DNA of 64,000 bases from Streptomyces sp. 11x1 (lineage in GTDB: Bacteria > Actinomycetota > Actinomycetes > Streptomycetales > Streptomycetaceae): assembly GCF_032598905.1 (NCBI RefSeq), contig NZ_CP122458.1, positions 9,821,001 to 9,885,000 of the forward strand, written 5' to 3'. The position numbers were made by a program, and so were the translations under genes. The notes under the pieces were generated by a model, which saw only the letters and a list, made by a program, of their open reading frames with translations, had not been told where the DNA came from and ran no database searches. Of the stretch, positions 1 through 64,000 are shown one piece after another. Positions within the stretch are counted from its first letter, which is position 1. Each line of letters starts with the position of its first letter.

Positions 1-27
1 ATAGCACAACATGCCATATTGTGGCAC
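1..27. promoter_or_regulatory. Composite IclR-type operator, copy A (cut by window edge)
   Basis: Contains TGCCA-TATTG-TGGCA (13-26), preceded by TAGCACA (2-8). The 26 bases 2-27 align without gaps to 16508-16533 and 15383-15408, where the same palindrome follows a second half-site pair. It lies about 150 bp upstream of the first DAO oxidase gene, the same arrangement as the intact copy before the second DAO gene. The left part of this copy lies outside the window. Binding by the IclR pair is inferred from the position of the other two copies. Confidence 0.6.
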
Positions 28-174
28 GACCCATCCGGGAGCTGGGGTGGATCCCCGAACCCGGGCGAACACGAGCCCTGGGGCCCAAGGGGGCGCACCC
101 TTCCAAGTCGCCACAAAAGCATCCGCATGCTCGGGGGGCCAGCTTGCGGCCCGCTGATGCGAAAGGAAGATCCT

Positions 175-1314
175 GTGTCAGCTGCGAGGAAGCGCGTCGC
201 GGTGGTCGGCGTGGGAACGATGGGCAGCCAGGCCGCCTGGCGGCTGGCCACCCGGGGTGCCGAGGTCGTCGGCTATGACCGGTTCGCGCCCGGCCACGAC
301 CGCAGCGCCGCAGGCGGTGAGACCCGCGTCTTCCGCAGTGTGCAGACCCACGACGGCCGCTATGTGCCGCTCGTCCGGCACGCCGACGCCCTGTGGAAGC
401 AGTTGCAGGCGGAGACCGGGCGGGAACTGCGCCGTCTGACGGGAGCCCTGGTCATGGGGCCGGCCGACGACCCCGAGATGCGTACCGTCATGGATGGCAT
501 CGCCGAGCACGGCCTCGACCACGAGGTGATCGACACCGAGGCGATGACGAAGCGTTTCCCGCAGTTCCGTGTCGACGGCGGCGACCTGGTGGTCCTCGAC
601 TCCCACGCGGGGTTCGTCCGCCCCGAGCTGACGGTTCAGACCGCGGCCCGGCGTGCCGAGGAGCTGGGCGCCCGGATCCGCCGCTACACCCCGGTACGGG
701 AAGTCACTCCCGTCGTCGGGGGAGGCGTGGAGATCCGCACCGACACCGACGCCGAGCGCTTCGACGCCGCGGTCGTCACTCCGGGCCCCTGGGTGGGCGA
801 CCTGCTGCCCGGCCTGCCGTGGGAAGTGAGCGTCTACCGCACGATCAGCGCCTGGTTCCTGCCCCACGAGGACCACCCAGCAGACGCCGAGCGTCCCGCC
901 TTCATCCGCTGCGGCGACACCCCCTTCTACGGCATCCCGTCCCCGGACGGCCTGGCCGTCAAGCTGGGCCTGCCGCAGCCGCACCACAAGTCTGTGGACG
1001 ACCCCAACCGGCTGAGCGGGACCGTCGCACCCGAGGAACTGGAGACCTTCACCATGGCGGTGCGACGCCACCTGCCCGGCCTGAACCCCGACCCGGTGCG
1101 CCTCTCCGTCTTCATGGAGGGCTACACCGACAGCACGCGCCCGCTGGTCGGTCCCCTGCCGGGCTGCGACGACATCGTCCTGCTGGCCGGCTTCTCCGGC
1201 CAGGGCTTCAAGATCTCGCCCGCCATGGGCGACATCGCCGCGGACCTCGCCCTGGAGGGCCGTACCTCCCAGCCGATCGACTTCATCACCACACACGGCC
1301 GCACCGCGGCCTGA
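175..1314 (+). CDS. FAD-dependent DAO-family amine oxidase (N-methyltryptophan/sarcosine oxidase-like), copy 1
   Basis: This 379-residue protein should oxidise a secondary or N-methyl amine using FAD. GTG 175 is chosen as start because GAAAGGAAG ends about 6 bases before it and the paralogue at 16697 has the same start context; an ATG at 157 lacks such a site. The dinucleotide-binding motif GVGTMG lies within the first 20 residues, followed by the usual arginine-rich DAO segment (GGETRVFRS) and, near the C-terminus, AGFSGQGFKISP, typical of monomeric sarcosine oxidase and SolA. The cysteine that covalently holds FAD in those enzymes appears replaced (the equivalent stretch reads SVFMEGYTDS), so FAD may be bound non-covalently. 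The gene is a close paralogue of 16697-17836. Family assignment is firm; the substrate is not known. Confidence 0.85.
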   Translation: MSAARKRVAVVGVGTMGSQAAWRLATRGAEVVGYDRFAPGHDRSAAGGETRVFRSVQTHDGRYVPLVRHADALWKQLQAETGRELRRLTGALVMGPADDPEMRTVMDGIAEHGLDHEVIDTEAMTKRFPQFRVDGGDLVVLDSHAGFVRPELTVQTAARRAEELGARIRRYTPVREVTPVVGGGVEIRTDTDAERFDAAVVTPGPWVGDLLPGLPWEVSVYRTISAWFLPHEDHPADAERPAFIRCGDTPFYGIPSPDGLAVKLGLPQPHHKSVDDPNRLSGTVAPEELETFTMAVRRHLPGLNPDPVRLSVFMEGYTDSTRPLVGPLPGCDDIVLLAGFSGQGFKISPAMGDIAADLALEGRTSQPIDFITTHGRTAA

Positions 1315-1425
1315 ACTCAACTCGGCGTCGCCACAGCGTCTGTCGAGGTGAGCCGCCGTCAAGCCGGCCACCGCGACAGGCAAAGCGCTGTCCTGTGGGG
1401 ACGCTGTCGCCGTCGAAGAGCAACC

Positions 1426-1567
1426 GTGGAGATTGAATGAGCTTGGGCAGGAACTCGGCCTGACCGTCATCTATGTGACACATGATCAGGAAGACGCCCT
1501 GGTTCATGTGTGACCGCATCGCGGTCATACGCGTAGGCCTGATCGAGCAGTTCGACACCCCCGGGTG
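1426..1567 (+). pseudogene. Decayed fragment of PotA-like ABC ATPase
   Basis: Bases 1426-1567 match the stretch of the intact potA-like gene around 20660-20805 that encodes the H-loop region (LTVIYVTHDQE...IEQFDTP). One can read LTVIYVTHDQEDALVH, then a frame change and stop codons, and then LIEQFDTP again. No Walker A, signature or Walker B is present. It sits 110 bp behind DAO copy 1, so the left edge of the window looks like a rearranged partial copy of the main amine locus. Confidence 0.8.
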
Positions 1568-1674
1568 AGCCGGCCCAGGCGGTTGTCGCGGTCGTGGCGC
1601 CTCATGGTCTGCCGGCACCCCCGCTTGCCGTGGAGGTCTGCCACCTCGACCGATCGCGAAGGAGATGGTCCGCT

Positions 1675-2223
1675 GTGGACGCCGTCGACGAGAAGATCAT
1701 CGCCGAGCTGACCCGCAACGCCCGCATGCCGCACTCGGAGCTGGCCGGCAAGGTGCTGCTGTCCCGCAATGTGGTGCGCCAGCGCATCGAACGGTTGGAG
1801 CGGCAGGGCCACATCGCCGGGTACACCATCGTCCGCGCGGGCGAGGGCACCGGCGATGTCGTCTCGGCGCTGGTCCTCGTCTACCGCCAGGACCGCATGC
1901 GCGGCGGCGACGTCCTGGCCGCGCTCAAACGCATTCCGGAGGTCGTTGTCTGCGAGATCCTCAGCGGCGACTTCGACATCATGGTGCGCCTGGAGGCCGC
2001 CTCGCTTGAACGTGTACGGAGCATCTGGGAGGACATCGCCACGATGCCCGGCGTACGGGACACGGTCACGGCGCTCACGCTGTCCAGCGTCGTCAACCGC
2101 CCGCGAGGAGGGCGGAGTTCCACGGCACCGGGGTGGGCGGCGCCGTTGCCTCGTCCCTGTCCTGTGGTGGCAACTCACGCTCAGGACACTGTGGACCCGA
2201 ACCGGGTGCGGCGCTCGGCGTGA
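1675..2223 (+). CDS. Lrp/AsnC-family transcriptional regulator
   Basis: 182 residues, a little longer than the usual 150-165 because of a proline/arginine-rich tail. GTG 1675 follows AAGGAG (1659-1664) at 10 bases. The N-terminal AsnC helix-turn-helix is clear (DEKIIAELTRNARMPHSELA ... LSRNVVRQRIERLERQG), followed by a RAM-like effector domain (ILSGDFDIMVRLE, then PGVRDTVTALTL). Such proteins sense amino acids or related amines and control nearby catabolic genes. It lies between the decayed PotA fragment and the importer genes at 2545; its target is not evident. Confidence 0.85.
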   Translation: MDAVDEKIIAELTRNARMPHSELAGKVLLSRNVVRQRIERLERQGHIAGYTIVRAGEGTGDVVSALVLVYRQDRMRGGDVLAALKRIPEVVVCEILSGDFDIMVRLEAASLERVRSIWEDIATMPGVRDTVTALTLSSVVNRPRGGRSSTAPGWAAPLPRPCPVVATHAQDTVDPNRVRRSA

Positions 2224-2458
2224 GGGCATCGTCGTGCCAGGGGGCCGTATGTCTCCCGCGAAGCCGTTGCGGGCTCCAATGACAGGCAGTTCGCGAGTAC
2301 GCCGCCGACGCTCGCTGATGGGCGGAAGCAGGCTCGCGAGTCAGCCGGAGTGGGGATTAGCCAGGTGACTCCATGGCCGAGCCTTCGGGTCGCGGATGGC
2401 GTCACCTCGTACCCGGCAATCTCATTGGTTAAAAATTCACCTATCGAGGTAGATCAAG

Positions 2459-2472
2459 TAAGGGTTGCCTTA
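2459..2472. promoter_or_regulatory. Iron-box-like dyad overlapping a probable -10 region
   Basis: TAAGG-GTTG-CCTTA is a perfect 5-bp inverted repeat with a 4-base spacer, within AAGTAAGGGTTGCCTTATAT. This resembles the DtxR/DmdR-type iron boxes of actinobacteria. TTATAT (2470-2475) is a plausible -10 overlapped by the dyad, an arrangement suited to repression. The rest of 2224-2544 holds no convincing gene. Which metalloregulator binds, if any, is inference. Confidence 0.45.
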
Positions 2473-2544
2473 TATGCTGATCGAGCCCGGCCCATCTGAG
2501 CGCGCACGGGCTCGTACCACTCTCTCCCGCATGACAGGACTCCC

Positions 2545-4068
2545 ATGCGTACGACCTCCCGCGGTCTCGTCTTGACGCTTGCCCTCACTCCGCTGCTGGC
2601 CGGCTGCTTCGTGTCCGGCGCAGCAGGATCCGGTTCGGACACGGGAGACGGGTCGGCCGGTCGGCTGAGGGTCGCGCTCGCCCGGCCGCCGGTGCAGGCG
2701 CTGTCCACATACAGCGACGACGCCACCTTGCTGGGCAAGCTCTCCGTGGTCGAAGGCCTCACCGCCCTGGACAAGAACGGCGCCGCAGCTCCCGCGCTGG
2801 CGAAGTCCTGGAAGCAGAACAGCCCCACCACCTGGACCTTCGAGCTGCGCAAGGCCACCTTCCAGGACGGCACGCCGGTCACCGCCGACGCGGTCGTGAG
2901 CGCCCTCGACCACGCGGACGCCGCAACGCCCAAGCCACGTGTCCTCAGCGACGTGACCCTCACCGCGAAGGTCGAGGACGCCAACACCGTCACCGTCACC
3001 ACCAAGGCCGCGGACCCGGTGCTCCCGCTGCGACTGGCCAGCCCGGTGCTGGCCATCCTCTCCGAAAAGGCGTACGCCAAGGACGGCACCGCCAGCGCGA
3101 TCGGCACCGGAACGGGCCCCTTCAAGGTCACGAAGCTCATCGGCAAGTCCAAGGCCACGCTCGACCGTTACGACGGCTACTGGGGCGGCAAGGCCAAGGC
3201 GTCCGGCATCGACGTGACGTGGATAGCCGACGGCACCGCCCGCGCCAACGCCCTGCGCGGCGGCGATGTCGACATCGCCGAGTGGATCCCCACCGCACAG
3301 GCGAAGCTGCTGGACGCGAACACCCGGCATGAGATGCCGTCCGTACGGACCGACAGCCTCATCCTCAACACCGGCAACGGCATCTTCACCGACCCCGCGC
3401 TGCGCGCGGCCGCCCGCGAGGCCGTCGACGGCTCCGCGTTCGTCGACTCGATCTTCGGCGGCTACGCCGACCCCGCTCAGGGCCTGTTCGGACCCGCTGT
3501 TTCCTGGGCGGCCGACAAGCGTGTCGAGGTCACCGGCCGCGCCAAGGCCGCGACACCGGCACAGGTCAGGTCCAAGACGAAGGGCAAGGTCCTGCGTCTG
3601 GCCGCCTTCACCAACCGGGCGGAACTGCCCGAGACCGCCACCGTGCTGCAGCAGCAGCTGGAGAAGGCCGGGTTCACCGTAAAGCAGGACGTCCGCGAGT
3701 ACACACAGATGGAAGCCGACCTCCTCGCCGGCAAGTACGACGCCCTGGTCATGTCCCGAGTGGTGCTCCTCGACACCGGCGACGCGGTCGCCTACCTGGC
3801 GAGCGACTACACGAGCGACGGCGTGTACAACATCGCCCGTCTGAAGGACTCCAAGGTGGACCAAGCCATCAAGTCCGCCGCCGAGGAAGGCGACACGACG
3901 AAGCGCCGGCAGATGATCATGGCCGCCGAGGCGCAGATCCTGCGCGCCGACGCCGTCGTCCCGCTGGTCCACGAAAGGGTCGTCCAGGGCATCGCCGCCG
4001 ACGTCGAGGGCGTGCTCCTCGACCCGCGCGAGCGCTCCCTGATCGACGTCGACACCCACCTGAAGTAG
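2545..4068 (+). CDS. ABC transporter substrate-binding lipoprotein (SBP_bac_5, peptide/nickel/metallophore type)
   Basis: 507 residues. The N-terminus is a lipoprotein signal with lipobox LLAGC (cysteine near residue 22), so the protein is anchored outside the membrane. The body is a family-5 extracellular solute-binding protein: LAKSWKQNSPTTWTFELRKA and FQDGTPVTADAVVSALDH are classic segments of the oligopeptide/nickel binding group. The start ATG follows AGGA at 5 bases. Six bases separate it from the fused permease at 4075, so the two are co-transcribed. An iron-box-like dyad lies 70 bp upstream, suggesting metal-controlled uptake of a metallophore or metal-peptide; this is inference. Confidence 0.85.
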   Translation: MRTTSRGLVLTLALTPLLAGCFVSGAAGSGSDTGDGSAGRLRVALARPPVQALSTYSDDATLLGKLSVVEGLTALDKNGAAAPALAKSWKQNSPTTWTFELRKATFQDGTPVTADAVVSALDHADAATPKPRVLSDVTLTAKVEDANTVTVTTKAADPVLPLRLASPVLAILSEKAYAKDGTASAIGTGTGPFKVTKLIGKSKATLDRYDGYWGGKAKASGIDVTWIADGTARANALRGGDVDIAEWIPTAQAKLLDANTRHEMPSVRTDSLILNTGNGIFTDPALRAAAREAVDGSAFVDSIFGGYADPAQGLFGPAVSWAADKRVEVTGRAKAATPAQVRSKTKGKVLRLAAFTNRAELPETATVLQQQLEKAGFTVKQDVREYTQMEADLLAGKYDALVMSRVVLLDTGDAVAYLASDYTSDGVYNIARLKDSKVDQAIKSAAEEGDTTKRRQMIMAAEAQILRADAVVPLVHERVVQGIAADVEGVLLDPRERSLIDVDTHLK

Positions 4069-4074
4069 CGGCCG

Positions 4075-5934
4075 ATGAGCGTCATGTCGGCCGATACCGA
4101 GGCCCGCCCGTCCCGGTGGCGCGCGGGCCTCGGCCGCCTCACCGCCGGGGCCGCGCTGCTGACGGCCGTGGCCCTGCTGCCCTGGCTGTCCGGCAACGAC
4201 CCTGCACTGACCGTCCTGCGGGCCCGCTCCGCCGACCAGGATCCCACGCCCGCCCAGCTGGCCTCCGTTCGGGAGCAACTGGGTCTGGACGAGGGACCGT
4301 TCGCGCATCTCGTGCACTGGCTGGGCGGGCTGCCGCGGGGCGACGCGGGCACATCCTGGGTGTCAGGGGAGGCGGTTCTGCCCCAGGTGACGAGCGCCTT
4401 CGCGGTCTCCGTCACGCTGATGTTCGGAGCGCTCGTCGTCGCCATCGCCGTCTCCGCACTGGTCAGCGCCCGCACCCTGTATCTCGGCTCCCGGCGACGG
4501 CTGCACCGGGGGAGCGGCGCCATCGGGGTCGCCGTACTCGCGGCGCTGCCCAAGTTCCTGCTCGCCTCGCTCCTCGCCACCGTGTGCGGGGTGTGGCTGG
4601 GCTGGTTCCCGTCCAGTGGGTGGGAGGGACCATCGTCGATGGTGCTGCCCGCGCTCGCCCTCGGCGTCCCGTCCGGGGCGATGATCGGCGGCCTGCTCGA
4701 CCAGTCGCTGCCCGCCGCCTTCAACGAACCGTGGGCCCGGACCTGGCACGCCTACGGCTTCCCACCCAACCACGTCGCCCGGCACGCGCTGCGGCGCACG
4801 CTGGCCGGTGTGCTCCCGCAACTCCTGCCGAACGTCGTGGCCCTGGTCGGCGGCGCGGTCGCCGTGGAGAAGATCTTCAACATTCCCGGACTCGGCCGCC
4901 TCGCCCTGGACGCCGCCATTGCCCAGGACCTTCCGCCCCTGCAGACCGCGACCCTGGCCCTCATCCTGCTCGGCGTCGTCGCCGGCCTCCTCATCCATGC
5001 CCTGCGCCGCGCGCTGCTCGGCCCGGCTCTGCGGGACGGGGCTCTGCCCGCCCTGCACGCACCGCGCCTCCCGCGAGGGCGCTCCACCCGCTGGGTCGCG
5101 GGAGTCTGTGCCGTCGCGCTCCTCATCCTGGTCGTCGCCGGACTGCTCCGCGACCCCCTGCACGTGGACACGGCGGCCCGACTGCTCCCGCCCTCGGCCG
5201 CGCACCCGCTGGGTACGGACTCCCTCGGCCGCGATCTGCTGGCACGGCTGGGCCACGGGGCGCTGCGCACGGTGGGCATGGCCCTCGTGGTGACCGCGCT
5301 GTGCGCGCTCACCGGGCTGCTGCTCGGCATGGCGGCACAGGTCGGCGCGGGGCTCACGGAAGTGGTGTCGACGATGCCGGCGGTCCTCGCCGGGATGCTG
5401 ACCACGGCGGTGACAGGCCCGTCGGCCCCGGGTGCCGCCCTCGCGGTATGCCTGGTCGGCTGGACCCCGTACGCCGCCCAGGCCGCGGCCCTGCTGGAAC
5501 AGGAACGGGCCAGCGGCCACATGCTCGCGTCCATCTCCTTCGGCGCCGGCCCGCGGTATCTGCTCCGCCACCACCTGCTGCCCGCCGTACTGCCCGGCGT
5601 CCTGCGCAACGCGCTCCTGCGCCTGCCCACAACGGTCCTCGTACTGGCCTCCCTCGGCTTCCTCGGTCTGGGTGAGCAGCCGCCCACCGCAGAGTGGGGT
5701 CGCCTCCTGTCCGAGAACCAGCAGTACGCGGAACTGGCGCCCTGGACCGTACTCGGCCCGGCCTGCGCACTCGTCCTGTTCTCCGTCCTCGCCCTCTCCG
5801 GCACGGACGCCGCGGCTATGCGCCGCCCGACGTCAGTCCGGGTTCGGACGTCCCGCCGGTCCCGTAGGAGAGGTGTGCAAGGGGAGGAGGACAAGGTCAG
5901 TGCCGGGCGAACCGAACCCCTGTCGGTTGTATGA
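4075..5934 (+). CDS. Fused ABC permease (DppB-like + DppC-like in one chain)
   Basis: 619 residues containing two inner-membrane permease halves normally encoded by separate genes. The first half (about 1-320) has the DppB-like insertion around LGLDEGPFAHLVHWLGGLPRGD and an EAA loop ending in NIPGLGRLALDAA. The second half (about 330-590) begins with the DppC-like LGTDSLGRDLLARLGHG and ends with LGFLGLGEQPPTAEWGRLLSEN. About ten membrane segments are visible. The C-terminal 35 residues are arginine-rich and do not look like normal family sequence. No ATPase gene follows, although such operons usually continue with one or two ATP-binding subunits; a mobile-element-like repeat and an unrelated regulator come next. 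Confidence 0.85.
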   Translation: MSVMSADTEARPSRWRAGLGRLTAGAALLTAVALLPWLSGNDPALTVLRARSADQDPTPAQLASVREQLGLDEGPFAHLVHWLGGLPRGDAGTSWVSGEAVLPQVTSAFAVSVTLMFGALVVAIAVSALVSARTLYLGSRRRLHRGSGAIGVAVLAALPKFLLASLLATVCGVWLGWFPSSGWEGPSSMVLPALALGVPSGAMIGGLLDQSLPAAFNEPWARTWHAYGFPPNHVARHALRRTLAGVLPQLLPNVVALVGGAVAVEKIFNIPGLGRLALDAAIAQDLPPLQTATLALILLGVVAGLLIHALRRALLGPALRDGALPALHAPRLPRGRSTRWVAGVCAVALLILVVAGLLRDPLHVDTAARLLPPSAAHPLGTDSLGRDLLARLGHGALRTVGMALVVTALCALTGLLLGMAAQVGAGLTEVVSTMPAVLAGMLTTAVTGPSAPGAALAVCLVGWTPYAAQAAALLEQERASGHMLASISFGAGPRYLLRHHLLPAVLPGVLRNALLRLPTTVLVLASLGFLGLGEQPPTAEWGRLLSENQQYAELAPWTVLGPACALVLFSVLALSGTDAAAMRRPTSVRVRTSRRSRRRGVQGEEDKVSAGRTEPLSVV

Positions 5935-6018
5935 CGCCGCCGTATCGCGGCAGCTCGACGGCGGACCTGTTCCCCAGCGCCTCGGGGCCTGCGCGGGGGC
6001 GTGAGTTCGGCGGCTTAA

Positions 6019-6229
6019 AGGCCCTGTCGTCACATTCCCGTCGTCGCCCGAAGGGCGGCCCCGCGGCGTCGTGGGGGTACCTCCCGGTCCGGCACGCCGA
6101 GACCGGGGGAGCGTGCTCTCGGCGTGCCGGGCACTGCCCCGCGTACCGGACGTACTCGGGTCAGTGCCCGGTGCGTCGAGAGCGCGTGCATGGCGTCGCG
6201 GGGCAGGCGGGAAGGTGACGACAGGGCCT
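6019..6229. mobile_element. MITE-like element with terminal inverted repeats and an internal hairpin
   Basis: The ends are 22-bp inverted repeats with one mismatch (6019-6040 and 6208-6229), including a perfect 15-bp AGGCCCTGTCGTCAC / GTGACGACAGGGCCT. Inside, 6116-6136 and 6162-6182 form a second inverted repeat (21 bp, three mismatches) around a 25-base loop, and 6070-6110 has further foldback potential. No open reading frame is present. Size, ends and foldback fit a miniature inverted-repeat element mobilised by a transposase elsewhere. A clear target duplication was not identified. It lies directly behind the fused permease. Confidence 0.75.
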
Positions 6230-6460
6230 AGAAGCGTCCTGAAGATCTTGAAAATGCGCCCGGCTTGCCCTACTTGATGGCGATTGACATTTACCGGCAA
6301 TCCAGGGTGAGTTGGGCGGCCAGAGCAAGATCTTCAGCGGTCTCCTAGCAGCAGCTACGGGTGAGCGGGGGCGCGTACGCGGCGTTCCCCGGCAGGCCGA
6401 CCGATCAGGATCGTGGCTCGTTCACCCCAGCCCGTACGAGTCCAGCGGCCGGCACGCCCG

Positions 6461-8155
6461 TCAGCGGACCCGCAGGACGTCGAGGGCCGTGAGTGCCACG
6501 TGCAGTTCGGTGCGCTGTTCGCCGGACTCGAGGTCACAGTCGAGGATCCGCTCGATGGCGCGCAGACGTTGGTAGACGGTCTCGCGGGACAGACCACCGG
6601 TGCGGGCGGCCACCGTCTTGTTGCCTGCCGCGTCCAGGTAGTGGCGCAGGGTGGTCAGCAGGTCCGTGCCGTGGCGGGCATCGTGGTCGGCGAGCCGGCC
6701 GAGCCGGCGTTCGGCGTAGTCCTGGATCCGGGCGTCTTCGCGGAGGGCGAAGAGGAGGCGGCGCAGGCCGATGTCGGATCGTTCGTGGTAGGAGCGTTCC
6801 GGAGGGAGAGGCTGACCGGGCTCGGTGGCTTCGGCGACGCGGGTCGCCTCACGGAAGGAGCGGGCGACGGCGGGGAGGTCTGTCGCCTCGCTGCCCGTGC
6901 TCACCGTTGTCCCGGGAACCAGGTCGAGTGTGGTGCGGCTCAGGTGTTCGACGACGGGTCGCCATGGTTGCTCGAGACGCAGGGACAGGAGCATGCCGAC
7001 GCGGGTCGGTCCGAGGAGGCCGACGAGGGCCTGTGTTCCCTTCTTCTTCAGCTCCTCGGAGAGGAGCTCCTCCGCCTTGACCGCGTCGTCCTCGCCTGGG
7101 ACGTCGGCGAGTACCGCGATGAAGCGGGAGTCCGCCGTGGGCAGGCCCAGCGCGGCGATCCGGGTCTCGGCGTCGTCGGGAGAGCGGTGGCGTTGTTCGA
7201 CGAGGTCGCGCAGCACGCTGCGGTGAGCGGCGCGTTCCCACGGCGTGGGATGGGTGAGACGGGCGATGGTGAGAGCCATCGCGGTTCTCTCCAGGACGGT
7301 GACGGCTTCCGGGCCGAACGGGCCGGAGGGCGAGTGAGGAGCCGGGCTGGGCGGAGGCGGGAGCATGGCCACCCTGCCCCAGCGTTCGCCCTGGTACTCC
7401 ACAGGCGTCACGAGCCAGCCCTCGGGGCCGGAGACGGTGGTGTGGTCGGCGGGTGGTGTTGCTCGGGAGCGCTGTTCCCACGAGGTGAGCGCCGCCTCGG
7501 CCGTGTCACCGGAAGGCTCACAGACGAGGGCCTGATGGACCAGGTTCTCCAGTACAACGGTGCGGCCGCTCATCTCGGCGGCGGCGCGTACGACGTCCTC
7601 GGGCCCGGCACCGCGCAGGGTGAGGGCGGTGAACGCCTCGTGGACGCGCTGGGTCCGCCGCATCACCTCGGCCTGGTTGCCGAGGATGAACGCGTGGACG
7701 ACCTGGGTGACCTCCAGGAAGTTGACGTCCTTGGCCAGGGTGACGAGGGGCAGGCCGCGGGCCTGGCAGGCGTGGACCAGGGCGTCGGGCGGGCGGTGGT
7801 AGCGGCGGACCAGTTCGATGACCAGGGCCGCCGCGCCGATGTCGGCGAGTTCGTCGACGTAACGACGTACGCCGGCCGGCTCCTCGGGCAGAGGCATGCC
7901 GGTGGTAAGGACGAGTTCGCCGCCCTTCAGGAAGGAGGCGGGGTCGGTCAGCTCGGTGATGTGGACCCAGCGGACGGGCCTGTCGAGCCGGGACAAGCCG
8001 GTGACCACCTGTGGCTGTCCGGCGGCCAGGACGGGAAGGGCCAGCACGTCGGCCACGGTGAGCGGGCGGCCGACGGTGTTCATCTCGCGGCCCGGCACGC
8101 AGGCCTCGGGGCCGTCGGCGCCCGGCCCTGGAGCCGTGGGGTGGTTCTCGTTCAC
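6461..8155 (-). CDS. PucR-family transcriptional regulator
   Basis: 564 residues. GTG at 8155 is supported by GGAGG ending 5 bases upstream. The N-terminal PucR purine-catabolism-type domain is clear (TVADVLALPVL, then GELVLTTGMPLPEEP), and the C-terminal PucR helix-turn-helix reads LDAAGNKTVAARTGGLSRET followed by VYQRLRAIERIL. The gene is divergent from the GABA-type aminotransferase at 8452, and PucR proteins commonly control an adjacent divergent catabolic operon, so it is the likely regulator of 8452-14056. The effector is unknown; GABA or another amine intermediate is an inference. Confidence 0.9.
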   Translation of the reverse strand: MNENHPTAPGPGADGPEACVPGREMNTVGRPLTVADVLALPVLAAGQPQVVTGLSRLDRPVRWVHITELTDPASFLKGGELVLTTGMPLPEEPAGVRRYVDELADIGAAALVIELVRRYHRPPDALVHACQARGLPLVTLAKDVNFLEVTQVVHAFILGNQAEVMRRTQRVHEAFTALTLRGAGPEDVVRAAAEMSGRTVVLENLVHQALVCEPSGDTAEAALTSWEQRSRATPPADHTTVSGPEGWLVTPVEYQGERWGRVAMLPPPPSPAPHSPSGPFGPEAVTVLERTAMALTIARLTHPTPWERAAHRSVLRDLVEQRHRSPDDAETRIAALGLPTADSRFIAVLADVPGEDDAVKAEELLSEELKKKGTQALVGLLGPTRVGMLLSLRLEQPWRPVVEHLSRTTLDLVPGTTVSTGSEATDLPAVARSFREATRVAEATEPGQPLPPERSYHERSDIGLRRLLFALREDARIQDYAERRLGRLADHDARHGTDLLTTLRHYLDAAGNKTVAARTGGLSRETVYQRLRAIERILDCDLESGEQRTELHVALTALDVLRVR

Positions 8156-8451
8156 GGTGCCTCCATGGGGGTCCCGGCTCTGGTGCAGCCACGGAGCTTG
8201 GGGACGTGCCCGGTCACTCTGACAAGCGTCGCTGACCTGCGCAAGAGCCCGGAGACGGCAGCTACGGGGCGCAGGGGCGGGGGGTGAGGGCCCGGCCCGC
8301 CTGACACAACGTCCGGATACCGCGTCCCGGCCGGACAGATCGCGCGTTGGCGCGGCCCCGGTCCGCCGAGATGCTCGTCAGACCGCAGCAGAACCCCAGT
8401 AGAACCGACGCAGAAACGCAGCAGACCGAAAACCGAGGCCGGGAGACGAAC
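8156..8451. other. Divergent intergenic region, PucR / aminotransferase
   Basis: 296 bases between the two start codons. It must hold both promoters, but no convincing long dyad or -35/-10 pair could be picked out. Neither the IclR-type palindrome nor the TTGTGC-N4-GCACAA dyad found elsewhere in the window occurs here. Confidence 0.5.
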
Positions 8452-9720
8452 ATGACCGCACTGTCGCCGCACCTTCGCCAGGCCACGCCCGTGGTGGCGG
8501 CCCGGGGCGAGGGCGTCCACCTCTTCGACCAGGACGGCCGCCGCTACCTCGACTTCACCGCCGGCATCGGCGTCACCAGCACCGGGCACTGTCACCCCAA
8601 GGTCGTCGCGGCAGCCCAGGAGCAGGTGGGCACGCTGATCCACGGCCAGTACACGACGGTCATGCACGAGCCGCTGCGCCGCCTCGTCGACAAGCTCGGC
8701 GAGGTGCTGCCGGCCGGCCTGGACAGCCTGTTCTTCACCAACTCCGGCAGCGAGGCGGTGGAGGCCGCGCTGCGGCTGGCCCGCCAGGCCACCGGCCGCC
8801 CCAACGTCATCGTCTGCCACGGCGGCTTCCACGGCCGCACCGTCGCAGCCGCCTCCATGACGACCTCCGGTACTCGTTTCCGCTCCGGATTCTCCCCGCT
8901 GATGAGCGGCGTCGTCGTCACCCCCTTCCCGTCCGCGTACCGGTACGGCTGGGACGAGGAGACCGCCACCCGCTTCGCCCTGAAGGAGCTCGACTACACG
9001 CTCCAGACGATCTCCTCGCCCGCCGACACGGCCGCGATCATCGTCGAACCGGTCCTCGGCGAGGGTGGCTACGTCCCCGCCAACCACGCCTTCATGGAAG
9101 GCCTGCGCGAGCGCGCGGACCGCCACGGCTTCCTCCTCATCCACGACGAGGTGCAGACCGGCGTCGGCCGCACCGGCCGCTTCTGGGGCCACGACCACTT
9201 CGGCGTCACGCCCGACATCCTCGTCACCGCCAAGGGCCTGGCCAGCGGCTTCCCGCTGTCGGGCATCGCCGCCTCCGAGGAGCTGATGACCAAGGCGTGG
9301 CCCGGCTCGCAGGGCGGCACGTACGGCGCCAACGCCGTCGCCTGCGCCGCGGCGTGCGCCACCCTCGACGTCGTACGCGACGAGAAGCTCGTCGAGAACG
9401 CGGAGGCCATGGGCAAGCGGCTGCGGCAGGGCCTTGAGGCCGTCGCCGACCGGACGCCGGGCATCGGAGACGTGCGCGGCCTCGGTTTGATGCTCGCCAC
9501 CGAGTTCGTCAACGAGGACGGCAGCCCCGACCCCGAAACCGCCGCCCGAGTCCAGCGCGCCGCCGTCGACCAGGGCCTGCTCCTGTTGCTGTGCGGCGCC
9601 TGGAACCAGGTCGTCCGCATGATCCCGGCACTCGTCATCGACGAGACCGCGGTGGACGAGGGCCTCCAGGCGTGGACGACCGCGGTCGAGGCCGGCACAT
9701 CGGGAGCGGCCGAGCGATGA
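8452..9720 (+). CDS. gabT: Class III aminotransferase, 4-aminobutyrate type
   Basis: 422 residues, normal for the family. ATG 8452 follows GGGAG (8441-8445). It should transfer the terminal amino group of GABA or a similar omega-amine to 2-oxoglutarate with PLP. Visible family features: TNSGSEAVEAALRLAR (phosphate-binding region), CHGGFHGRTVAAASMT, the LLIHDEVQTGVGRTGRF segment with the PLP-ring aspartate, and the Schiff-base lysine in TAKGLASG (K261). It overlaps the next gene by ATGA at 9717. The succinate-semialdehyde-type dehydrogenase three genes on supports a GABA-to-succinate route; a related omega-amino acid is possible. Confidence 0.85.
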   Translation: MTALSPHLRQATPVVAARGEGVHLFDQDGRRYLDFTAGIGVTSTGHCHPKVVAAAQEQVGTLIHGQYTTVMHEPLRRLVDKLGEVLPAGLDSLFFTNSGSEAVEAALRLARQATGRPNVIVCHGGFHGRTVAAASMTTSGTRFRSGFSPLMSGVVVTPFPSAYRYGWDEETATRFALKELDYTLQTISSPADTAAIIVEPVLGEGGYVPANHAFMEGLRERADRHGFLLIHDEVQTGVGRTGRFWGHDHFGVTPDILVTAKGLASGFPLSGIAASEELMTKAWPGSQGGTYGANAVACAAACATLDVVRDEKLVENAEAMGKRLRQGLEAVADRTPGIGDVRGLGLMLATEFVNEDGSPDPETAARVQRAAVDQGLLLLLCGAWNQVVRMIPALVIDETAVDEGLQAWTTAVEAGTSGAAER

Positions 9721-12620
9721 CGGACACCGCCACGGCCCTGAAGCCGCTGGTCGCGCGGCTTGCCGAGACCGCTCCCGGCCTGCGGGTGGAGACCGGCCCT
9801 GGCTCCACCGGTCCCTACGCCTACGACGCCTCCAACTACCGGGTCCCGCCGAGGGCCGTGGTGTTTCCCCGCTGCGCCGACGACGTCGTCGTGGTGCTGC
9901 GGGCCTGCCGTGAGACCGGCATCCCCGTCACCGCACGCGGCGGCGGCACCAGTATGGCGGGCAACGCCGTCGGACCCGGCGTCGTACTGGACTTCTCCCG
10001 GTACCTGAACCGGATCCTGGACATCGACCCCGAGGCGCGTACCGCGCGCGTCGAGGCCGGGGTGATCCTGGACGTGCTGCGGTCCGCGACCGCCCTGCAC
10101 GGGCTCACCTTCGGCCCCGACCCCTCCTCGCACAGCCGCTGCACCATCGGCGGCATGATCGGCAACGACGCGTGCGGTAACCGGTCCGTGCGGCACGGGC
10201 GCACCAGCGGGCACATAGAGGCGCTGGAGATCGTGACGGCCGGCGGCGTGCGGGCCGTCGCCGACCGGACCGGACTGCGGGCCGCCGACCCGGAGGACAG
10301 GGACGCCGTCCAGAGTGTCGCAGGTCTGGAAGCGGATCTGCGCCGCCTGATCGACGCCAACCTTGCGTTGCTCCGCACCGAACTGGGCCGTATTCCGCGC
10401 CAGGTCTCCGGCTACCAGCTGCATCACCTGCTGCCCGAGCACGGCTTCGACATGGCCCGTGCGCTGGTGGGCACCGAGGGCTCCTGTGCGGTCGTCACCG
10501 CCGCGACGGTCCGCCTGGTGGCGACCGCACAGGCTTCCACCCTCCTCACCCTCGGATACGACGACGTGGTCGACGCCGCCGAGGATGTCCCGGAGATCCT
10601 GCGCTGGAATCCCACTGCCGTGGAGGGCATGGACGAGGCGATCGTCGCCACCATGAGGGCCCGGCGCGGCCCCGACTCCGTCACCGGTCTCCCTGACGGC
10701 CGTGCCTGGCTGTACGTCGAACTCGACGGCGACGACCAGGCGGCCGTCGACGCCCGCGCCGGCGAACTGCTGGACGTGCTCAAGGCACAGGGCCGGATGA
10801 CCGGCGGGCGGGTCGTGCACAGCCCGGCCGAACAGCGCTCGCTGTGGCGGGTCCGCGAGGACGGAGCGGGGCTTGCCGCCCGACTCGTCGACGGCGGGGA
10901 GTCATGGCCCGGCTGGGAGGACGCGGCCGTCGCCCCCGAGGAGCTGGCCGCCTACCTGCGCGACTTCCGCAAGCTGCTGGCCGCGCACAGCCTGACCGGC
11001 GTGCTGTACGGGCACTTCGGCGCGGGCTGCGTCCACGTACGCATCGACTTCGACCTCGCCACGGACACAGGGCGGGCCGCCACCCGCCGGTTCCTGTCGG
11101 AGGCCGCGGCCCTGGTCGTCGCGCACGGCGGAACCCTGTCGGGCGAACACGGCGACGGACGGGCCCGGGGCGAACTGCTGGAGGTCATGTACAGCCACCG
11201 GATGATCCGGACCTTCGCCGCCTTCAAGGAGATCTTCGACCCCGAAGGCCTGCTCAACCCGGGCGTCATCGTGGCCCCGGCCCCCCTCGACGCCGATCTG
11301 GCGCTGCACACCCCCTCCGACGTGCTGCCCGTCGAGACCCTCTTCTCCTTCCCACACGACGAGGACGGTTTCGCGGGCGCGGTACGCCGCTGTGTCGGCG
11401 TCGGCCGCTGCCGCAGCGACGCGGGCGGCGTGATGTGCCCGAGCTACCGGGCCACCAGGGAGGAGAACGCCTCCACCCGCGGCCGGGCCCGCCTGCTCCA
11501 GGAGATGGTGCGGGGCGGCACCGTCCAGGACGGCTGGCGCTCCACGGAGGTGCGTGACGCCCTCGACCTGTGCCTGTCCTGCAAGGCCTGCTCCAGCGAC
11601 TGTCCGGTCGGCGTCGACATGGCCACGTACAAGGCGGAGTTCCTGCACCAGCACTACAGGGGCAGAGTCAGACCCCGCTCCCACTACTCCCTCGGCTGGC
11701 TGCCCCTGACGTCCAAGCTCGTCGGGTACGCGGCCCGCCCGCTGAACGCGCTGCTGCGCGGACCCGTCGGGAAGCTGCTCGCGCGCCTCGGCGGGGTGAC
11801 CACCAAGCGCCGGATCCCGGCCTTCGCCTCCCGCCGCGCGGTGCGCCGCTCCCTGCGGGCGTCGAGGACCGGCGAACCGGCGAAGACGCTGCTGTTCGTG
11901 GACAGCTTCACCCGCGCCTTCCGCCCCGAGGTGGCCGAGGCCACGAGCCGCGTACTCGCCGACGCGGGCATCCCCTGCACGGCCGAGGACGACCTGTGCT
12001 GCGGCCTGACCTGGGTGAGCACCGGACAGCTGTCCCTCGCACGCCGCGTCATGGCCCGTACCGTCGCCCGCCTGGACAACGGCGACGAACGGCCCATCGT
12101 CGTGGCCGAACCCAGTTGCGCCGCGGCACTCAAGCGTGACGTGCCCGAACTCCTCGGCACCGACGCCGCCCGGCGTGTCGCGGCCCGCGTCCACACCCTC
12201 ACCGGAGCCCTCACCGACTTCGCCGAGCCCGGCTGGACGCCCCCGGAGCTACCGGACAACGTCGTGCTGCAGACCCACTGCCACGAGTACGCCACCTTCA
12301 AGGGCCGCCACCCCCGCGACCTGCTCGGCCGCCTCGGCGTGGCGAAGGTCGACGAGGCCGAGGGCTGCTGCGGACTCGCCGGCAACTTCGGCTTCGAGGA
12401 GCAGCACTACGACACCTCGATGGCCGTTGCCGACCTCGCCCTCAAGCCACGCCTCGACGACATCGGCCCGGGCACACCGGCCGTCGTCGTGGCCGACGGC
12501 TTCAGCTGCGCCACCCAGATCGACCACCTCGCCGGAGACCGGGGCATCCGCGCCCTGCACCTCGCGGAACTGCTCGACCCCGCCGCCGACCGACCCGGAC
12601 AACCAGGAGAGAACTCATGA
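9717..12620 (+). CDS. FAD-binding and Fe-S-binding dehydrogenase (D-lactate / D-2-hydroxyglutarate type fusion)
   Basis: 967 residues. The N-terminal half is a VAO-type FAD domain (TARGGGTSMAGNAVGPG; HSRCTIGGMIGNDACGN) with the FAD-oxidase C domain (LSGEHGDGRARGELLEV) to about residue 540. Two Fe-S segments follow: CVGVGRC...MCP (about 559) and the classical CLSCKACSSDCP (about 619). The C-terminus has two CCG-type domains (DDLCCGLTWVSTGQL; EAEGCCGLAGNFG). Such proteins oxidise D-2-hydroxy acids and pass electrons to quinones. It overlaps both neighbours by ATGA. In a GABA context it could recycle D-2-hydroxyglutarate or oxidise a hydroxy acid made from an aldehyde; that role is inference. 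Confidence 0.85.
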   Translation: MTDTATALKPLVARLAETAPGLRVETGPGSTGPYAYDASNYRVPPRAVVFPRCADDVVVVLRACRETGIPVTARGGGTSMAGNAVGPGVVLDFSRYLNRILDIDPEARTARVEAGVILDVLRSATALHGLTFGPDPSSHSRCTIGGMIGNDACGNRSVRHGRTSGHIEALEIVTAGGVRAVADRTGLRAADPEDRDAVQSVAGLEADLRRLIDANLALLRTELGRIPRQVSGYQLHHLLPEHGFDMARALVGTEGSCAVVTAATVRLVATAQASTLLTLGYDDVVDAAEDVPEILRWNPTAVEGMDEAIVATMRARRGPDSVTGLPDGRAWLYVELDGDDQAAVDARAGELLDVLKAQGRMTGGRVVHSPAEQRSLWRVREDGAGLAARLVDGGESWPGWEDAAVAPEELAAYLRDFRKLLAAHSLTGVLYGHFGAGCVHVRIDFDLATDTGRAATRRFLSEAAALVVAHGGTLSGEHGDGRARGELLEVMYSHRMIRTFAAFKEIFDPEGLLNPGVIVAPAPLDADLALHTPSDVLPVETLFSFPHDEDGFAGAVRRCVGVGRCRSDAGGVMCPSYRATREENASTRGRARLLQEMVRGGTVQDGWRSTEVRDALDLCLSCKACSSDCPVGVDMATYKAEFLHQHYRGRVRPRSHYSLGWLPLTSKLVGYAARPLNALLRGPVGKLLARLGGVTTKRRIPAFASRRAVRRSLRASRTGEPAKTLLFVDSFTRAFRPEVAEATSRVLADAGIPCTAEDDLCCGLTWVSTGQLSLARRVMARTVARLDNGDERPIVVAEPSCAAALKRDVPELLGTDAARRVAARVHTLTGALTDFAEPGWTPPELPDNVVLQTHCHEYATFKGRHPRDLLGRLGVAKVDEAEGCCGLAGNFGFEEQHYDTSMAVADLALKPRLDDIGPGTPAVVVADGFSCATQIDHLAGDRGIRALHLAELLDPAADRPGQPGENS

Positions 12621-14056
12621 CCGACACGCCCACGCAGTTGTTCATCGGTGGTGCCTGGGTGGACGCCTCGGACGGCGCCACCATGCCCGTCGACGACCCC
12701 GCCACCGGCGAGATCCTCTGCCACGTCGCCGACGCCGGTGCCAAGGACGCGAAGCTCGCCGAGGAAGCGGCCGTGCGGGCGCAGGAGGACTGGGCGCGTA
12801 CGGCGCCCCGGGTGCGCAGCGAGATCCTGCGCCGCGCCTACGAGATCATCATCGAGCGCACCGACGAGCTCGCCCACCTGATGACGTCCGAGATGGGCAA
12901 GCCGCTGGCCGAGGCCAGAGGAGAGGTGGCGTACGCGGCGGAGTTCTTCCGCTGGTTCTCCGAGGAGGCCGTGCGTATCGACGGCGGCCTCGCCACCCTG
13001 CCGGACGGCCGCAACCGCATGCTGCTCTCCCGCCGCCCGGTCGGCCCCTGCCTGCTGATCACCCCGTGGAACTTCCCGCTGGCCATGGGCACCCGCAAGA
13101 TCGGCCCGGCGGTCGCCGCCGGTTGCACGATGGTGCTCAAGCCGGCCCCGCAGACCCCTCTGTCCAGCCTTGCCCTCGCCGCGATCCTCAAGGAGGCCGG
13201 GCTGCCGGACGGCGTGCTGAACGTCGTCACCACCTCCCGTGCGGGGGAGGTGTGCGAACCGCTCCTGCGCGGCGGGCGGATTCGCAAGCTCTCCTTCACC
13301 GGTTCCACGGCCGTCGGACAGCTGCTCCTCGCCCAGAGCGCGGATGCGGTGGTCCGGACGTCGATGGAGCTGGGCGGCAACGCGCCGTTCGTGGTCTTCG
13401 AGGACGCCGACCTGGACAAGGCCGTGGACGGCGCGATGGTCGCCAAGATGCGCAACATGGGCGAGGCCTGCACGGCCGCCAACCGTTTCTTCGTGCATCG
13501 CTCGGTGGCGGAGGAGTTCGGGCGGCGGCTGGCCGAGCGGATGGGCGCGCTGGTCGTCGGTCCGGGCACCCGGGACGGCGTCGACGTCGGCCCGCTGATC
13601 GACAGGCGGGGACGTGCCAAGGTGGAGGAACTCGTCAGCGACGCGGTGGAGCGCGGGGCGCAGGTGCTCGTGGGCGGCCGTACCCCCGAAGGCCCCGGCT
13701 GCTTCTACCCACCGACCGTGCTGGCCGACGTCGATCCCGGCAGCCGCCTGATGGACACGGAGATCTTCGGCCCCGTCGCCGCGATCCTCACCTTCGACGA
13801 CGAGGACGAGGTGATACGCCGGGCCAACGACACCCCCTGGGGCCTGGTCGGCTACGTCTTCACCGAGGGCCTCGACCGCGCCCTGCGGGTGAGCGAGCGG
13901 CTGGAGGTGGGCATGGTCGGGCTGAACACGGGCCTGGTGTCCAACCCGGCCGCGCCGTTCGGCGGCGTCAAGCAGTCCGGGCTGGGCCGCGAGGGCGGCC
14001 GGGTCGGGATCGACGAGTTCCTGGAGTACCAGTACCTCGCGGTGCCCGTGAGCTGA
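12617..14056 (+). CDS. gabD: NAD(P)-dependent aldehyde dehydrogenase, succinate-semialdehyde type
   Basis: 479 residues, the usual GabD length. Key segments are TPWNFPLAMGTRKIGPA, the cofactor motif FTGSTAVGQ, the active-site glutamate in MELGGNAPF and the catalytic cysteine in GEACTAANRF (C285), a context typical of succinate-semialdehyde dehydrogenases. It should oxidise the semialdehyde formed by the aminotransferase at 8452. Its start overlaps the preceding stop by ATGA, and a 13-bp hairpin follows about 50 bases after its stop, closing this operon. Confidence 0.88.
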   Translation: MTDTPTQLFIGGAWVDASDGATMPVDDPATGEILCHVADAGAKDAKLAEEAAVRAQEDWARTAPRVRSEILRRAYEIIIERTDELAHLMTSEMGKPLAEARGEVAYAAEFFRWFSEEAVRIDGGLATLPDGRNRMLLSRRPVGPCLLITPWNFPLAMGTRKIGPAVAAGCTMVLKPAPQTPLSSLALAAILKEAGLPDGVLNVVTTSRAGEVCEPLLRGGRIRKLSFTGSTAVGQLLLAQSADAVVRTSMELGGNAPFVVFEDADLDKAVDGAMVAKMRNMGEACTAANRFFVHRSVAEEFGRRLAERMGALVVGPGTRDGVDVGPLIDRRGRAKVEELVSDAVERGAQVLVGGRTPEGPGCFYPPTVLADVDPGSRLMDTEIFGPVAAILTFDDEDEVIRRANDTPWGLVGYVFTEGLDRALRVSERLEVGMVGLNTGLVSNPAAPFGGVKQSGLGREGGRVGIDEFLEYQYLAVPVS

Positions 14057-14103
14057 CGGCGGTCATGCCCTGACCGCGCCGCAGCACGCACCGCGACGGG
14101 CCT

Positions 14104-14141
14104 CACCCGTGCCCGGTCTTCCACGCCGCCGGGCACGGGTG
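14104..14141 (+). terminator. Rho-independent-type hairpin after gabD-like gene
   Basis: CACCCGTGCCCGG (14104-14116) pairs perfectly with 14129-14141 around a 12-base loop. There is no T-run, as is common in Streptomyces terminators. It separates the dehydrogenase operon from the cupin gene. Confidence 0.7.
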
Positions 14142-14180
14142 TGCGGCCATCAATCTCTCGACTCCTAGGAAAGAAAGAAC

Positions 14181-14534
14181 ATGTCGTTCCTGAAGACCAT
14201 CGACACCAATCCCTCCTTCGCGCCGCACAAGTCCGGCCCGCTCCCGGAGCGTCTGGTGTCCGGAGACCCCGCGTTCATGACCTGGCCCCAGGACATCGCC
14301 CGCGGGGAGATGATCCATACAGGCGTCTGGGAAGCGACGCCCGGCGAGACGCGCTCGATCAAGGGCGAGGCCTTCGAGTTCTGCCACATCCTCGCCGGCG
14401 TCGTGGAACTCACGCCGGAAGGCGGCGAGCCGGTGGTCTACAAGGCGGGCGACAGCTTTGTCATGAAGCCGGGCTTCGTCGGTGTCTGGAAGACCGTTGA
14501 AACCGTGCGCAAGATCTACGTGATCGTGAAGTGA
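14181..14534 (+). CDS. Small cupin-domain protein (Cupin_3 / EutQ-like)
   Basis: 117 residues, a single cupin barrel. RBS AGGAAAGAAAG precedes ATG 14181. The segment EAFEFCHILAGVVELTPEGG followed by AGDSFVMKPGFVGVWKTVE is typical of the DUF861/Cupin_3 group. The first cupin motif offers a histidine in FCHILAG, but the full set of metal-binding histidines is not obvious, so it may be a binding or sensing protein rather than an enzyme. It lies between the GABA-type operon and the IclR pair, with a hairpin in front, so it probably has its own promoter. Confidence 0.75.
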   Translation: MSFLKTIDTNPSFAPHKSGPLPERLVSGDPAFMTWPQDIARGEMIHTGVWEATPGETRSIKGEAFEFCHILAGVVELTPEGGEPVVYKAGDSFVMKPGFVGVWKTVETVRKIYVIVK

Positions 14535-14548
14535 CGCCGGTAGCGTCG

Positions 14549-15298
14549 TCAGGCCAGGTGCCGGGCGGTGATCTCCGCCGCCGTCTCGGCGACCAGCCGG
14601 CCCAGCTCGGGCAGCCGTCCGGGCTCGAAGCGGGAGTCGGGCAGGGAGACTGCCACGGCGGCCAGCGGAGTTCCCTCGCCGTCGAGCACGGGTGCCGCGA
14701 TCGCGCAGACACCCTGCAGGTACTGGTTGTGGTTGACGGCGTAGCCGCGCTCTCTCACGCGGTGGAGCTCCGCCCGCAGTTGCTTCGGGTCGGTGATGGT
14801 CTCTTCGCCGTAACCCTCCAGTGTCCCCGCGGTGACCTCGTCTATCTCGGACTTCCTCAGATGGGCGAGGACGGCGTTTCCGGCGGCGGTGGCGTGCAGG
14901 GGCGAAGTGTCGCCGATGGCGTGGAAGGTGCGTACGGCGTGGTCGCAGTCGACGCGGTCGACGACGACCATGCCTTGCAGTGCGTCGGGCACCGACAGGT
15001 GGATGGTCTCGTTCACGGCGTCGCGGAGCCGGATCATGGGTTCGCGGGCGGCGGCGAACAGGCTGGAGCCCTGCAGTGCGGTCGGTCGTACGGCCAGGAC
15101 TCGGGCGCCGATCTCCCAGCGGGTGGTGTCCTTGCGGTTCGCCCGCAGCCAGCCCGCCTCGTTGAGGGTGACCAGTGTGCGCTGCACGGTGGACTTCGGC
15201 AGCCCGAAGATCTTCGTCAGCTCCCCGACGGTCACGGGTTGGTGCCGGGCGACCGCCTCCAGTACCCGCAGTGACCTGGTGACGCTCTTCATTTCCAT
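14549..15298 (-). CDS. IclR-family transcriptional regulator, paralogue 1
   Basis: 249 residues. ATG 15298 has GAGGGGG 6 bases upstream and gives the same N-terminus as paralogue 2. The winged helix-turn-helix (VTVGELTKIFGLPKSTVQRT) is followed by an IclR effector domain (LHATAAGNAVLAH, GYAVNHNQYLQGVCAIAAPV). It is convergent with the cupin gene. The composite palindromic operator at 15371-15409 lies about 75 bases upstream of its start, suggesting autoregulation or cross-regulation by paralogue 2. Ligand unknown. Confidence 0.9.
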   Translation of the reverse strand: MEMKSVTRSLRVLEAVARHQPVTVGELTKIFGLPKSTVQRTLVTLNEAGWLRANRKDTTRWEIGARVLAVRPTALQGSSLFAAAREPMIRLRDAVNETIHLSVPDALQGMVVVDRVDCDHAVRTFHAIGDTSPLHATAAGNAVLAHLRKSEIDEVTAGTLEGYGEETITDPKQLRAELHRVRERGYAVNHNQYLQGVCAIAAPVLDGEGTPLAAVAVSLPDSRFEPGRLPELGRLVAETAAEITARHLA

Positions 15299-15370
15299 TC
15301 GATGCCCCCTCAGACCCGTGGATCCCTGATTCTCACTTCTCGACTCCAGCACGGAGTCACGGTCATGATC

Positions 15371-15409
15371 TGTGCCGTATTCCAGCATAGCGTGCCACGA
15401 TATGGCACG
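15371..15409. promoter_or_regulatory. Composite IclR-type operator, copy B
   Basis: Contains the perfect palindrome CGTGCCA-CGATA-TGGCACG (15391-15409). It is preceded by TGTGCC-GTATTC-CAGCATA (15371-15387), an imperfect second inverted pair. The whole 38-base layout matches copy C at 16496-16533. It lies upstream of IclR paralogue 1. Confidence 0.8.
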
Positions 15410-15584
15410 TGGCTAGGGTTCGGTGGATCGGTGGACCGGCCTTGCGGTGTGCCGGGGTCCCCATTCCCCGCGGCGATGGGCAGCGGCAGGGCCCTGACCA
15501 GGCCTGCCGAGCCGCGTGGTGCGGCCGCTCTGCGTCCGGCCTTCCCCTGGCCGGGCGTAGAGCGGTGGCTGCCGTGACGCGTGA

Positions 15585-15630
15585 CCGAGGGCCGGCCTCG
15601 CACATGCCAGTGTGCGAGGCCGGCCCTCGG
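15585..15630 (-). terminator. 20-bp perfect hairpin behind IclR paralogue 2
   Basis: 15585-15604 pairs perfectly with 15611-15630 (stem starting CCGAGGGCCGGCCTCGCACA) around a 6-base loop. It sits 36 bases beyond the stop of IclR paralogue 2, so it is most simply its terminator. No T-run follows. The stem is unusually long and exact. Confidence 0.75.
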
Positions 15631-15666
15631 GTCGACGGGGCTTGCGGTGCGGTCGTCGTCCGCCGT

Positions 15667-16419
15667 TCAGGCGCCCAGGCGGCGCTGTGAGATCTCCGCG
15701 GCGGTGTCCGCGACGAGGCGGCCCCACTTGGGTGCCTGTTCCTCGTCGTAGCGCGCCTCGGGCATGGAGATGGCCACGGCCGCCAGCGGGGTGCCGTCCT
15801 CGTCGAGCACGGCGGCGGCGACGGCGCAGACGCCCGGACGGAACTGGTTGCGGTTGACCGCGTAGCCGTCGGTGCGGATCCGGTCCAGCTCGGCACGCAA
15901 CTCGTCGGGGTCACCGGGCGTCGTGTCGCTGAACCGCTCCAGCCCGGCCGTGACGAGGTCTTCCACGTCCCGCCTCGGAAGGCGTGCGAGTACGGCGCGC
16001 CCGACGGCTGTGGCGTGCAGAGGTGAGGTGTCGCCGATCGTGTGGAAGGTGCGTACCGGGTGGTCGCAGTCGACGCGGTCCACCACGACCATGCACTGGA
16101 GGGCGTCCGGCACCGACAGGTGGATGGTCTCGTTCACCGCGTCCCGAAGGCGAACCATGGGTTCACGGGCGGCGGCGAACAGGCTGGAGCCCTGCAGTGC
16201 GGCGGGCCGTACGGCCAGGACTCGGGCGCCGATCTCCCAGCGGGTGGTGTCCTTGCGGTTGGCGCGCAGCCAGCCGGCCTCCGCCAGTGTGACCAAGGTG
16301 CGCTGCACCGTGGACTTGGGTAGCCCGAAGAGCTTCGTCAACTCCCCTACGGTTACGGGCTGATGCTGGGCGACCGCCTCCAGGATCCGAAGCGACCTGG
16401 TGACGCTCTTCATTTCCAT
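15667..16419 (-). CDS. IclR-family transcriptional regulator, paralogue 2
   Basis: 250 residues. ATG 16419 has GGGGGGAAAC just upstream and the same MEMKSVTRSLR N-terminus as paralogue 1. The two proteins are nearly identical over the first 110 residues (KSTVQRTLVTL, RANRKDTTRWEIGARVLAVR) and diverge towards the C-terminus, so they are recent tandem duplicates whose ligand-binding domains may have drifted. The gene is divergent from the 13-kb amine operon, with composite operator C between them. It is the most likely direct regulator of that operon. Confidence 0.9.
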   Translation of the reverse strand: MEMKSVTRSLRILEAVAQHQPVTVGELTKLFGLPKSTVQRTLVTLAEAGWLRANRKDTTRWEIGARVLAVRPAALQGSSLFAAAREPMVRLRDAVNETIHLSVPDALQCMVVVDRVDCDHPVRTFHTIGDTSPLHATAVGRAVLARLPRRDVEDLVTAGLERFSDTTPGDPDELRAELDRIRTDGYAVNRNQFRPGVCAVAAAVLDEDGTPLAAVAISMPEARYDEEQAPKWGRLVADTAAEISQRRLGA

Positions 16420-16495
16420 CCGGTTTCCCCCCGTTAATCCTCGAAATTTCTGATGGACACCCTCTTGACTCCTCACTGAGGCCGCTGTCATTCTC

Positions 16496-16533
16496 TGTGC
16501 CAGATTCTAGCACAGCATTCCACATAGTGGCAC
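16496..16533. promoter_or_regulatory. Composite IclR-type operator, copy C
   Basis: TGTGC-CAGATTCTA-GCACA (16496-16513) followed by TTCCA-CATAG-TGGCA (16518-16532). The 38-base layout is the same as copy B and its right half matches copy A. It lies in the divergent region between IclR paralogue 2 and the DAO gene at 16697, the classical place for control of both. The remaining leader down to 16696 shows nothing else firm. Confidence 0.8.
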
Positions 16534-16696
16534 GGCCTTCGGGGGGATTCCCTCGGAAGTGGGCCGGACTGCGAGACGCGGCGGTTGCGAGCCGCAGGTC
16601 CACATGGGGACCTGGCTCCCGCCAAACCATCTCGAATCGAACAATCCTCACGTCGAAGGGCCAGCATGCGCCTCGGCGATACGAAAGGAAAGTCCT

Positions 16697-17836
16697 GTGT
16701 CAGCTGCCAGGAAGCGCGTCGCGGTGGTCGGCGTCGGAACGATGGGCAGCCAGGCCGCCTGGCGGCTGGCGGCCCGCGGCGCCGAGGTCGTCGGATACGA
16801 CCGATACGCTCCCGGCCACGACCGCAGCGCGGCCGGCGGTGAGACCCGCATCTTCCGCAGCGCGCACTTCGAGGATTCCCGGTACGTCCCGCTCCTCAAG
16901 CACGCCGACGCCCTCTGGGAGCAGCTCCAGCAGGAGACCGGCCGCGAGCTGCGCCGCCTGACCGGATGCCTGCTCATGGGGCCGACCGACCACCAGCAGA
17001 TGGCCACCGTCCTCGAGTCCATCGCCGACCACGACCTCGACCACGAGGTACTGGACGCCGACACGCTCGCCAAGCGCTTCCCGCAGTACCGCATCGAGGA
17101 CGGCGACGCGGCCGTACTCGACCGCCGCGCCGGGTTCATCCGCCCGGAGCTGACGATCCAGACCGCCGCGCGCCGCGCCGAGCAGCTGGGCGCCGTGATC
17201 CACCGCTACAGCACGGTCCGCGAGATCGTCCCCGTCGCCGGCGGCGTGGAAGTCCGCACCGACTCCGGCAGCGAGCGCTTCGACACCGTCGTCGTCACCC
17301 CCGGTCCCTGGGTCAACGACCTCCTGCCCGACCTGCCCTGGGAGGTGGAGGTCCGCCGGCTCGTCAGTGCCTGGTACGTGCCCACCGCCCCCGACGCCTG
17401 GTTCGGCGAGGAGCGCCCGGCGTTCATCCGCACCGCCCCCACCCACTGCTACGGCCTGCCCTCCCCGGACGGCATCTCGGTCAAGCTCGGACTGTCCCGT
17501 GCGCTGCATCGGCTCGCCGACGACCCCAACCAGCTGGATCGCACCGTGCGCCCGGACGAGCTGGACATCTTCTCCGAGCTGATCGGGCGATACCTGCCCG
17601 ACCTGCACCCGGACCCCACCCGCCTCTCCGTCTACATGGAGGGCTACACGGAGAGCAGCCGCCCCTTGGTCGGCCCCCTGCCCGGCGCCGAGAACGTCAT
17701 CCTCCTCGCCGGCTTCTCCGGTCACGGTTTCAAACTCTCGCCCGCCTTCGGCGACATCGCCGCGGACCTCGCGCTGGACGGCGCCTCGCCCCAGCCCATC
17801 GACTTCCTGTCCACCGTCGGCCGTACGGAGGCATGA
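16697..17836 (+). CDS. FAD-dependent DAO-family amine oxidase (N-methyltryptophan/sarcosine oxidase-like), copy 2
   Basis: 379 residues, first gene of the long amine operon. GTG 16697 follows ACGAAAGGAAAG, the same start context as copy 1 at 175. The GVGTMG nucleotide motif, GGETRIFRS segment and AGFSGHGFKLSP near the C-terminus place it with monomeric sarcosine oxidase/SolA. As in copy 1, the equivalent of the covalent-flavin cysteine region reads SVYMEGYTESS, with no cysteine. It should oxidise a secondary amine intermediate or the imported substrate. The next gene starts inside its stop codon (ATGA). Confidence 0.87.
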   Translation: MSAARKRVAVVGVGTMGSQAAWRLAARGAEVVGYDRYAPGHDRSAAGGETRIFRSAHFEDSRYVPLLKHADALWEQLQQETGRELRRLTGCLLMGPTDHQQMATVLESIADHDLDHEVLDADTLAKRFPQYRIEDGDAAVLDRRAGFIRPELTIQTAARRAEQLGAVIHRYSTVREIVPVAGGVEVRTDSGSERFDTVVVTPGPWVNDLLPDLPWEVEVRRLVSAWYVPTAPDAWFGEERPAFIRTAPTHCYGLPSPDGISVKLGLSRALHRLADDPNQLDRTVRPDELDIFSELIGRYLPDLHPDPTRLSVYMEGYTESSRPLVGPLPGAENVILLAGFSGHGFKLSPAFGDIAADLALDGASPQPIDFLSTVGRTEA

Positions 17837-18900
17837 CCATGAACGACACCACGCTCTCCGTCGGCACCCTGGTGGCCGAGCCGGGAACCAAGGCCCGCGG
17901 CACCGTCCGTGCCGACCTGGGCACTCTCACCGCGGACATTCCGCTGACCCTCGTCAACGGGACCCGCCCCGGCCCCCGGGTCGTCCTCACCGCGGGTGTG
18001 CACGGCGGCGAGTTCCCGCCCATCGACGCCGCCGTGCGACTCGCGGACGGCCTGGAACCCGACGCGGTGCACGGACAGGTGATCATCTGTCCGGTCGCCA
18101 ACCCACCCGCCGTGTACCAGGGTCGGCTCAACATCTCCCCGGTCGACGGCGTCAACCTCAACCGCGTCTTCCCCGGCGACGCGGCCGGCGGCCCCACCGA
18201 GCGGCTGGCCGCCTGGCTCTTCACCCACCTCCTCGACGGCGCCGACGTCTACATCGACCTGCACTGCGGCGGCATCGACCAGGTCCTGCGGGACTTCGTC
18301 GGCTACCGCATCACCGGTGACCCGGACCTGGACAAGGCGACGGCCGAACTGGCAGGCTCCTTCGGCATCGAGGACGTCATCCTCGGGCTGACGCCCGAGG
18401 GAGGCAACAGCCACGCGGCCGCCGCCCGCCGGGGCATCTCGGCGGTCCTCGTCGAGGTGGGCCAGCTCGGCCAGCGGGATGAGGCCACCGCCCTCCGCCG
18501 CGTCGACGGCCTGCTGACAGCACTTCGCCACCTGGGCGTCCTCGACCAGGACGGTTCCGCTCCGGCACCGATCCGCGAGTGGGTCTGGTCCGCCGGCGTC
18601 ACCGCCGAGGCCACCGGCCTGTGGTACCCGGAGTTCTCCTTCGACGCCGACATCATCGGTGAAGTCGCCGAAGGCGACCTCCTCGGCCGCATCATCGACC
18701 CGGTTGACGGCACGGAGCACACCGTCCACGCTCCGGCCGACGGACGGATCTTCTACGGCATGCACGGCCTCACCGTCGCCCCTGGCAAGGAACTCGCCGC
18801 CCTCGCGCTCCCATGGGACCCCGACACGGCAGAGCGGGCCGACACCCTCCGGGCCCCCGGCCTCGGTGCCGGATCCGATGAGGCGGATCCCCGCCCCTAG
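17833..18900 (+). CDS. Zinc-dependent deacylase of the succinylglutamate desuccinylase/aspartoacylase family, paralogue 1
   Basis: 355 residues. ATG 17833 overlaps the previous stop and has GGAG in front. The zinc site of the family is visible: HGGE (H57, E60) and the later histidine in DLHCGG (H144), with VNLNRVFPGD between them. The family removes N-acyl groups from amino acids or diamines: N-acetylaspartate, N-succinylglutamate, N-acetyl-2,4-diaminobutyrate. The C-terminal 100 residues form the usual beta domain (YPEFSFDADIIGEVAEGDLL). A second, more distant member lies at 24382, so two different acyl compounds or positions may be processed. Confidence 0.85.
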   Translation: MTMNDTTLSVGTLVAEPGTKARGTVRADLGTLTADIPLTLVNGTRPGPRVVLTAGVHGGEFPPIDAAVRLADGLEPDAVHGQVIICPVANPPAVYQGRLNISPVDGVNLNRVFPGDAAGGPTERLAAWLFTHLLDGADVYIDLHCGGIDQVLRDFVGYRITGDPDLDKATAELAGSFGIEDVILGLTPEGGNSHAAAARRGISAVLVEVGQLGQRDEATALRRVDGLLTALRHLGVLDQDGSAPAPIREWVWSAGVTAEATGLWYPEFSFDADIIGEVAEGDLLGRIIDPVDGTEHTVHAPADGRIFYGMHGLTVAPGKELAALALPWDPDTAERADTLRAPGLGAGSDEADPRP

Positions 18901-18977
18901 ACCCCCCATTTCAGCCGCCCCCCTTCCCACGTCCCCAGCCGCCCTTTCTCACGGCCAGTACCTCCAGGAGGCACCAA

Positions 18978-20084
18978 ATGAAAGACGCCCGAATAGACCG
19001 CAGACTGTTCCTGCGAGGAATAGGAGGGGTCACGGCGGGTGTCGCCGCCGCGACCACCCTCTCCGCCTGCGGTACCGGCACCAGCCGTGTGTCGTCCGGC
19101 GGGGGCAAGGGCGGCGGCAAGACGGTGGTCGTCCGTGACAGCGGCGGTTCGTATGGCGCGGCTCTGCAGAAGGCGATCTACACGCCGTTCACGCAGGAGA
19201 CCGGTATCCAGGTGAAGGTGCTGAACCTGGACGACGCCCCGCTGCTGGCGCAGATCAAGCAGGGCCGGCCGCAGTGCGACCTGATCAACAACTCGATGAT
19301 GTCGCACAACAAGTACGTCAAGCAGGAGGCGCTGGAGGCGCTGGACCTCGACCGGATCAAGAGCGTCAAGAGCGCGAAGATCCCCGAGGGCCAGGTCACC
19401 GACCATGCCATCGGGAACAGCTTCTACGGCGCCTGTATGGCGTACCGCACGGATGCTTTCGGGGGTAAGAAGCCCGAGTCGTGGGCGGACTTCTGGGACA
19501 CCAAGGCGTTCCAGGGTGGCCGTTCGATGTGCAACCCGGACGGTGACCTGCCGGAGTTGGAGTTCGCGCTGCTGGCCGACGGTGTTCCCATGGACAAGCT
19601 GTACCCGCTGGATGTGGACCGTGCTTTCAAGGTGCTGACGCGGCTGCGGGGTGACATCAAGAAGTTCTGGGACAGCGGCCCGCTCCCCGGTGTGCTGCTC
19701 AGCCGCCAGGAAGTGACGATGTCCACCGTGTGGGACGGCCGGATCGCCGATCTGGAGAAGCAGGGTGTCCCGGTCACCAGGCAGCTCAACGGGATGCGCC
19801 GCCAGTTCCAGGGCTACGCCATCGCCAAGGACGCGGCCAACGTGGACAACGCCTACAAGCTCATGGACTTCTCGCTGCGGGCGGAGAGCCAGGCCGCTCT
19901 GGCCAAGGCGTTCCCGTCGAACCCGTCCTCGCCGGTGGCTTACGCCAAGCTCACCGAGGAGGAGCGCAACGCGCTCGCGGGTGCGCCGCAGTACTACGAC
20001 AAGGGTTTCGACGCGGACATCGACTGGTGGCTGAAGAACGAATCGGCCGTCACCAAGCGCTGGTTGGAGTGGGCTCGTGGCTGA
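18978..20084 (+). CDS. Spermidine/putrescine-type ABC substrate-binding protein (Tat/lipoprotein)
   Basis: 368 residues. RBS AGGAGG precedes ATG 18978. The N-terminus carries a twin-arginine-like motif (DRRLFLRG) and a lipobox (LSAC), so it is probably exported folded and lipid-anchored. The body belongs to the PotD/SBP_bac_8 group (VVVRDSGGSYGAALQKAIYT, NSMMSHNKYVKQEALEALD). Residues contacting a polyamine cannot be verified by eye, so the ligand may be a modified amine. It overlaps the ATPase gene by 8 bases and is the receptor of the importer encoded at 20077-22979. Confidence 0.88.
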   Translation: MKDARIDRRLFLRGIGGVTAGVAAATTLSACGTGTSRVSSGGGKGGGKTVVVRDSGGSYGAALQKAIYTPFTQETGIQVKVLNLDDAPLLAQIKQGRPQCDLINNSMMSHNKYVKQEALEALDLDRIKSVKSAKIPEGQVTDHAIGNSFYGACMAYRTDAFGGKKPESWADFWDTKAFQGGRSMCNPDGDLPELEFALLADGVPMDKLYPLDVDRAFKVLTRLRGDIKKFWDSGPLPGVLLSRQEVTMSTVWDGRIADLEKQGVPVTRQLNGMRRQFQGYAIAKDAANVDNAYKLMDFSLRAESQAALAKAFPSNPSSPVAYAKLTEEERNALAGAPQYYDKGFDADIDWWLKNESAVTKRWLEWARG

Positions 20085-21216
20085 GTTCGGTATCGCCGTA
20101 CCGTCGGTGAAGGTGGCCGGCAACAAGCCGGCCACCGCGACCGGCAAATCGCTGTCGGTGGTGGCCCTGCGCAAGACCTACGGCGACGTCGTCGCCGTCG
20201 ACGAGGCGTCCATGGAGATCGCGGCGGGGGAGTTCGTCACCTTCCTGGGCTCTTCGGGGTCGGGCAAGACCACGACGCTGATGATGATCGCTGGGTTCTG
20301 TGAGCCCGACTCCGGCACCATCACCGTCGGGGACCGTGATGTGACGCGGCTGGCTCCGCAGAAGCGGGGTTTGGGCTTCGTCTTCCAGCAGTACCTGCTC
20401 TTCCCGCACATGACCGTGCAGGAGAACGTCGCGTTCCCGCTGACGCTGCGTGGTGTGTCGAAGGCCGAGATCCGCCGGCGGGTTGGGGAGACGCTGGAGA
20501 TCGCGGGCCTGTCCGGGTTCGGTGGGCGCAAGCCGCGTGAGCTGTCGGGTGGTCAGCAGCAGCGTGTGGCGTTGTGCCGGGCGCTGGTCTATCGCCCGCC
20601 GGTGATTCTCATGGACGAGCCGCTGGGTGCTCTGGACAAGAAGCTGCGCGATCAGCTCCAGGTGGAGATCAAGTCCATCCAGCAGGAACTGGGTCTGACG
20701 GTCATCTATGTGACGCATGATCAGGAAGAGGCACTGGTGATGTCGGACCGTATCGCGGTGATGCGCAACGGTCTGATCGAGCAGTTCGACACCCCCCGGG
20801 AGCTGTTCGAACGGCCGAGGACCCCCTTCGTCGCCGACTTCCTCGGCGCGGCCAACTTCCTGCCCGGACGCATCGAGCAGCACACCGACGAGCACACCCT
20901 GGTCCGCCTGGATGCCGGCGGCACTTTGCTGAAGGCGCGTCGCCACCAGCTGCCCTCCGGTACCGCGGTGAAGGTTGCGGTGCAGCCGGGCCGGCTGCGG
21001 GCCTGTGCCAGTGATGACGGGTTCTGTACGGGCACGGTCGAGATGGCCACTTACGTGGGCACTCTGGTCCGCGCCGGTGTGCGGGTCGACGGCGGTGACG
21101 GGCCGCTGCTGCGCCTGGAGGTCCCGGCCGGCCGGGGTCCGGTCGCCGGCGAGCGGGTCGGTATCAGCGCCGACCCTGAGGACGTCAACCTCTTCGCCGA
21201 CGAAAAGGCGGGGTGA
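20077..21216 (+). CDS. potA: Spermidine/putrescine-type ABC importer ATPase
   Basis: 379 residues. All ATPase motifs are present: Walker A GSSGSGKTTT, Q-loop FQQYLLFPH, signature LSGGQQQR, Walker B VILMDEPLGALD and the H-loop THDQEEA. A TOBE-type regulatory domain follows (about 290-375). GTG 20077 lies within the end of the binding-protein gene. It energises the two permeases that follow. A decayed copy of its H-loop part occurs at 1426-1567. Confidence 0.9.
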   Translation: MAEFGIAVPSVKVAGNKPATATGKSLSVVALRKTYGDVVAVDEASMEIAAGEFVTFLGSSGSGKTTTLMMIAGFCEPDSGTITVGDRDVTRLAPQKRGLGFVFQQYLLFPHMTVQENVAFPLTLRGVSKAEIRRRVGETLEIAGLSGFGGRKPRELSGGQQQRVALCRALVYRPPVILMDEPLGALDKKLRDQLQVEIKSIQQELGLTVIYVTHDQEEALVMSDRIAVMRNGLIEQFDTPRELFERPRTPFVADFLGAANFLPGRIEQHTDEHTLVRLDAGGTLLKARRHQLPSGTAVKVAVQPGRLRACASDDGFCTGTVEMATYVGTLVRAGVRVDGGDGPLLRLEVPAGRGPVAGERVGISADPEDVNLFADEKAG

Positions 21217-21219
21217 GTC

Positions 21220-22116
21220 ATGGCCGCCACCCTCACCGCGGGGGCTCCCGCCCGTCCGCGCAAGCTGCTGGCTTCGCGCCGGACGCGGGTCGGGATCTTC
21301 TACGCGCTGCCGGTCGTCGTCTATCTGCTGCTGCTGTTCGTCTACCCGATCTTCTCCACGCTGCTGCTCAGCCTGAAGGACGCCGACGGATCGTTCACCC
21401 TGCACTGGTACGCCGACGCACTGACCGGCGTGAACCTGTCGGTGCTGTTCACGACGCTGCGGATCTCCGCCGAGACAGCGGTGCTGAGTCTGGTGTTCGG
21501 GTTCGTCCTGGCCCAGGCCATCACCCGGCTCAAGCCCATCTGGGCGGGTCTGGCCATGCTGGTCGTGGTCGTCCCGCACTTCGTCAGCGCGCTGGTGCGT
21601 ACCTATGGCTGGATCATCATGCTGGGCGACAAGGGCCTGGTGAACGAGTCCCTGGCCGCGATGGCGGTCCCCGGGACGCCGTTCCAGCTGCTCTACAACG
21701 AGCTCGGTGTGGTCATCGGTACGACGTCGATGATGCTGCCGTACACGGTGCTGCTGCTGTACGGGGTGATGCGCGGGGTGGACCGCCGGCTGCTGGCGGC
21801 CGCGTCCAGCATGGGCGCGGGCAAGGTGACCATCTTCCGGCGGATCTATCTGCCGCTGGTCGCCCCGGGCCTGGCCAGTGCCGGACTGCTCAGCTTCATC
21901 CTGTCGCTGGGCTACTACATCACCCCGGCCCTGATGGGCGGCCCCAACCAGACGATGATCGCCACCCTCATCAACCAGCAGGTGACCAAGGAGAACCAGT
22001 GGAACGGGGCCGCCGCGCAGGGCGTGATCCTGCTGGTCCTCACCCTGGCCGGACTGCTGCTGGTCAAGGCCGTGACCTCGCTCGGCGCCAGCCGTAAGAA
22101 GAGGAGCGCCACATGA
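21220..22116 (+). CDS. potB: Spermidine/putrescine-type ABC permease, PotB-like
   Basis: 298 residues with six predicted membrane segments. The first is ALPVVVYLLLLFVYPIFSTL, and the EAA-type loop reads LAAASSMGAGKVTIFRRIYL. It starts 3 bases after the ATPase stop and its own stop overlaps the next start (ATGA). It is one half of the membrane channel of the importer. Confidence 0.9.
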   Translation: MAATLTAGAPARPRKLLASRRTRVGIFYALPVVVYLLLLFVYPIFSTLLLSLKDADGSFTLHWYADALTGVNLSVLFTTLRISAETAVLSLVFGFVLAQAITRLKPIWAGLAMLVVVVPHFVSALVRTYGWIIMLGDKGLVNESLAAMAVPGTPFQLLYNELGVVIGTTSMMLPYTVLLLYGVMRGVDRRLLAAASSMGAGKVTIFRRIYLPLVAPGLASAGLLSFILSLGYYITPALMGGPNQTMIATLINQQVTKENQWNGAAAQGVILLVLTLAGLLLVKAVTSLGASRKKRSAT

Positions 22117-22979
22117 TGGAACTGCGCAAGTCCCTCACCGGCCGCATCGCCCTCACCGCCGTGGCCACCGTCATCCTCCTCTTCCTCGCGCTGCCGATCG
22201 CCGTCATCCTCGTCACCTCCTTCAGCAACAACGCCTTCGCCGCCTTCCCGCCCGAGGCGTGGACGCTGAACTGGTACAAGGCCCTGTTCGCCGACGGCAG
22301 CAAGTGGCCCGCCGCGCTCTCCCTGTCCGCCTTGATCGCCGCCCTGAGCACCGTCTTCTCCCTCATCATCGGCGTCACCGCGGCGACCGCCCTCGTCCGC
22401 AGCGAACTCCCGCTGCGCTCCGCGGTCTTCGCCCTGGTCCTCGGCCCGCTGGTGATCCCGCAGATCGTCACCGCACTCGGCCTGTTCCTGCTCTTCGAGC
22501 CGGCCGCGATGCTGGGCAGCCCCATCGCCATCGCCCTCGGCCACACCGTCCTCGCCTCACCCATCGCGGTGCTGATCCTGATCGCGACCCTGCGCGGCAT
22601 CGACGAACGCCTCGAAGACGCCGCCGCCAGCATGGGCGCCGGCCGGCTCACCATCGCCCGGAAGATCACCTTCCCTCTCGCGGCACCGGGCATGATCGCG
22701 GCGGCGATCTTCTCCTTCATCACCAGCTTCGACGAGTTCTACATCTCCCAGTTCCTCTCCTCCGTCGACACCGTCACCCTCCCCGTCCAGGTCTACAACT
22801 CGCTCACCTTCGAGATCGACCCCAGCGTCACCGCGGTCAGCGCGATCCTCATCGCCTTCGCGATCCTCGCGCTCGGCCTGGTCGCCCTGGTGCGCTGGCT
22901 CGGCTCCGGACGGCAGGAATCCCTGCTCTCGGTCGAGAACACCGTCGGCGTCGCCAACCCGGGAGGCGAAGCCGTATGA
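22113..22979 (+). CDS. potC: Spermidine/putrescine-type ABC permease, PotC-like
   Basis: 288 residues, six membrane segments, EAA loop DAAASMGAGRLTIARKITFP and the PotC-like FSFITSFDEFYISQFL. RBS AAGAGGAG precedes ATG 22113. It completes the importer. The downstream aminotransferase begins inside its stop (ATGA at 22976), so uptake and the first catabolic steps are translationally linked. Confidence 0.9.
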   Translation: MMELRKSLTGRIALTAVATVILLFLALPIAVILVTSFSNNAFAAFPPEAWTLNWYKALFADGSKWPAALSLSALIAALSTVFSLIIGVTAATALVRSELPLRSAVFALVLGPLVIPQIVTALGLFLLFEPAAMLGSPIAIALGHTVLASPIAVLILIATLRGIDERLEDAAASMGAGRLTIARKITFPLAAPGMIAAAIFSFITSFDEFYISQFLSSVDTVTLPVQVYNSLTFEIDPSVTAVSAILIAFAILALGLVALVRWLGSGRQESLLSVENTVGVANPGGEAV

Positions 22980-24358
22980 CCACCGCCGCCGCTCAGCTGA
23001 CCGCGGCCACCGCTCAGCGGCACCTGCTGCTGCACATGACCGCCAACGGATCGCTCGGCGACGAGGGCGAAGACCTCCTCGTCGTCCAGCGAGGGGAGGG
23101 CCCGTACGTCGAGGACGCGGACGGCAGGCGCTACATCGACGGCCTGTCGGGGCTGTACTGCTGCCAACTCGGCTACTCCTACGGCCCCGAGTTCGCCGAG
23201 GCCGCCGAACGGCAACTGCGCGAGCTGTGCTACAGCCCGCTGTGGACCGGGTCCGCGCACCCCTCGGCCATCGAGCTCGCCGAACGGCTGTCCCGGATCG
23301 CCCCCGTCGACATCGAGCACACCTTCTTCTCGAGCGGCGGCGCCGAAGCCGTCGAGACCGCCTGGAAGATCGCCCGCCGCTACCACGCCCTGCGCGGGGA
23401 GCCGGGACGGGTCAAGGCTATCGCCCGGCGCGGCGCCTACCACGGACTGACCATCGGCACGCTGTCGTTCAACGACGACCCCGGGCTGACGGAGCCGTAC
23501 GGCCAGCCGGCGATCGACACCAGGTTCGTGTCGAACACCAACCGCATGGGCCTTGCAGCGGAGTTCGCGGACGACGAGGTGTACACGGCCTGGCTGCTCG
23601 CGGAGTTGGAGGCCGCGATCCTGACCGAGGGCCCCGAGACCGTCGCGATGCTGATCGCCGAGCCGGTGCAGAACCGGGGCGGCTGCATCACCCCGCCCCA
23701 GGGCTACTGGCAGGGCTTGCGGGCGCTCGCCGACCGGTACGGCTTCCTGCTCGTCGCCGACGAGGTCATCACAGCCTTCGGCCGGATCGGCGAGTGGTTC
23801 GGCGGTGACCGCTACGGCGCCCGCCCGGACATGGTCACTGTCGCCAAAGGCATCACGGCCGGATACGCCCCCCTGGGCGCGACCCTGGTCGGTACCAAGG
23901 TCACCGAGGTCATCAACCGCCCCGGCGCGGTCCTCAACCACGGCTACACCTTCGCCGGGCACCCGCTGAGCACGGCCATCGCCCTGCGCAACCTGGAGAT
24001 CATGGAGCGGGACCGCATCCTGGACAACGTCCGCGGTCTCCAGGGCAACCTGGCGAGGCGCATTGCGGCGCTCAAGGACCTGCCGATCGTCGGCGACGTC
24101 CGCGGCACCGGGTTCTTCTACTCCTGCGAACTCGTCGGCGACCTCGACGACGGCGCTTTCAGCGCCAAGGCCCGAACCGAACTCATCGGCGACCTGATCC
24201 CTCGTCGGCTGCGCGAGGCCGGCCTGCTGGCCCGCGTCTACAACCGCTCCGCGCCGCTGGTCCAGATCGCGCCCCCGCTGATCAGCGACCGCGCCGTCCT
24301 CGACCGTATCGCCGCGATCATCGCGGGCGTCCTCGCCGAGGCATCGGCCCGCATCTGA
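22976..24358 (+). CDS. Class III aminotransferase, putrescine/diamine-pyruvate type
   Basis: 460 residues, as in SpuC and omega-amino acid:pyruvate transaminases. Visible features: [16 protein letters not shown], the phosphate-site [34 protein letters not shown], the [19 protein letters not shown] aspartate segment and the PLP lysine in [14 protein letters not shown] (K291). It probably converts a primary amine such as putrescine or a deacylated diamine to an aldehyde, the substrate for the dehydrogenase at 25332. The association with a polyamine-type importer supports a diamine substrate; an exact assignment is not possible. Confidence 0.85.
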
Positions 24359-24381
24359 TCCACCTCTTGGAAAGGATCCAC

Positions 24382-25335
24382 ATGTACTCCATCGGTCCGC
24401 TGACCGTCGCCCCCGGCGAGCGCGCCCAGGGCCTGATCCCGGTCGGCACCAGCAGCTACGGCGTGGAGCTCGGCATCCCGCTGATCGTCGTCAACGGCGT
24501 CCAGGACGGCCCGGTCCTGTGTGTGGACGCGGGCGTGCACGGCGACGAGTACGACGGTCAGGAGGCCATCCGCCGCGTGCTCGCCGAGGTCGACCCGGCC
24601 ACCCTGCGCGGCACCGTCGTCGGCATCCCCTGCCTCAACACCCCGGCTTTCGAGGCGGCGGCCCGTGCCAGCGGCATCGACCACCTCAACCTCAACCGCA
24701 TCTTCCCGGGCGACGCGGAGGGCTCCTACTCCCAGCGTCTGGCCGCCACCTTCGTCGAGAAGGTCGTCCCCGCCGTCGACGCCGTGGTCGACCTGCACAC
24801 CGGTGGCGCCTACGGCGAGATCGCCCCGCTGGTCATCCTCCAGGGCGGCTACGAGGACCTGGCGACGGACCTGGCCCTCGCCGCAGGGCACGAGCTGGTC
24901 TGGAAGGGCGGCAAGTGGGGCGGCACGGTCCGCCACCCCGTCCTCGAAGCAGGCAAGCCCGCCATCACCATCGAGTGCGGCGGCGCCACCTACCGCGAGA
25001 CCAACGTCGAGCACCACATGCACTCGATCCGCAACATCCTGCGCAGCCTCGGCATGATCGACGGCGAGGCGGAGCTGCGGGACACCTACACGACGGTCTC
25101 CGGCACCTTCGCCCGCTCCGCCGCCGGCGGCTTCTTCGTCGCCCGCGCCGAGCCGGGAGAGACCTGCAAGGAAGGCGACCTGATCGCCACCATCACCGAC
25201 CACTACGGCAACACGCTGGAAGAGGTCATTGCCCCACAGGAGGGCATCGTGCTCTGGGTCCGCCGGATCCGCACGGTCCGCCCGGGCGACGAGGTCGTCA
25301 TCTTCGGCGAGGTGCTGGGAGAGATCCAGCCATGA
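24382..25335 (+). CDS. Zinc-dependent deacylase of the succinylglutamate desuccinylase/aspartoacylase family, paralogue 2
   Basis: 317 residues. ATG 24382 is preferred over an in-frame TTG at 24367 because GGAAAGGA lies between them as a ribosome site. The zinc ligands are visible as HGDE (H53, E56) and DLHTGG (H139), with [10 protein letters not shown] between. The C-terminal domain ([20 protein letters not shown]) resembles N-alpha-acetyl-diaminobutyrate deacetylase (DoeB)-like proteins more than aspartoacylase, judged by eye. It overlaps the aldehyde dehydrogenase gene by ATGA. It should remove an acyl group from the imported compound or an intermediate. Confidence 0.85.
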
Positions 25336-26807
25336 GCGACCAACTGCAACCGACCGAACTGCAACTGACCGAGCTGCTGATCGACGGCAAGCACGTCCCG
25401 GCCGCCGACGGACGCTTCTTCACGGTCCTCGACCCGTCGAACGACACGGCCATCGCCCAGGTGGCGCTGGCCGGCAAGGCGGACGTGGACCAGGCGGTGG
25501 CCGCCGCCCGCGCGGCCTTCACCGCTCCCGAGTGGTCCGGGATGCGTGCCGCCGACCGGGGCCGGATCCTGTTCCGCATCGCGGAGGCCATCCGCTACCA
25601 GAGCGAACGGCTCGCCCGCCTGGAGAGCCAGGACGTCGGCAAGCCGCTGCGCCAGGCGAAGGCCGATGTCGAAGCGGCCGCCCGCTACTTCGAGTTCTAC
25701 GCGGGCGTCGCCGACAAGCTCGGCGGCTCGACGGTCCCGCTCGGCCCCGGCCTGCTCGACTACACCGTCCGCGAGCCGATCGGCGTATCCGGCCACATCA
25801 TCCCGTTCAACTACCCGCTGCAGAACACGGCGAGGGGCTCCGCCCCGGCGCTGGCCGCCGGCTGCACGGTGGTGCTCAAGCCGTCCCCCGAGGCGCCGCT
25901 CACCCCGCTGGAGATCGGCAGGATCGCCCTTGAGTGCGGCCTTCCGCCGGGCGTGCTCAACGTGGTCCCCGGCGACGGCGAGACCGGCGCGGCCCTCGCC
26001 GGCCACCCGGACATCGACCAGGTCACCTTCACCGGGTCCGTGCCCACCGGCATCAAGGTCGCCCAGGCCGCCGCCGCCAACGTGGTGCCCTCCGTCACCG
26101 AACTGGGCGGCAAGTCGCCGGTCGTCGTCTTCGCCGACGCCGACTTCGACCTGGCGCTCGGCGCGGTAGCCGCCTCCGCGTTCGGCAACGCCGGGCAGAC
26201 CTGCTCGGCCGGCACCCGGCTGCTCCTCCAGCGCGGCGCCGAGGAGTTCCTGGACAAGCTCGTCGCGCACGTCGCGTCCCTGCGCCTCGGGCCGGGGCTC
26301 ACCGACCCGGACGTCGGCCCGCTGGTCGCCGCACGGCAAAGGGACCAGGTCCTTGGCTACCTGGAGTTGGCGCGGGAGGAGGGCGCCGTGGCGCGAGTCG
26401 GCGGAGGTGCCCCCGCCGACCCCGAACTGGCCGACGGCTACTACGTTCAGCCGACCGTGCTCACCGGACTGGACAACCAGGCCCGTTGTGCCCGCGAGGA
26501 GATCTTCGGCCCCGTTGTCACGGTCATCGAGTTCGACGACGTGGACGAGGCGCTGGAGATCGCCAACGACAGCCCGTACGGCCTGGCCTCGTACGTGTGG
26601 ACCCGCGACATCGACAAGGCGATGCGGCTGGCCGAGGGCATCCGTGCAGGCCAGGTCTATGTCAACGCCACCGGCGTCGGCACCGGCGTGGAGCTGCCCT
26701 TCGGCGGCTACAAGCACAGCGGCTGGGGCCGGGAGAAGGGTCTCGAAGGCCTGGCCAGCTACCTGCAGACCAAGAACGTCTGCATCGGGTTCGGGAACCG
26801 GTCATGA
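25332..26807 (+). CDS. NAD(P)-dependent aldehyde dehydrogenase, betaine/aminobutyraldehyde type
   Basis: 491 residues. Motifs: [33 protein letters not shown], the catalytic glutamate in [11 protein letters not shown], and the catalytic cysteine in [11 protein letters not shown] (C291), a context typical of betaine- and aminobutyraldehyde-type dehydrogenases rather than the GabD group. It should oxidise the aldehyde produced by the aminotransferase at 22976. ATGA overlaps occur on both sides. Confidence 0.88.
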
Positions 26808-27742
26808 GATACCGGACGCTCGGCGAGCGCGGCCCGATCGTCTCCGCGGTCGGCGTCGGCGGCAACAACTTCGGCGCCCGCCTCGACGAGGAGGGCACCA
26901 AGGCCGTCGTCCACGCCGCGCTCGACGCGGGGATCACTCTGTTCGACACCGCCGACATGTACGGCGGGGCCGGCGAACGGGGCGGCTCCCGCGGCGACGG
27001 CGAACGGCTCCTCGGTGCAGCGCTCAAGGGCAGCCGTGACCACGTGGTGCTGGCCACCAAGTTCGGCATGGAGATGAGCCGGGACGCCGACCTGTACGGT
27101 CCGCGTGGGTCCCGCGCCTACATCAGGTACGCGGTGGAGGCGTCACTGCGCCGGCTCGGCACCGACCGGATCGACCTGTACCAGTACCACGAGCCGGACG
27201 GCGTCACGCCGCTGGAGGAGACGCAAGCCGCGCTCCAGGAGCTGGTCCACGAGGGCAAGATCCGGTACATCGGCTGCTCCAACCTCCCCGCCGAGTACGT
27301 CACGGACGTTTTCGTGTCCACTCAGAACCGCTACCACCTGCTCGACCGCGGCGTGGAGCAGGACCTGATCCCGGCCTGCCTGCGCCACGGCGTAGGTCTG
27401 CTGCCGTACTACCCGCTGGCCAACGGCCTGCTCAGCGGCAAGTACCGGCGCGGTGAGGAGCCCCCGCCGGGCAGCCGGCTGTCCTGGCGGCAGGGCTGGC
27501 TCACCGACGCGGCCCTCGGCAAGGTCGAGGCGCTCACCGAGTACGGCGCCGATCGCGGCCTGACCCTCCTCCAGGTCGCGATCGGCGCACTGGCGGCCCT
27601 CCCTGCCGTCGGCTCCGTCATCTGCGGCGCCATGACCCCCGAACAGGTCACCGCCAACGCGGCGGCGGCCGACTGGATACCGAGCCCGGCCGACCTGGCC
27701 GTACTCGACGCGATCGTCGCCCCTGGCGAACGCGTCGTCTGA
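26804..27742 (+). CDS. Aldo/keto reductase
   Basis: 312 residues, an (alpha/beta)8 NADPH-dependent reductase. The catalytic tetrad can be placed: aspartate and tyrosine in [10 protein letters not shown], lysine in LATKFG and histidine in LYQYHEPD. The cofactor segment [13 protein letters not shown] is near the C-terminus. The start overlaps the aldehyde dehydrogenase stop by ATGA. It could reduce a reactive aldehyde or keto intermediate as an overflow route; the substrate is not known. Confidence 0.87.
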
Positions 27743-27789
27743 AGTCCCCACCCCCTGTTGAGAGAACCGCGAGAGCAAGGCTGGACACC

Positions 27790-28455
27790 ATGCGAGAGAT
27801 CGTCACCTTCGACGCCTACGCCACCCTGATCAACTTCGAGCTCGGTCCCACCACCCTGAAGGTTCTGGAGGACCGGCTCGACCTGGACAACCTGGATGTC
27901 GACGAGTTCCTCGACGACTTCCGCGTCATGCGCTTCCAGGCCGTCCTGGAGGCCTACCGCCCCTACCACGAGGTCCTGCACTCCAGCCTGCGCAACGCCA
28001 TGCGCCTGCACGGCCTGGAGTACCGCGAGACCGACGGCGAGGCCCTCGTGGACGCCGTCCCCACCTTCGGCCCCTGGCCGGAAGTCCCGGAGGCCCTGCG
28101 GAAGCTGAAGACCAAGTACGAGATCGCCATCATCTCCAACTCCGACGACAACCTGATCGCGCGGAACGTGGAGAACATCGGAGTCGAGTTCGACTACGTC
28201 ATCACCGCTCAGCAGGCCGGCGCCTACAAGCCGGACCGTCAGACCTTCAAGCACGCCTTCCGGACCATGGGTGTCGAGTCGTCGCAGGTCATTCACGTCG
28301 CCCAGGGTTGGGAGTACGACCACATCCCGACCCGCGACCTCGGCCTGAAGCGCCGCGTGTGGATCAACCGCTACGGCCGCAAGGGCAGCGCCGACTACCA
28401 GCCCTACGACGAGCTGCCCGACCTGTCGGGCCTGCCGAAGCTGCTCGGCTGCTGA
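27790..28455 (+). CDS. HAD-superfamily hydrolase, haloacid dehalogenase type II-like, copy 1
   Basis: 221 residues. HAD motif I is TFDAYATL with nucleophile D8, motif II is AIISNSDDN, the motif III lysine lies in AGAYKPDRQTF, and motif IV is near VAQGWEYD. The group includes L-2-haloacid dehalogenases and phosphatases. Nothing nearby suggests a halogenated substrate, so the activity is open. It always appears in front of a PuuB-like oxidase in this window: intact here, and as copy 2 in front of a pseudogene at 33543-34226. Confidence 0.85.
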   Translation: MREIVTFDAYATLINFELGPTTLKVLEDRLDLDNLDVDEFLDDFRVMRFQAVLEAYRPYHEVLHSSLRNAMRLHGLEYRETDGEALVDAVPTFGPWPEVPEALRKLKTKYEIAIISNSDDNLIARNVENIGVEFDYVITAQQAGAYKPDRQTFKHAFRTMGVESSQVIHVAQGWEYDHIPTRDLGLKRRVWINRYGRKGSADYQPYDELPDLSGLPKLLGC

Positions 28456-28503
28456 CCGACGGCGCAACGGCGAAACAGACCGAGAACACAGAGGACGCAC
28501 GCC

Positions 28504-29787
28504 ATGAAGCAGATCCCCTACTGGATGGACACAGCCCCCGCCCTGCCCGACCGTTCCGGGAAGGACCTGCCCGACGAGGCGGATGTGGTGGTGATCGGCG
28601 GCGGCCTCACCGGCCTGTCCACCGCTTACCACGCCGCCCGCAAGGGCGCCCGGGTCGTCCTGGTCGAGAAGGACCAGGTCGGTTCGGGAGCCTCCGGGCG
28701 CAACGGCAGCCACTGCAACCCCGGCATCACCATCAGCCCGGCCCAGGCCCGCCAGCGATACGGGCAGGAACGTGCTCGCGAGCTCTACGACGCGTTCCGT
28801 GTCGCAGTGGACCTCGTCGAGGAGATCGCGGTCAAGGAGAAGATCGACTGCGACTTCCACCGTGCCGGGCGCCTCGGCTTGGTCTGCAAGCCCAAGCACC
28901 TCGAGGGCATGCACGCCAAGCAGCGCGACCTGGCCGAGAACTTCGGCCACGAGACGGTCGTCCTGAGCAAGAGCGAGCTGCGCGCCGAGCTGGGCTCGGA
29001 CCACTACCACGGCGCCCTGCTCGACCCGCTCGGCGCAGCCCTGCACGTGGGCAAGTTCGTCGTCGGCCTGGCGGACGCCGCCGAGCGTGCCGGTGCCGAG
29101 ATCCACGAGCGCAACGCCGCCACCGGCCTCACCCGCCTCCCTGGCGGCGGCTTCGTGGTGGAGACCATGCGCGGCACCATCCGTGCCAAGCAGGTCATGG
29201 CGGCGACGGACGCCTACACCGACCAGTCGATGCCGTGGTTCCGCAAGCGGCTGATCAACGTCGGCAGCTTCATCATCGTCACCGAGCCGCTGGGGGAGGC
29301 GCGCGCCAAGGAGCTCATCCCCAACGGCCGCCTGCTGGTCGCCCACAAGAATGTCGGCAACTACATCCGTCTCACGCCGGACAACCGCCTCGCCTTCGGC
29401 GGCCGGGCCCGCTTCGCTCCCTCCAACCCGGCCTCCGACGTCAAGAGCGGTGACATCCTCAAGCGGGAGATGACCGAGATCTTCCCGCAGCTCGCGGGGG
29501 TGCGCATCGACTACGTGTGGGGCGGCATGGTCGGTTTCTCCTGGGACCGCATCCCGCACGCGGGCGAGGTCAACGGCCTCTACTACTCCATGGGTTACTG
29601 CGGCCACGGCGTCCAGATGGCCACGTACATGGGCCGCGCGGTCGCCGAGATGATGGACGGCAATCCGGAGGCCAACCCGATGCGCGGCTTCGGCTTCCCG
29701 AAGGTGCCTGTCCCCTTCTACAACGGCACTCCCTGGTTCCTGCCGTTCGGCGGCGCCTACTACAAGGCGAAGGACCGCCTGCTCTGA
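28504..29787 (+). CDS. FAD-dependent oxidoreductase, PuuB (gamma-glutamylputrescine oxidase)-like, copy 1
   Basis: 427 residues. RBS AGAGGA precedes ATG 28504. The N-terminus fits the family (YWMDTAPALPD), followed by the FAD motif VVVIGGGLTGLSTAYHAA and GSGASGRNGSHCNPGI. The C-terminal FAD region reads YYSMGYCGHGVQMATYMGR. In E. coli PuuB oxidises gamma-glutamylputrescine to the aldehyde; no glutamyl ligase (PuuA-type) gene is present here, so the substrate is probably a different N-substituted amine. A strong hairpin follows 27 bases after its stop and probably ends the operon. A degenerate copy lies at 32489-33537. Confidence 0.87.
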   Translation: MKQIPYWMDTAPALPDRSGKDLPDEADVVVIGGGLTGLSTAYHAARKGARVVLVEKDQVGSGASGRNGSHCNPGITISPAQARQRYGQERARELYDAFRVAVDLVEEIAVKEKIDCDFHRAGRLGLVCKPKHLEGMHAKQRDLAENFGHETVVLSKSELRAELGSDHYHGALLDPLGAALHVGKFVVGLADAAERAGAEIHERNAATGLTRLPGGGFVVETMRGTIRAKQVMAATDAYTDQSMPWFRKRLINVGSFIIVTEPLGEARAKELIPNGRLLVAHKNVGNYIRLTPDNRLAFGGRARFAPSNPASDVKSGDILKREMTEIFPQLAGVRIDYVWGGMVGFSWDRIPHAGEVNGLYYSMGYCGHGVQMATYMGRAVAEMMDGNPEANPMRGFGFPKVPVPFYNGTPWFLPFGGAYYKAKDRLL

Positions 29788-29813
29788 GCAGGTACCGACA
29801 CCGGCGACACCAC

Positions 29814-29845
29814 GGGGCCTTCCGCGCAGCCGCGCGGAAGGCCCC
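29814..29845 (+). terminator. Hairpin between PuuB-like gene and aspartase gene
   Basis: GGGGCCTTCCGCGC (29814-29827) pairs perfectly with 29832-29845 around the loop AGCC. The 14-bp stem is followed by a C-rich tract. It is a likely terminator or attenuator between the amine operon and aspA. Confidence 0.75.
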
Positions 29846-29874
29846 CCTGCCTCCCGAGAGAAGCCCTCAGCCTC

Positions 29875-31284
29875 ATGAACGCCGCCACCCGCATCGAGCA
29901 CGACCTGCTCGGCGACCGGGATGTCCCCGTCGACGCCTACTGGGGTGTGCACACCCTGCGTGCCACGGAGAACTTCCCGATCACCGGCACTCCCATCTCC
30001 GCCTATCCGCATCTGATCGACGCCCTGGCCGCCGTGAAGGAGGCCGCCGCTCTCGCCAACGAGGAACTCGGGCTGCTGGCGCCGGAGAAGGCCGCCGCGA
30101 TCGTCGCCGCGTGCCGGGAGATCCGTGACAGCTCGCTGCACGACCAGTTCGTCGTCGACGTGATCCAGGGCGGCGCCGGCACCTCGACGAACATGAACGC
30201 CAACGAGGTCGTCGCCAACCGGGCTTTGGAGTTGCTGGGGTTCGAAAAGGGCCAGTACCGGTACCTGCATCCCAACGAGGACGTCAACCTCGGTCAGTCG
30301 ACCAATGACGTCTACCCGACCGCCGTGAAGATCGCGACGGTGTTCGCGGTGCGCGGGCTGCTCAAGGCGATGTCGGTGCTTCAGGACGCGTTCGCGCGCA
30401 AGGCGGTCGAGTTCCGTGACGTGCTGAAGATGGGCCGGACCCAGTTGCAGGACGCGGTGCCCATGACGCTCGGGCAGGAGTTCTCGGCGTATGCCGTCAT
30501 GATCGAGGAGGACCGGTCCCGTCTTGCCGAGGCGGTCGAGTTGATCCATGAGATCAACCTGGGTGCGACGGCCATCGGCACGGGCCTCAATGCCCCTGCG
30601 GGGTACGCGGAGTCGGTGCGCCGCCACCTCGCCGAGATCACCGGTCTGCCGCTGGTCACCGCGGCCAACCTGGTCGAGGCCACCCAGGACTGCGGTGCGT
30701 TCGTGCAGATGTCGGGTGTGCTCAAGCGGATCGCGGTGAAGCTGTCCAAGAGCTGCAACGACCTGCGGCTGCTGTCGTCCGGGCCGCGCGCGGGCCTGGG
30801 TGAGATCAACCTGCCGCCGGTGCAGGCGGGTTCGTCGATCATGCCGGGCAAGGTCAACCCGGTGATCCCCGAGGTTGTCAACCAGGTCGCCTTCGAGGTC
30901 ATCGGCAACGACGTCACCATCACCATGGCTGCCGAAGCCGGACAGCTCCAGCTCAACGCCTTCGAGCCGATCATCCTGCACTCCCTCTCGGAGTCCATCA
31001 CCCACCTGCGGGCCGCCTGCTTGACCCTGGCCGAGCGCTGTGTGAACGGCATCACCGCCAACACCGAGGCACTGCGCCAGACCGTGGAGAACTCCATCGG
31101 CCTGGTCACCGCCCTCAACCCGCACATCGGCTACACGGCCGCCACCGACATCGCCAAGGAAGCCCTCGCCACCGGCCGGGGCGTGGCCGAACTCGTCTTG
31201 GAAAAGGGCCTGTTGCCCGCCGAGACACTCGCCGACCTGCTGCGGCCAGAGGCCGTGGCGGGCAGCGGTCAGGTGCTGGCCTGA
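29875..31284 (+). CDS. aspA: Aspartate ammonia-lyase (aspartase)
   Basis: 469 residues, full length for the fumarase/aspartase superfamily. It shows GGAGTSTNMNANEVVANRAL, NLGQSTNDVYPTAVK, TQLQDAVPMTLGQEF and the superfamily signature GSSIMPGKVNPVIPE containing the catalytic serine. It should cleave L-aspartate to fumarate and ammonia. The gene stands behind a terminator-like hairpin but in the same direction as the amine operon; if that operon yields aspartate, as in ectoine or diaminobutyrate breakdown, AspA would feed it into the TCA cycle. Confidence 0.92.
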   Translation: MNAATRIEHDLLGDRDVPVDAYWGVHTLRATENFPITGTPISAYPHLIDALAAVKEAAALANEELGLLAPEKAAAIVAACREIRDSSLHDQFVVDVIQGGAGTSTNMNANEVVANRALELLGFEKGQYRYLHPNEDVNLGQSTNDVYPTAVKIATVFAVRGLLKAMSVLQDAFARKAVEFRDVLKMGRTQLQDAVPMTLGQEFSAYAVMIEEDRSRLAEAVELIHEINLGATAIGTGLNAPAGYAESVRRHLAEITGLPLVTAANLVEATQDCGAFVQMSGVLKRIAVKLSKSCNDLRLLSSGPRAGLGEINLPPVQAGSSIMPGKVNPVIPEVVNQVAFEVIGNDVTITMAAEAGQLQLNAFEPIILHSLSESITHLRAACLTLAERCVNGITANTEALRQTVENSIGLVTALNPHIGYTAATDIAKEALATGRGVAELVLEKGLLPAETLADLLRPEAVAGSGQVLA

Positions 31285-31296
31285 CAGGGAACGAAC

Positions 31297-31350
31297 ATGA
31301 GACTCCAGGATGTCAACGCCGCGATCACCGGAGCATCGAGCGGCATCGGT
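31297..31350 (+). pseudogene. N-terminal stub of a short-chain dehydrogenase
   Basis: ATG 31297 with a weak GGGA upstream encodes MRLQDVNAAITGASSGIG, the start of an SDR with its TGxxxGIG cofactor motif. Sequence similarity stops abruptly at about 31350, where an unrelated fragment in opposite orientation begins. The gene has lost all but its first 18 codons. Confidence 0.7.
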
Positions 31351-31615
31351 CAGCTTCATGACCAGGAACGCGTTCAGGGGGTTGTTGTCGAGCAGGTCGC
31401 GTGCGTCATCGGCAGTCGTCTCCCCGAGCGAGCTGGACTGCTGGAATCGCCGTGGCAGAGCACGACCACTCCCACTTCCCCCAGGTGATCCGCCGCTCGG
31501 GCGGTGGACTCGGAGACGAAGGTCGCGTCGTTGAGGGTGGTGCGTCAGTTCTCGCCTCGGCATGGTCGGCATGGCAGCGGCGTCCTGACCCCGCTGCCTA
31601 CCGGCGCGTCAGATC
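31350..31615. other. Unassigned rearranged sequence between two gene fragments
   Basis: Read on the minus strand, 31444-31350 could encode TADDARDLLDNNPLNAFLVM and a few more residues, which looks like a real protein piece but was not recognised. The rest has no convincing coding potential. It lies between the SDR stub and the ABC ATPase fragment and is probably a recombination junction. Confidence 0.4.
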
Positions 31616-32107
31616 TCACACCGGTTGCCATATCTGGGCGAGCGTTGAGGCGGTGAGGAGTTGCTCGGGGTGTCCCTGCCCCGCCGGCCGACCGTCGTGG
31701 AGCAGGAGGCAGGCGTCCGCCGAGCGTGCGGTTCCCAGGTCGTGGGTGGCCTGAACGACGGTGCTGCCGTCGGCGACCAACTCCGTCAGCAGCGCGGCGA
31801 TCCGGTCCCTTGCTTCGGGGGCCAGGCCGGTGGTCGGTTCGTCCAGGACGAGCAGGTCCGACTCTTGGGCGAGTCCTTGGACGAGTCCTTGGGCGATCAG
31901 GGCGCGTTGCCGCTGTCCGCCGGAGAGTTCTCCGAGTCGGCGGGTGGCGAGGTCAGTGATACCGAGCATCCCCATGCGGTCCACCCCGGCCTGTCGGGCG
32001 ACGCCGGAGACGCTGACGGGTGAGCCATTCTGGGCCCCTGCTTCGAGGGCGCCGACCATCCGCTGCTGTCGGCGGTCAGTGCTGTCCTGGCGGCCTTGGC
32101 GCATCAT
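31616..32107 (-). pseudogene. Chimeric fragment: DUF6262-like N-terminus joined to C-terminal half of an ABC ATPase
   Basis: The first 44 codons (32107-31976) resemble the small DUF6262 proteins encoded behind Tn554-type tyrosine recombinases (DRRQQRMVGALEAG, VSVSGVARQAGVDR). From 31975 on, the reading frame is the C-terminal half of a metal-type ABC ATPase: signature LSGGQRQRALIAQGL, Walker B LLVLDEPTTGLAPE and H-loop ATHD. Walker A and the Q-loop are missing, so it cannot be a working ATPase. The start overlaps an upstream stop (ATGA), as recombinase-DUF6262 gene pairs often do. The fusion most likely arose by deletion. The DUF6262 assignment is tentative. Confidence 0.7.
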
Positions 32108-32283
32108 GCGTACTTCCGGGGGCGGACGTCGGGCAGGGGCTGTCCGATACGGGGCATGCCGAGCTTCATGCTGCGGCTGCGCCGGACCACGGCGACGGCC
32201 TCCTGAATCTGTGCCCGTTCCTCGGCACTCAGGTCGCCGAGGTAGGCCTTGACCTGGGCGACCTGAGTGCCGGACTCGGCGGA
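32104..32283 (-). pseudogene. C-terminal remnant upstream of the chimera (possible recombinase tail)
   Basis: About 55 codons ending in TGA at 32106-32104 read as a coherent basic C-terminus (AYLGDLSAEERAQIQEAV, then MKLGMPRIGQPLPDVRPRKY). The stop overlaps the start of the DUF6262-like fragment, which suggests a former two-gene unit. An in-frame stop lies further upstream, near 32370, and no recombinase catalytic motif survives. Identity is uncertain. Confidence 0.4.
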
Positions 32284-32488
32284 TCCCCTCGACCGAGGTA
32301 CGGCCTCGCTGCGAGCCCGGTCAACCTCTCCGACGCGGACATCAGCCGCTCACGGGTGCGCAGCAGGTCAGGGCTCCTGGCGCACGTCGTCAGGGGACAC
32401 TGAACTTCGCCGTTCGCCCGATTACTCGCCCGGCTCGAGCGCCGCGGGCATGCCGTACCGCACGATCGGGCTGTCTCTTGTTTGAGGG

Positions 32489-33537
32489 TCAGCGCAGCCG
32501 GTCCTTGGCCTTGTAGTACGCCCCGGCGAAGGGCAGGAACCAGGCGGTGCCGTTGTAGAACGGCACCGGAACCTCGGGGAAGCCGAAGCCGCGCATGGGG
32601 TTGGCCTGCGGGTGGCCGTCCATGACCTCGGCCATGGCGCGGCCCATGTAGGTGGCCATCTGGATGCCGTGGCCGCAGTAACCCATGGAGTAGTAGAGGC
32701 CGTTGTCCTCGCCCGCGTGCGGAACGCGGTCGAAGGAGAACCCGACCATGCCGCCCCACACATAGTCGATCGGAGGACACGACCACGCGGTTGTTGGGGA
32801 TGAGCTGCCGGGCCCCCTCCTCGCCCAAGTGGCCGCTTGCGGAACCAGGGCATGGCCCTGTCGGTGTAGACGTCGGTGGCCGCCATGGCCTGCGTGGCGC
32901 GGATGGTGCCGTGCAGGGGCTCGACGAGGAAACCCTCGGGGAGGCGGTGCAGCGCGGTGGCGGCGCTTGCGTTCGTGGATCTGAGCCCCTGCGAGTTCGG
33001 CGGCCTCGGCCAGGCCATGGTCGTATTTGCCGACGTGAAGATGCGCGCTTAGCGGGTCGAGCAGGGCTCCGTGGTAGTAGTCGGAGCCCGGCTCGGCACG
33101 TAGATCGCTCTTGCTCAGCAGCGTGGTGTCGTGGCCGAAGCAGTCGCCCAGATCGCGCTGCTTGGCCCGTATGCTCTCGAAGTGCTGCGGCTTGAACGCG
33201 ACGCCCAGACGTCCTACGCGGTGGGAGTCGCAGTCGATCTGCTCCTTGACCGTCAGCTCCTCCGCCAGGTCCACCGCCTCGCGGAAGGCGTCGTACAGAT
33301 CCCGGGCCCGCGGCTGCCCGTAGTGCTTTCGCGCCTCGGCGGGACTGATGGTGATGCCCAGGGTGCACATGCTGCCGTTGCGCCCGGAGGCGCCGGAGCC
33401 GGCCTTGTCCTTCTCCACGGGATGACGTGGGAGCCCTTGCGTGCCGCGTGGTAGGCGGTGGACAGGCCGGTGAGGTCGCCGCCGATGACCACCAGGTCCG
33501 CCTGCTCGGGGTCGTCCAGGGGTGTCTTGTCCGGGTC
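32489..33537 (-). pseudogene. PuuB-like FAD oxidoreductase, copy 2 (frameshifts and deletions)
   Basis: Similarity to the intact oxidase at 28504 runs along the whole stretch but jumps between frames. The start lacks the first 20 or so residues. The FAD region DLVVIGGDLTGLSTAYHAARKG is in one frame. GSGASGRNGSMCTLGITISP through AGAQIHER is in a second; the middle (GTIRATQAMAATDVYTDRAM) is in a third. After deletions, of which the largest removes about 160 bases around the sequence equivalent to NVGNYIRLTPDNRLAFGG, the C-terminus IDYVWGGMVGFSFDR to KDRLR is back in the second frame. It follows HAD copy 2 directly and is no longer functional. Confidence 0.88.
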
Positions 33538-33542
33538 CCGGC

Positions 33543-34226
33543 TCAGCAGCCGAGCAGGGCCGGCAGGCCGGACAGGTCGGGCAGCTCGTCGAAGGGCTGG
33601 TAGTCGGCGCTGCCGCGGGCGCCGATGGAACCGTTGTGGCCGTAGCGGTTGATCCACACGCGGCGAGCGAGGCCGAGGTCGCGGGTCGGGATGAGGTCGT
33701 ACTCCCAGCCCTGGGCGACGTGGATGACGTGGGCGGGGTCGATGTCCATCGTCTGGAAGGCGTACTCGAAGGTCTGCCGGGACGGCTTGTACGCCTTGGC
33801 CTGCTGGGCGGTGATGACATGGTCGAACTCGACGCCCATGTTGGCCAGGTTCTGGGCGATGAGGTCGTCGTCCGTGTTGGAGATGATGGCGATCTCGTAC
33901 CGGGACTTCAGCGCCCGCAGGGCGGCCGGGACCTCGGGGTGGGGGCCGAAGGTGGGCACGGCCGCGACCAGGGCCTCGCCGTCGGACTGCCGGTACTCCA
34001 GGCCGTGCAGCCGCATCGCTATCTCCAGGCTGGCGGGCAGCAGCTCGCGAAAGGGGCGGTATGCCTCCAGGACGGCGTGGAACCGCATGATGCGGAAGTC
34101 GTCGAGGAACTCGTCGACGTTCAGACGGTCCAGGTCCAGCCGGTCCGCCAGGACCTTCAGGGTGGTGGGGCCGAGCTGGAAGTCGACCAGAGTGCCGTAG
34201 GCATCGAAGGTGACGATCTGGCGCAT
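33543..34226 (-). CDS. HAD-superfamily hydrolase, haloacid dehalogenase type II-like, copy 2
   Basis: 227 residues, intact. ATG 34226 has GAGAGG upstream. Motif I is TFDAYGTL with nucleophile D8, motif II is AIISNTDDD, the motif III lysine lies in AKAYKPSRQTF. It is clearly paralogous to copy 1 (VIHVAQGWEYD, TRDLGLARRVWINRYG, SADYQPFDELPDLSGLPALL) with a short insertion (NGSIGARG) near the C-terminus. Its former partner oxidase immediately downstream is a pseudogene, so its present role is unclear. One of the two 91-92 bp inverted repeats lies 165 bases upstream. Confidence 0.85.
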   Translation of the reverse strand: MRQIVTFDAYGTLVDFQLGPTTLKVLADRLDLDRLNVDEFLDDFRIMRFHAVLEAYRPFRELLPASLEIAMRLHGLEYRQSDGEALVAAVPTFGPHPEVPAALRALKSRYEIAIISNTDDDLIAQNLANMGVEFDHVITAQQAKAYKPSRQTFEYAFQTMDIDPAHVIHVAQGWEYDLIPTRDLGLARRVWINRYGHNGSIGARGSADYQPFDELPDLSGLPALLGC

Positions 34227-34390
34227 GATATTCAACCTCTCTTCGGATATAAAGGGCATTCTTTTTACGGGAGTGACGATCTCGTCGAGTGCGGCCAGGT
34301 CGGCCGCATGGGAAGTTCAGGAGCTGCCGAGGCGTTGGGGCGGCGACCTGTTACGGCGGATGCTGATGCGATGAGCCGCTCTCCGGCTTG

Positions 34391-34481
34391 AGGCGATGCG
34401 TCAGTGAAGCACTGTGGAGAATCCGGCAACAAGGGACGTGAGGCCGCGAGATCGACCGCGTATTTTGTGCTTGTGCACAAT
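34391..34481. repeat. Left copy of a 91-92 bp inverted repeat flanking a CdaR-like regulator
   Basis: This 91-base stretch matches the reverse complement of 35948-36039 at roughly 89% by hand alignment, including an uninterrupted core GAGAATCCGGCAACAAGGGA. It contains the dyad TTGTGC-N4-GCACAA at its inner end. The rest of 34227-34634 shows no gene; it holds the leader of HAD copy 2 and non-coding sequence behind the regulator. Confidence 0.88.
34465..34480. promoter_or_regulatory. Dyad operator TTGTGC-N4-GCACAA, left copy
   Basis: TTGTGC-TTGT-GCACAA is a perfect 6-bp inverted repeat with 4-base spacer, preceded by TATT. The same dyad occurs in the right inverted repeat at 35949-35964, and a related one lies before the other CdaR-like gene at 50761-50780. 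Binding by the enclosed regulator is inferred. Confidence 0.6.
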
Positions 34482-34634
34482 CTCCTGTCGGGGTTCCGAT
34501 GCAGTTCTGCTCGGCGGCCAAGGCTGCAGTCCTCATGAAACGCATATGGCCTCTGACCGCCACGCTTCGGCTCAAGCTCCCTCGGTCGCGGCCCCGGCCC
34601 GGTTGTCGCCCAGGCCCGTCCAGCGATCGGTGGA

Positions 34635-35852
34635 TCAGGACGTCGTCGCCCGGAAGCGGGCGCCCGCTTCCGTCTCCAGCCATGCCAGGGCGAGGACCAG
34701 CCGGGCGGCCTCGTTCGGTCGGGACAGCTTCAGCCCGGTCGCCTCTTCCGCGGCCTGCAGGCGATTGCCCACCGTGTTCCGGTGACGGTAGGTGCGTGCG
34801 GCCACCTCGGCGACAGAGCCCAGGTCGAGGTACCAGCGCAGGGTCTCGACGATGCTGTCGCGGTCGCGCAGCCTGAGCAGTGGGCGCAGCACGTCGGCGG
34901 CCATCGCACTGGTGAGCTCCTCCTGCGCCGACATGATCGCCCCGATCCAGTGGCCCTCCACGTGTCGCACTCCGGGCTGCGCGGAGCTGCGGATCGCGGC
35001 ACGTGCGAACCGGATGCCCCGCGCCGTCAGCGCCAGCCCGGGGACTTCCGCGACGCCGCAGCGCCACGGGGCGAACGGCCGGAGCATGGCAAGCATGGCC
35101 TCTTCATCGCACCGTCCGTGACCGATGATGCCGAGGAGCTCGTCGCCCATCCATCCGAAGTGACGTACCAGGCCGCCCCGACGCAGCGCATCGTCGACCT
35201 GGGACACAGCCGGGTCCCCGGTAGGAACGGATTCGACCACGACCACGGTCAGGGCGACGTTCTCGGAGAAGCCCAGCAACGTGGAGGCCTCGGCGACGGT
35301 GGAGGGATCCTGCTCCCCTTCCAGGACCAGGCGGCTGAAGGCGCGGTTGCGCACCTCCGTACGACGGCTCGCCAGGTCGCGCTCGGTGCGGCGGTAGGCG
35401 TCGACGACCTCGACGCTGTTGGCGTCCGTCGCCTCCCAGACGCGGATCAGCCCGTCGAGGAAGTCGGGATCGGCGCTGATGCCACGTGCTCGCCCCTCTG
35501 CGAGCACGGCCTCCCACAGGGTCCTGAGGTCCAGCTGGAAGGAGTGCATCAGAGCGGTCAGGGGAAAAGCCTGCTCCGCTCGCTCGCGTCCCACGTCCTC
35601 GGTGGCGCGCGAGACTGTCCGGGGCACGGGACCGCCGGCCAGCCGGGTCAGCGCGAGTTCGAGGGTTCGTCGCATCCCCTCCCTTTTCTGGACCGGGTCC
35701 CAGTCCGCCGACGCGTAGGCAGGCTCCTCGGCTTCCAGCTGTTCGAGAGCGCGAGAGGTCAGTTCGTCGAGCCGTTCCTCGAGGAGCCGGCGCGCGATCG
35801 CCTGCACGGCGTCGTGGCGGGCCCGGCCCTGACGGCGTCCCGGCCCGCTCAC
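34635..35852 (-). CDS. CdaR/PucR-type transcriptional regulator between inverted repeats
   Basis: 405 residues. GTG 35852 is the only reasonable start, with GGAGAGGCGG some bases upstream. The C-terminus holds the PucR helix-turn-helix (LRWYLDLGSVAEVAARTYRH followed by RNTVGNRLQAAEEATGLKL). The middle has a GGDEF-like CdaR fold region (ALTVVVVESVPTG, HFGWMGDELLGIIG), and the N-terminus resembles the RsbRD-like segment common in actinobacterial members. It lies between two inverted promoter-like repeats carrying identical dyads, so it probably controls both outward-facing units: HAD copy 2 on one side and the kinase-lyase fusion on the other. Confidence 0.87.
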   Translation of the reverse strand: MSGPGRRQGRARHDAVQAIARRLLEERLDELTSRALEQLEAEEPAYASADWDPVQKREGMRRTLELALTRLAGGPVPRTVSRATEDVGRERAEQAFPLTALMHSFQLDLRTLWEAVLAEGRARGISADPDFLDGLIRVWEATDANSVEVVDAYRRTERDLASRRTEVRNRAFSRLVLEGEQDPSTVAEASTLLGFSENVALTVVVVESVPTGDPAVSQVDDALRRGGLVRHFGWMGDELLGIIGHGRCDEEAMLAMLRPFAPWRCGVAEVPGLALTARGIRFARAAIRSSAQPGVRHVEGHWIGAIMSAQEELTSAMAADVLRPLLRLRDRDSIVETLRWYLDLGSVAEVAARTYRHRNTVGNRLQAAEEATGLKLSRPNEAARLVLALAWLETEAGARFRATTS

Positions 35853-35947
35853 GAGGACCGCCTCTCCCGACGACAGCCGTCACCGGACGGATCCGGGGCC
35901 GTTTCCGGGTGATGCCGCTGCAATGCCGGTGGGGCTCCCTGGCAGTA

Positions 35948-36039
35948 ATTGTGCACAGGCACAAAATACGGGATCGATATCGCGGCCTCGCGTCCCTTGT
36001 TGCCGGATTCTCCGCGGTGTTTCATCTGACGCATCACCT
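35948..36039. repeat. Right copy of the 91-92 bp inverted repeat
   Basis: Reverse-complement match to 34391-34481. It lies 95 bases upstream of the regulator start and 424 bases upstream of the kinase-lyase start, so it can serve both. The similarity ends with ATTGTGCACA on the inner side and AGG.GATGCGTCAG on the outer side. Confidence 0.88.
35949..35964. promoter_or_regulatory. Dyad operator TTGTGC-N4-GCACAA, right copy
   Basis: TTGTGC-ACAG-GCACAA, followed by AAAATA. The arms are identical to the left copy; only the spacer differs. It lies in the promoter region of the CdaR-like regulator. Confidence 0.6.
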
Positions 36040-36463
36040 GAAGAGAGCTCGTGACATGGGCGCCGCGTTCCCCGGGTCAGTGTCGGCGGTTCGCCAGGCG
36101 GAGCGGGATCGAGATCACCCAGGACTTCCCCCAGAGACTACGCCGAGCTCAAGGCGAGGGCCGATGACCATGAGGAGACCGATGGAACCCGCCGAGGCCC
36201 TCCGCCTTTGACGGACGGCCCACCTCGGACCTGATCGCCGACCGGGTGCTGGAGCGCGTCCTGGCCCGGCCCCCGCGGTCGTCGGAGTGGGGCATCGAGG
36301 GGAAGGACCGAACGGGGGAGTTCGCTCTGGACCTGTCGGTCGCCGACTTGGCCAAAGTCTGCGCAGCCCGTGCAGCGATCGAGACACAGCCGCGGCAGCC
36401 CTGCCTGTCACCCCCGGGAACCGCAATCGATCGCGACCTGACGACGAGAGAGAGAACGCACCG
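36040..36463. other. Long leader before the kinase-lyase gene
   Basis: 424 bases without a convincing gene. Short open frames here lack ribosome sites and family features. GAGAGAGAG (36447-36456) is the only candidate ribosome site, just in front of ATG 36464. No further dyad was noticed. Confidence 0.5.
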
Positions 36464-39400
36464 ATGACCTCAGCGTCCACCACCGGCCAGGACGGAACGA
36501 CCGTCCCCGGTCACACCGGCCAACTGCCGGGCTCGCTCCTCGATCACGTGCTGCGGCAGTCCTTCGGACTCGAGGGATATGTCCAGCACCCACTGGGAGG
36601 GGAGATCGACCAGAACGTCCGGATCACCGGCGACGACGGCATGCGCTACTTCGTACGGGTCACCCGCGCGGAGCCGGACTCGGCCGACGTCCTCTGGCAG
36701 AACTCGCTTCTCCAGCATCTGGCCGCCACCGTTCCCGACCTCCCGGTGCCACGGCTGGTCCCGACACGCGAGGGGAAGTTCCTTGCCGCCGTCGTCCACG
36801 ACGGCCGAACGCACGTGGTCCGCGTGATGAGCTGGCTCGAGGGCCGGGTCCTGGCGGAACTCGACGACCACCCCGCGGCACTTCTGCGTCAGCTGGGAGA
36901 AGCCGCCGGGCGGCTGAGCCTCGGACTCTCCAGCATGGAGCCACCGGTGGGCCTGGAACCGCACGACTGGGACATGCGCCGGGCCGCCGAGATCGTCGAG
37001 GCGTCGCTGCACGCCGTACAGGATGCGGACCGGCGGGAGTCGGTGCGCACGATCATGGGCTGGTACGACGATCTCCTGCCGGCCTGGGACCGACTGCCGC
37101 GGAGCGTCGTACACCAGGATCTCAATGACGCCAATGTCCTGGCCGACGTCGACGCGCACGGGGTGCTGCGGATCTCGGGCATCGTCGACCTGGGCGACTC
37201 GCTCTACAGTGTGCGCGCGGCGGAGGTGGCGATCGCGGCGGGCTACGCCATGGTCCGCAAGGCCGACCCGCTCGCTGCGGCGGCCGAAGTCGTGGCCGGT
37301 TTCCACTCGGTGCTCCCCCTCACGGCTGAGGAACTGGCGGCTGTCTATCCGTTGGCGGCCGCCCGGCTGTGCATGAACGCCGTGACGTGGACGCGCCGGG
37401 TCGCCGAGAGCGACACGCCGTACGGGCGGACCCGCATGCAACACACCTGGCCCACGATCAGGCAGGTCGCCGAGGTCTGCCCCGATGTCGCCGAGGCGAC
37501 GTTCCGGGTCGCGTGCGGGCTCCCCCCGACGCGGGAGCAGCGGGGTCTGGAAGAGGCTCTGGCAGAGGCGGCCCGAGACTGTGCCCCGTACGCACCGGCC
37601 CCGCAGCCGCTCGACCTGCGACCCGCAAGTGATCTCTTCGACGAAGTCGACTGGCACGACGCCAGGGCGGTGCGGGCGAACATCGACGATGTCCTCGACG
37701 GACGACGGCTGCGGGGCTATGTGCCCCACCTCGGCGCATCGTTGCTCCTGGGGGACCGGCGCCGCCCGGGGGCCGACGAGCCCGCGACGGTTCAGCTCGG
37801 CGGTTCGCTGATCGTGGCAGACACCGAGGAGGTTGCCAGCCCGCTGTCCGGAGTCGTCGAAGCCCGCGGTGGCGCCGGGATGCCGTTGGTGCTGCGACAT
37901 GCCGTCGAGGGGCTGGAGTTCTGGACGTGCTGGTGGGGACTCGACGACACGCCGCCCGTCGCGGCGACGGTCCCGGCCGGGGCGCTGTTGGGACGCGCCG
38001 CCGCGAGCGAGGAGAAGGACCCGCTCGGGCCCTGCGTCCAGGTGCAGGTCCACCGCACCGCGCGGATGGCCACGTGGCCGCCGCCTCGTGTCGTGCCGCC
38101 TTCCGCACGGCAGGTGTGGAGCCACCTGTCACCCGACCCCGCCCGGCTCCTCGGATTCACCGAATCCCCCGCCGAGGTCCCCACCATTGACGACGTCGTC
38201 TCAGTGCGCCGTCGCCACATCGCTCGCTCCCAGCGCAACTACTACCGCACCCCGATGAACCTCGTGCGTGGGCGGGACGTGTGGTTCCACGACGAGGACG
38301 GCCTGGCCTATCTGGACTCGCTGAACAACGTCACCCACGTCGGCCATGCCGAGCCGCGGGTGACGGCCGCCGCCACCCGACAGCTGCGCAAGCTCAACAC
38401 CAACAGCCGTTTCGTCTACCCGCAGATCGCCAGTTACGTACAGAAGCTGGTGGCCACCCTGCCCGACCCGCTCGAGGTCGTCTTCCTTGTGTGCACCGGC
38501 AGCGAGGCGAACGACCTGGCGCTGCGGATCGCCCGCCAGGTGACAGGGCGCCGGCACATCGTCAACATCGACGGCGCGTACCACGGAAACACCGGCGTGG
38601 TGACCGGGATCAGCCCGAACCGTTACAAGGGCCCCGGCGGTGCCGGTGCGCCCGCGACCACCCACGAGGTCGTCATTCCGGACCGCTACCGCAGCACCTA
38701 CGGGTACGACGACGCGGACGCCGGAGCCAAGTATGCGCGCGACGCCGCCGCTGTCATCGAGCGGATCACGGCCGACGGCCGACCCCCGGCCGCCTTCATC
38801 GCCGAGTCCCTGATGGGATCGGGTGGGAACATCGTGTTCCCCGACGGCTACCTCGACGGCGTGTTCACCGCTGCCAGGCGGGCTGGCGCCCTGTGCATCT
38901 CCGACGAGGTCCAGGTCGGCGTCGGACGACTCGGGCCCTGGTGGGGGTTCGAGCTCCAGGGGGTGGTCCCGGACATCGTCACGATGGGCAAGCCGCTCGG
39001 GAACGGGCATCCCCTCGCGGCGGTGGTCACGACCCGGGAGATCGCCGACGCGTTCGACACGGGCATGAAGTACTTCAACACCTTCGGCGGCAACCCGGTC
39101 TCCTGCGCGATCGGCGAGGCCGTGCTCGACATCGTCGAGCAGGACGGGCTGAGGGAGAACGCCATGAGCGTGGGCGGGTACTTCGCCCAGTCGCTGCGCG
39201 AGCTCCAGCAGCGCCAACCGCTCATCGGTGACGTACGGGCGGAAGGGCTCTACCTCGGCGTCGAACTGGTCCGCAACCGCACCACCAAGATGCCGGCCAC
39301 CGAGCAGGCCTTCATGGTCACCGAGCTCATGAAGGAGCGAGGCGTCATCGTCTTCCCCAATGGCGTGCACGACAACGTACTGAAGATCAAACCGCCCATG

Positions 39401-39490
39401 ACGTTCCGTCGCGAGCACGTGGATCTCTACGTCGACGTGCTGGACGAGGTCCTGTCCCTGCCCGAGCTGCGCTCGGCCGTTCAGTCCTGA
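36464..39490 (+). CDS. Trimodular fusion: APH-type kinase + M23-like domain + class III PLP phospholyase/aminotransferase
   Basis: 1008 residues from ATG 36464. Residues about 25-330 form an aminoglycoside/choline-kinase-like fold with catalytic loop VVHQDLNDANVL (H217, D219) and metal aspartate in IVDLGDSLY. Residues about 400-560 form a beta-rich segment resembling the peptidase M23-like/biotinyl-type domain of this fusion family, without recognisable zinc ligands. Residues about 585-1000 are a class III PLP enzyme with VCTGSEANDLALRIAR, DEVQVGVGRLGPWWGF and the PLP lysine in TMGKPLGNGHP (K843). The PLP domain is closest to the AGXT2L group, whose human members are phospholyases for phosphoethanolamine and 5-phosphohydroxylysine. 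The chain may phosphorylate a hydroxy-amine and then eliminate phosphate. The substrate is unknown. Confidence 0.85.
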   Translation: MTSASTTGQDGTTVPGHTGQLPGSLLDHVLRQSFGLEGYVQHPLGGEIDQNVRITGDDGMRYFVRVTRAEPDSADVLWQNSLLQHLAATVPDLPVPRLVPTREGKFLAAVVHDGRTHVVRVMSWLEGRVLAELDDHPAALLRQLGEAAGRLSLGLSSMEPPVGLEPHDWDMRRAAEIVEASLHAVQDADRRESVRTIMGWYDDLLPAWDRLPRSVVHQDLNDANVLADVDAHGVLRISGIVDLGDSLYSVRAAEVAIAAGYAMVRKADPLAAAAEVVAGFHSVLPLTAEELAAVYPLAAARLCMNAVTWTRRVAESDTPYGRTRMQHTWPTIRQVAEVCPDVAEATFRVACGLPPTREQRGLEEALAEAARDCAPYAPAPQPLDLRPASDLFDEVDWHDARAVRANIDDVLDGRRLRGYVPHLGASLLLGDRRRPGADEPATVQLGGSLIVADTEEVASPLSGVVEARGGAGMPLVLRHAVEGLEFWTCWWGLDDTPPVAATVPAGALLGRAAASEEKDPLGPCVQVQVHRTARMATWPPPRVVPPSARQVWSHLSPDPARLLGFTESPAEVPTIDDVVSVRRRHIARSQRNYYRTPMNLVRGRDVWFHDEDGLAYLDSLNNVTHVGHAEPRVTAAATRQLRKLNTNSRFVYPQIASYVQKLVATLPDPLEVVFLVCTGSEANDLALRIARQVTGRRHIVNIDGAYHGNTGVVTGISPNRYKGPGGAGAPATTHEVVIPDRYRSTYGYDDADAGAKYARDAAAVIERITADGRPPAAFIAESLMGSGGNIVFPDGYLDGVFTAARRAGALCISDEVQVGVGRLGPWWGFELQGVVPDIVTMGKPLGNGHPLAAVVTTREIADAFDTGMKYFNTFGGNPVSCAIGEAVLDIVEQDGLRENAMSVGGYFAQSLRELQQRQPLIGDVRAEGLYLGVELVRNRTTKMPATEQAFMVTELMKERGVIVFPNGVHDNVLKIKPPMTFRREHVDLYVDVLDEVLSLPELRSAVQS

Positions 39491-39906
39491 GACGGGCAAC
39501 CGTCTACTGAGGCAGTGCACGAGAGTGGCCCACGAGCCAAAGGGCCCGCGTCTCGTCGCCAACGGTCACGCTCCGTTACTGCGTCCGCTTCAGCCCGGAA
39601 GCCGGAAGGAAGGGGCGCACCGTCATCGTCGGACTGCTGGGGAGCCCGACCGCTGGTCGAAACTCCCCAGGTTCTCCCCGGGCCTGATCGCGGTCGTTCT
39701 TTGCGGCGTTGCGCCGGGCGCGCGGGCTCCGTTGGCAGGACCTACCCGCAGCTCCGGTGGATCGTGGTCGTCGGCCGTGTGACGGCTGCCTCGCCCGTGG
39801 AGGGTGAGGTGCCGACACGGATTCTGAGCTGCGATGGAGACGGTGGAACGGCCGTCGTCCGGGTGGCGGCGGTGGCGTTCCCTGTCTGATCGGCGAGGAG
39901 GACACC
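39491..39906. other. Intergenic region before the MFS exporter gene
   Basis: 416 bases with no gene recognised. CTGGGGAG (39637-39644) pairs perfectly with 39663-39670 around an 18-base loop and may be a weak terminator for the kinase-lyase gene. GAGGAGG just before 39907 is the ribosome site of the next gene. No repressor gene of the TetR/MarR type accompanies the exporter. Confidence 0.5.
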
Positions 39907-41616
39907 GTGAAGCAGTGGCGGGCTCTGATCGTCCTCGGGACGGCGCAGTTCCTGATGGTGCTGGACACGTCCGTCATGAACGTCTCGATCAGTCAACTGG
40001 TCGAGGACTTCGACACCGAGGTCACCGCCATCCAAGCCGTCATCACGCTGTACGCCCTGGTCATGGCTGCCTTCATGATCATCGGAGGGAGACTGGGCGA
40101 CATCTTCGGCCGCCGTCGGCTCTTCTTCCTCGGGCTCGTGGTCTACGGCACCGGCTCGGCCCTGACCGCCGTCGCGCCCACCCTGTGGGTCCTCGCCCTC
40201 GGCTGGTCGGTCATCGAGGGCCTCGGCGCCGCGATGGTGCTGCCGGCCATGGCCGCCCTCGTCGCCGAGTCCTACCGGGGCCGGGACCGTGCCGTCGCCT
40301 ACGGCGTCATCGGCGGGCTGGCCGGGGCCGGTATCGCCGTCGGCCCGCTGCTCGGCGGCTGGGTGACGACGTACCTCACCTGGAGACTGGTCTTCGCCGG
40401 CGAGGTCGTGGTCGTCCTGGCCGTCCTGTGCTTCCGCCGGGCGATCACCGAAGCACCCCGGACCGGGCTCCGGCCCTCGATGGACGGGGTCGGCGCCGCG
40501 CTGTCGGCGGCGGGCCTCGGTCTCGGCGTGCTCGGTGTGCTGCAGAGCAGCACCTGGGGCTGGGTGCAGCCCCGCAACCCGCCGTTCACCGTCATGGGCT
40601 TCGCCCCGACCCTCTTCGTCGTCGGTGCGGGGGTGCTGGTCCTGGCCGCCTTCGCGCGCTGGGAGCGCCGACGCACGGCCCGTGGCAGCGAACCCCTGGT
40701 CCACCTGCCCCTCCTGCACCGGCCCCCGCTGCGCTCGGGTCTGCTGGCCCTGCTCAGCCAGAACCTGATCCTGCTCGGGCTGTTCTTCACCATCCCGCTC
40801 TACCTCCAGGTCGTGCAGGGCTTCGACGCCTTCCAGACCGGACTCCGGCTGCTCCCCGTGTCCGTCGCCATGCTCGCCGCCTCCCTGGTGGCCTCCCGGC
40901 TGGGCCGGCGGGCCGGACCGCGCCGGGTGGTACGGCTGGCGCTGGCGACCCTGGTCGGGGCCATCGTGTGGCTGCTGTCCACCATCGACCCCGTCATCGA
41001 CGACACCCAGTTCGCGCTCGCCATGGCACTGCTCGGCATCGGCATGGGGCTGCTCGCCTCACAGCTGGGCAACGTGGTGCAGTCCAGCGCGGGCGAGGAG
41101 GAACGCAGCGAGGTCGGCGGTCTGCAGTTCACGGCCCAGAACCTGGGCTCCGCCCTCGGCACCGCGCTCATCGGATCGCTGCTCATCGGCGCCCTGGCCC
41201 ATGCCGTCACCTCACAGGTCGAGGATGACCCGGCGCTGTCGCAGGAGGCCAGGCAGCAGACGGGTGTCGCGCTCGAGGCCGGGATCAGCTTCGTCCCCAC
41301 CGACCAGGTGCGTACGGCGGCCGAGCGCGCCGGGCTGCCGCCGGCCGAGGTCGACGCCCTGGCCGACTCCTATGCCTCGGCCCAGCTGGACGGCCTGAAG
41401 GCGGCGATCCTCGCCACCGGAGGCATCACCCTCGCCGCGTTCCTGGTCACCCCAGGACTGCCGGGCGGACGGTCGGACCGTCCGGCAGCACCTGGAACCG
41501 GCCGTCCGGTACCTCCGGGAACGGACCGGGAGACGCCACCGGTGCCGGACCGGTCCCAGCCGCGTGGCACCGGCACCCGGGGCGACCCGGCCGCCCCGCG
41601 CCGCTCGGAACACTGA
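39907..41616 (+). CDS. MFS drug/metabolite exporter, DHA2 (14-TM) family
   Basis: 569 residues. GTG 39907 follows GAGGAGG at a good distance. The N-terminus is typical for DHA2 antiporters: LGTAQFLMVLDTSVMNVSIS in the first helix, then GGRLGDIFGRRR in the loop between helices 2 and 3, and a motif-C-like GGLAGAGIAVGPLLGGW. About 14 membrane segments are present, and the last 45 residues are a proline-rich cytoplasmic tail. Proton-driven export of a small molecule is expected; the substrate is unknown. A membrane protein gene follows 30 bases later. Confidence 0.87.
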   Translation: MKQWRALIVLGTAQFLMVLDTSVMNVSISQLVEDFDTEVTAIQAVITLYALVMAAFMIIGGRLGDIFGRRRLFFLGLVVYGTGSALTAVAPTLWVLALGWSVIEGLGAAMVLPAMAALVAESYRGRDRAVAYGVIGGLAGAGIAVGPLLGGWVTTYLTWRLVFAGEVVVVLAVLCFRRAITEAPRTGLRPSMDGVGAALSAAGLGLGVLGVLQSSTWGWVQPRNPPFTVMGFAPTLFVVGAGVLVLAAFARWERRRTARGSEPLVHLPLLHRPPLRSGLLALLSQNLILLGLFFTIPLYLQVVQGFDAFQTGLRLLPVSVAMLAASLVASRLGRRAGPRRVVRLALATLVGAIVWLLSTIDPVIDDTQFALAMALLGIGMGLLASQLGNVVQSSAGEEERSEVGGLQFTAQNLGSALGTALIGSLLIGALAHAVTSQVEDDPALSQEARQQTGVALEAGISFVPTDQVRTAAERAGLPPAEVDALADSYASAQLDGLKAAILATGGITLAAFLVTPGLPGGRSDRPAAPGTGRPVPPGTDRETPPVPDRSQPRGTGTRGDPAAPRRSEH

Positions 41617-41646
41617 CTCGGCCGACGTCGAGAGGAGGTGGGGACG

Positions 41647-42168
41647 ATGTCCGCGACAGGGCGAGCCGCGTCCCGGGACGAGCGCCACGCGGAGCGACGG
41701 GCCCGGGCCGACTACACCGGCGGCGTCTACGGATCGATGCTCGCCTCCTCCGTGATCATCGGCGCCGGGACCCTGGGGGAGTACCCCCGCCTCGAAATCG
41801 TCCTTCTGCTGCTGCTCACCGGCCTGGCGTTCTGGATCGCGCATGTGCACGCCCAACTGTTCGGAGCGCGGCTCGCGCAACGGCATCCGGACCGCCGGGT
41901 CGTGCTGGAGGTGTGCCGCGACGAGTGGCCGATCGTCAAGGCAGCGGTCCCGCCGGCCGCCGCCGTCGCGGTCAGTCCGCTCCTCGGCCTCGATGTGCCG
42001 GGCGCCCTCTGGCTGGCGCTCGCGGTGGCCGTGGCCGGACAGGTGGGCTGGTCGGTGGCGGCGGCCCGCCGCGTCCGCGCCCCGTGGGGCCTGGTCGCCG
42101 TCACGGCGTCGGTGAACCTGCTGCTCGGCCTCCTGATCATCGCGTTCAAGCTCTACCTGACCCACTGA
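41647..42168 (+). CDS. Conserved hypothetical membrane protein
   Basis: 173 residues. ATG 41647 is chosen over GTG 41638 because GAGGAGG ends at 41637, directly touching the GTG. After a charged N-terminus (RAASRDERHAERRARAD), four hydrophobic segments are visible: around YGSMLASSVIIG, LEIVLLLLLTGLAFWIAHVH, ALWLALAVAVAGQVG and LVAVTASVNLLLGLLIIAF. No family with known function was recognised. It is the first of a run of small membrane or stress-type genes. Confidence 0.75.
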   Translation: MSATGRAASRDERHAERRARADYTGGVYGSMLASSVIIGAGTLGEYPRLEIVLLLLLTGLAFWIAHVHAQLFGARLAQRHPDRRVVLEVCRDEWPIVKAAVPPAAAVAVSPLLGLDVPGALWLALAVAVAGQVGWSVAAARRVRAPWGLVAVTASVNLLLGLLIIAFKLYLTH

Positions 42169-42262
42169 CTCCCCGACCCATTGACTCACCTCCCCGGGGT
42201 GAGGCCGGGCCGGTGCCGCAGGACCGACGATCGAAGAGACGACGAATGGGGGTACACCGCTC

Positions 42263-42460
42263 ATGCGCTACGAGATCCGCGTCGACGGAAAGCTGTCGAA
42301 GGCGCTGACCGGTGCCTTCCCCGAACTGGACCATGTGGTGATGTCCGGCCACACCGTCCTGTTCGGGCACGTCGTGGACGAGGCGCATCTGTACGGGCTG
42401 CTGGCCCGTTGCCAGTCCCTGGGGCTGCGCGTCCTGGAGATGCGTCAGCTGCCGGAGTGA
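42263..42460 (+). CDS. Small conserved hypothetical protein (65 residues)
   Basis: ATG 42263 follows GGGGG at about 11 bases. The protein begins MRYEIRVDGKLSKALTGAFP and contains a hydrophobic stretch (VVMSGHTVLFGHVVDEAHLY) with no signal peptide. It could be a small ferredoxin-like alpha/beta domain, judged only by its alternating pattern. It is convergent with the DUF2252 gene, 22 bases apart. Function not recognised. Confidence 0.65.
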   Translation: MRYEIRVDGKLSKALTGAFPELDHVVMSGHTVLFGHVVDEAHLYGLLARCQSLGLRVLEMRQLPE

Positions 42461-42482
42461 ACCCCGGAGGGCCGCTGGTACG

Positions 42483-43898
42483 TCAGAGGCTTTCCGCGCG
42501 GACCCGGCCCGTGTGCGCGGCCACGCCCAGCGCCTCGAAGTCCCGGTCGTTGCGGTCGGCGTAGGACTGCGCGAACTCGGCGAGCGCCCGGTCGAAGCGG
42601 TCGCTGCCGCCCAGGTAGGCGGCGATGGCGACGGGGTCGCCGGAGCGGGCATGGGCCCGCGCCAGGCTGGCGCCGCACACCCGGGCGAAGAGCCGCAGCA
42701 GTCCCGGGTCCCATGTCTCCGGGCGCGCGATGCCCTTCCAGTCACGCAACTGCCGTACGTAGAAGTCCCGTTCGCGTCCGTCGAGGCCGAGGACATGGGT
42801 CCAGCCGAGGAAGATGTCGCTGGTCGTCTGCATCAGCCGCTGCCCCGACACCACCCGGCGGCCCTGGTTGTCGAAGTTGTCGCCGCCGAGCTGGGCGGAG
42901 AGCACGGACTCCTGTGCCTCCTTGGCCTGGAGCAGCAGCGGGTCGGTGTCGTCGCGGCCGAGCAGCAGCACGATCCAGCAACGCGTGCCGACGCTGCCGA
43001 CACCCACCACCTTCCGGGCCATGTCGACCAGGTGGTAGCGGCGCAGCAGATGCCGGCGCTCGGACGACAGGGTCCGTGCGTACAGGTCCAGCACCTTCCC
43101 CAGCTCCTTCTCCTGGCCCTCCACGGCGGAGTCCGCGAGCAGGTCCCGGAGCGGGGTGATCAGCGGGGGGTCGGGGGCGATCAGCCGGCCCTCGGCGGTG
43201 ACCCGGGTCAGCTTCTCGAAGGCCTGGAGGTGGGTGCGCGTACGGGCCTTCGCGGTCGCCTCGGCCGTACGGCGTCGGCTCTTCTCGTCCATAGACGAGG
43301 CCAGCAGTTCCCGCAGCCGGTCGGCGTCGTCCTGGGCGTACCAGATGTCCAGGGTGGGCATGCCGGCGAACTCGCGCATGCGGCGCCGGTACGTCTTCAC
43401 GCACGTCCGTACCGCCTGGTCCTGATCCTCGGTGGAGAAGCCGTTGGCCCGGCCCGCGATCACGAAGCTGGCAGCCAGCCGTTTCACGTCCCATTCGAAC
43501 GGGCCGGGCAGGGTCTCGTCGAAGTCGTTGATGTCGAAGACGAGGTGGCGTTCGGGCGAGGCCAGCAACCGGAAGTTGAGCAGATGGGCGTCACCGCAGA
43601 GCTGCACGGTCAGGCCGGTGTTGGGGAGGGGGCCGAGGTCCGATGCCATGACGGCCGCCGCGCCCCGGTAGAAGCGGAACGGGGATTCGAGCATGCGGCC
43701 GTAGCGGATGGGCACCAACTCCGGTACCCGGGTGGCCGACTGACGCTCGATCACCTCGATGGGGTCGGTCCGGTCGGCGTCCGCGTCCGACTCGAACCAG
43801 CCGTGGCAGGACCGGGAGGCGCGTTTGCGTGCCTCCCGGCCGTGCGCGGCCCTCTCGGCCACGGTCAGTGACGTCCTGGATGCGCTCGCGCTGGTCAT
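42483..43898 (-). CDS. DUF2252 family protein
   Basis: 471 residues. ATG 43898 has AGGAGG in front. DUF2252 features: RYGRMLESPFRFYRGAAAVM, then TVQLCGDAHLLNFRLLASPE followed by FDINDFDETLPGPFEWDVKR. These read like a kinase-type catalytic aspartate (GDAH..N) and metal aspartate (FDINDFDE), so a phosphotransferase-like fold is plausible, but no activity is established for the family. It is divergent from the HdeD-like gene at 44106, with a 9-bp dyad between them. Confidence 0.87.
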   Translation of the reverse strand: MTSASASRTSLTVAERAAHGREARKRASRSCHGWFESDADADRTDPIEVIERQSATRVPELVPIRYGRMLESPFRFYRGAAAVMASDLGPLPNTGLTVQLCGDAHLLNFRLLASPERHLVFDINDFDETLPGPFEWDVKRLAASFVIAGRANGFSTEDQDQAVRTCVKTYRRRMREFAGMPTLDIWYAQDDADRLRELLASSMDEKSRRRTAEATAKARTRTHLQAFEKLTRVTAEGRLIAPDPPLITPLRDLLADSAVEGQEKELGKVLDLYARTLSSERRHLLRRYHLVDMARKVVGVGSVGTRCWIVLLLGRDDTDPLLLQAKEAQESVLSAQLGGDNFDNQGRRVVSGQRLMQTTSDIFLGWTHVLGLDGRERDFYVRQLRDWKGIARPETWDPGLLRLFARVCGASLARAHARSGDPVAIAAYLGGSDRFDRALAEFAQSYADRNDRDFEALGVAAHTGRVRAESL

Positions 43899-43963
43899 GA
43901 CACACACCTCCTGAACCGCCGGCCCGGCGTTCCGTCCACCCTCCTCGGCCGTGCGGTGCCCGG

Positions 43964-43986
43964 GGATCACCCGCGGGGGGTGATCC
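43964..43986. promoter_or_regulatory. 9-bp dyad between divergent DUF2252 and HdeD-like genes
   Basis: GGATCACCC (43964-43972) and GGGTGATCC (43978-43986) form a perfect inverted repeat with a 5-base spacer. Its position in the middle of a divergent promoter region suits an operator; a transcript hairpin is the alternative. Confidence 0.5.
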
Positions 43987-44105
43987 GACCGGCGGGGCGG
44001 GGGCGGGACGCTGGCCCGGTGAGGTCACCGCACCGCCGTGCGCCGACGGTGCGGAAGCGGCCCGCTCGGCCGCGAGGACGCGACGCGAGGACGCGAGGAG
44101 GAGCC

Positions 44106-44867
44106 ATGACCGAGTCCCCTGGCCCGGCACCGCGTACCGGGGCGGACGACTACAGGCCTGGTGGGGCCGGGGCCGGTCCCGGAGCGGGGGGCGGTGTGCC
44201 CGGTGGCGCGGGCGAAGCGCCCGGTCCGGGGGAGGCGGGCCCCATACCGGGCGGGGACGCCTCCGCGGTGCTGGGTGATCCGGCGGAGGCGCTGGGGAGG
44301 GTCGGCCGGTCCTGGAAATGGATCCTCGGCTCGGCGCTGGCCACGCTCGTGCCGGGCGTCATCCTCCTGGTCTGGCCGGACGGGACCCTGCACGTCATCG
44401 CGGTTCTGCTCGGGCTGTACCTGCTCGCGATCGGGGCGTTCCGGTTCGTCGACGTCTTCGCCCGGGAAGAGGCGGGCGAGCGGCTGCCGGGGCTCCTCCT
44501 CGCGCTGCTGTACGTCCTGGCCGGTGTCCTGTGCCTGCGGAACCCGCTGCAGACCATCACCGCGCTCTCGCTGATCGTGGGGATCGTCTGGCTGGCGACC
44601 GGCATCCTCACGCTCTACACCGCCCTCGCCGCCAAGAGCCTGCCCCACCGGGGCTTCGTCCTCGGCGTGGCGGTGCTCGGCATCGTCGCGGGGATCGTGG
44701 TGCTGGCCCTGCCGACCGAGTCGGCCACGGCACTGACCCGGCTGCTCGGCCTGTGGCTCGTCCTGCTCGGCCTGGCCGAGGCGACGGTCGCCCTCGCCTG
44801 GCGGGCCGCCCTCCGCCGGGCGGGCCTCACGGGCTCCCACGCCCATCCGACCACGGGCGCCGTCTGA
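44106..44867 (+). CDS. HdeD/DUF308-type membrane protein
   Basis: 253 residues. ATG 44106 follows GAGGAGGAG. The first 60 residues are a glycine/proline-rich cytoplasmic leader, followed by six membrane helices in the HdeD arrangement (WILGSALATLVPGVILLVWP, then HVIAVLLGLYLLAIGAFRFV, LLALLYVLAGVLCLRNP and so on). HdeD is linked to acid resistance in enterobacteria; the role in actinobacteria is not established. It is followed closely by the membrane protein gene at 44895. Confidence 0.82.
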   Translation: MTESPGPAPRTGADDYRPGGAGAGPGAGGGVPGGAGEAPGPGEAGPIPGGDASAVLGDPAEALGRVGRSWKWILGSALATLVPGVILLVWPDGTLHVIAVLLGLYLLAIGAFRFVDVFAREEAGERLPGLLLALLYVLAGVLCLRNPLQTITALSLIVGIVWLATGILTLYTALAAKSLPHRGFVLGVAVLGIVAGIVVLALPTESATALTRLLGLWLVLLGLAEATVALAWRAALRRAGLTGSHAHPTTGAV

Positions 44868-44894
44868 GCCTCCCGCACACCCCGAGGAGGAGCC

Positions 44895-46697
44895 ATGTTC
44901 CCGGGCAACGACCCCGTACCACCGAACTCAGACCCCCCGGCCGACAGCACCGGTCCGGCCGACCGTACCGGCCCGAGCGGCCACACCGGCCCGGCCGACG
45001 ACGCCGGCCCGAGCGGCGACAGCGACCCGCGCGGCGACAGTGGCCCGACCGACGACACCGGCTCGGGTGGCGGGGCCGCCGCCAGGGGTGGGGGGACCGA
45101 GCGGGGCGGACAGCCCGGTCGGGCCGGCGAACCCGGGCCGGTGTCGTCGGTCGGGCCTGATGACGTACCCACCCCCGGCGGGGCCGGCCCGGGCGGGACC
45201 GAGCCTGGCAGAGCGACCGGATCAGGCGGCGAGCCCGAACCGGGCGAGGGGGCCGCGGCGGGTCGCGTGATGGGCGCGGGCGCCGGGGGCGATGGGACCG
45301 GCTCGCGCGGTAGGAGCGGCTCGGGCGGTGGGACCGGCACGGGCGAGGGGGGCCAGGCGGCCGGTGGGGCCGGCTCGGCGGCCGGGGGCGCCGGGGGCGG
45401 TGGGCATGTGATCAGTGCCGAGGAGCGGGCCGAGTACGAGCGGCTGCGGCGGCACGCCGGTGTGCGGCATCGGCGGCTGCGCAAGGCAGGGGCCGCTGTT
45501 CTGCTCGTGGTGACCCTGCTGCTCGCTCCGCTCGCCGTCGTCGCGGCCTGGGTGGAGGACACCGTCGCCGACACCGACCGGTACGTCGAGACGGTCGCTC
45601 CGCTGGCGTCCGACCCGGCGATCCAGAACGTCGTGATCGAGCGGCTCACCGACGAGGTCGTCAAGAACGTGGACGTGAAAGCGGTGACGGACGCTCTCAC
45701 CAAGGTGCTCGCCGAGAACGGCGCGCCGCCGCAGGTCGTGGCCGGCGCCGAGGCTCTCGACGGCCCGCTGCGCTCCGTGGTCAGGACCGTCGTGGACCGC
45801 AACGTCACCCGCGTGATCACCAGCGAGCTCTTCCAGCAGGTCTGGGAGGGCTCGAACCGGCGGGCGCACGCGGCCGTGGTGCACATGCTCACCGGCGAGC
45901 GGGAGGGCGCGCTGCGCGCCACCGGCGACACGATCCAGCTCGACGTGGGCGCCGTCGTCGACCAGGTGCGGGAGCGTCTCGTGGACGCGGGCTTCGACAA
46001 GGCCGCCGCCATCCCCGACAGCGACCGTACGATCACCCTGTTCCACACCGACGAGCTGGGCAAGGCGCAGGACGCCATGCGGCTGCTGAACATCCTCGGC
46101 ACCTGGCTGCCCGTGATCACGATCGCCCTCGCCGCCCTGGCGGTGTGGACCGCCCCGGGCCACCGGGTGATGCTGCTGATCACGTCCCTCGGCCTCAGCC
46201 TGATGATGGGGGTGCTGCTCGTCGCGCTGGCCGTCGTCCGCCGTGTCTACCTGGACGCAGTACCTGCGGCGACCCTGCCGCCCGACGCGGCCGCGGCCAT
46301 CTTCGACACCTTCCTGCGCTTCCTGCGCGACAGTACGCGCACCTTGCTCGTCCTCTTCCTGGCCACGGCCCTCGCCGCCTATCTGTACGGTCCCGGGCGG
46401 CTCGCACGCAGGGTGCGGGCCCTGTCCCGGCGCGGAACCACGGCGGCCGGGCGGTCGCTGCGGAGCGCGGGACTGAGCACCGGGCGCGCCGGGCGAGGCC
46501 TGGCGGCCCACCCCCGCTGGACCACCGGTGTGGTCCTCGGGGCGGGCGCGCTGGCCCTGCTGCTCTGGAACCGCCCCACGGTCGGCGCGGTCGTCCTGGT
46601 CGCCGTCCTGGTCGTGGCCGTACTGGCGCTGGTGTCGATGGTCGCCGCCGCGGCGGACCCCGCCCCGAAGGAGGCCGGTCTCACCCGCCCGGGGTGA
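44895..46697 (+). CDS. Large membrane protein with long low-complexity N-terminus
   Basis: 600 residues. RBS AGGAGGAG precedes ATG 44895. Residues 1-175 are a disordered G/P/T/D-rich region built of near-repeats (GPSGHTGPADDAGPSGDSDP). A membrane anchor follows (AAVLLVVTLLLAPLAVVAAW), then an extracellular domain of about 180 residues containing EDTVADTDRYVETVAPLASD and VVDQVRERLVDAGFDKAAAI, and three to four C-terminal helices. Similar proteins without the long leader are common in Streptomyces and have no assigned function. The external domain between membrane segments suggests an envelope role. Confidence 0.78.
   Translation: MFPGNDPVPPNSDPPADSTGPADRTGPSGHTGPADDAGPSGDSDPRGDSGPTDDTGSGGGAAARGGGTERGGQPGRAGEPGPVSSVGPDDVPTPGGAGPGGTEPGRATGSGGEPEPGEGAAAGRVMGAGAGGDGTGSRGRSGSGGGTGTGEGGQAAGGAGSAAGGAGGGGHVISAEERAEYERLRRHAGVRHRRLRKAGAAVLLVVTLLLAPLAVVAAWVEDTVADTDRYVETVAPLASDPAIQNVVIERLTDEVVKNVDVKAVTDALTKVLAENGAPPQVVAGAEALDGPLRSVVRTVVDRNVTRVITSELFQQVWEGSNRRAHAAVVHMLTGEREGALRATGDTIQLDVGAVVDQVRERLVDAGFDKAAAIPDSDRTITLFHTDELGKAQDAMRLLNILGTWLPVITIALAALAVWTAPGHRVMLLITSLGLSLMMGVLLVALAVVRRVYLDAVPAATLPPDAAAAIFDTFLRFLRDSTRTLLVLFLATALAAYLYGPGRLARRVRALSRRGTTAAGRSLRSAGLSTGRAGRGLAAHPRWTTGVVLGAGALALLLWNRPTVGAVVLVAVLVVAVLALVSMVAAAADPAPKEAGLTRPG
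44936..45070 (+). repeat. Imperfect short tandem repeats coding the disordered leader
   Basis: Units of about 18-36 bases built on GGCCCGAGCGGC and GGCCCGACCGACGAC alternate through this stretch and encode GPSG.. / GPTDDTG-like peptides. Such arrays tend to vary in length between strains. Confidence 0.6.
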
Positions 46698-46810
46698 GGC
46701 CGGGCGGCCCCGGGCGTGGGCACGCTGGGATCGGCGCCGACCGTGGTGCCACGGGCGCGCCGAGGACGGCAGGACACCTGCCGGGCGAACGCCCGGGACG
46801 GAGGAGAGAC

Positions 46811-47281
46811 ATGAGTGGTCCGACGTACCTCGCGTACGACTACCCGCTGCTGAGCGTCTTCTGGTCCATGCTCCTGCTGTTCCTGTGGATCATGTGGTTC
46901 GTGCTGCTCTTCCGGGTCGTCGTCGACATCTTCCGCGACGACGACATGAGCGGCTGGGCCAAGGCGGGCTGGCTGGTCTTCACGATCCTGCTGCCGTTCC
47001 TGGGCGTGTTCGTCTATGTGATCGCCCGGGGCAAGAACATGGGCCTCCGCGAGGTGTCGCAGGCGCGTGCGCAGCAGGCGGCCTTCGACGACTACATCAG
47101 GCAGACGGCCAAAGGCAGCGACGGACGGTCCAGCAGCGTCGACGAGCTCGCCAGGCTGTCCGAGATCCGTTCGCGCGGCGACATCACGGACGACGAGTTC
47201 CGCCGCGCGAAGGAACTGGTCCTGAGCGGCCACGGAGCCTCGGCGGGCACGGGCGTCGGCCCGACCGCCGCCGGGCGCTGA
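46811..47281 (+). CDS. PLDc_N and SHOCT domain membrane protein
   Basis: 156 residues. ATG 46811 follows GGAGGAGAG. The N-terminal part holds two membrane helices (FWSMLLLFLWIMWFVLLFRV and AGWLVFTILLPFLGVFVYVI) of the phospholipase D nuclease N-terminal type, with the family sequence VDIFRDDDMSGWAKAGW between them. The C-terminal short SHOCT domain reads ELARLSEIRSRGDITDDEF. SHOCT segments are thought to mediate oligomerisation. No catalytic site is present. Confidence 0.87.
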   Translation: MSGPTYLAYDYPLLSVFWSMLLLFLWIMWFVLLFRVVVDIFRDDDMSGWAKAGWLVFTILLPFLGVFVYVIARGKNMGLREVSQARAQQAAFDDYIRQTAKGSDGRSSSVDELARLSEIRSRGDITDDEFRRAKELVLSGHGASAGTGVGPTAAGR

Positions 47282-47330
47282 GGGCCGATCCGACACTCAC
47301 CGCACGACGACACCGAATCGAGGCAACGGT

Positions 47331-47762
47331 ATGACCACACACACCGGACACATGCACTCGGCCAAGCGGTCACGGCCCTTCGCCGAGGGGCTGACGGTCT
47401 TCGCCGCCGTCATACTCATGATCGCGGGCGTTCTCGACATCCTGCGGGGCGTCATGGCCATCGCCGAGGACGAGGTCTTCGTCTCCACGCCCGACTACGT
47501 CTTCCAGTTCGATCTGACCGGCTGGGGCTGGGTCCACCTCGCCCTCGGCGCCGTGGCCGTGCTGGTCAGTCTGGGCCTCTTCCAGGAATCCCTGTGGGCC
47601 CGGGTCGCCGGCGTCGCCATCGCGGGGCTGATCATCATCGCCAACTTCCTGTCCCTGCCGTACTACCCCGTCTGGTCCATCGTGATGATCGCCTTCTCGG
47701 CCTTCATCATCTGGGCCCTGTGCGTGACGAGGTGGGACGATTCCGGGTCCGCGCTCCACTGA
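47331..47762 (+). CDS. DUF7144-type four-helix membrane protein
   Basis: 143 residues. Four membrane helices: LTVFAAVILMIAGVLDILRG, then WGWVHLALGAVAVLVSLGLF, ARVAGVAIAGLIIIANFLSL and YYPVWSIVMIAFSAFIIWAL. The motif YVFQFDLTGWGWVHL is characteristic of this Streptomyces family, which has no known function. Only a weak GAGG ribosome site is visible. It ends the run of small membrane genes; a hairpin at 47868-47886 follows. Confidence 0.82.
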   Translation: MTTHTGHMHSAKRSRPFAEGLTVFAAVILMIAGVLDILRGVMAIAEDEVFVSTPDYVFQFDLTGWGWVHLALGAVAVLVSLGLFQESLWARVAGVAIAGLIIIANFLSLPYYPVWSIVMIAFSAFIIWALCVTRWDDSGSALH

Positions 47763-48157
47763 GCGAGCGGTCCCTCGGTGGAGACAGCTCCTGCGAGCGG
47801 CGCGGCCGAGCAGTGCCGCGCCGCCACAGTGGCGTCACGGGGGAGGGGGCGGATGCCGCCCCCAAGGCGCCGCCCGGCGGGCGGCGTTCGCCCACAGGTG
47901 TTCCCAACTCGCAGCCGTGCGGCACTGGTTGCCGTCGGTCCGTTCAGGTCCTCGGGCAACTCGGGCGTGCCGACGGTCGTCTCTCTGTACGCTGCGACGC
48001 CTCTGTGACGTCCGGGGGCGCGGGGCGTGGTGAGTCGTGTGAGACGCCGATCCGTATATCTACCTGCATGTAGAGTCCTGCGGGTTCGGTGATCACGACC
48101 GCCGGATGTGCTGGGGGCAGTCGACCGGCCGGGTGCGGCCGAGGTGGGGGAGGGCCG
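47763..48157. other. Intergenic region with hairpin and a small dyad before the LCP gene
   Basis: CGCCGCC (47868-47874) pairs with GGCGGCG (47880-47886) and may end the membrane-gene run. TCTAC-CTGCAT-GTAGA (48059-48074) is a perfect 5-bp dyad upstream of the LCP gene; TAGAGT within it could also be read as a -10. No gene is supported here. Confidence 0.45.
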
Positions 48158-49543
48158 GTGAGTGGTACGGGTAGGCGGCGCGCGGGTGCCGGAGGCGGGA
48201 GGACGCGGCTGACGCGGCGGGGCCGGACGGTGAGCTGGCTCGCCGGCGGCGCGGCCCTGCTCGTCCTCGGTGTCGGCGGCGTCGGGGCCTGGGTCTACAA
48301 GGACCTCGACAACAACATCACGGGCGCCGACGTCGACGGCAAGCTCGGCGGCGACCGCCCGGTCAATCTGAGCCCGGGTTCGAAGAACATCATGGTGGTC
48401 GGCTCGGACAGCCGCGACGGGGCCAACGCGAAGTACGGCAAGGACCTGACCACCATGCAGTCCGACACGCTCATGGTGCTGCACCTCCCCGCGAACCGGG
48501 AGTGGGCCACCGTGGTGTCGTTCCCGCGTGACTCGTGGGTCGAGATAGCGGCGTGCGAGAAGGGCGACGGCAGTACGTCGGGCCGGCACCTGGCGAAGAT
48601 CAACGAGGCGTTCGCGATCGGCGGCTCCAGCGGTGAGGTCGCCGGCGCGGCCGCCTGCTCGATCAGGACGGTCGAGGCCAACACCGGTCTGCGCATCGAC
48701 AACTTCATGTCCGTCGACTTCCAGGGCTTCAAGGGGATGGTCGACGCCCTGGACGGCATAGAGGTCTGCCCCGAGCAGGCCATCAAGGACGACAACGCCC
48801 TCCTCGACATGGAGGCCGGCTGCCAGACGGTCGACGGGGAGACGGCCCTCGGCTATGTGCGCACCCGCTACGCCGTCGGCGACGGCTCCGACATCGGGCG
48901 CATCGGCCGGCAGCAGGAGTTCATGGAGACCCTGGCGGCCAAGGCCAAGTCCCGCCTGACCAGCCCCACTTCGCTCTACGACTTCCTGCAGTCCGCCACC
49001 AAGTCGCTGACCACGGACGAGGATCTCGACGGTATCGACCCGCTCTACGACCTCGCCTCCCAGCTCAAGGGCATCCCGAGCGACCGGCTGACCTTCCTGA
49101 CCGTCCCCAACTACCCCCGTGAGGCCGACGTCCCCGCCGACAAGGCCAACATCGTCTGGCAGTACCCGCAGGCCGCTGACCTGTTCACCTCCCTGGCAGG
49201 CGACAAGGAGGTCGACAAGAAGAAGCTCCAGGCGCAGGCCAAGAACGATCTGATCTACGCCTCCGACGTGCGCGTCCAGGTCCTCAACGGCACCGGTGTC
49301 TCCGGTCGGGCCGCCGCGGTCGCCGAGAAGCTGCGCGAGGCGGGCTTCACGGTCGTCGGCACGGGCAACGCGCCCGAGGACACCGACACCACCACGGTCG
49401 CCCATCCGGCCGAACTCGCCCAGCAGGCGCGGGTGCTCGCCTCACGGCTGCCCGACGTCAAGGCCGCACGGTCCGCGGAGGCGGCGGCGGGAGTGGTGAC
49501 GCTGGTGGTGGGGTCGGATCTCGATCTGGAGAAGCTCCGGTGA
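48158..49543 (+). CDS. LytR-CpsA-Psr (LCP) family cell-wall glycopolymer ligase
   Basis: 461 residues from GTG 48158, chosen because GGGGGAGGG lies just upstream; an in-frame GTG at 48089 adds 23 unremarkable residues. A basic cytoplasmic start and one membrane helix (LAGGAALLVLGVGGVGAWVY) precede the extracellular LCP domain with NIMVVGSDSRDG, SDTLMVLHLP, VVSFPRDSWVEI and GYVRTRYAVGDGSDIGRIGR, which carry the conserved aspartates and arginines. A LytR_C domain follows (about 365-455). LCP enzymes attach teichoic-type or other glycopolymers to peptidoglycan. Confidence 0.92.
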   Translation: MSGTGRRRAGAGGGRTRLTRRGRTVSWLAGGAALLVLGVGGVGAWVYKDLDNNITGADVDGKLGGDRPVNLSPGSKNIMVVGSDSRDGANAKYGKDLTTMQSDTLMVLHLPANREWATVVSFPRDSWVEIAACEKGDGSTSGRHLAKINEAFAIGGSSGEVAGAAACSIRTVEANTGLRIDNFMSVDFQGFKGMVDALDGIEVCPEQAIKDDNALLDMEAGCQTVDGETALGYVRTRYAVGDGSDIGRIGRQQEFMETLAAKAKSRLTSPTSLYDFLQSATKSLTTDEDLDGIDPLYDLASQLKGIPSDRLTFLTVPNYPREADVPADKANIVWQYPQAADLFTSLAGDKEVDKKKLQAQAKNDLIYASDVRVQVLNGTGVSGRAAAVAEKLREAGFTVVGTGNAPEDTDTTTVAHPAELAQQARVLASRLPDVKAARSAEAAAGVVTLVVGSDLDLEKLR

Positions 49544-49593
49544 CACGGCGGCGATGACACGGCCGCGGTGACACGGGCGGGGCGAAGCGCGGA

Positions 49594-49629
49594 CTCGCCG
49601 CGGTCCGGTGGTGGCCGGGCCGCGGCGAG
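49594..49629. terminator. Hairpin between convergent LCP and DUF4394 genes
   Basis: CTCGCCGCGG (49594-49603) pairs perfectly with CCGCGGCGAG (49620-49629), and inner CCGG/CCGG bases extend the fold. It can terminate both converging transcripts. Confidence 0.7.
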
Positions 49630-49654
49630 GACGTGACGAGGGTGTGACGGGGGA

Positions 49655-50545
49655 TCAGGTGCCGGTGAGGGAGACGGCCACGTCCGTGATGTTCAGGGGG
49701 AACTTGGACTTGGCGGCGTCGTTCACGAGTGTGGCCTGCCCCGTGAAGAGGTTGAGGGTGTAGAGGGAGGGCGTGCTCGCGCCGTAGGCGGTGAGGCTGG
49801 CGAAGGCCGTGTTGTCCACCGTCTTGCCGCCGCTCAGCGTGCTGTAGATGTCCGCGCCGGCGTTGATCTGGGCGTCGAGGCCGAGGTTGCCGGTCGGGGA
49901 CAGCGTGCCGTTGTTGGCCGGGGCCTGGATGACGACCTGGTCGCTGGTCGTGTTGATGTCGAACAGGGTGGTCGCCGTGGTCCCGTCGAGGTCGTTGTTG
50001 GTGTAGGCGGCGGCCGAGACACCCTTGGTCGTGCCCTCGATCGGCGGGGTGGTGAGGTTCAGGTCCTGGATGGTCGTGTGGTCATTGAGGTTGTGCCGCA
50101 GGTTCTGGCCCTTGTCGCTGATCACGCGCAGCCGGTCGGCCGCCGGGTTGAAGTCGACGCCGAAGTTCGAGCCGTTCAGCGCGTACTGGAGCTGGGACAC
50201 CTTGGTGACCACGACGTCCTGGGTGCCCGTCGGGATCTTGATCGTGTAGATGCCGCCCTTGTTGCCCACGCCGTACAACGTGCCGTTCTGCACCCGGAAG
50301 TCGATGCCGATCAGCGCCGTGTCGCCGCTGAGGCCGGTGACGGCCCTGACCCAGTTGAGCACGTCCGCCCGGTCGGTCCAGAACGCGGCCATCAGGGTGC
50401 CGTCACCGGTGATCCCGTAGGCGCGCAGGCTGGGGGCGGCGGCGGGGGCGGCGGAACCGGTGCCCGGTGCCCCGAGCATGAGCGCGGTCGACGTGACCAT
50501 GACCGCCATCGCCGCCATGATTCTCTTTCGCGTGCCTGCTTTCAT
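49655..50545 (-). CDS. Secreted DUF4394 domain protein
   Basis: 296 residues. ATG 50545 has GGGAGGGAAA upstream. A Sec signal peptide is evident (KRIMAAMAVMVTSTALMLGA, with cleavage near GSAAPAAA). The rest is a DUF4394 repeat-like beta structure (YGITGDGTLMAAFWTDRADV; LYGVGNKGGIYTIKIP; NFGVDFNPAADRLRVISDKG). No catalytic residues are known for the family. It is divergent from the CdaR-like gene at 50818, with 272 bases between the starts. Confidence 0.87.
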   Translation of the reverse strand: MKAGTRKRIMAAMAVMVTSTALMLGAPGTGSAAPAAAPSLRAYGITGDGTLMAAFWTDRADVLNWVRAVTGLSGDTALIGIDFRVQNGTLYGVGNKGGIYTIKIPTGTQDVVVTKVSQLQYALNGSNFGVDFNPAADRLRVISDKGQNLRHNLNDHTTIQDLNLTTPPIEGTTKGVSAAAYTNNDLDGTTATTLFDINTTSDQVVIQAPANNGTLSPTGNLGLDAQINAGADIYSTLSGGKTVDNTAFASLTAYGASTPSLYTLNLFTGQATLVNDAAKSKFPLNITDVAVSLTGT

Positions 50546-50760
50546 CGGAGTTTCCCTCCCGTTTGGGCGTGCGCCCGTGTCCGGTGCTCGGTCGAGGAAT
50601 TTCCGTACTCCTGCCCGTACTGATAGCCGGAAACGTTCCGGAGTGGAGCCGGAATGCTTGCGGCGTTCTTCCCCCACGGGTGGGTACGCGGCTCTCATTA
50701 AGGACGCTTTACGACTCCTACACAAGCGGAAGCGGTGACGGGAACGACCCGATCCGGGAA

Positions 50761-50780
50761 TTTTGCGCACGGTGACAAAA
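50761..50780. promoter_or_regulatory. Dyad related to the TTGTGC-N4-GCACAA operator
   Basis: TTTTGCGCACGGTGACAAAA has inverted TTTTG/CAAAA ends. Its reverse complement matches the right operator copy (TTTTGTGCCTGTGCACAATT) at 14 of 20 positions by hand. It lies 37 bases before the start of a second CdaR-like regulator, matching the gene context of the first. Confidence 0.5.
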
Positions 50781-50817
50781 CCCGGTCGGCCCCCTTGCCG
50801 CCGTTTTATGCGGAGTG

Positions 50818-52122
50818 ATGAACGCCGTCCGGATCTCGACTGTCGGCGCGTTCGTCCGGAATGACATGCTCGCGTCCATGGGGAGCCTCTTCGCCGAACT
50901 GGCCCGTCAGGCGCCGACCAACGCCCGCCGGGAGGTAGAGACGTACACGCGCGAGATCGCGGAGTTCGGGTTTCTGGGCAAGGACCCCCGGGCGCGGGCG
51001 CAGACGCTGGACCAAGCGGTCTGGCTCCGGCACCGAACCGTCGAACTGTCTCCGCACAACGCGGAGTTGAGCGACAGCGATCTCGAATACATCGCGTCCA
51101 TGGGAGAGCTGCGGGCCGGTGCGGGCATGTCGCTCGACGCACGGCAGCAGGTGTTGCGGGTGCACACCGCGCTCATGCTGCGCGAGATCAACGAGGCGAC
51201 CGAGGCCCAGCGCGCCGCCGGCGTGGACGAACTCATGCGGATCATGACCTGGTTCGCCCCGCAGGGCGAGCGCGGCATCGGCGCCTACCGGCAGGGATTC
51301 GTCCGTGTACTGCGCCGCCGAATGCCGTACGTCGAACAGATCGCCCTGCTGGCCCGGTCATTGCTGAACGGGGATCCCATAGCTGCGGAACTCGCCGAGG
51401 CAGTCGACATGGAACTGCCGGACCGGTATGCGGTGACGGTGTTCCGGCTGCCTGATCCTCCCCAGGTCGACCGCGTCCTGGAAAACGAGATCGAAACACT
51501 GGTGAAGAGCCACCGGGCCCCGATCGTATGGGGTGCGCGGAGCGGCGACGGGAGCGGTGAGCTCATCGCGCTCGTCCCCGTGAATTCCGACGCCGCGCGG
51601 GCGGAGAATGTGCCACCGCACACTGTTGTCGACCTCCTGCCCGAGCTCGCCCCGGAGCATGTCGCGGACCTCGTACGGGACGTGGCCCAGGTGCTCGGCC
51701 GCCCCTGTGCCGTCGGCACCGCCGACGCGCCGCTGCCCGAGCTGTCCGACGCGCTCGACAGGGCCCGGCGGATCAGTGACACCGCCCCGCTGCGGCGGGC
51801 CTCCGCGCGTCTGCGGCCGCACACCCTGGCGGACCTCTTCGTCGAACTCGCCGTCGCGGACGTGCCGTTCGTCGACGCCTGGCTGCGCGCACTGTCCGAC
51901 CGGCTGGCCGCCGGCCCGGACCTGCTGGTCACACTCGACATGTACTACCGCAACGACATGCACCGCGGCGCCACGGCGACGGCCCTCAACGTCCACACCC
52001 GCACCCTCGACTACCGCCTGCGCCGGGTGCGGGAGCTCACTGGCATGGACCCGGGCTCGACCCGGGGGGTGCGCGCGCTCAGCGCGGCCGTCGCCCGGCG
52101 CCAGTCGGGAGCGTGGCGCTGA
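50818..52122 (+). CDS. CdaR/PucR-type transcriptional regulator
   Basis: 434 residues. ATG 50818 or GTG 50815 is possible; neither has a good ribosome site, and an internal ATG at 50863 is an alternative. The N-terminal 170 residues are the RsbRD-like helical segment of actinobacterial members (ARAQTLDQAVWLRHRTVELS), followed by a CdaR-type middle and a C-terminal PucR helix-turn-helix (LDMYYRNDMHRGATATALNV followed by HTRTLDYRLRRVRELTGM). It has a dyad in its promoter region resembling those around the regulator at 34635. The gene divergent from it encodes the DUF4394 protein. Confidence 0.85.
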   Translation: MNAVRISTVGAFVRNDMLASMGSLFAELARQAPTNARREVETYTREIAEFGFLGKDPRARAQTLDQAVWLRHRTVELSPHNAELSDSDLEYIASMGELRAGAGMSLDARQQVLRVHTALMLREINEATEAQRAAGVDELMRIMTWFAPQGERGIGAYRQGFVRVLRRRMPYVEQIALLARSLLNGDPIAAELAEAVDMELPDRYAVTVFRLPDPPQVDRVLENEIETLVKSHRAPIVWGARSGDGSGELIALVPVNSDAARAENVPPHTVVDLLPELAPEHVADLVRDVAQVLGRPCAVGTADAPLPELSDALDRARRISDTAPLRRASARLRPHTLADLFVELAVADVPFVDAWLRALSDRLAAGPDLLVTLDMYYRNDMHRGATATALNVHTRTLDYRLRRVRELTGMDPGSTRGVRALSAAVARRQSGAWR

Positions 52123-52189
52123 CCCATGGACCCGCCCGACCCCGCGGCCGCCGTTCCCGGTGCCGTCCGCGATACGGCAGGCTGGGGCC

Positions 52190-52807
52190 GTGAGCAACAG
52201 TGACCCCCTCTTCATCAAGATCTGCGGTCTGCGGACCGAGCAGGACGTCGACACCGCCGTCGAGGCCGGCGCCGACGCCATCGGCTTCGTCTTCTCGGCC
52301 AGCCCGCGTCGTGTCGACGCCGCGACGGCCGCACGGCTGGGCCACCGCGTGCCGGAGCACGTCCTGACGGTGGGCGTCTTCCGGCAGGAGCCCCTGGACG
52401 ACGTGCGCTCCCTGGCCGCCGAGTCCGGGATCCGGGCGATCCAGCTGCACGGTCCCGACGACCGCGCCTACTACGACGAGCTGGCGGCCGACGACCGGAC
52501 ACTGATCCGCGCCGCCGCGTTCGGCGACGCCGTACCGAGCTGCGGCGAGTTCGGGGAGGACATGCTCCTGCTCGACGCCCCCGTCCCGGGCTCGGGCATC
52601 GCCTGGGACTGGGCGAGCACGCCGCTGGCGGCCTCCGGGGACAAATGGCTCCTCGCCGGCGGCCTCACCCCGGAGAACGTGCGCGACGCCGTCGCCGCCA
52701 CCGACCCGTGGGGCGTCGACGTCTCCAGCGGCGTGGAGCAGCGCCGAGGCGTCAAGGACCCCGCTCTGATCAGGGAGTTCATCAAGGTGGCCCGCTCCGC
52801 GAGGTGA
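52190..52807 (+). CDS. trpF: Phosphoribosylanthranilate isomerase
   Basis: 205 residues, normal TrpF length. GTG 52190 gives the expected start; the catalytic cysteine lies in the family motif KICGL near residue 10. Further family segments are GADAIGFVFSASPRRV, VGVFRQ, IQLHGPD, LLAGGLTPENV and GVDVSSGVEQRRGVKD. It catalyses the Amadori rearrangement of phosphoribosylanthranilate in tryptophan synthesis. It stands alone, away from other trp genes. Confidence 0.92.
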   Translation: MSNSDPLFIKICGLRTEQDVDTAVEAGADAIGFVFSASPRRVDAATAARLGHRVPEHVLTVGVFRQEPLDDVRSLAAESGIRAIQLHGPDDRAYYDELAADDRTLIRAAAFGDAVPSCGEFGEDMLLLDAPVPGSGIAWDWASTPLAASGDKWLLAGGLTPENVRDAVAATDPWGVDVSSGVEQRRGVKDPALIREFIKVARSAR

Positions 52808-52969
52808 CGGACGGCGGCAAAGGCGCCACATCGACGGGTGTGCGTCACGAGACCGGAGCTGTGAGTGGTGCCGCCCGCCGTTCCCCCGGAAGTGACCCTG
52901 GGGTAGGGTCCCCACGGTCCCGGCTACCGACTGAAGGTGGTCCGGTACGGGGAGTGTCGGAGGGGCGGC

Positions 52970-54397
52970 ATGGTGAGGGAAACCCAGTCGGGTGAGGGCG
53001 TGTCCGTGGAGCTGGACGGCGCGGGGTTGGAGGAGATGTCTTCCGAACCGCTGCTGACCCGGGACTACGAGACGCGTCCGTCGTTGGTGTACGAGCGGCT
53101 GAGGCAGCGGCACGGCGCGGTGGCGCCGGTGGATCTGCTGGGCGTCCCCGCCTGGCTGGTGCTGGGCTACCGCGAGGCGCTGCAGGTGCTCCAGGACGAC
53201 GCCGGCTGGCCCAAGGGCCTGGAGAACTGGCGGGCCAGGACCGAGGGCCGCGTCCCGGCCGACTGGCCGCTCGGCCCCTCCCTGGAGGTCAACCACGTCC
53301 TCATCCAGGGCGGCCCCGGCTACCGCACTCTGCGGACCGCGTGGGACCAGGCGCTCAAGCCCTTCCAGGACCCGCGCAACCCCCAGGCCAAGCGGCTGAA
53401 GACGGCCGTCACCGTCTACGCCGACGAGCTGATCACCCTGATGGGCCAGGCGGGCGGCACGGGGCTGGCGGACCTGTCCGCCCAGTTCTCCCGGCCCCTG
53501 CCGCTGATGGTGGCCAGCCATCTGCTGGGCTTCCCCGGCTCCCAGGGCGACGACGCCCTGATGGACATGTGGCGGGTGCTGGACGCGGGTCCCGACGCGG
53601 GGCCCGCCCTGGACCGGCTGCTCGGCGCGCTGGCGGAACTGGCCGAGCTGAAGCTGAGGACGCCGGGGGAGGACTTCCCCTCCTATCTGCTGGCCGCCCA
53701 CCCCGACCTCTCGCTCGACGAACTGGCCCGCGAACTCTTCATGCTGCTCGGCATGACCTCCGACCACGTCGGCATCCTCGTCTCCAACACGGTCGTCGAG
53801 GTGCTCTCCGGCGAGGACAGCGTGCGGGCCAGCCTCTCCGCCGGCATGGTCCGGGAGGCCATGAACCGGGTCGTCATGCGCAAGCCGCCGCTGGTGAACT
53901 TCGTGCCGAGGTTCGCCGCCGAGGACACCAAGCTCGGCAACTACACGATCCGCGCGGGCGACCCGGTCTGGGTCTCCTCCGCCGCCGCGCACGCGGACCC
54001 GCTCTTCGCCGACCATGTGGCCCCCAGCACCACGGTCAGCACCCGGGCGCACCTGTCCTGGGGCGCCGGCCCGCGCCAGTGCCCGGCGCGCGAGCTGGCC
54101 TCGACGGTCGCGGCGGTCGGCGTGGGCCGCCTGTTCGAGCGGTTCGCCAACCTGGACCTCGCCCTCCCCGTCGACCAACTGCCGTGGCGTTCCTCGCCCT
54201 TCATGCGGGGCCTGCGCTCGCTGCCCGTACGGTACGAACTCGCGCCGACGGCCGAGCGACCGGCGGACGGCGCGGCGGCGGAACCGACGGGGGAGGGGGA
54301 CCCGAGTGCGGCGGAGACGGTGACGCCGGACGCGTCCGCCCGCCAGCGCTCCTCGCTGTGGCGCTACCTCACGGGCCTGATCCGCCCCGGCCGCTGA
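52970..54397 (+). CDS. Atypical cytochrome P450, conservon/CYP157-like, lacking ExxR
   Basis: 475 residues. ATG 52970 follows GGAGGGG. The haem-binding loop reads SWGAGPRQCPARELAS, giving the axial cysteine in the WGAGP..CPA variant seen in conservon-linked P450s. The K-helix region reads MVREAMNRVVMRKPPLV, so the near-universal ExxR pair is not formed (E-A-M-N). The I-helix position has MLLGMTSDHVGILVSN instead of the usual (A/G)GxxT. A 60-residue acidic/proline-rich tail ends in SLWRYLTGLIRPGR. No conservon genes (kinase, roadblock, DUF742, GTPase) accompany it. S. coelicolor CYP157C1 is known to lack ExxR, so such proteins can still fold as P450s. Substrate and activity are unknown. Confidence 0.82.
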   Translation: MVRETQSGEGVSVELDGAGLEEMSSEPLLTRDYETRPSLVYERLRQRHGAVAPVDLLGVPAWLVLGYREALQVLQDDAGWPKGLENWRARTEGRVPADWPLGPSLEVNHVLIQGGPGYRTLRTAWDQALKPFQDPRNPQAKRLKTAVTVYADELITLMGQAGGTGLADLSAQFSRPLPLMVASHLLGFPGSQGDDALMDMWRVLDAGPDAGPALDRLLGALAELAELKLRTPGEDFPSYLLAAHPDLSLDELARELFMLLGMTSDHVGILVSNTVVEVLSGEDSVRASLSAGMVREAMNRVVMRKPPLVNFVPRFAAEDTKLGNYTIRAGDPVWVSSAAAHADPLFADHVAPSTTVSTRAHLSWGAGPRQCPARELASTVAAVGVGRLFERFANLDLALPVDQLPWRSSPFMRGLRSLPVRYELAPTAERPADGAAAEPTGEGDPSAAETVTPDASARQRSSLWRYLTGLIRPGR

Positions 54398-54414
54398 CCG
54401 CCGCTCCGCGCGCC

Positions 54415-54441
54415 CGCCGGGCCGCGCCGACCGGCCCGGCG
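54415..54441. terminator. Hairpin between convergent P450 and amidohydrolase genes
   Basis: CGCCGGGCC (54415-54423) pairs with GGCCCGGCG (54433-54441) around a 9-base loop, directly behind the P450 stop. It may serve both converging genes. Confidence 0.65.
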
Positions 54442-54480
54442 ACGGCAGGGCACGCGCTGGAGGGGGCACCCGCGCCGGTC

Positions 54481-55386
54481 TCAGTCGACCGTGCCCGTGA
54501 GCAGGCGGCGGGGATTGGTGATGCGGAAGGCGTACGCGGTCGGCCCGCCCAGGCCGAAGCCGGGCTGTTGCGGGGGCTCTGCGTAGGGGCGGTCGGAGCC
54601 CTGGACGACGGCGTCGACGCCCAGGGCGCGGACCACGGCTTCGACGGCGGTTGGCCCGTAGGAGGACGTCTCCACGAAGACGCCCGGGTCCACTTCGGCG
54701 TCACTGCCGTCGCCGCGCGCGGCGAAGCGCTCCCCGTGGAGCGGGGCGAGTCCGGCCAGCAGGGCGAAGCAGACCCGCAGCCGGGGGTGGCGGGGGCGGC
54801 CGAAGGCGCGGAAGGCGAACCACGCGGAGTGCATCTGCTGGACGTAGGGGACCATCGCGGGCCACCAGCCGGGCCCCTCGGCGCCGCCGGGTGCGGGACC
54901 GGGGTGGACGAACAGGGGCAGGTCACGCTCTTGGAGGAGGTCGAGGAGTGGGGCGCAGCGGGCGTAACCGACCGCGTCGGCCAGGGCGTTCGCCGGGAGC
55001 TGGAGGCCGACGAAGCCCTGGTCCAGGACCTCTGCGGTGGCCTGGGCGTCGACGTCCCGTACGCAGGCCGCGGCCCACGCGCCGAACGGTTCGGGGAGCG
55101 CGGCGGATCCCTCGTGGTAGGCGTCGAGCAGGGGGCGTGCTTCGGCCGCCGGCAGCCACTCGGCACCGATGGGGGAGGAGAGCGAGACGAGGGCCCGGCC
55201 CAGGCCGTCGCTGTCGGCGAGTGCGGCGCGGCGGGCGATGTCGTGGTCGGCGGACGGCAGCTCGTAGGGCGGCTCACCGTCGAGGTAGAGGGTCCAGCCG
55301 TCCAGGAACGGCGGCTCGCGGCGTGACCTGAGGGCCGCCACCAGCGAGGGGGGCCACAGATGCTGGTGCACGTCGCAGTTGGTCAT
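54481..55386 (-). CDS. Amidohydrolase-family (ACMSD-like) metal-dependent hydrolase
   Basis: 301 residues. ATG 55386 has GGGAGGAG in front. The N-terminal metal motif CDVHQHLWPPS, a central histidine in LPLFVHPGPAP and a late aspartate in VVQGSDRPYAEP fit the amidohydrolase_2 TIM-barrel family, which includes decarboxylases and lactonases. Substrate unknown. It is divergent from the betaine-type ABC operon at 55593. Confidence 0.82.
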   Translation of the reverse strand: MTNCDVHQHLWPPSLVAALRSRREPPFLDGWTLYLDGEPPYELPSADHDIARRAALADSDGLGRALVSLSSPIGAEWLPAAEARPLLDAYHEGSAALPEPFGAWAAACVRDVDAQATAEVLDQGFVGLQLPANALADAVGYARCAPLLDLLQERDLPLFVHPGPAPGGAEGPGWWPAMVPYVQQMHSAWFAFRAFGRPRHPRLRVCFALLAGLAPLHGERFAARGDGSDAEVDPGVFVETSSYGPTAVEAVVRALGVDAVVQGSDRPYAEPPQQPGFGLGGPTAYAFRITNPRRLLTGTVD

Positions 55387-55499
55387 GACGCTCCTCCCAC
55401 CCCGAACCGTACCTCCCCTGCCGTGTCGTCGTGGCCCTTCGCGCAACCGGGCAGAGTCATGAAAGGCGGGTAAATCGGGCGCGTCGAGTGCGGTTCGGT

Positions 55500-55565
55500 G
55501 TGAACGTAACGTGCTGTTCACGTAATTCCATTGACTGCCATTCAGACACCGACAACTCTGAATGG
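55500..55565. promoter_or_regulatory. Two dyads before the betaine-type ABC operon
   Basis: GTGAAC (55500-55505) is inverted at 55516-55521. CCATTCAGA (55538-55546) is inverted perfectly at 55557-55565 with a 10-base spacer. The second dyad ends 27 bases before the TTG start, so it could block transcription or form an mRNA hairpin near the ribosome site. Confidence 0.5.
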
Positions 55566-55592
55566 TCATATGCAGTCGGGTAAGGGGCAGTC

Positions 55593-56810
55593 TTGATCAG
55601 ATTCGACGCGGTGAGCAAAAAGTATCCCAACGGCACGACAGCGGTGGACGACCTGTCCCTGGAGCTGGCCGAGGGCGGCATCACGGTCCTGGTCGGTCCT
55701 TCCGGCTGCGGCAAGACCACCACCCTGCGCATGATCAACCGCATGGTGGAACCGACCGCCGGCACGGTGAGCCTGCGCGGCCGGGACATCCGCGAGGTCA
55801 ACGCGCCCGAGCTGCGCCGGGGCATCGGCTATGTGATCCAGCACGCGGGACTGTTCCCGCACCGCACCATCCTGGACAACATAGCCACGGTTCCGCTGCT
55901 GCTGGGCTGGGGCCGCAAGAAGGCCCGGGCCCGGGCCGCGGAACTGCTGGAACTCGTGGGCCTGCCCGCCGAGATGGCCAAGCGCTACCCCAACCAGCTC
56001 TCCGGCGGGCAGCAGCAGCGCGTCGGCGTGGCCAGGGCGCTGGGCGCCGACCCGCCGGTACTGCTCATGGACGAGCCGTTCAGCGCGGTCGACCCGATCG
56101 TGCGGGCAGAGTTGCAGGCCGAGTTCGTCCGGCTGCAGAAGGAACTCCACAAGACCATCGTGTTCGTCACCCACGACATCGACGAGGCGATCAGACTCGG
56201 CGACAACATCGCCGTGTTCCGCACCGGCGGCAGACTCGCCCAGTTCGACGCCCCCGAGCGGCTCCTCGGCAGCCCTGCCGACGACTTCGTGGCCGACTTC
56301 GTGGGCCAGGACCGGGGCATCCGCCGGCTCTCCTTCGTCGACGCGACCCGACTGCCGCTGCGCGACGGCCCGGTGCTGTCGTCCGCCGCTTCCGTCAGCG
56401 AGGCGCGGGCGGCGAAGACGCCCTGGGTGCTCGTCGTGGACGACGCGCGACGACCGCTCGGCTGGGCCGCCACCGCCGACCTCCCGACGGCCGGCACCCT
56501 CGCCGACGCCACCCTGACCCCCCTCGGCCACTCGTTCAGCCTGGCCGGTGACTCCGCGCGAGCCGCCCTCGACTCGGCCCTCCTCTCACCCGCCCGCCTC
56601 GCCGTGGCCGTCGACGCGCAGGGCGCGGTCGCCGGAGTCGTGGACGCGCATGAACTCTCCACCGCGGCGACCGCGGCGACCGCGGCGACCACGGCGAAGG
56701 GACCGACGGGGGCGGAAGTCCCGGACGTGGACGAGCCCGGTGTCATCGACAAGTCAGCCGCCGTCGACAAGCCCGGCGCCGTCGACACACGAGGCGGTGA
56801 GGACCGATGA
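55593..56810 (+). CDS. opuCA: Glycine betaine/carnitine/choline-type ABC importer ATPase
   Basis: 405 residues. TTG 55593 follows AAGGGG. Walker A GPSGCGKTTT, signature LSGGQQQRVGVARAL, Walker B VLLMDEPFSAVD and the H-loop VTHDIDEA are intact, with the OpuCA/ProV-type segment QHAGLFPHRTILDNIATVP. The C-terminal third has a CBS-like stretch (TPWVLVVDDARRPLGWA ... RLAVAVDAQGAVAGVVD), where such transporters sense ionic strength, then a repetitive tail (ATAATAATTAKG; IDKSAAVDKPGAVD). It overlaps the first permease by ATGA. Confidence 0.88.
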   Translation: MIRFDAVSKKYPNGTTAVDDLSLELAEGGITVLVGPSGCGKTTTLRMINRMVEPTAGTVSLRGRDIREVNAPELRRGIGYVIQHAGLFPHRTILDNIATVPLLLGWGRKKARARAAELLELVGLPAEMAKRYPNQLSGGQQQRVGVARALGADPPVLLMDEPFSAVDPIVRAELQAEFVRLQKELHKTIVFVTHDIDEAIRLGDNIAVFRTGGRLAQFDAPERLLGSPADDFVADFVGQDRGIRRLSFVDATRLPLRDGPVLSSAASVSEARAAKTPWVLVVDDARRPLGWAATADLPTAGTLADATLTPLGHSFSLAGDSARAALDSALLSPARLAVAVDAQGAVAGVVDAHELSTAATAATAATTAKGPTGAEVPDVDEPGVIDKSAAVDKPGAVDTRGGEDR

Positions 56811-57472
56811 CAGGCGACGAACCGCTCGTCAGGTGGCAGTGGATCGTCGATCACACCGGCGAACTCGCCGAGTACACCGGCATCCACCTCAGACTCGGCC
56901 TGCTGCCCGTGCTGTTCGGACTGATCGTCTCCGTGCCGCTCGGCATCCTGTGCCACCGCTGGCGCTGGCTCTACCCGCCGGTGCTGACCGTGTCCAACAT
57001 CCTCTACTCGATCCCGTCGCTCGCCCTGTTCATGATCTTCGTGCGGTACACGGGGCTGACCGAGCAGACCGTGATGATCCCGCTCACGCTCTACACCCTG
57101 TCCGTGCTGGTGCCCAACGTCGTCGACGGCCTCGCCTCGGTCCCCGAGCACGTCCGGCTCGCGGCGACCGCCATGGGCTTCGGCGCCGTACGCAGGGTCG
57201 TCCAGGTCGAGCTGCCGATCGCCGTCCCCGTCGTCATCGCCGGCGTGCGCGTCGCCGCGGTCTCCTCGATCAGCCTCGTCGCCGTGGGACAGCTGATCGG
57301 TCAGGGCGGCCTCGGCTACTACATCACCCGCGGCCTCCAACTCGACTTCCCCACCCCGATCGTCACCGCGATCGCCCTGATCATGTTGCTCGCCCTCGCC
57401 ACCGACGCGTTGCTGGTCCTGGCGCAGCGCCTGCTCACCCCGTGGTCCCGGAACAAGGTGGCGTCGGCATGA
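56807..57472 (+). CDS. opuCB: Glycine betaine-type ABC permease 1
   Basis: 221 residues with five to six membrane helices. The OpuCB/YehW-type segments are HTGELAEYTGIHLRLGLLPV, SNILYSIPSLALFMIFVRYT and the EAA loop LAATAMGFGAVRRVVQVELP. Start and stop overlap with the neighbours (ATGA on both sides). Confidence 0.88.
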   Translation: MTGDEPLVRWQWIVDHTGELAEYTGIHLRLGLLPVLFGLIVSVPLGILCHRWRWLYPPVLTVSNILYSIPSLALFMIFVRYTGLTEQTVMIPLTLYTLSVLVPNVVDGLASVPEHVRLAATAMGFGAVRRVVQVELPIAVPVVIAGVRVAAVSSISLVAVGQLIGQGGLGYYITRGLQLDFPTPIVTAIALIMLLALATDALLVLAQRLLTPWSRNKVASA

Positions 57473-58158
57473 ACGACTTCCTGAACCAGATGCAGCTCGT
57501 GGGCGACTGGCTGACCTCCTCGGCGCAGTGGCACGGCGACGACGGCATCCCCCGGCGGCTCCTGGAACATCTCACCTACAGCGGACTGTCGTTGCTGTTC
57601 GCCGCCCTCATCGGGCTGACGTTCGGACTGCTCGTCGGACACACCGGCCGGGGCGCCTTCGCCGTGGCCAGCGTGGCGAACCTCGCCCGCGCGATCCCCA
57701 CCTTCGGCCTGGTCGTCCTCGTCGTCACGCTCGCCGGGCTCAGCACCGCGCCCGTCCTGGTCGCCCTCGTCGCGCTCGCGGTACCGCCGATCCTCATCAA
57801 CACCTTCGAGGGCGTACGGGGCGTGGACCCCGCCACCCGGGACGCCGCGCGCGGCGTCGGCATGACCGAGTGGGAGGTCCTGACGCGGGTCGAGGTGCCG
57901 ATGGCGCTGCCCCTGATCCTCCTGGGGCTGCGGGTCGCCGCGATCCAGGTCGTGGCCACCGCGACCGTCGCCGCGTACCCGGGCCTCGGCGGTCTGGGCC
58001 GCTACATCGTCGACGGACTCTCCCGCAACGACTACGAGTTGGTCATCGGCGGCTCCACGGTCGTCGTCGTCCTCGCGCTCGTCGTCCAGCTCGTGTTCAC
58101 CGCGTTGCGACGCGTCGTCGTCTCGCCGGGCCTTCGGGTCTCGGCGTCGAAGTCCTGA
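57469..58158 (+). CDS. opuCD: Glycine betaine-type ABC permease 2
   Basis: 229 residues, membrane helices and EAA loop RDAARGVGMTEWEVLTRVEV. The N-terminus includes a soluble segment (DWLTSSAQWHGDDGIPRRLL) before the first helix, as in OpuCD-like permeases. With the preceding permease it forms a heterodimeric channel. The binding-protein gene follows 19 bases later. Confidence 0.87.
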   Translation: MNDFLNQMQLVGDWLTSSAQWHGDDGIPRRLLEHLTYSGLSLLFAALIGLTFGLLVGHTGRGAFAVASVANLARAIPTFGLVVLVVTLAGLSTAPVLVALVALAVPPILINTFEGVRGVDPATRDAARGVGMTEWEVLTRVEVPMALPLILLGLRVAAIQVVATATVAAYPGLGGLGRYIVDGLSRNDYELVIGGSTVVVVLALVVQLVFTALRRVVVSPGLRVSASKS

Positions 58159-58177
58159 AACCAGAGAGGAACATTCC

Positions 58178-59107
58178 ATGCGAGGCATGTACCGAGGCGC
58201 CGCGTTCGGCCTCATCACCGCGCTCACGCTGACCGCCTGCGGCGGGGGCGGCGACAGCGACGACAACCCGCTGGCCGGGGGCGCCGACGGCGGCGGCCGG
58301 TCGATCGTCGTCGGTTCGGCTAACTTCCCCGAGAACCAGCTGCTCGCCGAGATCTACGCGCAGGCCCTGGAGAGCAAGGGCCTGAAGGTGACCCGCAAGT
58401 TCGACATCGGGGCCCGGGAGGTCTACTACGACCAGGTCGTCAAGGGCGGCATCAGCGTCCTCCCCGAGTACAACGGCGCCCTGCTGTCGGTGGCGGTCGA
58501 CAAGAACAGCACCGCGACCAGCACCGAGGACATCAACGCCGAACTGAAGGAGAAACTCCCGTCCTCGGTGGAGATCCTCGACTCCGCAGCGGCCGAGGAC
58601 AAGGACTCGGTGACCGTCACCGCCGAGATCGCCGCCAAGTACAAGCTCAAGACCCTCGCCGACCTCAAGCCCGTCGCGGGCGACATGACGCTCGGTGGCG
58701 GATCGGAGTTCAAGACCCGTACGCAGGGCGGTGTCGGCCTGGAGAAGGTCTACGGCGTCAAGTTCGGCAAGTTCCAGCCGCTCGACGCGGGTGCACAGAG
58801 CACCCTGGTGAAGCTGCTCAAGGACGACAAGGTGCAGGCCGCCAACCTGTACACCACCGACCCCGCCATCGTCGCGGACAAGCTGGTGGTCCTGGAGGAC
58901 CCGAAGAACCTCTTCTCCTCGCAGAACGTCACCCCGCTCGTCTACAAGGCCGCGGTGGACGACAAGGCCAAGGAGGCGCTCAACGCCGTCTCCGCCCAGC
59001 TCACCACCGAGGACCTGCTGGGGATGATGAAGAAGCTCGTCAACGACAAGGAGGACGCCGACTCCGTCGCCGAGGAGTGGCTGAGTTCGGCCGGCCTGGT
59101 GAAGTGA
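58178..59107 (+). CDS. opuCC: Glycine betaine-type substrate-binding lipoprotein (OpuAC/OsmF-like)
   Basis: 309 residues. GAGAGGA precedes ATG 58178. Lipobox LTAC with cysteine near residue 21 is followed by a glycine-rich linker. The domain is OpuAC-type: VVGSANFPENQLLAEIYAQA and YYDQVVKGGISVLPEYNGAL. It delivers a quaternary amine or related osmolyte to the permeases. The four genes form a complete importer; the actual ligand is inferred from the family. Confidence 0.88.
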   Translation: MRGMYRGAAFGLITALTLTACGGGGDSDDNPLAGGADGGGRSIVVGSANFPENQLLAEIYAQALESKGLKVTRKFDIGAREVYYDQVVKGGISVLPEYNGALLSVAVDKNSTATSTEDINAELKEKLPSSVEILDSAAAEDKDSVTVTAEIAAKYKLKTLADLKPVAGDMTLGGGSEFKTRTQGGVGLEKVYGVKFGKFQPLDAGAQSTLVKLLKDDKVQAANLYTTDPAIVADKLVVLEDPKNLFSSQNVTPLVYKAAVDDKAKEALNAVSAQLTTEDLLGMMKKLVNDKEDADSVAEEWLSSAGLVK

Positions 59108-59225
59108 ACCGCGCCGACAGGATCGGCTGCTCCACCACCGGTCACCCCACCCCACCCCGCCCGGCACCGCGCACCCCGCCGGGCGGGGGGAGGGGACCGA
59201 GCACGACGACCGGCTGGAGGACCGG

Positions 59226-60068
59226 ATGACGGACGCCGTGGGCGCGGCCGCGCGGCTTCAGGGGCTCTTCGAAGGACGTCGGCTCACCCCCACCCAGCGC
59301 CGCATCGCGGCCTGTCTGATCCGGCGGGCCGCGGACGCGCCCTACCTGTCCAGCGTGGAACTCGCCCGGGTGGCCGGTGTCAGCCAGCCGTCGGTGACCC
59401 GCTTCGCGGTCGCCCTCGGCTTCGACAACTACCCGGCCCTGCGCGACCACCTGCGGGCGGTCGCGGCCACGGGGCACGGCTTCGACGGGCCCTCGGCCAA
59501 CCCCTATCAACGCGCCGTACAGGCCGAGATCGACAATCTGCGGCACCTGGCGTCCCTGCTCACGGACCCCGAACCCGTCGAACGCGCCGGGCGTCTGCTC
59601 GCTGCCTCCCGGCCCCTCCCGGTGCTCGGCCTGCGCGCCTCCGCGGCCCAGGCGCGCGGCTTCGCCTACTTCGCGGCGAAGGTCCACCCCGACGTACGCC
59701 TCCTCGACGAGGGCGGTTCCCTGCTCGCCGACCGCGTCGACGCCGCCCGCCGGGCCGGCGCGAGCGCGCTGCTGTGTTTCGCGCTGCCCCGCCACCCGCG
59801 TGAACTCCTCGACACGCTCGCCGAGGCCCGCGCCATCGGCCTGACGGTGGTGACCGTCGCCGACGGCACCTTCGCCCCGGTGGCCGCCCACAGCGACGTG
59901 CTGCTCCCCGCCGCCGTGGGCACCGGTCTCGTCTTCGACACCGCCGGCGCCCCCCACCTCCTGGGCCAGGTCCTCCTGGAGGCGATGTGCGACGCGCTGC
60001 CGGACGCCCAGGCCCACCTGGAGGGCTTCGACGCCCAGGCCGCCGCGCGCGGCCTGTTCGTCGACTGA
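59226..60068 (+). CDS. MurR/RpiR-family transcriptional regulator
   Basis: 280 residues. GGAGG precedes ATG 59226. The N-terminal HTH_6 domain is clear (TPTQRRIAACLIRRAADAPY, then SQPSVTRFAVALGFDNYPAL), and the SIS sugar-phosphate-binding domain covers about residues 110-260 (VLGLRASAAQARGFAYFAAK; ALLCFALPRHPRELLDTLAE). Regulators of this family normally sense phosphosugars, but no sugar genes are adjacent; the betaine-type operon ends 118 bases upstream on the same strand. Confidence 0.88.
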   Translation: MTDAVGAAARLQGLFEGRRLTPTQRRIAACLIRRAADAPYLSSVELARVAGVSQPSVTRFAVALGFDNYPALRDHLRAVAATGHGFDGPSANPYQRAVQAEIDNLRHLASLLTDPEPVERAGRLLAASRPLPVLGLRASAAQARGFAYFAAKVHPDVRLLDEGGSLLADRVDAARRAGASALLCFALPRHPRELLDTLAEARAIGLTVVTVADGTFAPVAAHSDVLLPAAVGTGLVFDTAGAPHLLGQVLLEAMCDALPDAQAHLEGFDAQAAARGLFVD

Positions 60069-60069
60069 G

Positions 60070-60097
60070 GGGCCCGGCCGTGCGGACGGACGGGCCC
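60070..60097. terminator. Hairpin between convergent RpiR and kinase genes
   Basis: GGGCCCG (60070-60076) pairs with CGGGCCC (60091-60097), with extra CCG/CGG pairing inside. It lies directly behind the RpiR stop and 21 bases from the kinase stop. Confidence 0.6.
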
Positions 60098-60117
60098 GGC
60101 TCACCCGGTGGCGTGGC

Positions 60118-61989
60118 TCACTCGGTGGAGCGCAACGCCTTCCACACGCGCGGCCGTACGACGCCGTCGGCGGCCAACAGCCCCTTGTCCTGCTGGAAGC
60201 TGCGCACCGCGGCCTCCGTGTCGGCGTCGAACTCGCCGGTGACGGCCAGGCCGTAGCCGCGCTTGCTCAGCATGCACTGCGCCTGGAGCACGCGGTCGCC
60301 GCTGTCCCCGAGGCGGGTGCGTCCGTTGCCGTAGTAGTACGTGCAGTCCGTGAGCCAGGCCGGGGTCGAGGGCTCGGTGGGCGTGTCGGTCGGCTCCTGG
60401 GACGGCTCGGTGGGGGCGCTGCTCTCCGGAGCGGGCGCGGACGCGTCGGGGTGCGGGTCGTCGTCCGTGCCCGTGTCCTTGCCCGAGCCGGAGGGATCGG
60501 AGTCGGGGCGCTCGGAGCCGCCCTCGACCGAGGTCCGCTCGTCCTTGCCGGACACCTCCGCGTCGCTCGATCCGCCGTCGGGGGCGGTGTCGGCACCGTT
60601 TCGGCCCGAGGCAGCGGACACCGTGGCGTCGTCGTCGGGGAGCGCGTCGGCGGACCGTGTCGTGCCCCGCTGCGGCGAGGCGGTCGTGGTGGAGGGGCTC
60701 AGCAGGGTGAGGACGACGACACCGGCGGTCGCCGTGCAGACGACCGCGCCGGCGGCCCCGACCAGCACCCGCTTGCGGCGGAGCCGGGAGCGGTGCGGTG
60801 CGGGCGGTGACGGTTGCGCCGGGGCGTCGCCCGCGGGGCTCGCGGCGGGGCCGGCGGCCGGTGCCCGCCCGGCCCGCTCGGGGCCGGGCTGTTCGAGGGG
60901 GAGGTTGCGCAGGGTCTCGTAGGCCCGCTGCCGGGCGAGGATCTTGCCGCCCAGTGGTTCGGGCCAGGGAATGCTCTCGCCCCCGCCGCCCCTACCGGTC
61001 CCTTCCACCGGGGGCTGTGCCCCTATGACTCCCACGTGCGGGTTCGGTGGGGGCTGGTCGCGCAGTTCCCCGCGCCCCTCTTCGGGCGGCTGCGACCCGC
61101 TGCCCGACGAGGCCGTCTCGATGAGCTGTTCCGGTGTCGGCCGCTGTTCGGGCTCCTTGGCCAGGCAGGCGTCGAGGAGGGCGGCGAGCGGGGCGTCGGC
61201 CGCCGCGATCTCGGCGAGCACCTTCGGGTTGGGCTCCTCGAACGCCACCCGGTGCATGACGTCGACGCCGGTGCCGTCGCCGAACGGCGCGCTGCCGGTC
61301 GCCGCGAAGATCAGCGCGCAGGCCAGCGAGAAAACGTCGGAGGCCGTGTCGCAGTCGCCCGTACGCAGATACTCCGGCGACATATAGGCCGGGGTGCCGA
61401 CCCGGTTGCCCGTGCCGGTGATCGCGCTCGCGTCGGCGGCCTTCGCGATGCCGAAGTCGATGACGTGCGCGCCCCACTCGGACAGCAGGACATTGGACGG
61501 CTTCAGGTCCCGGTGCACGATCCCGGCGGTGGAGAGGGCTGCGAGCGCCTGCCCCAGCTCCGCCACCAGCCGCCGGACGGCGGCCACGGGCAGCGGACCG
61601 TCCTCGTGGACGGCCGCCGCCAGATCGAGGCCCGGCAGGAACTCGGTGGCCATCCACAGCAGTTCGTCCCGGAAACCCGTCCCGGCCAGTCGCGGCATGC
61701 GCGGTGTGCGCACGCGGCCGTGGACCGCCGCCTCCCGCTCGAACCGGCGGCGGAACCGCTCGTCCTCCGCGTACTCGGGCCGGATCACCTTCACCGCGAC
61801 GAGGTCGGGACCGCCGTCGGCGGGACGCGCCAGATAGACGCGCCCCATACCGCCGCTGCCGAGCAGCCCGAGCGACACGTACGGGCCGATCCGGTCCGGG
61901 TCGCCGGGATGCAGCGGCAGCGCCCCCGCCTGCCGTAGCGCCGGAGCCCTGTCCGCTGATCCCGGTGGCTCCGGCCGCTGGTCTGACAC
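60118..61989 (-). CDS. Membrane Ser/Thr protein kinase with C-terminal peptidoglycan-binding domain
   Basis: 623 residues from GTG 61989 (GGGGGTGTT upstream). Kinase domain about 30-295: glycine loop GSGGMGRVYLARP, lysine in VAVKVIRPEY, catalytic HRDLKPSNVLL, DFGIAKAAD and GTPAYMSPEYL. A disordered linker of about 100 residues, part of which is encoded by a dispersed repeat at 61005-61085, leads to one membrane helix (KRVLVGAAGAVVCTATAGVV). Outside the membrane, after an S/D/T/P-rich spacer, is a PG_binding_1-type domain (SKRGYGLAVTGEFDADTEAA, then VRSFQQDKGL). It probably senses peptidoglycan and phosphorylates cytoplasmic targets. Confidence 0.9.
   Translation of the reverse strand: MSDQRPEPPGSADRAPALRQAGALPLHPGDPDRIGPYVSLGLLGSGGMGRVYLARPADGGPDLVAVKVIRPEYAEDERFRRRFEREAAVHGRVRTPRMPRLAGTGFRDELLWMATEFLPGLDLAAAVHEDGPLPVAAVRRLVAELGQALAALSTAGIVHRDLKPSNVLLSEWGAHVIDFGIAKAADASAITGTGNRVGTPAYMSPEYLRTGDCDTASDVFSLACALIFAATGSAPFGDGTGVDVMHRVAFEEPNPKVLAEIAAADAPLAALLDACLAKEPEQRPTPEQLIETASSGSGSQPPEEGRGELRDQPPPNPHVGVIGAQPPVEGTGRGGGGESIPWPEPLGGKILARQRAYETLRNLPLEQPGPERAGRAPAAGPAASPAGDAPAQPSPPAPHRSRLRRKRVLVGAAGAVVCTATAGVVVLTLLSPSTTTASPQRGTTRSADALPDDDATVSAASGRNGADTAPDGGSSDAEVSGKDERTSVEGGSERPDSDPSGSGKDTGTDDDPHPDASAPAPESSAPTEPSQEPTDTPTEPSTPAWLTDCTYYYGNGRTRLGDSGDRVLQAQCMLSKRGYGLAVTGEFDADTEAAVRSFQQDKGLLAADGVVRPRVWKALRSTE
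61005..61085 (-). repeat. Dispersed Streptomyces repeat inserted in frame in the kinase linker
   Basis: Read on the minus strand, this contains GGGGCGCGGGGAACTGCGCG followed by ACCAGCCCCCACC, a sequence I recall as a very common intergenic repeat in Streptomyces genomes. Here it is in frame and encodes ELRDQPPPNPHVGVIGAQPP within the cytoplasmic linker between kinase domain and membrane helix. Confidence 0.6.
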
Positions 61990-62326
61990 AACACCCCCGA
62001 AATAACTTTTGGCGTACGTCAGTTCGCCCCTGGAGCTGAGGCTAGCTCAGCGCGGGCCCGCGGTCCGGGTTTCGGTCACTTCCGGCCCCTCGCCATCTCA
62101 GGAATCTGTGTGGCGGCTCATGTGGCACTGAGGGTCACACAAGTCACGGGAAGCCTGGGGGAGCGGCCGACCATGCGCGCGTAGGGCGGGTGGAATGTCC
62201 GGCTGGTGTGCAGTCTGGGTCGGGAAGTGACGGGGCTCACATGGCACTGAGTGACACGATTCCTGTGGTGCGACGGCATCATTGCCGGGACCATGGTGTT
62301 CTCATGGCAGCTCGAAGGGATCAGGG
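61990..62326. other. Divergent region, kinase / pyruvate carboxylase, with a direct repeat
   Basis: Two 17-base direct repeats with two mismatches, GCTCATGTGGCACTGAG (62117-62133) and GCTCACATGGCACTGAG (62235-62251), lie 118 bases apart. They may be tandem regulator sites for the pyc promoter. No other gene or hairpin is supported. GGGATCAGGG lies just before ATG 62327. Confidence 0.5.
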
Positions 62327-64000
62327 ATGCTCCGCAAGGTACTGGTCGCCAACCGTGGCGAGATCGCGATCCGCGCGTTCCGCGCAGGCTATGAAGTGGG
62401 CGCGCGGACGGTCGCCGTCTTCCCCCACGAGGACCGCAACTCGCTGCACCGGCTCAAGGCCGACGAGGCCTACGAGATCGGCGAACCTGGTCATCCCGTG
62501 CGCGCGTACCTCTCCGTCGAGGAGATCATGCGCGCCGCCAGGCTGGCGGGCGCCGACGCCGTCTACCCGGGCTACGGGTTCCTGTCCGAGAACCCCGAGC
62601 TGGCCCGCGCGTGCGAGGAGGCCGGCATCACCTTCGTCGGCCCCAGCGCGCACATCCTGGAGCTGACCGGCAACAAGGCGCGGGCGGTGGCCGCGGCCCG
62701 CGCCGCCGGCGTACCGGTCCTCGGCTCCTCCGAGCCCTCCACCGACGTGGACGAGCTGGTGCGCGCCGCCGACGAGATCGGCTTCCCCGTCTTCGTCAAG
62801 GCCGTCGCCGGCGGCGGCGGACGCGGCATGCGGCGCGTCGAGGACCCGGCGGCGCTGCGGGAGTCCATCGAGGCGGCGTCCCGCGAGGCGGCCTCCGCCT
62901 TCGGCGACCCGACCGTCTTCCTGGAGAAGGCCGTCGTCGAGCCCCGCCACATCGAGGTGCAGATCCTCGCCGACGGCCACGGCAACGTCATCCACCTCTT
63001 CGAACGCGACTGTTCGGTACAGCGCCGCCACCAGAAGGTCATCGAGCTGGCCCCGGCCCCGAACCTCGACCCGGCCCTGCGCGACCGCATCTGCGCCGAC
63101 GCCGTCCGCTTCGCCCGTGAGATCGGCTACCGCAACGCGGGCACCGTCGAGTTCCTCCTCGACCGCGACGGCAACCACGTCTTCATCGAGATGAACCCCC
63201 GCATCCAGGTCGAGCACACGGTCACCGAGGAGGTCACCGACGTCGACCTCGTCCAGTCCCAGCTGCGGATCGCCGCCGGGGCCACCCTCGCCGACCTCGG
63301 GCTCTCCCAGGAGAGCGTCACCCTGCGCGGCGCGGCCCTCCAGTGCCGTATCACCACCGAGGACCCCGCCAACGGCTTCCGCCCGGACACCGGGCGCATC
63401 AGCGCCTACCGCTCGCCCGGTGGCTCCGGCATCCGCCTCGACGGCGGCACCACCCACGCCGGTACGGAGATCAGCGCCCACTTCGACTCCATGCTGGTCA
63501 AACTGACCTGCCGGGGCCGGGACTTCACCACCGCCGTCAACCGGGCCCGGCGCGCGGTCGCCGAGTTCCGCATCCGGGGCGTGGCCACCAACATCCCGTT
63601 CCTGCAGGCCGTCCTCGACGACCCGGACTTCCAGGCCGGACAGGTCACCACCTCGTTCATCGAGCAGCGCCCGCACCTGCTCACCTCCCGGCACTCCGCC
63701 GACCGGGGCACCAAGCTGCTCACCTACCTGGCCGACGTGACGGTCAACAAGCCGAACGGCCCGCGCCCCGACCTGATCGACCCGTCCTCCAAACTGCCGA
63801 GGCCCACCACGGCCGAACCCCCGGCCGGCTCCAAGCAGAAGCTCGTCGAACTCGGCCCCGAGGGCTTCGCCCGCTGGCTGCGCGAGTCGCCGACCATCGG
63901 CGTCACCGACACCACCTTCCGTGACGCCCACCAGTCGCTGCTCGCCACCCGGGTCCGGACCAAGGACATGCTCGCCGTCGCGCCCGTGGTGGCCAGGACC
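62327..64000 (+). CDS. pyc: Pyruvate carboxylase, N-terminal part (runs off the window)
   Basis: 558 codons of an expected chain of about 1,100 are visible, open to the window edge. ATG 62327 gives the canonical start MLRKVLVANRGEIAIRAFRA. The biotin carboxylase domain shows VYPGYGFLSENPELARAC, the ATP-grasp glycine loop AVAGGGGRGMRRV, ERDCSVQRRHQKVIE, and EMNPRIQVEHTVTEEVTDVD with the catalytic residues, then RGAALQCRITTEDP. The carboxyltransferase domain begins with VTDTTFRDAHQSLLATR, which separates pyruvate carboxylase from acetyl-CoA carboxylase subunits. It refills oxaloacetate from pyruvate and bicarbonate using ATP and biotin. The biotin-carrier end is outside the window. Confidence 0.95.
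   Translation, partial: MLRKVLVANRGEIAIRAFRAGYEVGARTVAVFPHEDRNSLHRLKADEAYEIGEPGHPVRAYLSVEEIMRAARLAGADAVYPGYGFLSENPELARACEEAGITFVGPSAHILELTGNKARAVAAARAAGVPVLGSSEPSTDVDELVRAADEIGFPVFVKAVAGGGGRGMRRVEDPAALRESIEAASREAASAFGDPTVFLEKAVVEPRHIEVQILADGHGNVIHLFERDCSVQRRHQKVIELAPAPNLDPALRDRICADAVRFAREIGYRNAGTVEFLLDRDGNHVFIEMNPRIQVEHTVTEEVTDVDLVQSQLRIAAGATLADLGLSQESVTLRGAALQCRITTEDPANGFRPDTGRISAYRSPGGSGIRLDGGTTHAGTEISAHFDSMLVKLTCRGRDFTTAVNRARRAVAEFRIRGVATNIPFLQAVLDDPDFQAGQVTTSFIEQRPHLLTSRHSADRGTKLLTYLADVTVNKPNGPRPDLIDPSSKLPRPTTAEPPAGSKQKLVELGPEGFARWLRESPTIGVTDTTFRDAHQSLLATRVRTKDMLAVAPVVART

Follow-up and report, generated by a model that had tools for sequence, protein, structure and literature searches.

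A 13-gene operon at positions 16,697 to 31,284 of the window, the 64,000-nucleotide stretch of Streptomyces sp. 11x1 DNA analysed here, forms with the gene groups upstream of it what we tentatively read as a catabolic system for azetidine-2-carboxylate-containing amino acids. Nicotianamine or a mugineic-acid relative gives the fullest fit, the chemistry being what we infer from the enzyme families. What the sequences show directly is which gene families are present, that their order is conserved and that the parts tend to occur together. Nicotianamine is a plant metal carrier, and the host is a soil Streptomyces with conserved import and enzyme genes.

Gene order and extent of the locus

All 13 genes lie on the + strand at spacings of -8 to +87 bp, and profile and PDB comparisons gave the families listed earlier. 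Overlaps occur at five of the 12 junctions, and the earlier description of 13 kb of overlapping genes is therefore right in the genes and families but not true of every gene. The gabT- and gabD-like genes named with them are present but outside that span, upstream at 8,347 and 12,617. Among 14 other Streptomyces genomes with one locus each, 11 have the whole order from SolA through DAO2 intact, so that the synteny sought by the earlier note exists within Streptomyces and the gene set is not a chance assembly. L029 and L037 are cut by contig ends, and L027 differs upstream of deacylase 2. Thirteen loci extend far enough to cover the aspartase position. The gene is whole in only six of them, which counts against the azetidine reading; it is present as two partial pieces in one (L036) and unmatched in six.

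Positions 19 to 14,056 encode another oxidase of the SolA type and an importer of the Nik/Opp type, besides gabD, an aminotransferase and a 2-hydroxyacid dehydrogenase, and the functional unit is probably larger than 13 genes, reaching to about position 19. A divergent IclR-family regulator (15667..16491, - strand; BhcR model 172 bits, cut-off 350) has an IclR gene at the same place in all 11 complete Streptomyces loci, and nine of these 11 have a second IclR gene, as does the window (14549..15388, -). The region also encodes a EutQ-like cupin (14181..14534, +; PF05899, 88 bits), found near 6 of the 80 DAO2 loci described below, a PucR-family regulator (6461..8155, -; PF07905, 121 bits) and an Lrp-family regulator (1594..2223, +).

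Three upstream genes were compared between 15 operon-bearing and 27 operon-lacking Streptomyces, with identity limits set after the tables were seen. Copies of the FAD/FeS enzyme at 68% identity or more occurred in 14/15 and 1/27 genomes, respectively (p 4e-9), copies of the aminotransferase AT0 at 78% or more in 15/15 and 2/27 (p 1e-9), and copies of the Nik-type binder at 78% or more in 10/15 and 0/27 (p 2e-6); several of them lie far from the operon. The controls gave 5/15 and 2/27 for DUF2252 at 75% or more (p 0.04) and 3/15 and 0/27 for a kinase-aminotransferase fusion. The co-occurrence is partly confounded by relatedness, and the DUF2252 control leans the same way.

Oxidases, deacylases and importers

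The SolA/MSOX-type FAD amine oxidase (16697..17836, +) scores 313.1 bits against a cut-off of 257 with NF008425, the SolA N-methyl-tryptophan oxidase model, which does not fix the substrate; its nearest PDB chain is sarcosine oxidase 7exs (222 bits). The upstream SolA-type oxidase (19..1314, +) also passes NF008425, with 277 bits. DAO2 (28504..29787, +) is an FAD oxidoreductase related to AmaA/OrdL (NF050086, 191 bits, cut-off 600), and a broken copy of it (32489..33534, -) stands beside a second HAD gene as four DAO2-like blocks in two frames, with residues 279-334 unmatched.

The neighbourhoods of 80 DAO2 relatives from 36 genus-level groups were surveyed to at most 10 kb on each side, some stretches being cut by contig ends. 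The commonest neighbour was a HAD-II hydrolase (62/80), and the other counts were 51 for aldehyde dehydrogenase (L042 excluded), 28 for TtuC of the tartrate-dehydrogenase family, 27 for gabD, 25 for SolA, 19 for the Nik-type permease, 16 for AT0, 15 for D-2-hydroxyacid dehydrogenase and 9 for aspartase. Both TtuC copies tested passed TIGR02089 (512 and 522, cut-off 470.4). Two results of the survey count against the azetidine reading: no HAD gene was found near 18 of the 80 relatives, 14 of these proteobacterial, and the FAD/FeS enzyme was near none of the 80, occurring only in L045 outside them.

The operon aspartase (29875..31284, +; TIGR00839, 702.3 bits, cut-off 681.2) is the highest scoring of three genomic copies above 650 bits. 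Aspartase adjoins the HAD/DAO2 core in three architectures, those of R. opacus pROB01, of Arthrobacter, Nocardia and R. koreensis, and of the Streptomyces type, which upholds aspartate as a likely product. The gabD-like semialdehyde dehydrogenase (12617..14056, +; TIGR01780, 578 bits, cut-off 646) has relatives in the clusters of R. koreensis, Arthrobacter and Rhodococcus JS3073 (64-71% identity) and in R. opacus (54%). The JS3073 cluster brings together AT0, SolA, HAD, gabD, the FAD/FeS enzyme, the aminotransferase and a Pot-family importer whose binder is 30% identical.

The AstE/AspA-family deacylases 1 (17839..18900, +; PF24827, 105 bits) and 2 (24382..25335, +; PF24827, 97 bits) are, as the earlier note held, two distinct proteins of the AstE/AspA/DoeB fold. 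They are about 33% identical, and the metal-ligand motif HxxE...H is retained in each (HxxE at 55 and H142; HxxE at 53 and H139). In the PDB, deacylase 2 is closest to N-acetyl-diaminobutyrate deacetylase (100.9 bits), which ranks second for deacylase 1 (69.6 bits). The motif and these matches favour a sharpened form of the earlier idea, in which the DoeB-like enzymes would deacylate imported N-acyl-2,4-diaminobutyrate, transamination would yield aspartate semialdehyde, and its oxidation would supply aspartase with aspartate, no ectoine hydrolase being needed. According to the part of PMC5924519 available, the DoeB-DoeD-DoeC route passes through diaminobutyrate and then aspartate semialdehyde before it ends in aspartate, and in some ectoine clusters there are also a hydroxyacid dehydrogenase and a haloacid dehalogenase whose role is undefined. 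The route is nevertheless unlikely: both deacylases are far below the DoeB/EutE cut-off (83.0 and 114.5 against 402.7), DoeA/EutD is above cut-off nowhere in the genome, and the two FAD oxidases and the HAD enzyme are left without a task. The class III aminotransferase (22976..24358, +; PF00202; NF005102, 529 bits, cut-off 574) and the aldo-keto reductase (26804..27742, +; PF00248) are both missing from the Nonomuraea version L112, and the reductase, also unmatched in L109, is dispensable.

The organising role given to deacylation of an imported N-acyl diamine is not supported, while the description as an unassigned catabolic operon is. The importer (86-91% identical) adjoins HAD and DAO2 in S. 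coeruleorubidus L093, a genome in which no deacylase-2 homolog was found at E <= 1e-10, and deacylase 2 occurs in only 12 of the 80 stretches fetched around DAO2, the other 68 being without it. The absences noted earlier were reproduced, PF00120 having seven matches in the genome but none in the window and the best match of the ectoine hydrolase model TIGR02993 lying outside it (75.1 bits, cut-off 613). With both the glutamyl-polyamine ligase and ectoine hydrolase absent from the window, neither the Puu nor the Doe/Eut pathway applies.

The importer had been called polyamine-like, and this is not borne out by its binding protein (18978..20084, +). Eight solved chains score 150 to 97 bits with it, two of them unnamed and the mannopine, MotA, GABA-sensor and agropine binders among the others (4i1d 150, 3rpw 148, mannopine binder 5l9s 131, MotA 118, 4eq7 113, agropine binder 6hly 97). 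Spermidine/putrescine binders of the PotD/PotF type reach at best 63 bits (PotD 38), and the score with NF007048 is far under its cut-off (37.5 bits against 582). By chain similarity the protein thus resembles opine/GABA-group binders more closely than PotD. Its partners are a PotA/PhnT-like ATPase (20077..21216, +; TIGR03265, 346 bits, cut-off 457.7) and PotB-like (21220..22116, +; 136 bits, cut-off 348) and PotC-like (22113..22979, +; 128 bits, cut-off 326) permeases.

SolA-type enzymes oxidise N-alkyl amino acids. This, the opine-type relatives of the binder and the recurrence of aspartase in the clusters are in keeping with the import of opine-like or Amadori-like N-alkyl aspartates, which the FAD oxidases would split into aspartate and an aldehyde or keto acid, aspartase and the aldehyde dehydrogenase finishing the two halves. 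Such conjugates are improbable substrates, as they need neither HAD-II, the commonest DAO2 neighbour, nor the tartrate-family dehydrogenases, nor the pair of GABA-type aminotransferase and gabD.

The upstream importer consists of a Nik/Opp-type binding protein (2545..4068, +) and a fused permease with NikB-like and NikC-like halves (4075..5934, +). The binder is below the nickel (Opp5A_nikA, 211 bits against 600) and staphylopine (CntA, 66 bits against 800) cut-offs, and its relatives adjoin DAO2 in L086 and L088. In R. opacus and in L052, L053, L054 and L061, HAD-DAO2 and Nik/Opp-type genes stand together with a cation-diffusion-facilitator (CDF) exporter (R. opacus, TIGR01297, 218, cut-off 82); the R. 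opacus cluster also has an ArsR metalloregulator (79, cut-off 55). Its own Nik/Opp binder is again below the cut-offs (253 against 600 for nickel, 76 against 800 for staphylopine). Neither the R. opacus CDF nor the ArsR protein has a match in the window or the preceding 20 kb, and only 4 of the 80 DAO2 loci have a CDF exporter nearby, which counts against the azetidine/nicotianamine reading.

The HAD hydrolase and the proposed azetidine pathway

The HAD type II hydrolase proposed to open the azetidine ring (27790..28455, +) scores 129.7 bits with TIGR01428 (cut-off 125.4). Its best PDB match is L-azetidine-2-carboxylate hydrolase (3smv/8ywo/9v14, 93.6 bits), the next distinct enzyme being the dehalogenase 8hp5 (75). 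HAD2 (33543..34259, -), about 76% identical to it, matches the two nearly equally (86.7 and 84.4). In a tree that used 203 residues of the characterised hydrolase, this enzyme and 8hp5 share a branch (length 1.41) between the window-type and the R. opacus/Arthrobacter-type HADs and within neither, and orthology of the operon HAD to it was rejected. From this placement and the HAD2 scores, sequence leaves the choice between azetidine and halide undecided, and the substrate may differ between the two groups of HADs.

According to the part of PMC8016842 available, azetidine-2-carboxylate hydrolase yields 2-hydroxy-4-aminobutyrate, which is then transaminated (in Aspergillus by the GABA route), and an acetyltransferase aids detoxification in Aspergillus. 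A HAD enzyme with GABA-type transamination repeats this logic, and an acetyltransferase gene is near 21 of the 80 DAO2 loci. Both would fit the detoxification and assimilation of the free plant toxin only, the oxidases acting on other substrates, but this reading is quite improbable, as it has no need of the two amine oxidases, the aspartase or the Nik/Opp-type importer, all of which recur with HAD. Most improbable is catabolism of polyamines or acetyl-polyamines, to which the Pot-type annotation, the depositors' title 'Polyamine' for 4eq7, aminotransferase and aldehyde dehydrogenase families that serve polyamines too, and similarly annotated polyamine-induced S. coelicolor genes (part of PMC5403932) point, since the binder scores and the absence of the ligase from the window oppose it and HAD, aspartase and the tartrate-family enzymes are left over.

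In the azetidine pathway, the substrate would enter by the opine-type importer, the Nik/Opp-type importer or both. SolA and DAO2 would cut the 3-amino-3-carboxypropyl arms at their C-N bonds to give aspartate semialdehyde, which the aldehyde dehydrogenase (25332..26807, +; TIGR01804, 499 bits, cut-off 668.6) may oxidise to aspartate, and aspartase would release fumarate and ammonia. By analogy with azetidine-2-carboxylate hydrolase, HAD-II would hydrolyse the ring to 4-amino-2-hydroxybutyrate. This could be converted to malate, expected in the D form if HAD inverts, by gabD and AT0, a GABA/acetylornithine-type aminotransferase (8347..9720, +; start probably about 100 bp downstream). Malate would be oxidised by the FAD/FeS 2-hydroxyacid dehydrogenase (YdiJ/GlcD-like; 9591..12620, +; start uncertain; 436 bits, cut-off 1350), and in relatives by tartrate-dehydrogenase-family or NAD-dependent D-2-hydroxyacid dehydrogenases. 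The Streptomyces-type cluster adds the two deacylases, the aldo-keto reductase and the class III aminotransferase, perhaps to handle substrate forms that are N-acylated or hydroxylated; nicotianamine has no acyl group, so its breakdown would not account for the deacylases, which counts against this reading. The lack of orthology of the HAD, the binder scores below cut-off and the name of 4eq7 also count against the azetidine reading. That bacteria take up and consume nicotianamine and mugineic-acid phytosiderophores with this gene set, the oxidases and HAD feeding D-malate and fumarate into central metabolism, is possible but doubtful. A literature search found no described nicotianamine-breakdown gene set for comparison.

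Comparison with known systems

The Puu gamma-glutamyl-polyamine pathway shares a DAO-family oxidase, an aldehyde dehydrogenase, an aminotransferase and a gabD-like enzyme with the window, which differs in having no ligase gene and no PotD/PotF-type binding protein. The ectoine DoeA-B-C-D and EutD-E systems are alike in the DoeB-like deacylase, class III aminotransferase, aldehyde dehydrogenase and aspartate product, whereas the window has no ectoine hydrolase, two divergent deacylases and, in addition, two FAD oxidases, HAD, aspartase and an opine-type importer. Mannopine, agropine and GABA importers provide some of the closest solved relatives of the operon binder (MotA, the agropine binder and GABA binders), although the similarity is partial (97-131 bits). 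Metallophore import of the staphylopine/nicotianamine type (Cnt/Nik ABC) resembles the upstream importer in its Nik/Opp family and the R. opacus-type relatives in their added CDF exporter, but the window and R. opacus scores are below the family cut-offs; to our knowledge, Cnt/Nik systems import metal and do not break down the ligand. For the azetidine-2-carboxylate hydrolase route (Pseudomonas A2C, Aspergillus AzhA), the part of its description available mentions no amine oxidase, aspartase or ABC importer, and the window HAD forms a separate clade, but the route is like the window in combining a HAD-superfamily hydrolase with subsequent transamination and GABA-type assimilation.

The operon and its relatives in Streptomyces

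Family searches assigned thirteen genes on the forward strand (16,697-31,284; gene spacings of -8 to +87 bp) to, in order, a SolA-type oxidase, AstE/AspA deacylase 1, a binding protein, PotA, PotB, PotC, a class III aminotransferase, AstE/AspA deacylase 2, an aldehyde dehydrogenase (ALDH), an aldo/keto reductase (AKR), a type II HAD hydrolase (HAD), the FAD amine oxidase DAO2 and aspartase, and thereby confirmed the families and coordinates of the gene set described in the earlier note. Both deacylases have an intact metal-ligand motif. Upstream, on the opposite strand, are two genes of the IclR family, and a promoter and terminator scan gave no signal above chance. The window comes from a Streptomyces genome of 10.67 Mb (2 contigs), and deacylase 1 finds its best named relatives in Streptomyces.

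A search with deacylase 2 was positive in fifteen of 150 Streptomyces genomes, the window's own included. Of the 14 other loci, 11 preserve the gene order from SolA to DAO2, two are cut by contig ends and one differs. A whole aspartase lies downstream in only 6 of the 13 informative loci, and one locus (L033) has an additional SolA copy of 70% identity. The enzymes around the binding protein show 75-100% identity across these loci, deacylase 1 being looser at 61-93%. The binding protein, matched in 12 of the 14, falls into two classes relative to the window's copy, with 58-59% identity in six loci and 80-92% in the other six, and this split amid conserved enzymes makes it seem that the import module (18,978-22,979, forward strand) was swapped within otherwise conserved operons.

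Just downstream of aspartase, at 32,489-34,259 on the reverse strand, a second type II HAD gene with an intact frame (HAD2, 33,543-34,259) is followed by a broken DAO2 copy with four similar blocks in two frames and the middle missing, and the two resemble a HAD-DAO2 pair that was duplicated and has since decayed. The oxidase/DAO/HAD trio is repeated on the reverse strand roughly 13-9 kb ahead of the window (6966-11126 of the preceding stretch, L132) as SolA-like (31%), DAO-like (29%) and type II HAD (39% identity with that of R. opacus) genes, with a gene that by eye resembles RidA in between. A phosphotransferase (APH) domain is fused to a class III aminotransferase at 36,287-39,490 (forward strand), and an aminotransferase gene adjoins an APH-like gene (by eye) at 16064-19730 of L132; we take such APH/class III aminotransferase genes to resemble hydroxylysine-kinase/phospho-lyase pairs.

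Upstream genes and their co-occurrence with the operon

Upstream of the operon are a second SolA-type oxidase (19-1,314), a Nik/Opp-type binding protein with a fused permease (2,545-5,934; scores under the family cut-offs), an Lrp gene between these two, and the GABA/acetylornithine-type aminotransferase AT0, an FAD/FeS 2-hydroxyacid dehydrogenase and gabD (together 8,347-14,056), with a PucR gene among the second SolA/Nik/AT0 group. The permease gene (4,075-5,934, forward strand) holds NikB-like and NikC-like halves in a single fusion, and R. opacus queries gave no match for a Nik-type ATPase beside it. In 6 of 11 complete loci gabD is immediately upstream of the operon.

Co-occurrence was counted in 42 Streptomyces genomes, comprising all 15 that bear the operon and 27 that lack it, of which 20 came from the 135 deacylase-2 negatives and 7 were judged negative by a deacylase 1 search that also detects deacylase 2. 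With identity limits chosen after the tables had been seen, AT0 (at least 78%) was found in 15/15 operon-bearing against 2/27 lacking genomes (one-sided Fisher p 1e-9; in-frame TGA in the G306 match), the FAD/FeS enzyme (at least 68%) in 14/15 against 1/27 (p 4e-9; the G304 match spans residues 2-724 only and that of G427 has an in-frame TGA) and the Nik-type binder (at least 78%) in 10/15 against 0/27 (p 2e-6), the first two counts not being independent because the genes adjoin. Two controls, a DUF2252 gene (at least 75%; 5/15 against 2/27, p 0.04) and a kinase-aminotransferase fusion (3/15 against 0/27), lean the same way, so relatedness adds some bias. In three genomes (G416, G410, G427) the FAD/FeS gene is separated from the operon by at least 120 kb or sits on a different large contig, and the Nik-type binder is at least 150 kb away in G393, G304 and G412. 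By the co-occurrence of these three genes the upstream gene groups probably belong to the same system as the operon, and gene groups that stand apart in some genomes are thereby linked, whatever the exact substrate.

Neighbourhoods of DAO2 relatives

The best 80 of 581 confirmed DAO2 relatives in named genomes were compared over up to 10 kb on each side, some flanks being shortened by contig ends and bit-score limits being set after the tables had been seen. Near them were HAD-II in 62/80, ALDH in 51/80, TtuC (tartrate-dehydrogenase family) in 28/80, gabD in 27/80, SolA in 25/80, a GNAT acetyltransferase in 21/80, a Nik-type permease in 19/80, AT0 in 16/80, D-2-hydroxyacid dehydrogenase in 15/80, deacylase 2 in 12/80, aspartase in 9/80, a cation-diffusion-facilitator (CDF) exporter in 4/80, deacylase 1 in 3/80 and the FAD/FeS enzyme in 0/80; deacylase 1 and SolA are undercounted in Streptomyces-type loci, since in the window they precede DAO2 by 9.6-10.7 kb and 10.7-11.8 kb and so reach the limit of the 10 kb flank or fall outside it, and no weight is given to their absence. 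Counted by genus-level group (n=36), the same 80 gave HAD in 27, gabD in 17, TtuC in 16 and aspartase in 6. Within these loci HAD accompanies gabD in 26/27 cases, aspartase in 9/9, TtuC or D-2-hydroxyacid dehydrogenase in 27/29 and the Nik-type permease in 14/19, and 14 of the 18 loci without HAD are proteobacterial. GNAT stands shortly before DAO2 in many loci of Pseudomonas, Variovorax, Bradyrhizobium and Azospirillum type (among L095-L126), several of them without HAD. A EutQ-like cupin of 117 aa (14,181-14,534, forward strand) recurs near DAO2 in Streptomyces and Proteobacteria (6 of these 80).

Three architectures recur. The first, on R. opacus pROB01 and in relatives (L052-L054, L061), combines SolA, gabD, aminotransferase, GNAT, CDF exporter, Nik/Opp-type binder, HAD, DAO2, permeases, ATPases, ALDH, ArsR and aspartase. 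The second (Arthrobacter, Nocardia, R. koreensis) has gabD, AT0, SolA and an amino-acid ABC importer beside HAD, DAO2, ALDH and TtuC, sometimes with aspartase and Nik genes. The third, the Streptomyces type, also occurs in Lentzea, Saccharothrix, Micromonospora (L109, without AKR, the contig stopping before the aminotransferase position) and Nonomuraea (L112, without aminotransferase and AKR). In Leucobacter and Microbacterium, DAO2 and ALDH adjoin counterparts of the Nik-type binder (48-49%) and permease of the window, with HAD and TtuC close. A 30.7 kb stretch of Rhodococcus JS3073 carries AT0, SolA, HAD and a Pot-family importer (binder 30%) together with gabD, the aminotransferase and the FAD/FeS enzyme, and no deacylase matched in it. 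HAD contexts on plasmids of Roseomonas, P. syringae, A. vitis and A. tumefaciens contained no cluster of the operon's kind and were uninformative. Deacylase relatives in Cytobacillus and Pukyongiella lie within Opp-type clusters without oxidases or HAD. In S. coeruleorubidus (L093) the importer (86-91% identity) stands beside HAD and DAO2, and a search of its genome for deacylase 2 gave no homolog at E <= 1e-10; L113 is not such a case, since a second locus in its genome has deacylase 2 at 96%. By this comparison oxidase, HAD and ALDH are the shared core, often with a 2-hydroxy acid route and sometimes with aspartate, and deacylation is an addition. The earlier note's reading is partly supported: its catabolic operon stands, but deacylation as the organising step is not supported, the core being kept without deacylases.

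Candidate substrates

Judged throughout from gene families and neighbourhoods, the operon is read as an accessory set of catabolic genes, conserved and most likely acting on amino-acid conjugates of the azetidine or a related type, the boldest candidates being nicotianamine or mugineic acids. HAD-II hydrolases of this kind yield 2-hydroxy acids, and azetidine-2-carboxylate is to our knowledge their sole non-halogen natural substrate. Both HAD (27,790-28,455; 93.6 bits) and HAD2 (86.7 bits) have their top PDB match in the solved azetidine-2-carboxylate hydrolase, ahead of the dehalogenase 8hp5 (75.3 and 84.4 bits). HAD would hydrolyse the azetidine ring to 2-hydroxy-4-aminobutyrate, its D form being assumed from the inverting HAD family. 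In the azetidine-2-carboxylate route this product is transaminated, and assimilation in Aspergillus requires the GABA route (PMC8016842). Such a product would account for AT0 and gabD as well as for the dehydrogenases of the 2-hydroxyacid or tartrate family, which would be expected to accept D-malate. Nicotianamine consists of azetidine-2-carboxylate and two 3-amino-3-carboxypropyl units, and oxidation of the C-N bonds of these units would release aspartate semialdehyde, which would account for ALDH, aspartase and the presence of two amine oxidases. The Nik/Opp-type importer and, in the R. opacus architecture, the CDF exporter would fit a substrate that carries metal.

Several observations weigh against this substrate. 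In a HAD tree of 85 rows the azetidine hydrolase groups with a dehalogenase; their shared branch is long and falls between the window-type HADs and those of the R. opacus/Arthrobacter type, the hydrolase belonging to neither group. The window-type group includes stand-alone plasmid HADs. The deacylases are without a place in the nicotianamine route. The Nik/Opp-type scores under the cut-offs, in the window and in R. opacus, and the whole aspartase in only 6 of 13 informative Streptomyces loci also count against it. The R. opacus CDF exporter and ArsR gene had no match in the window or the preceding 20 kb.

One rival is diaminobutyrate. Breakdown of ectoine as first put was rejected, the deacylases scoring far under the DoeB cut-off and ectoine hydrolase being missing; the altered, diaminobutyrate form stays alive because some ectoine clusters contain a haloacid dehalogenase and a hydroxyacid dehydrogenase, both unexplained (PMC5924519). 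The polyamine reading was put aside, chiefly on binding-protein scores and the lack of a glutamyl-polyamine ligase in the window: the closest solved chains are 4i1d (150 bits), 3rpw, a mannopine binder, MotA, two GABA-sensor type constructs, 4eq7 and an agropine binder (97 bits), whereas spermidine/putrescine binders by name reach at most 63 bits. The depositors' title of 4eq7 is 'Polyamine', and we take it to be a GABA-binding protein of Agrobacterium. The importer is by these scores not of the PotD type, and even with another exact substrate the polyamine annotation would give way to an amino-acid/opine-type one. A metal link through P-type ATPase/copper genes beside DAO2 on Phyllobacterium and Novosphingobium plasmids is not general and is not relied on, a heavy-metal ATPase query matching near only 4 of the best 80 of 581 DAO2 loci.

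Among the matches listed from the open literature on azetidine-2-carboxylate hydrolase, nicotianamine catabolism and phytosiderophore degradation, no set of genes for breaking down nicotianamine or mugineic acids was found, and the accessible text of a tobacco Arthrobacter study (santhopine, nicotine) gave no tie to an operon-type cluster. Grass roots secrete mugineic acids for iron and some soil microbes degrade them, the taxa and genes being called unknown in 2021 in PMC7786132, in which other candidate phytosiderophore-metabolism genes were proposed in P. fluorescens. If the mugineic-acid reading is true, HAD-II, DAO2, SolA, aspartase, the GABA-type aminotransferase and a tartrate-family/2-hydroxyacid dehydrogenase would form a testable marker for such breakdown, usable in Streptomyces, Rhodococcus and Arthrobacter and perhaps also in some Proteobacteria.
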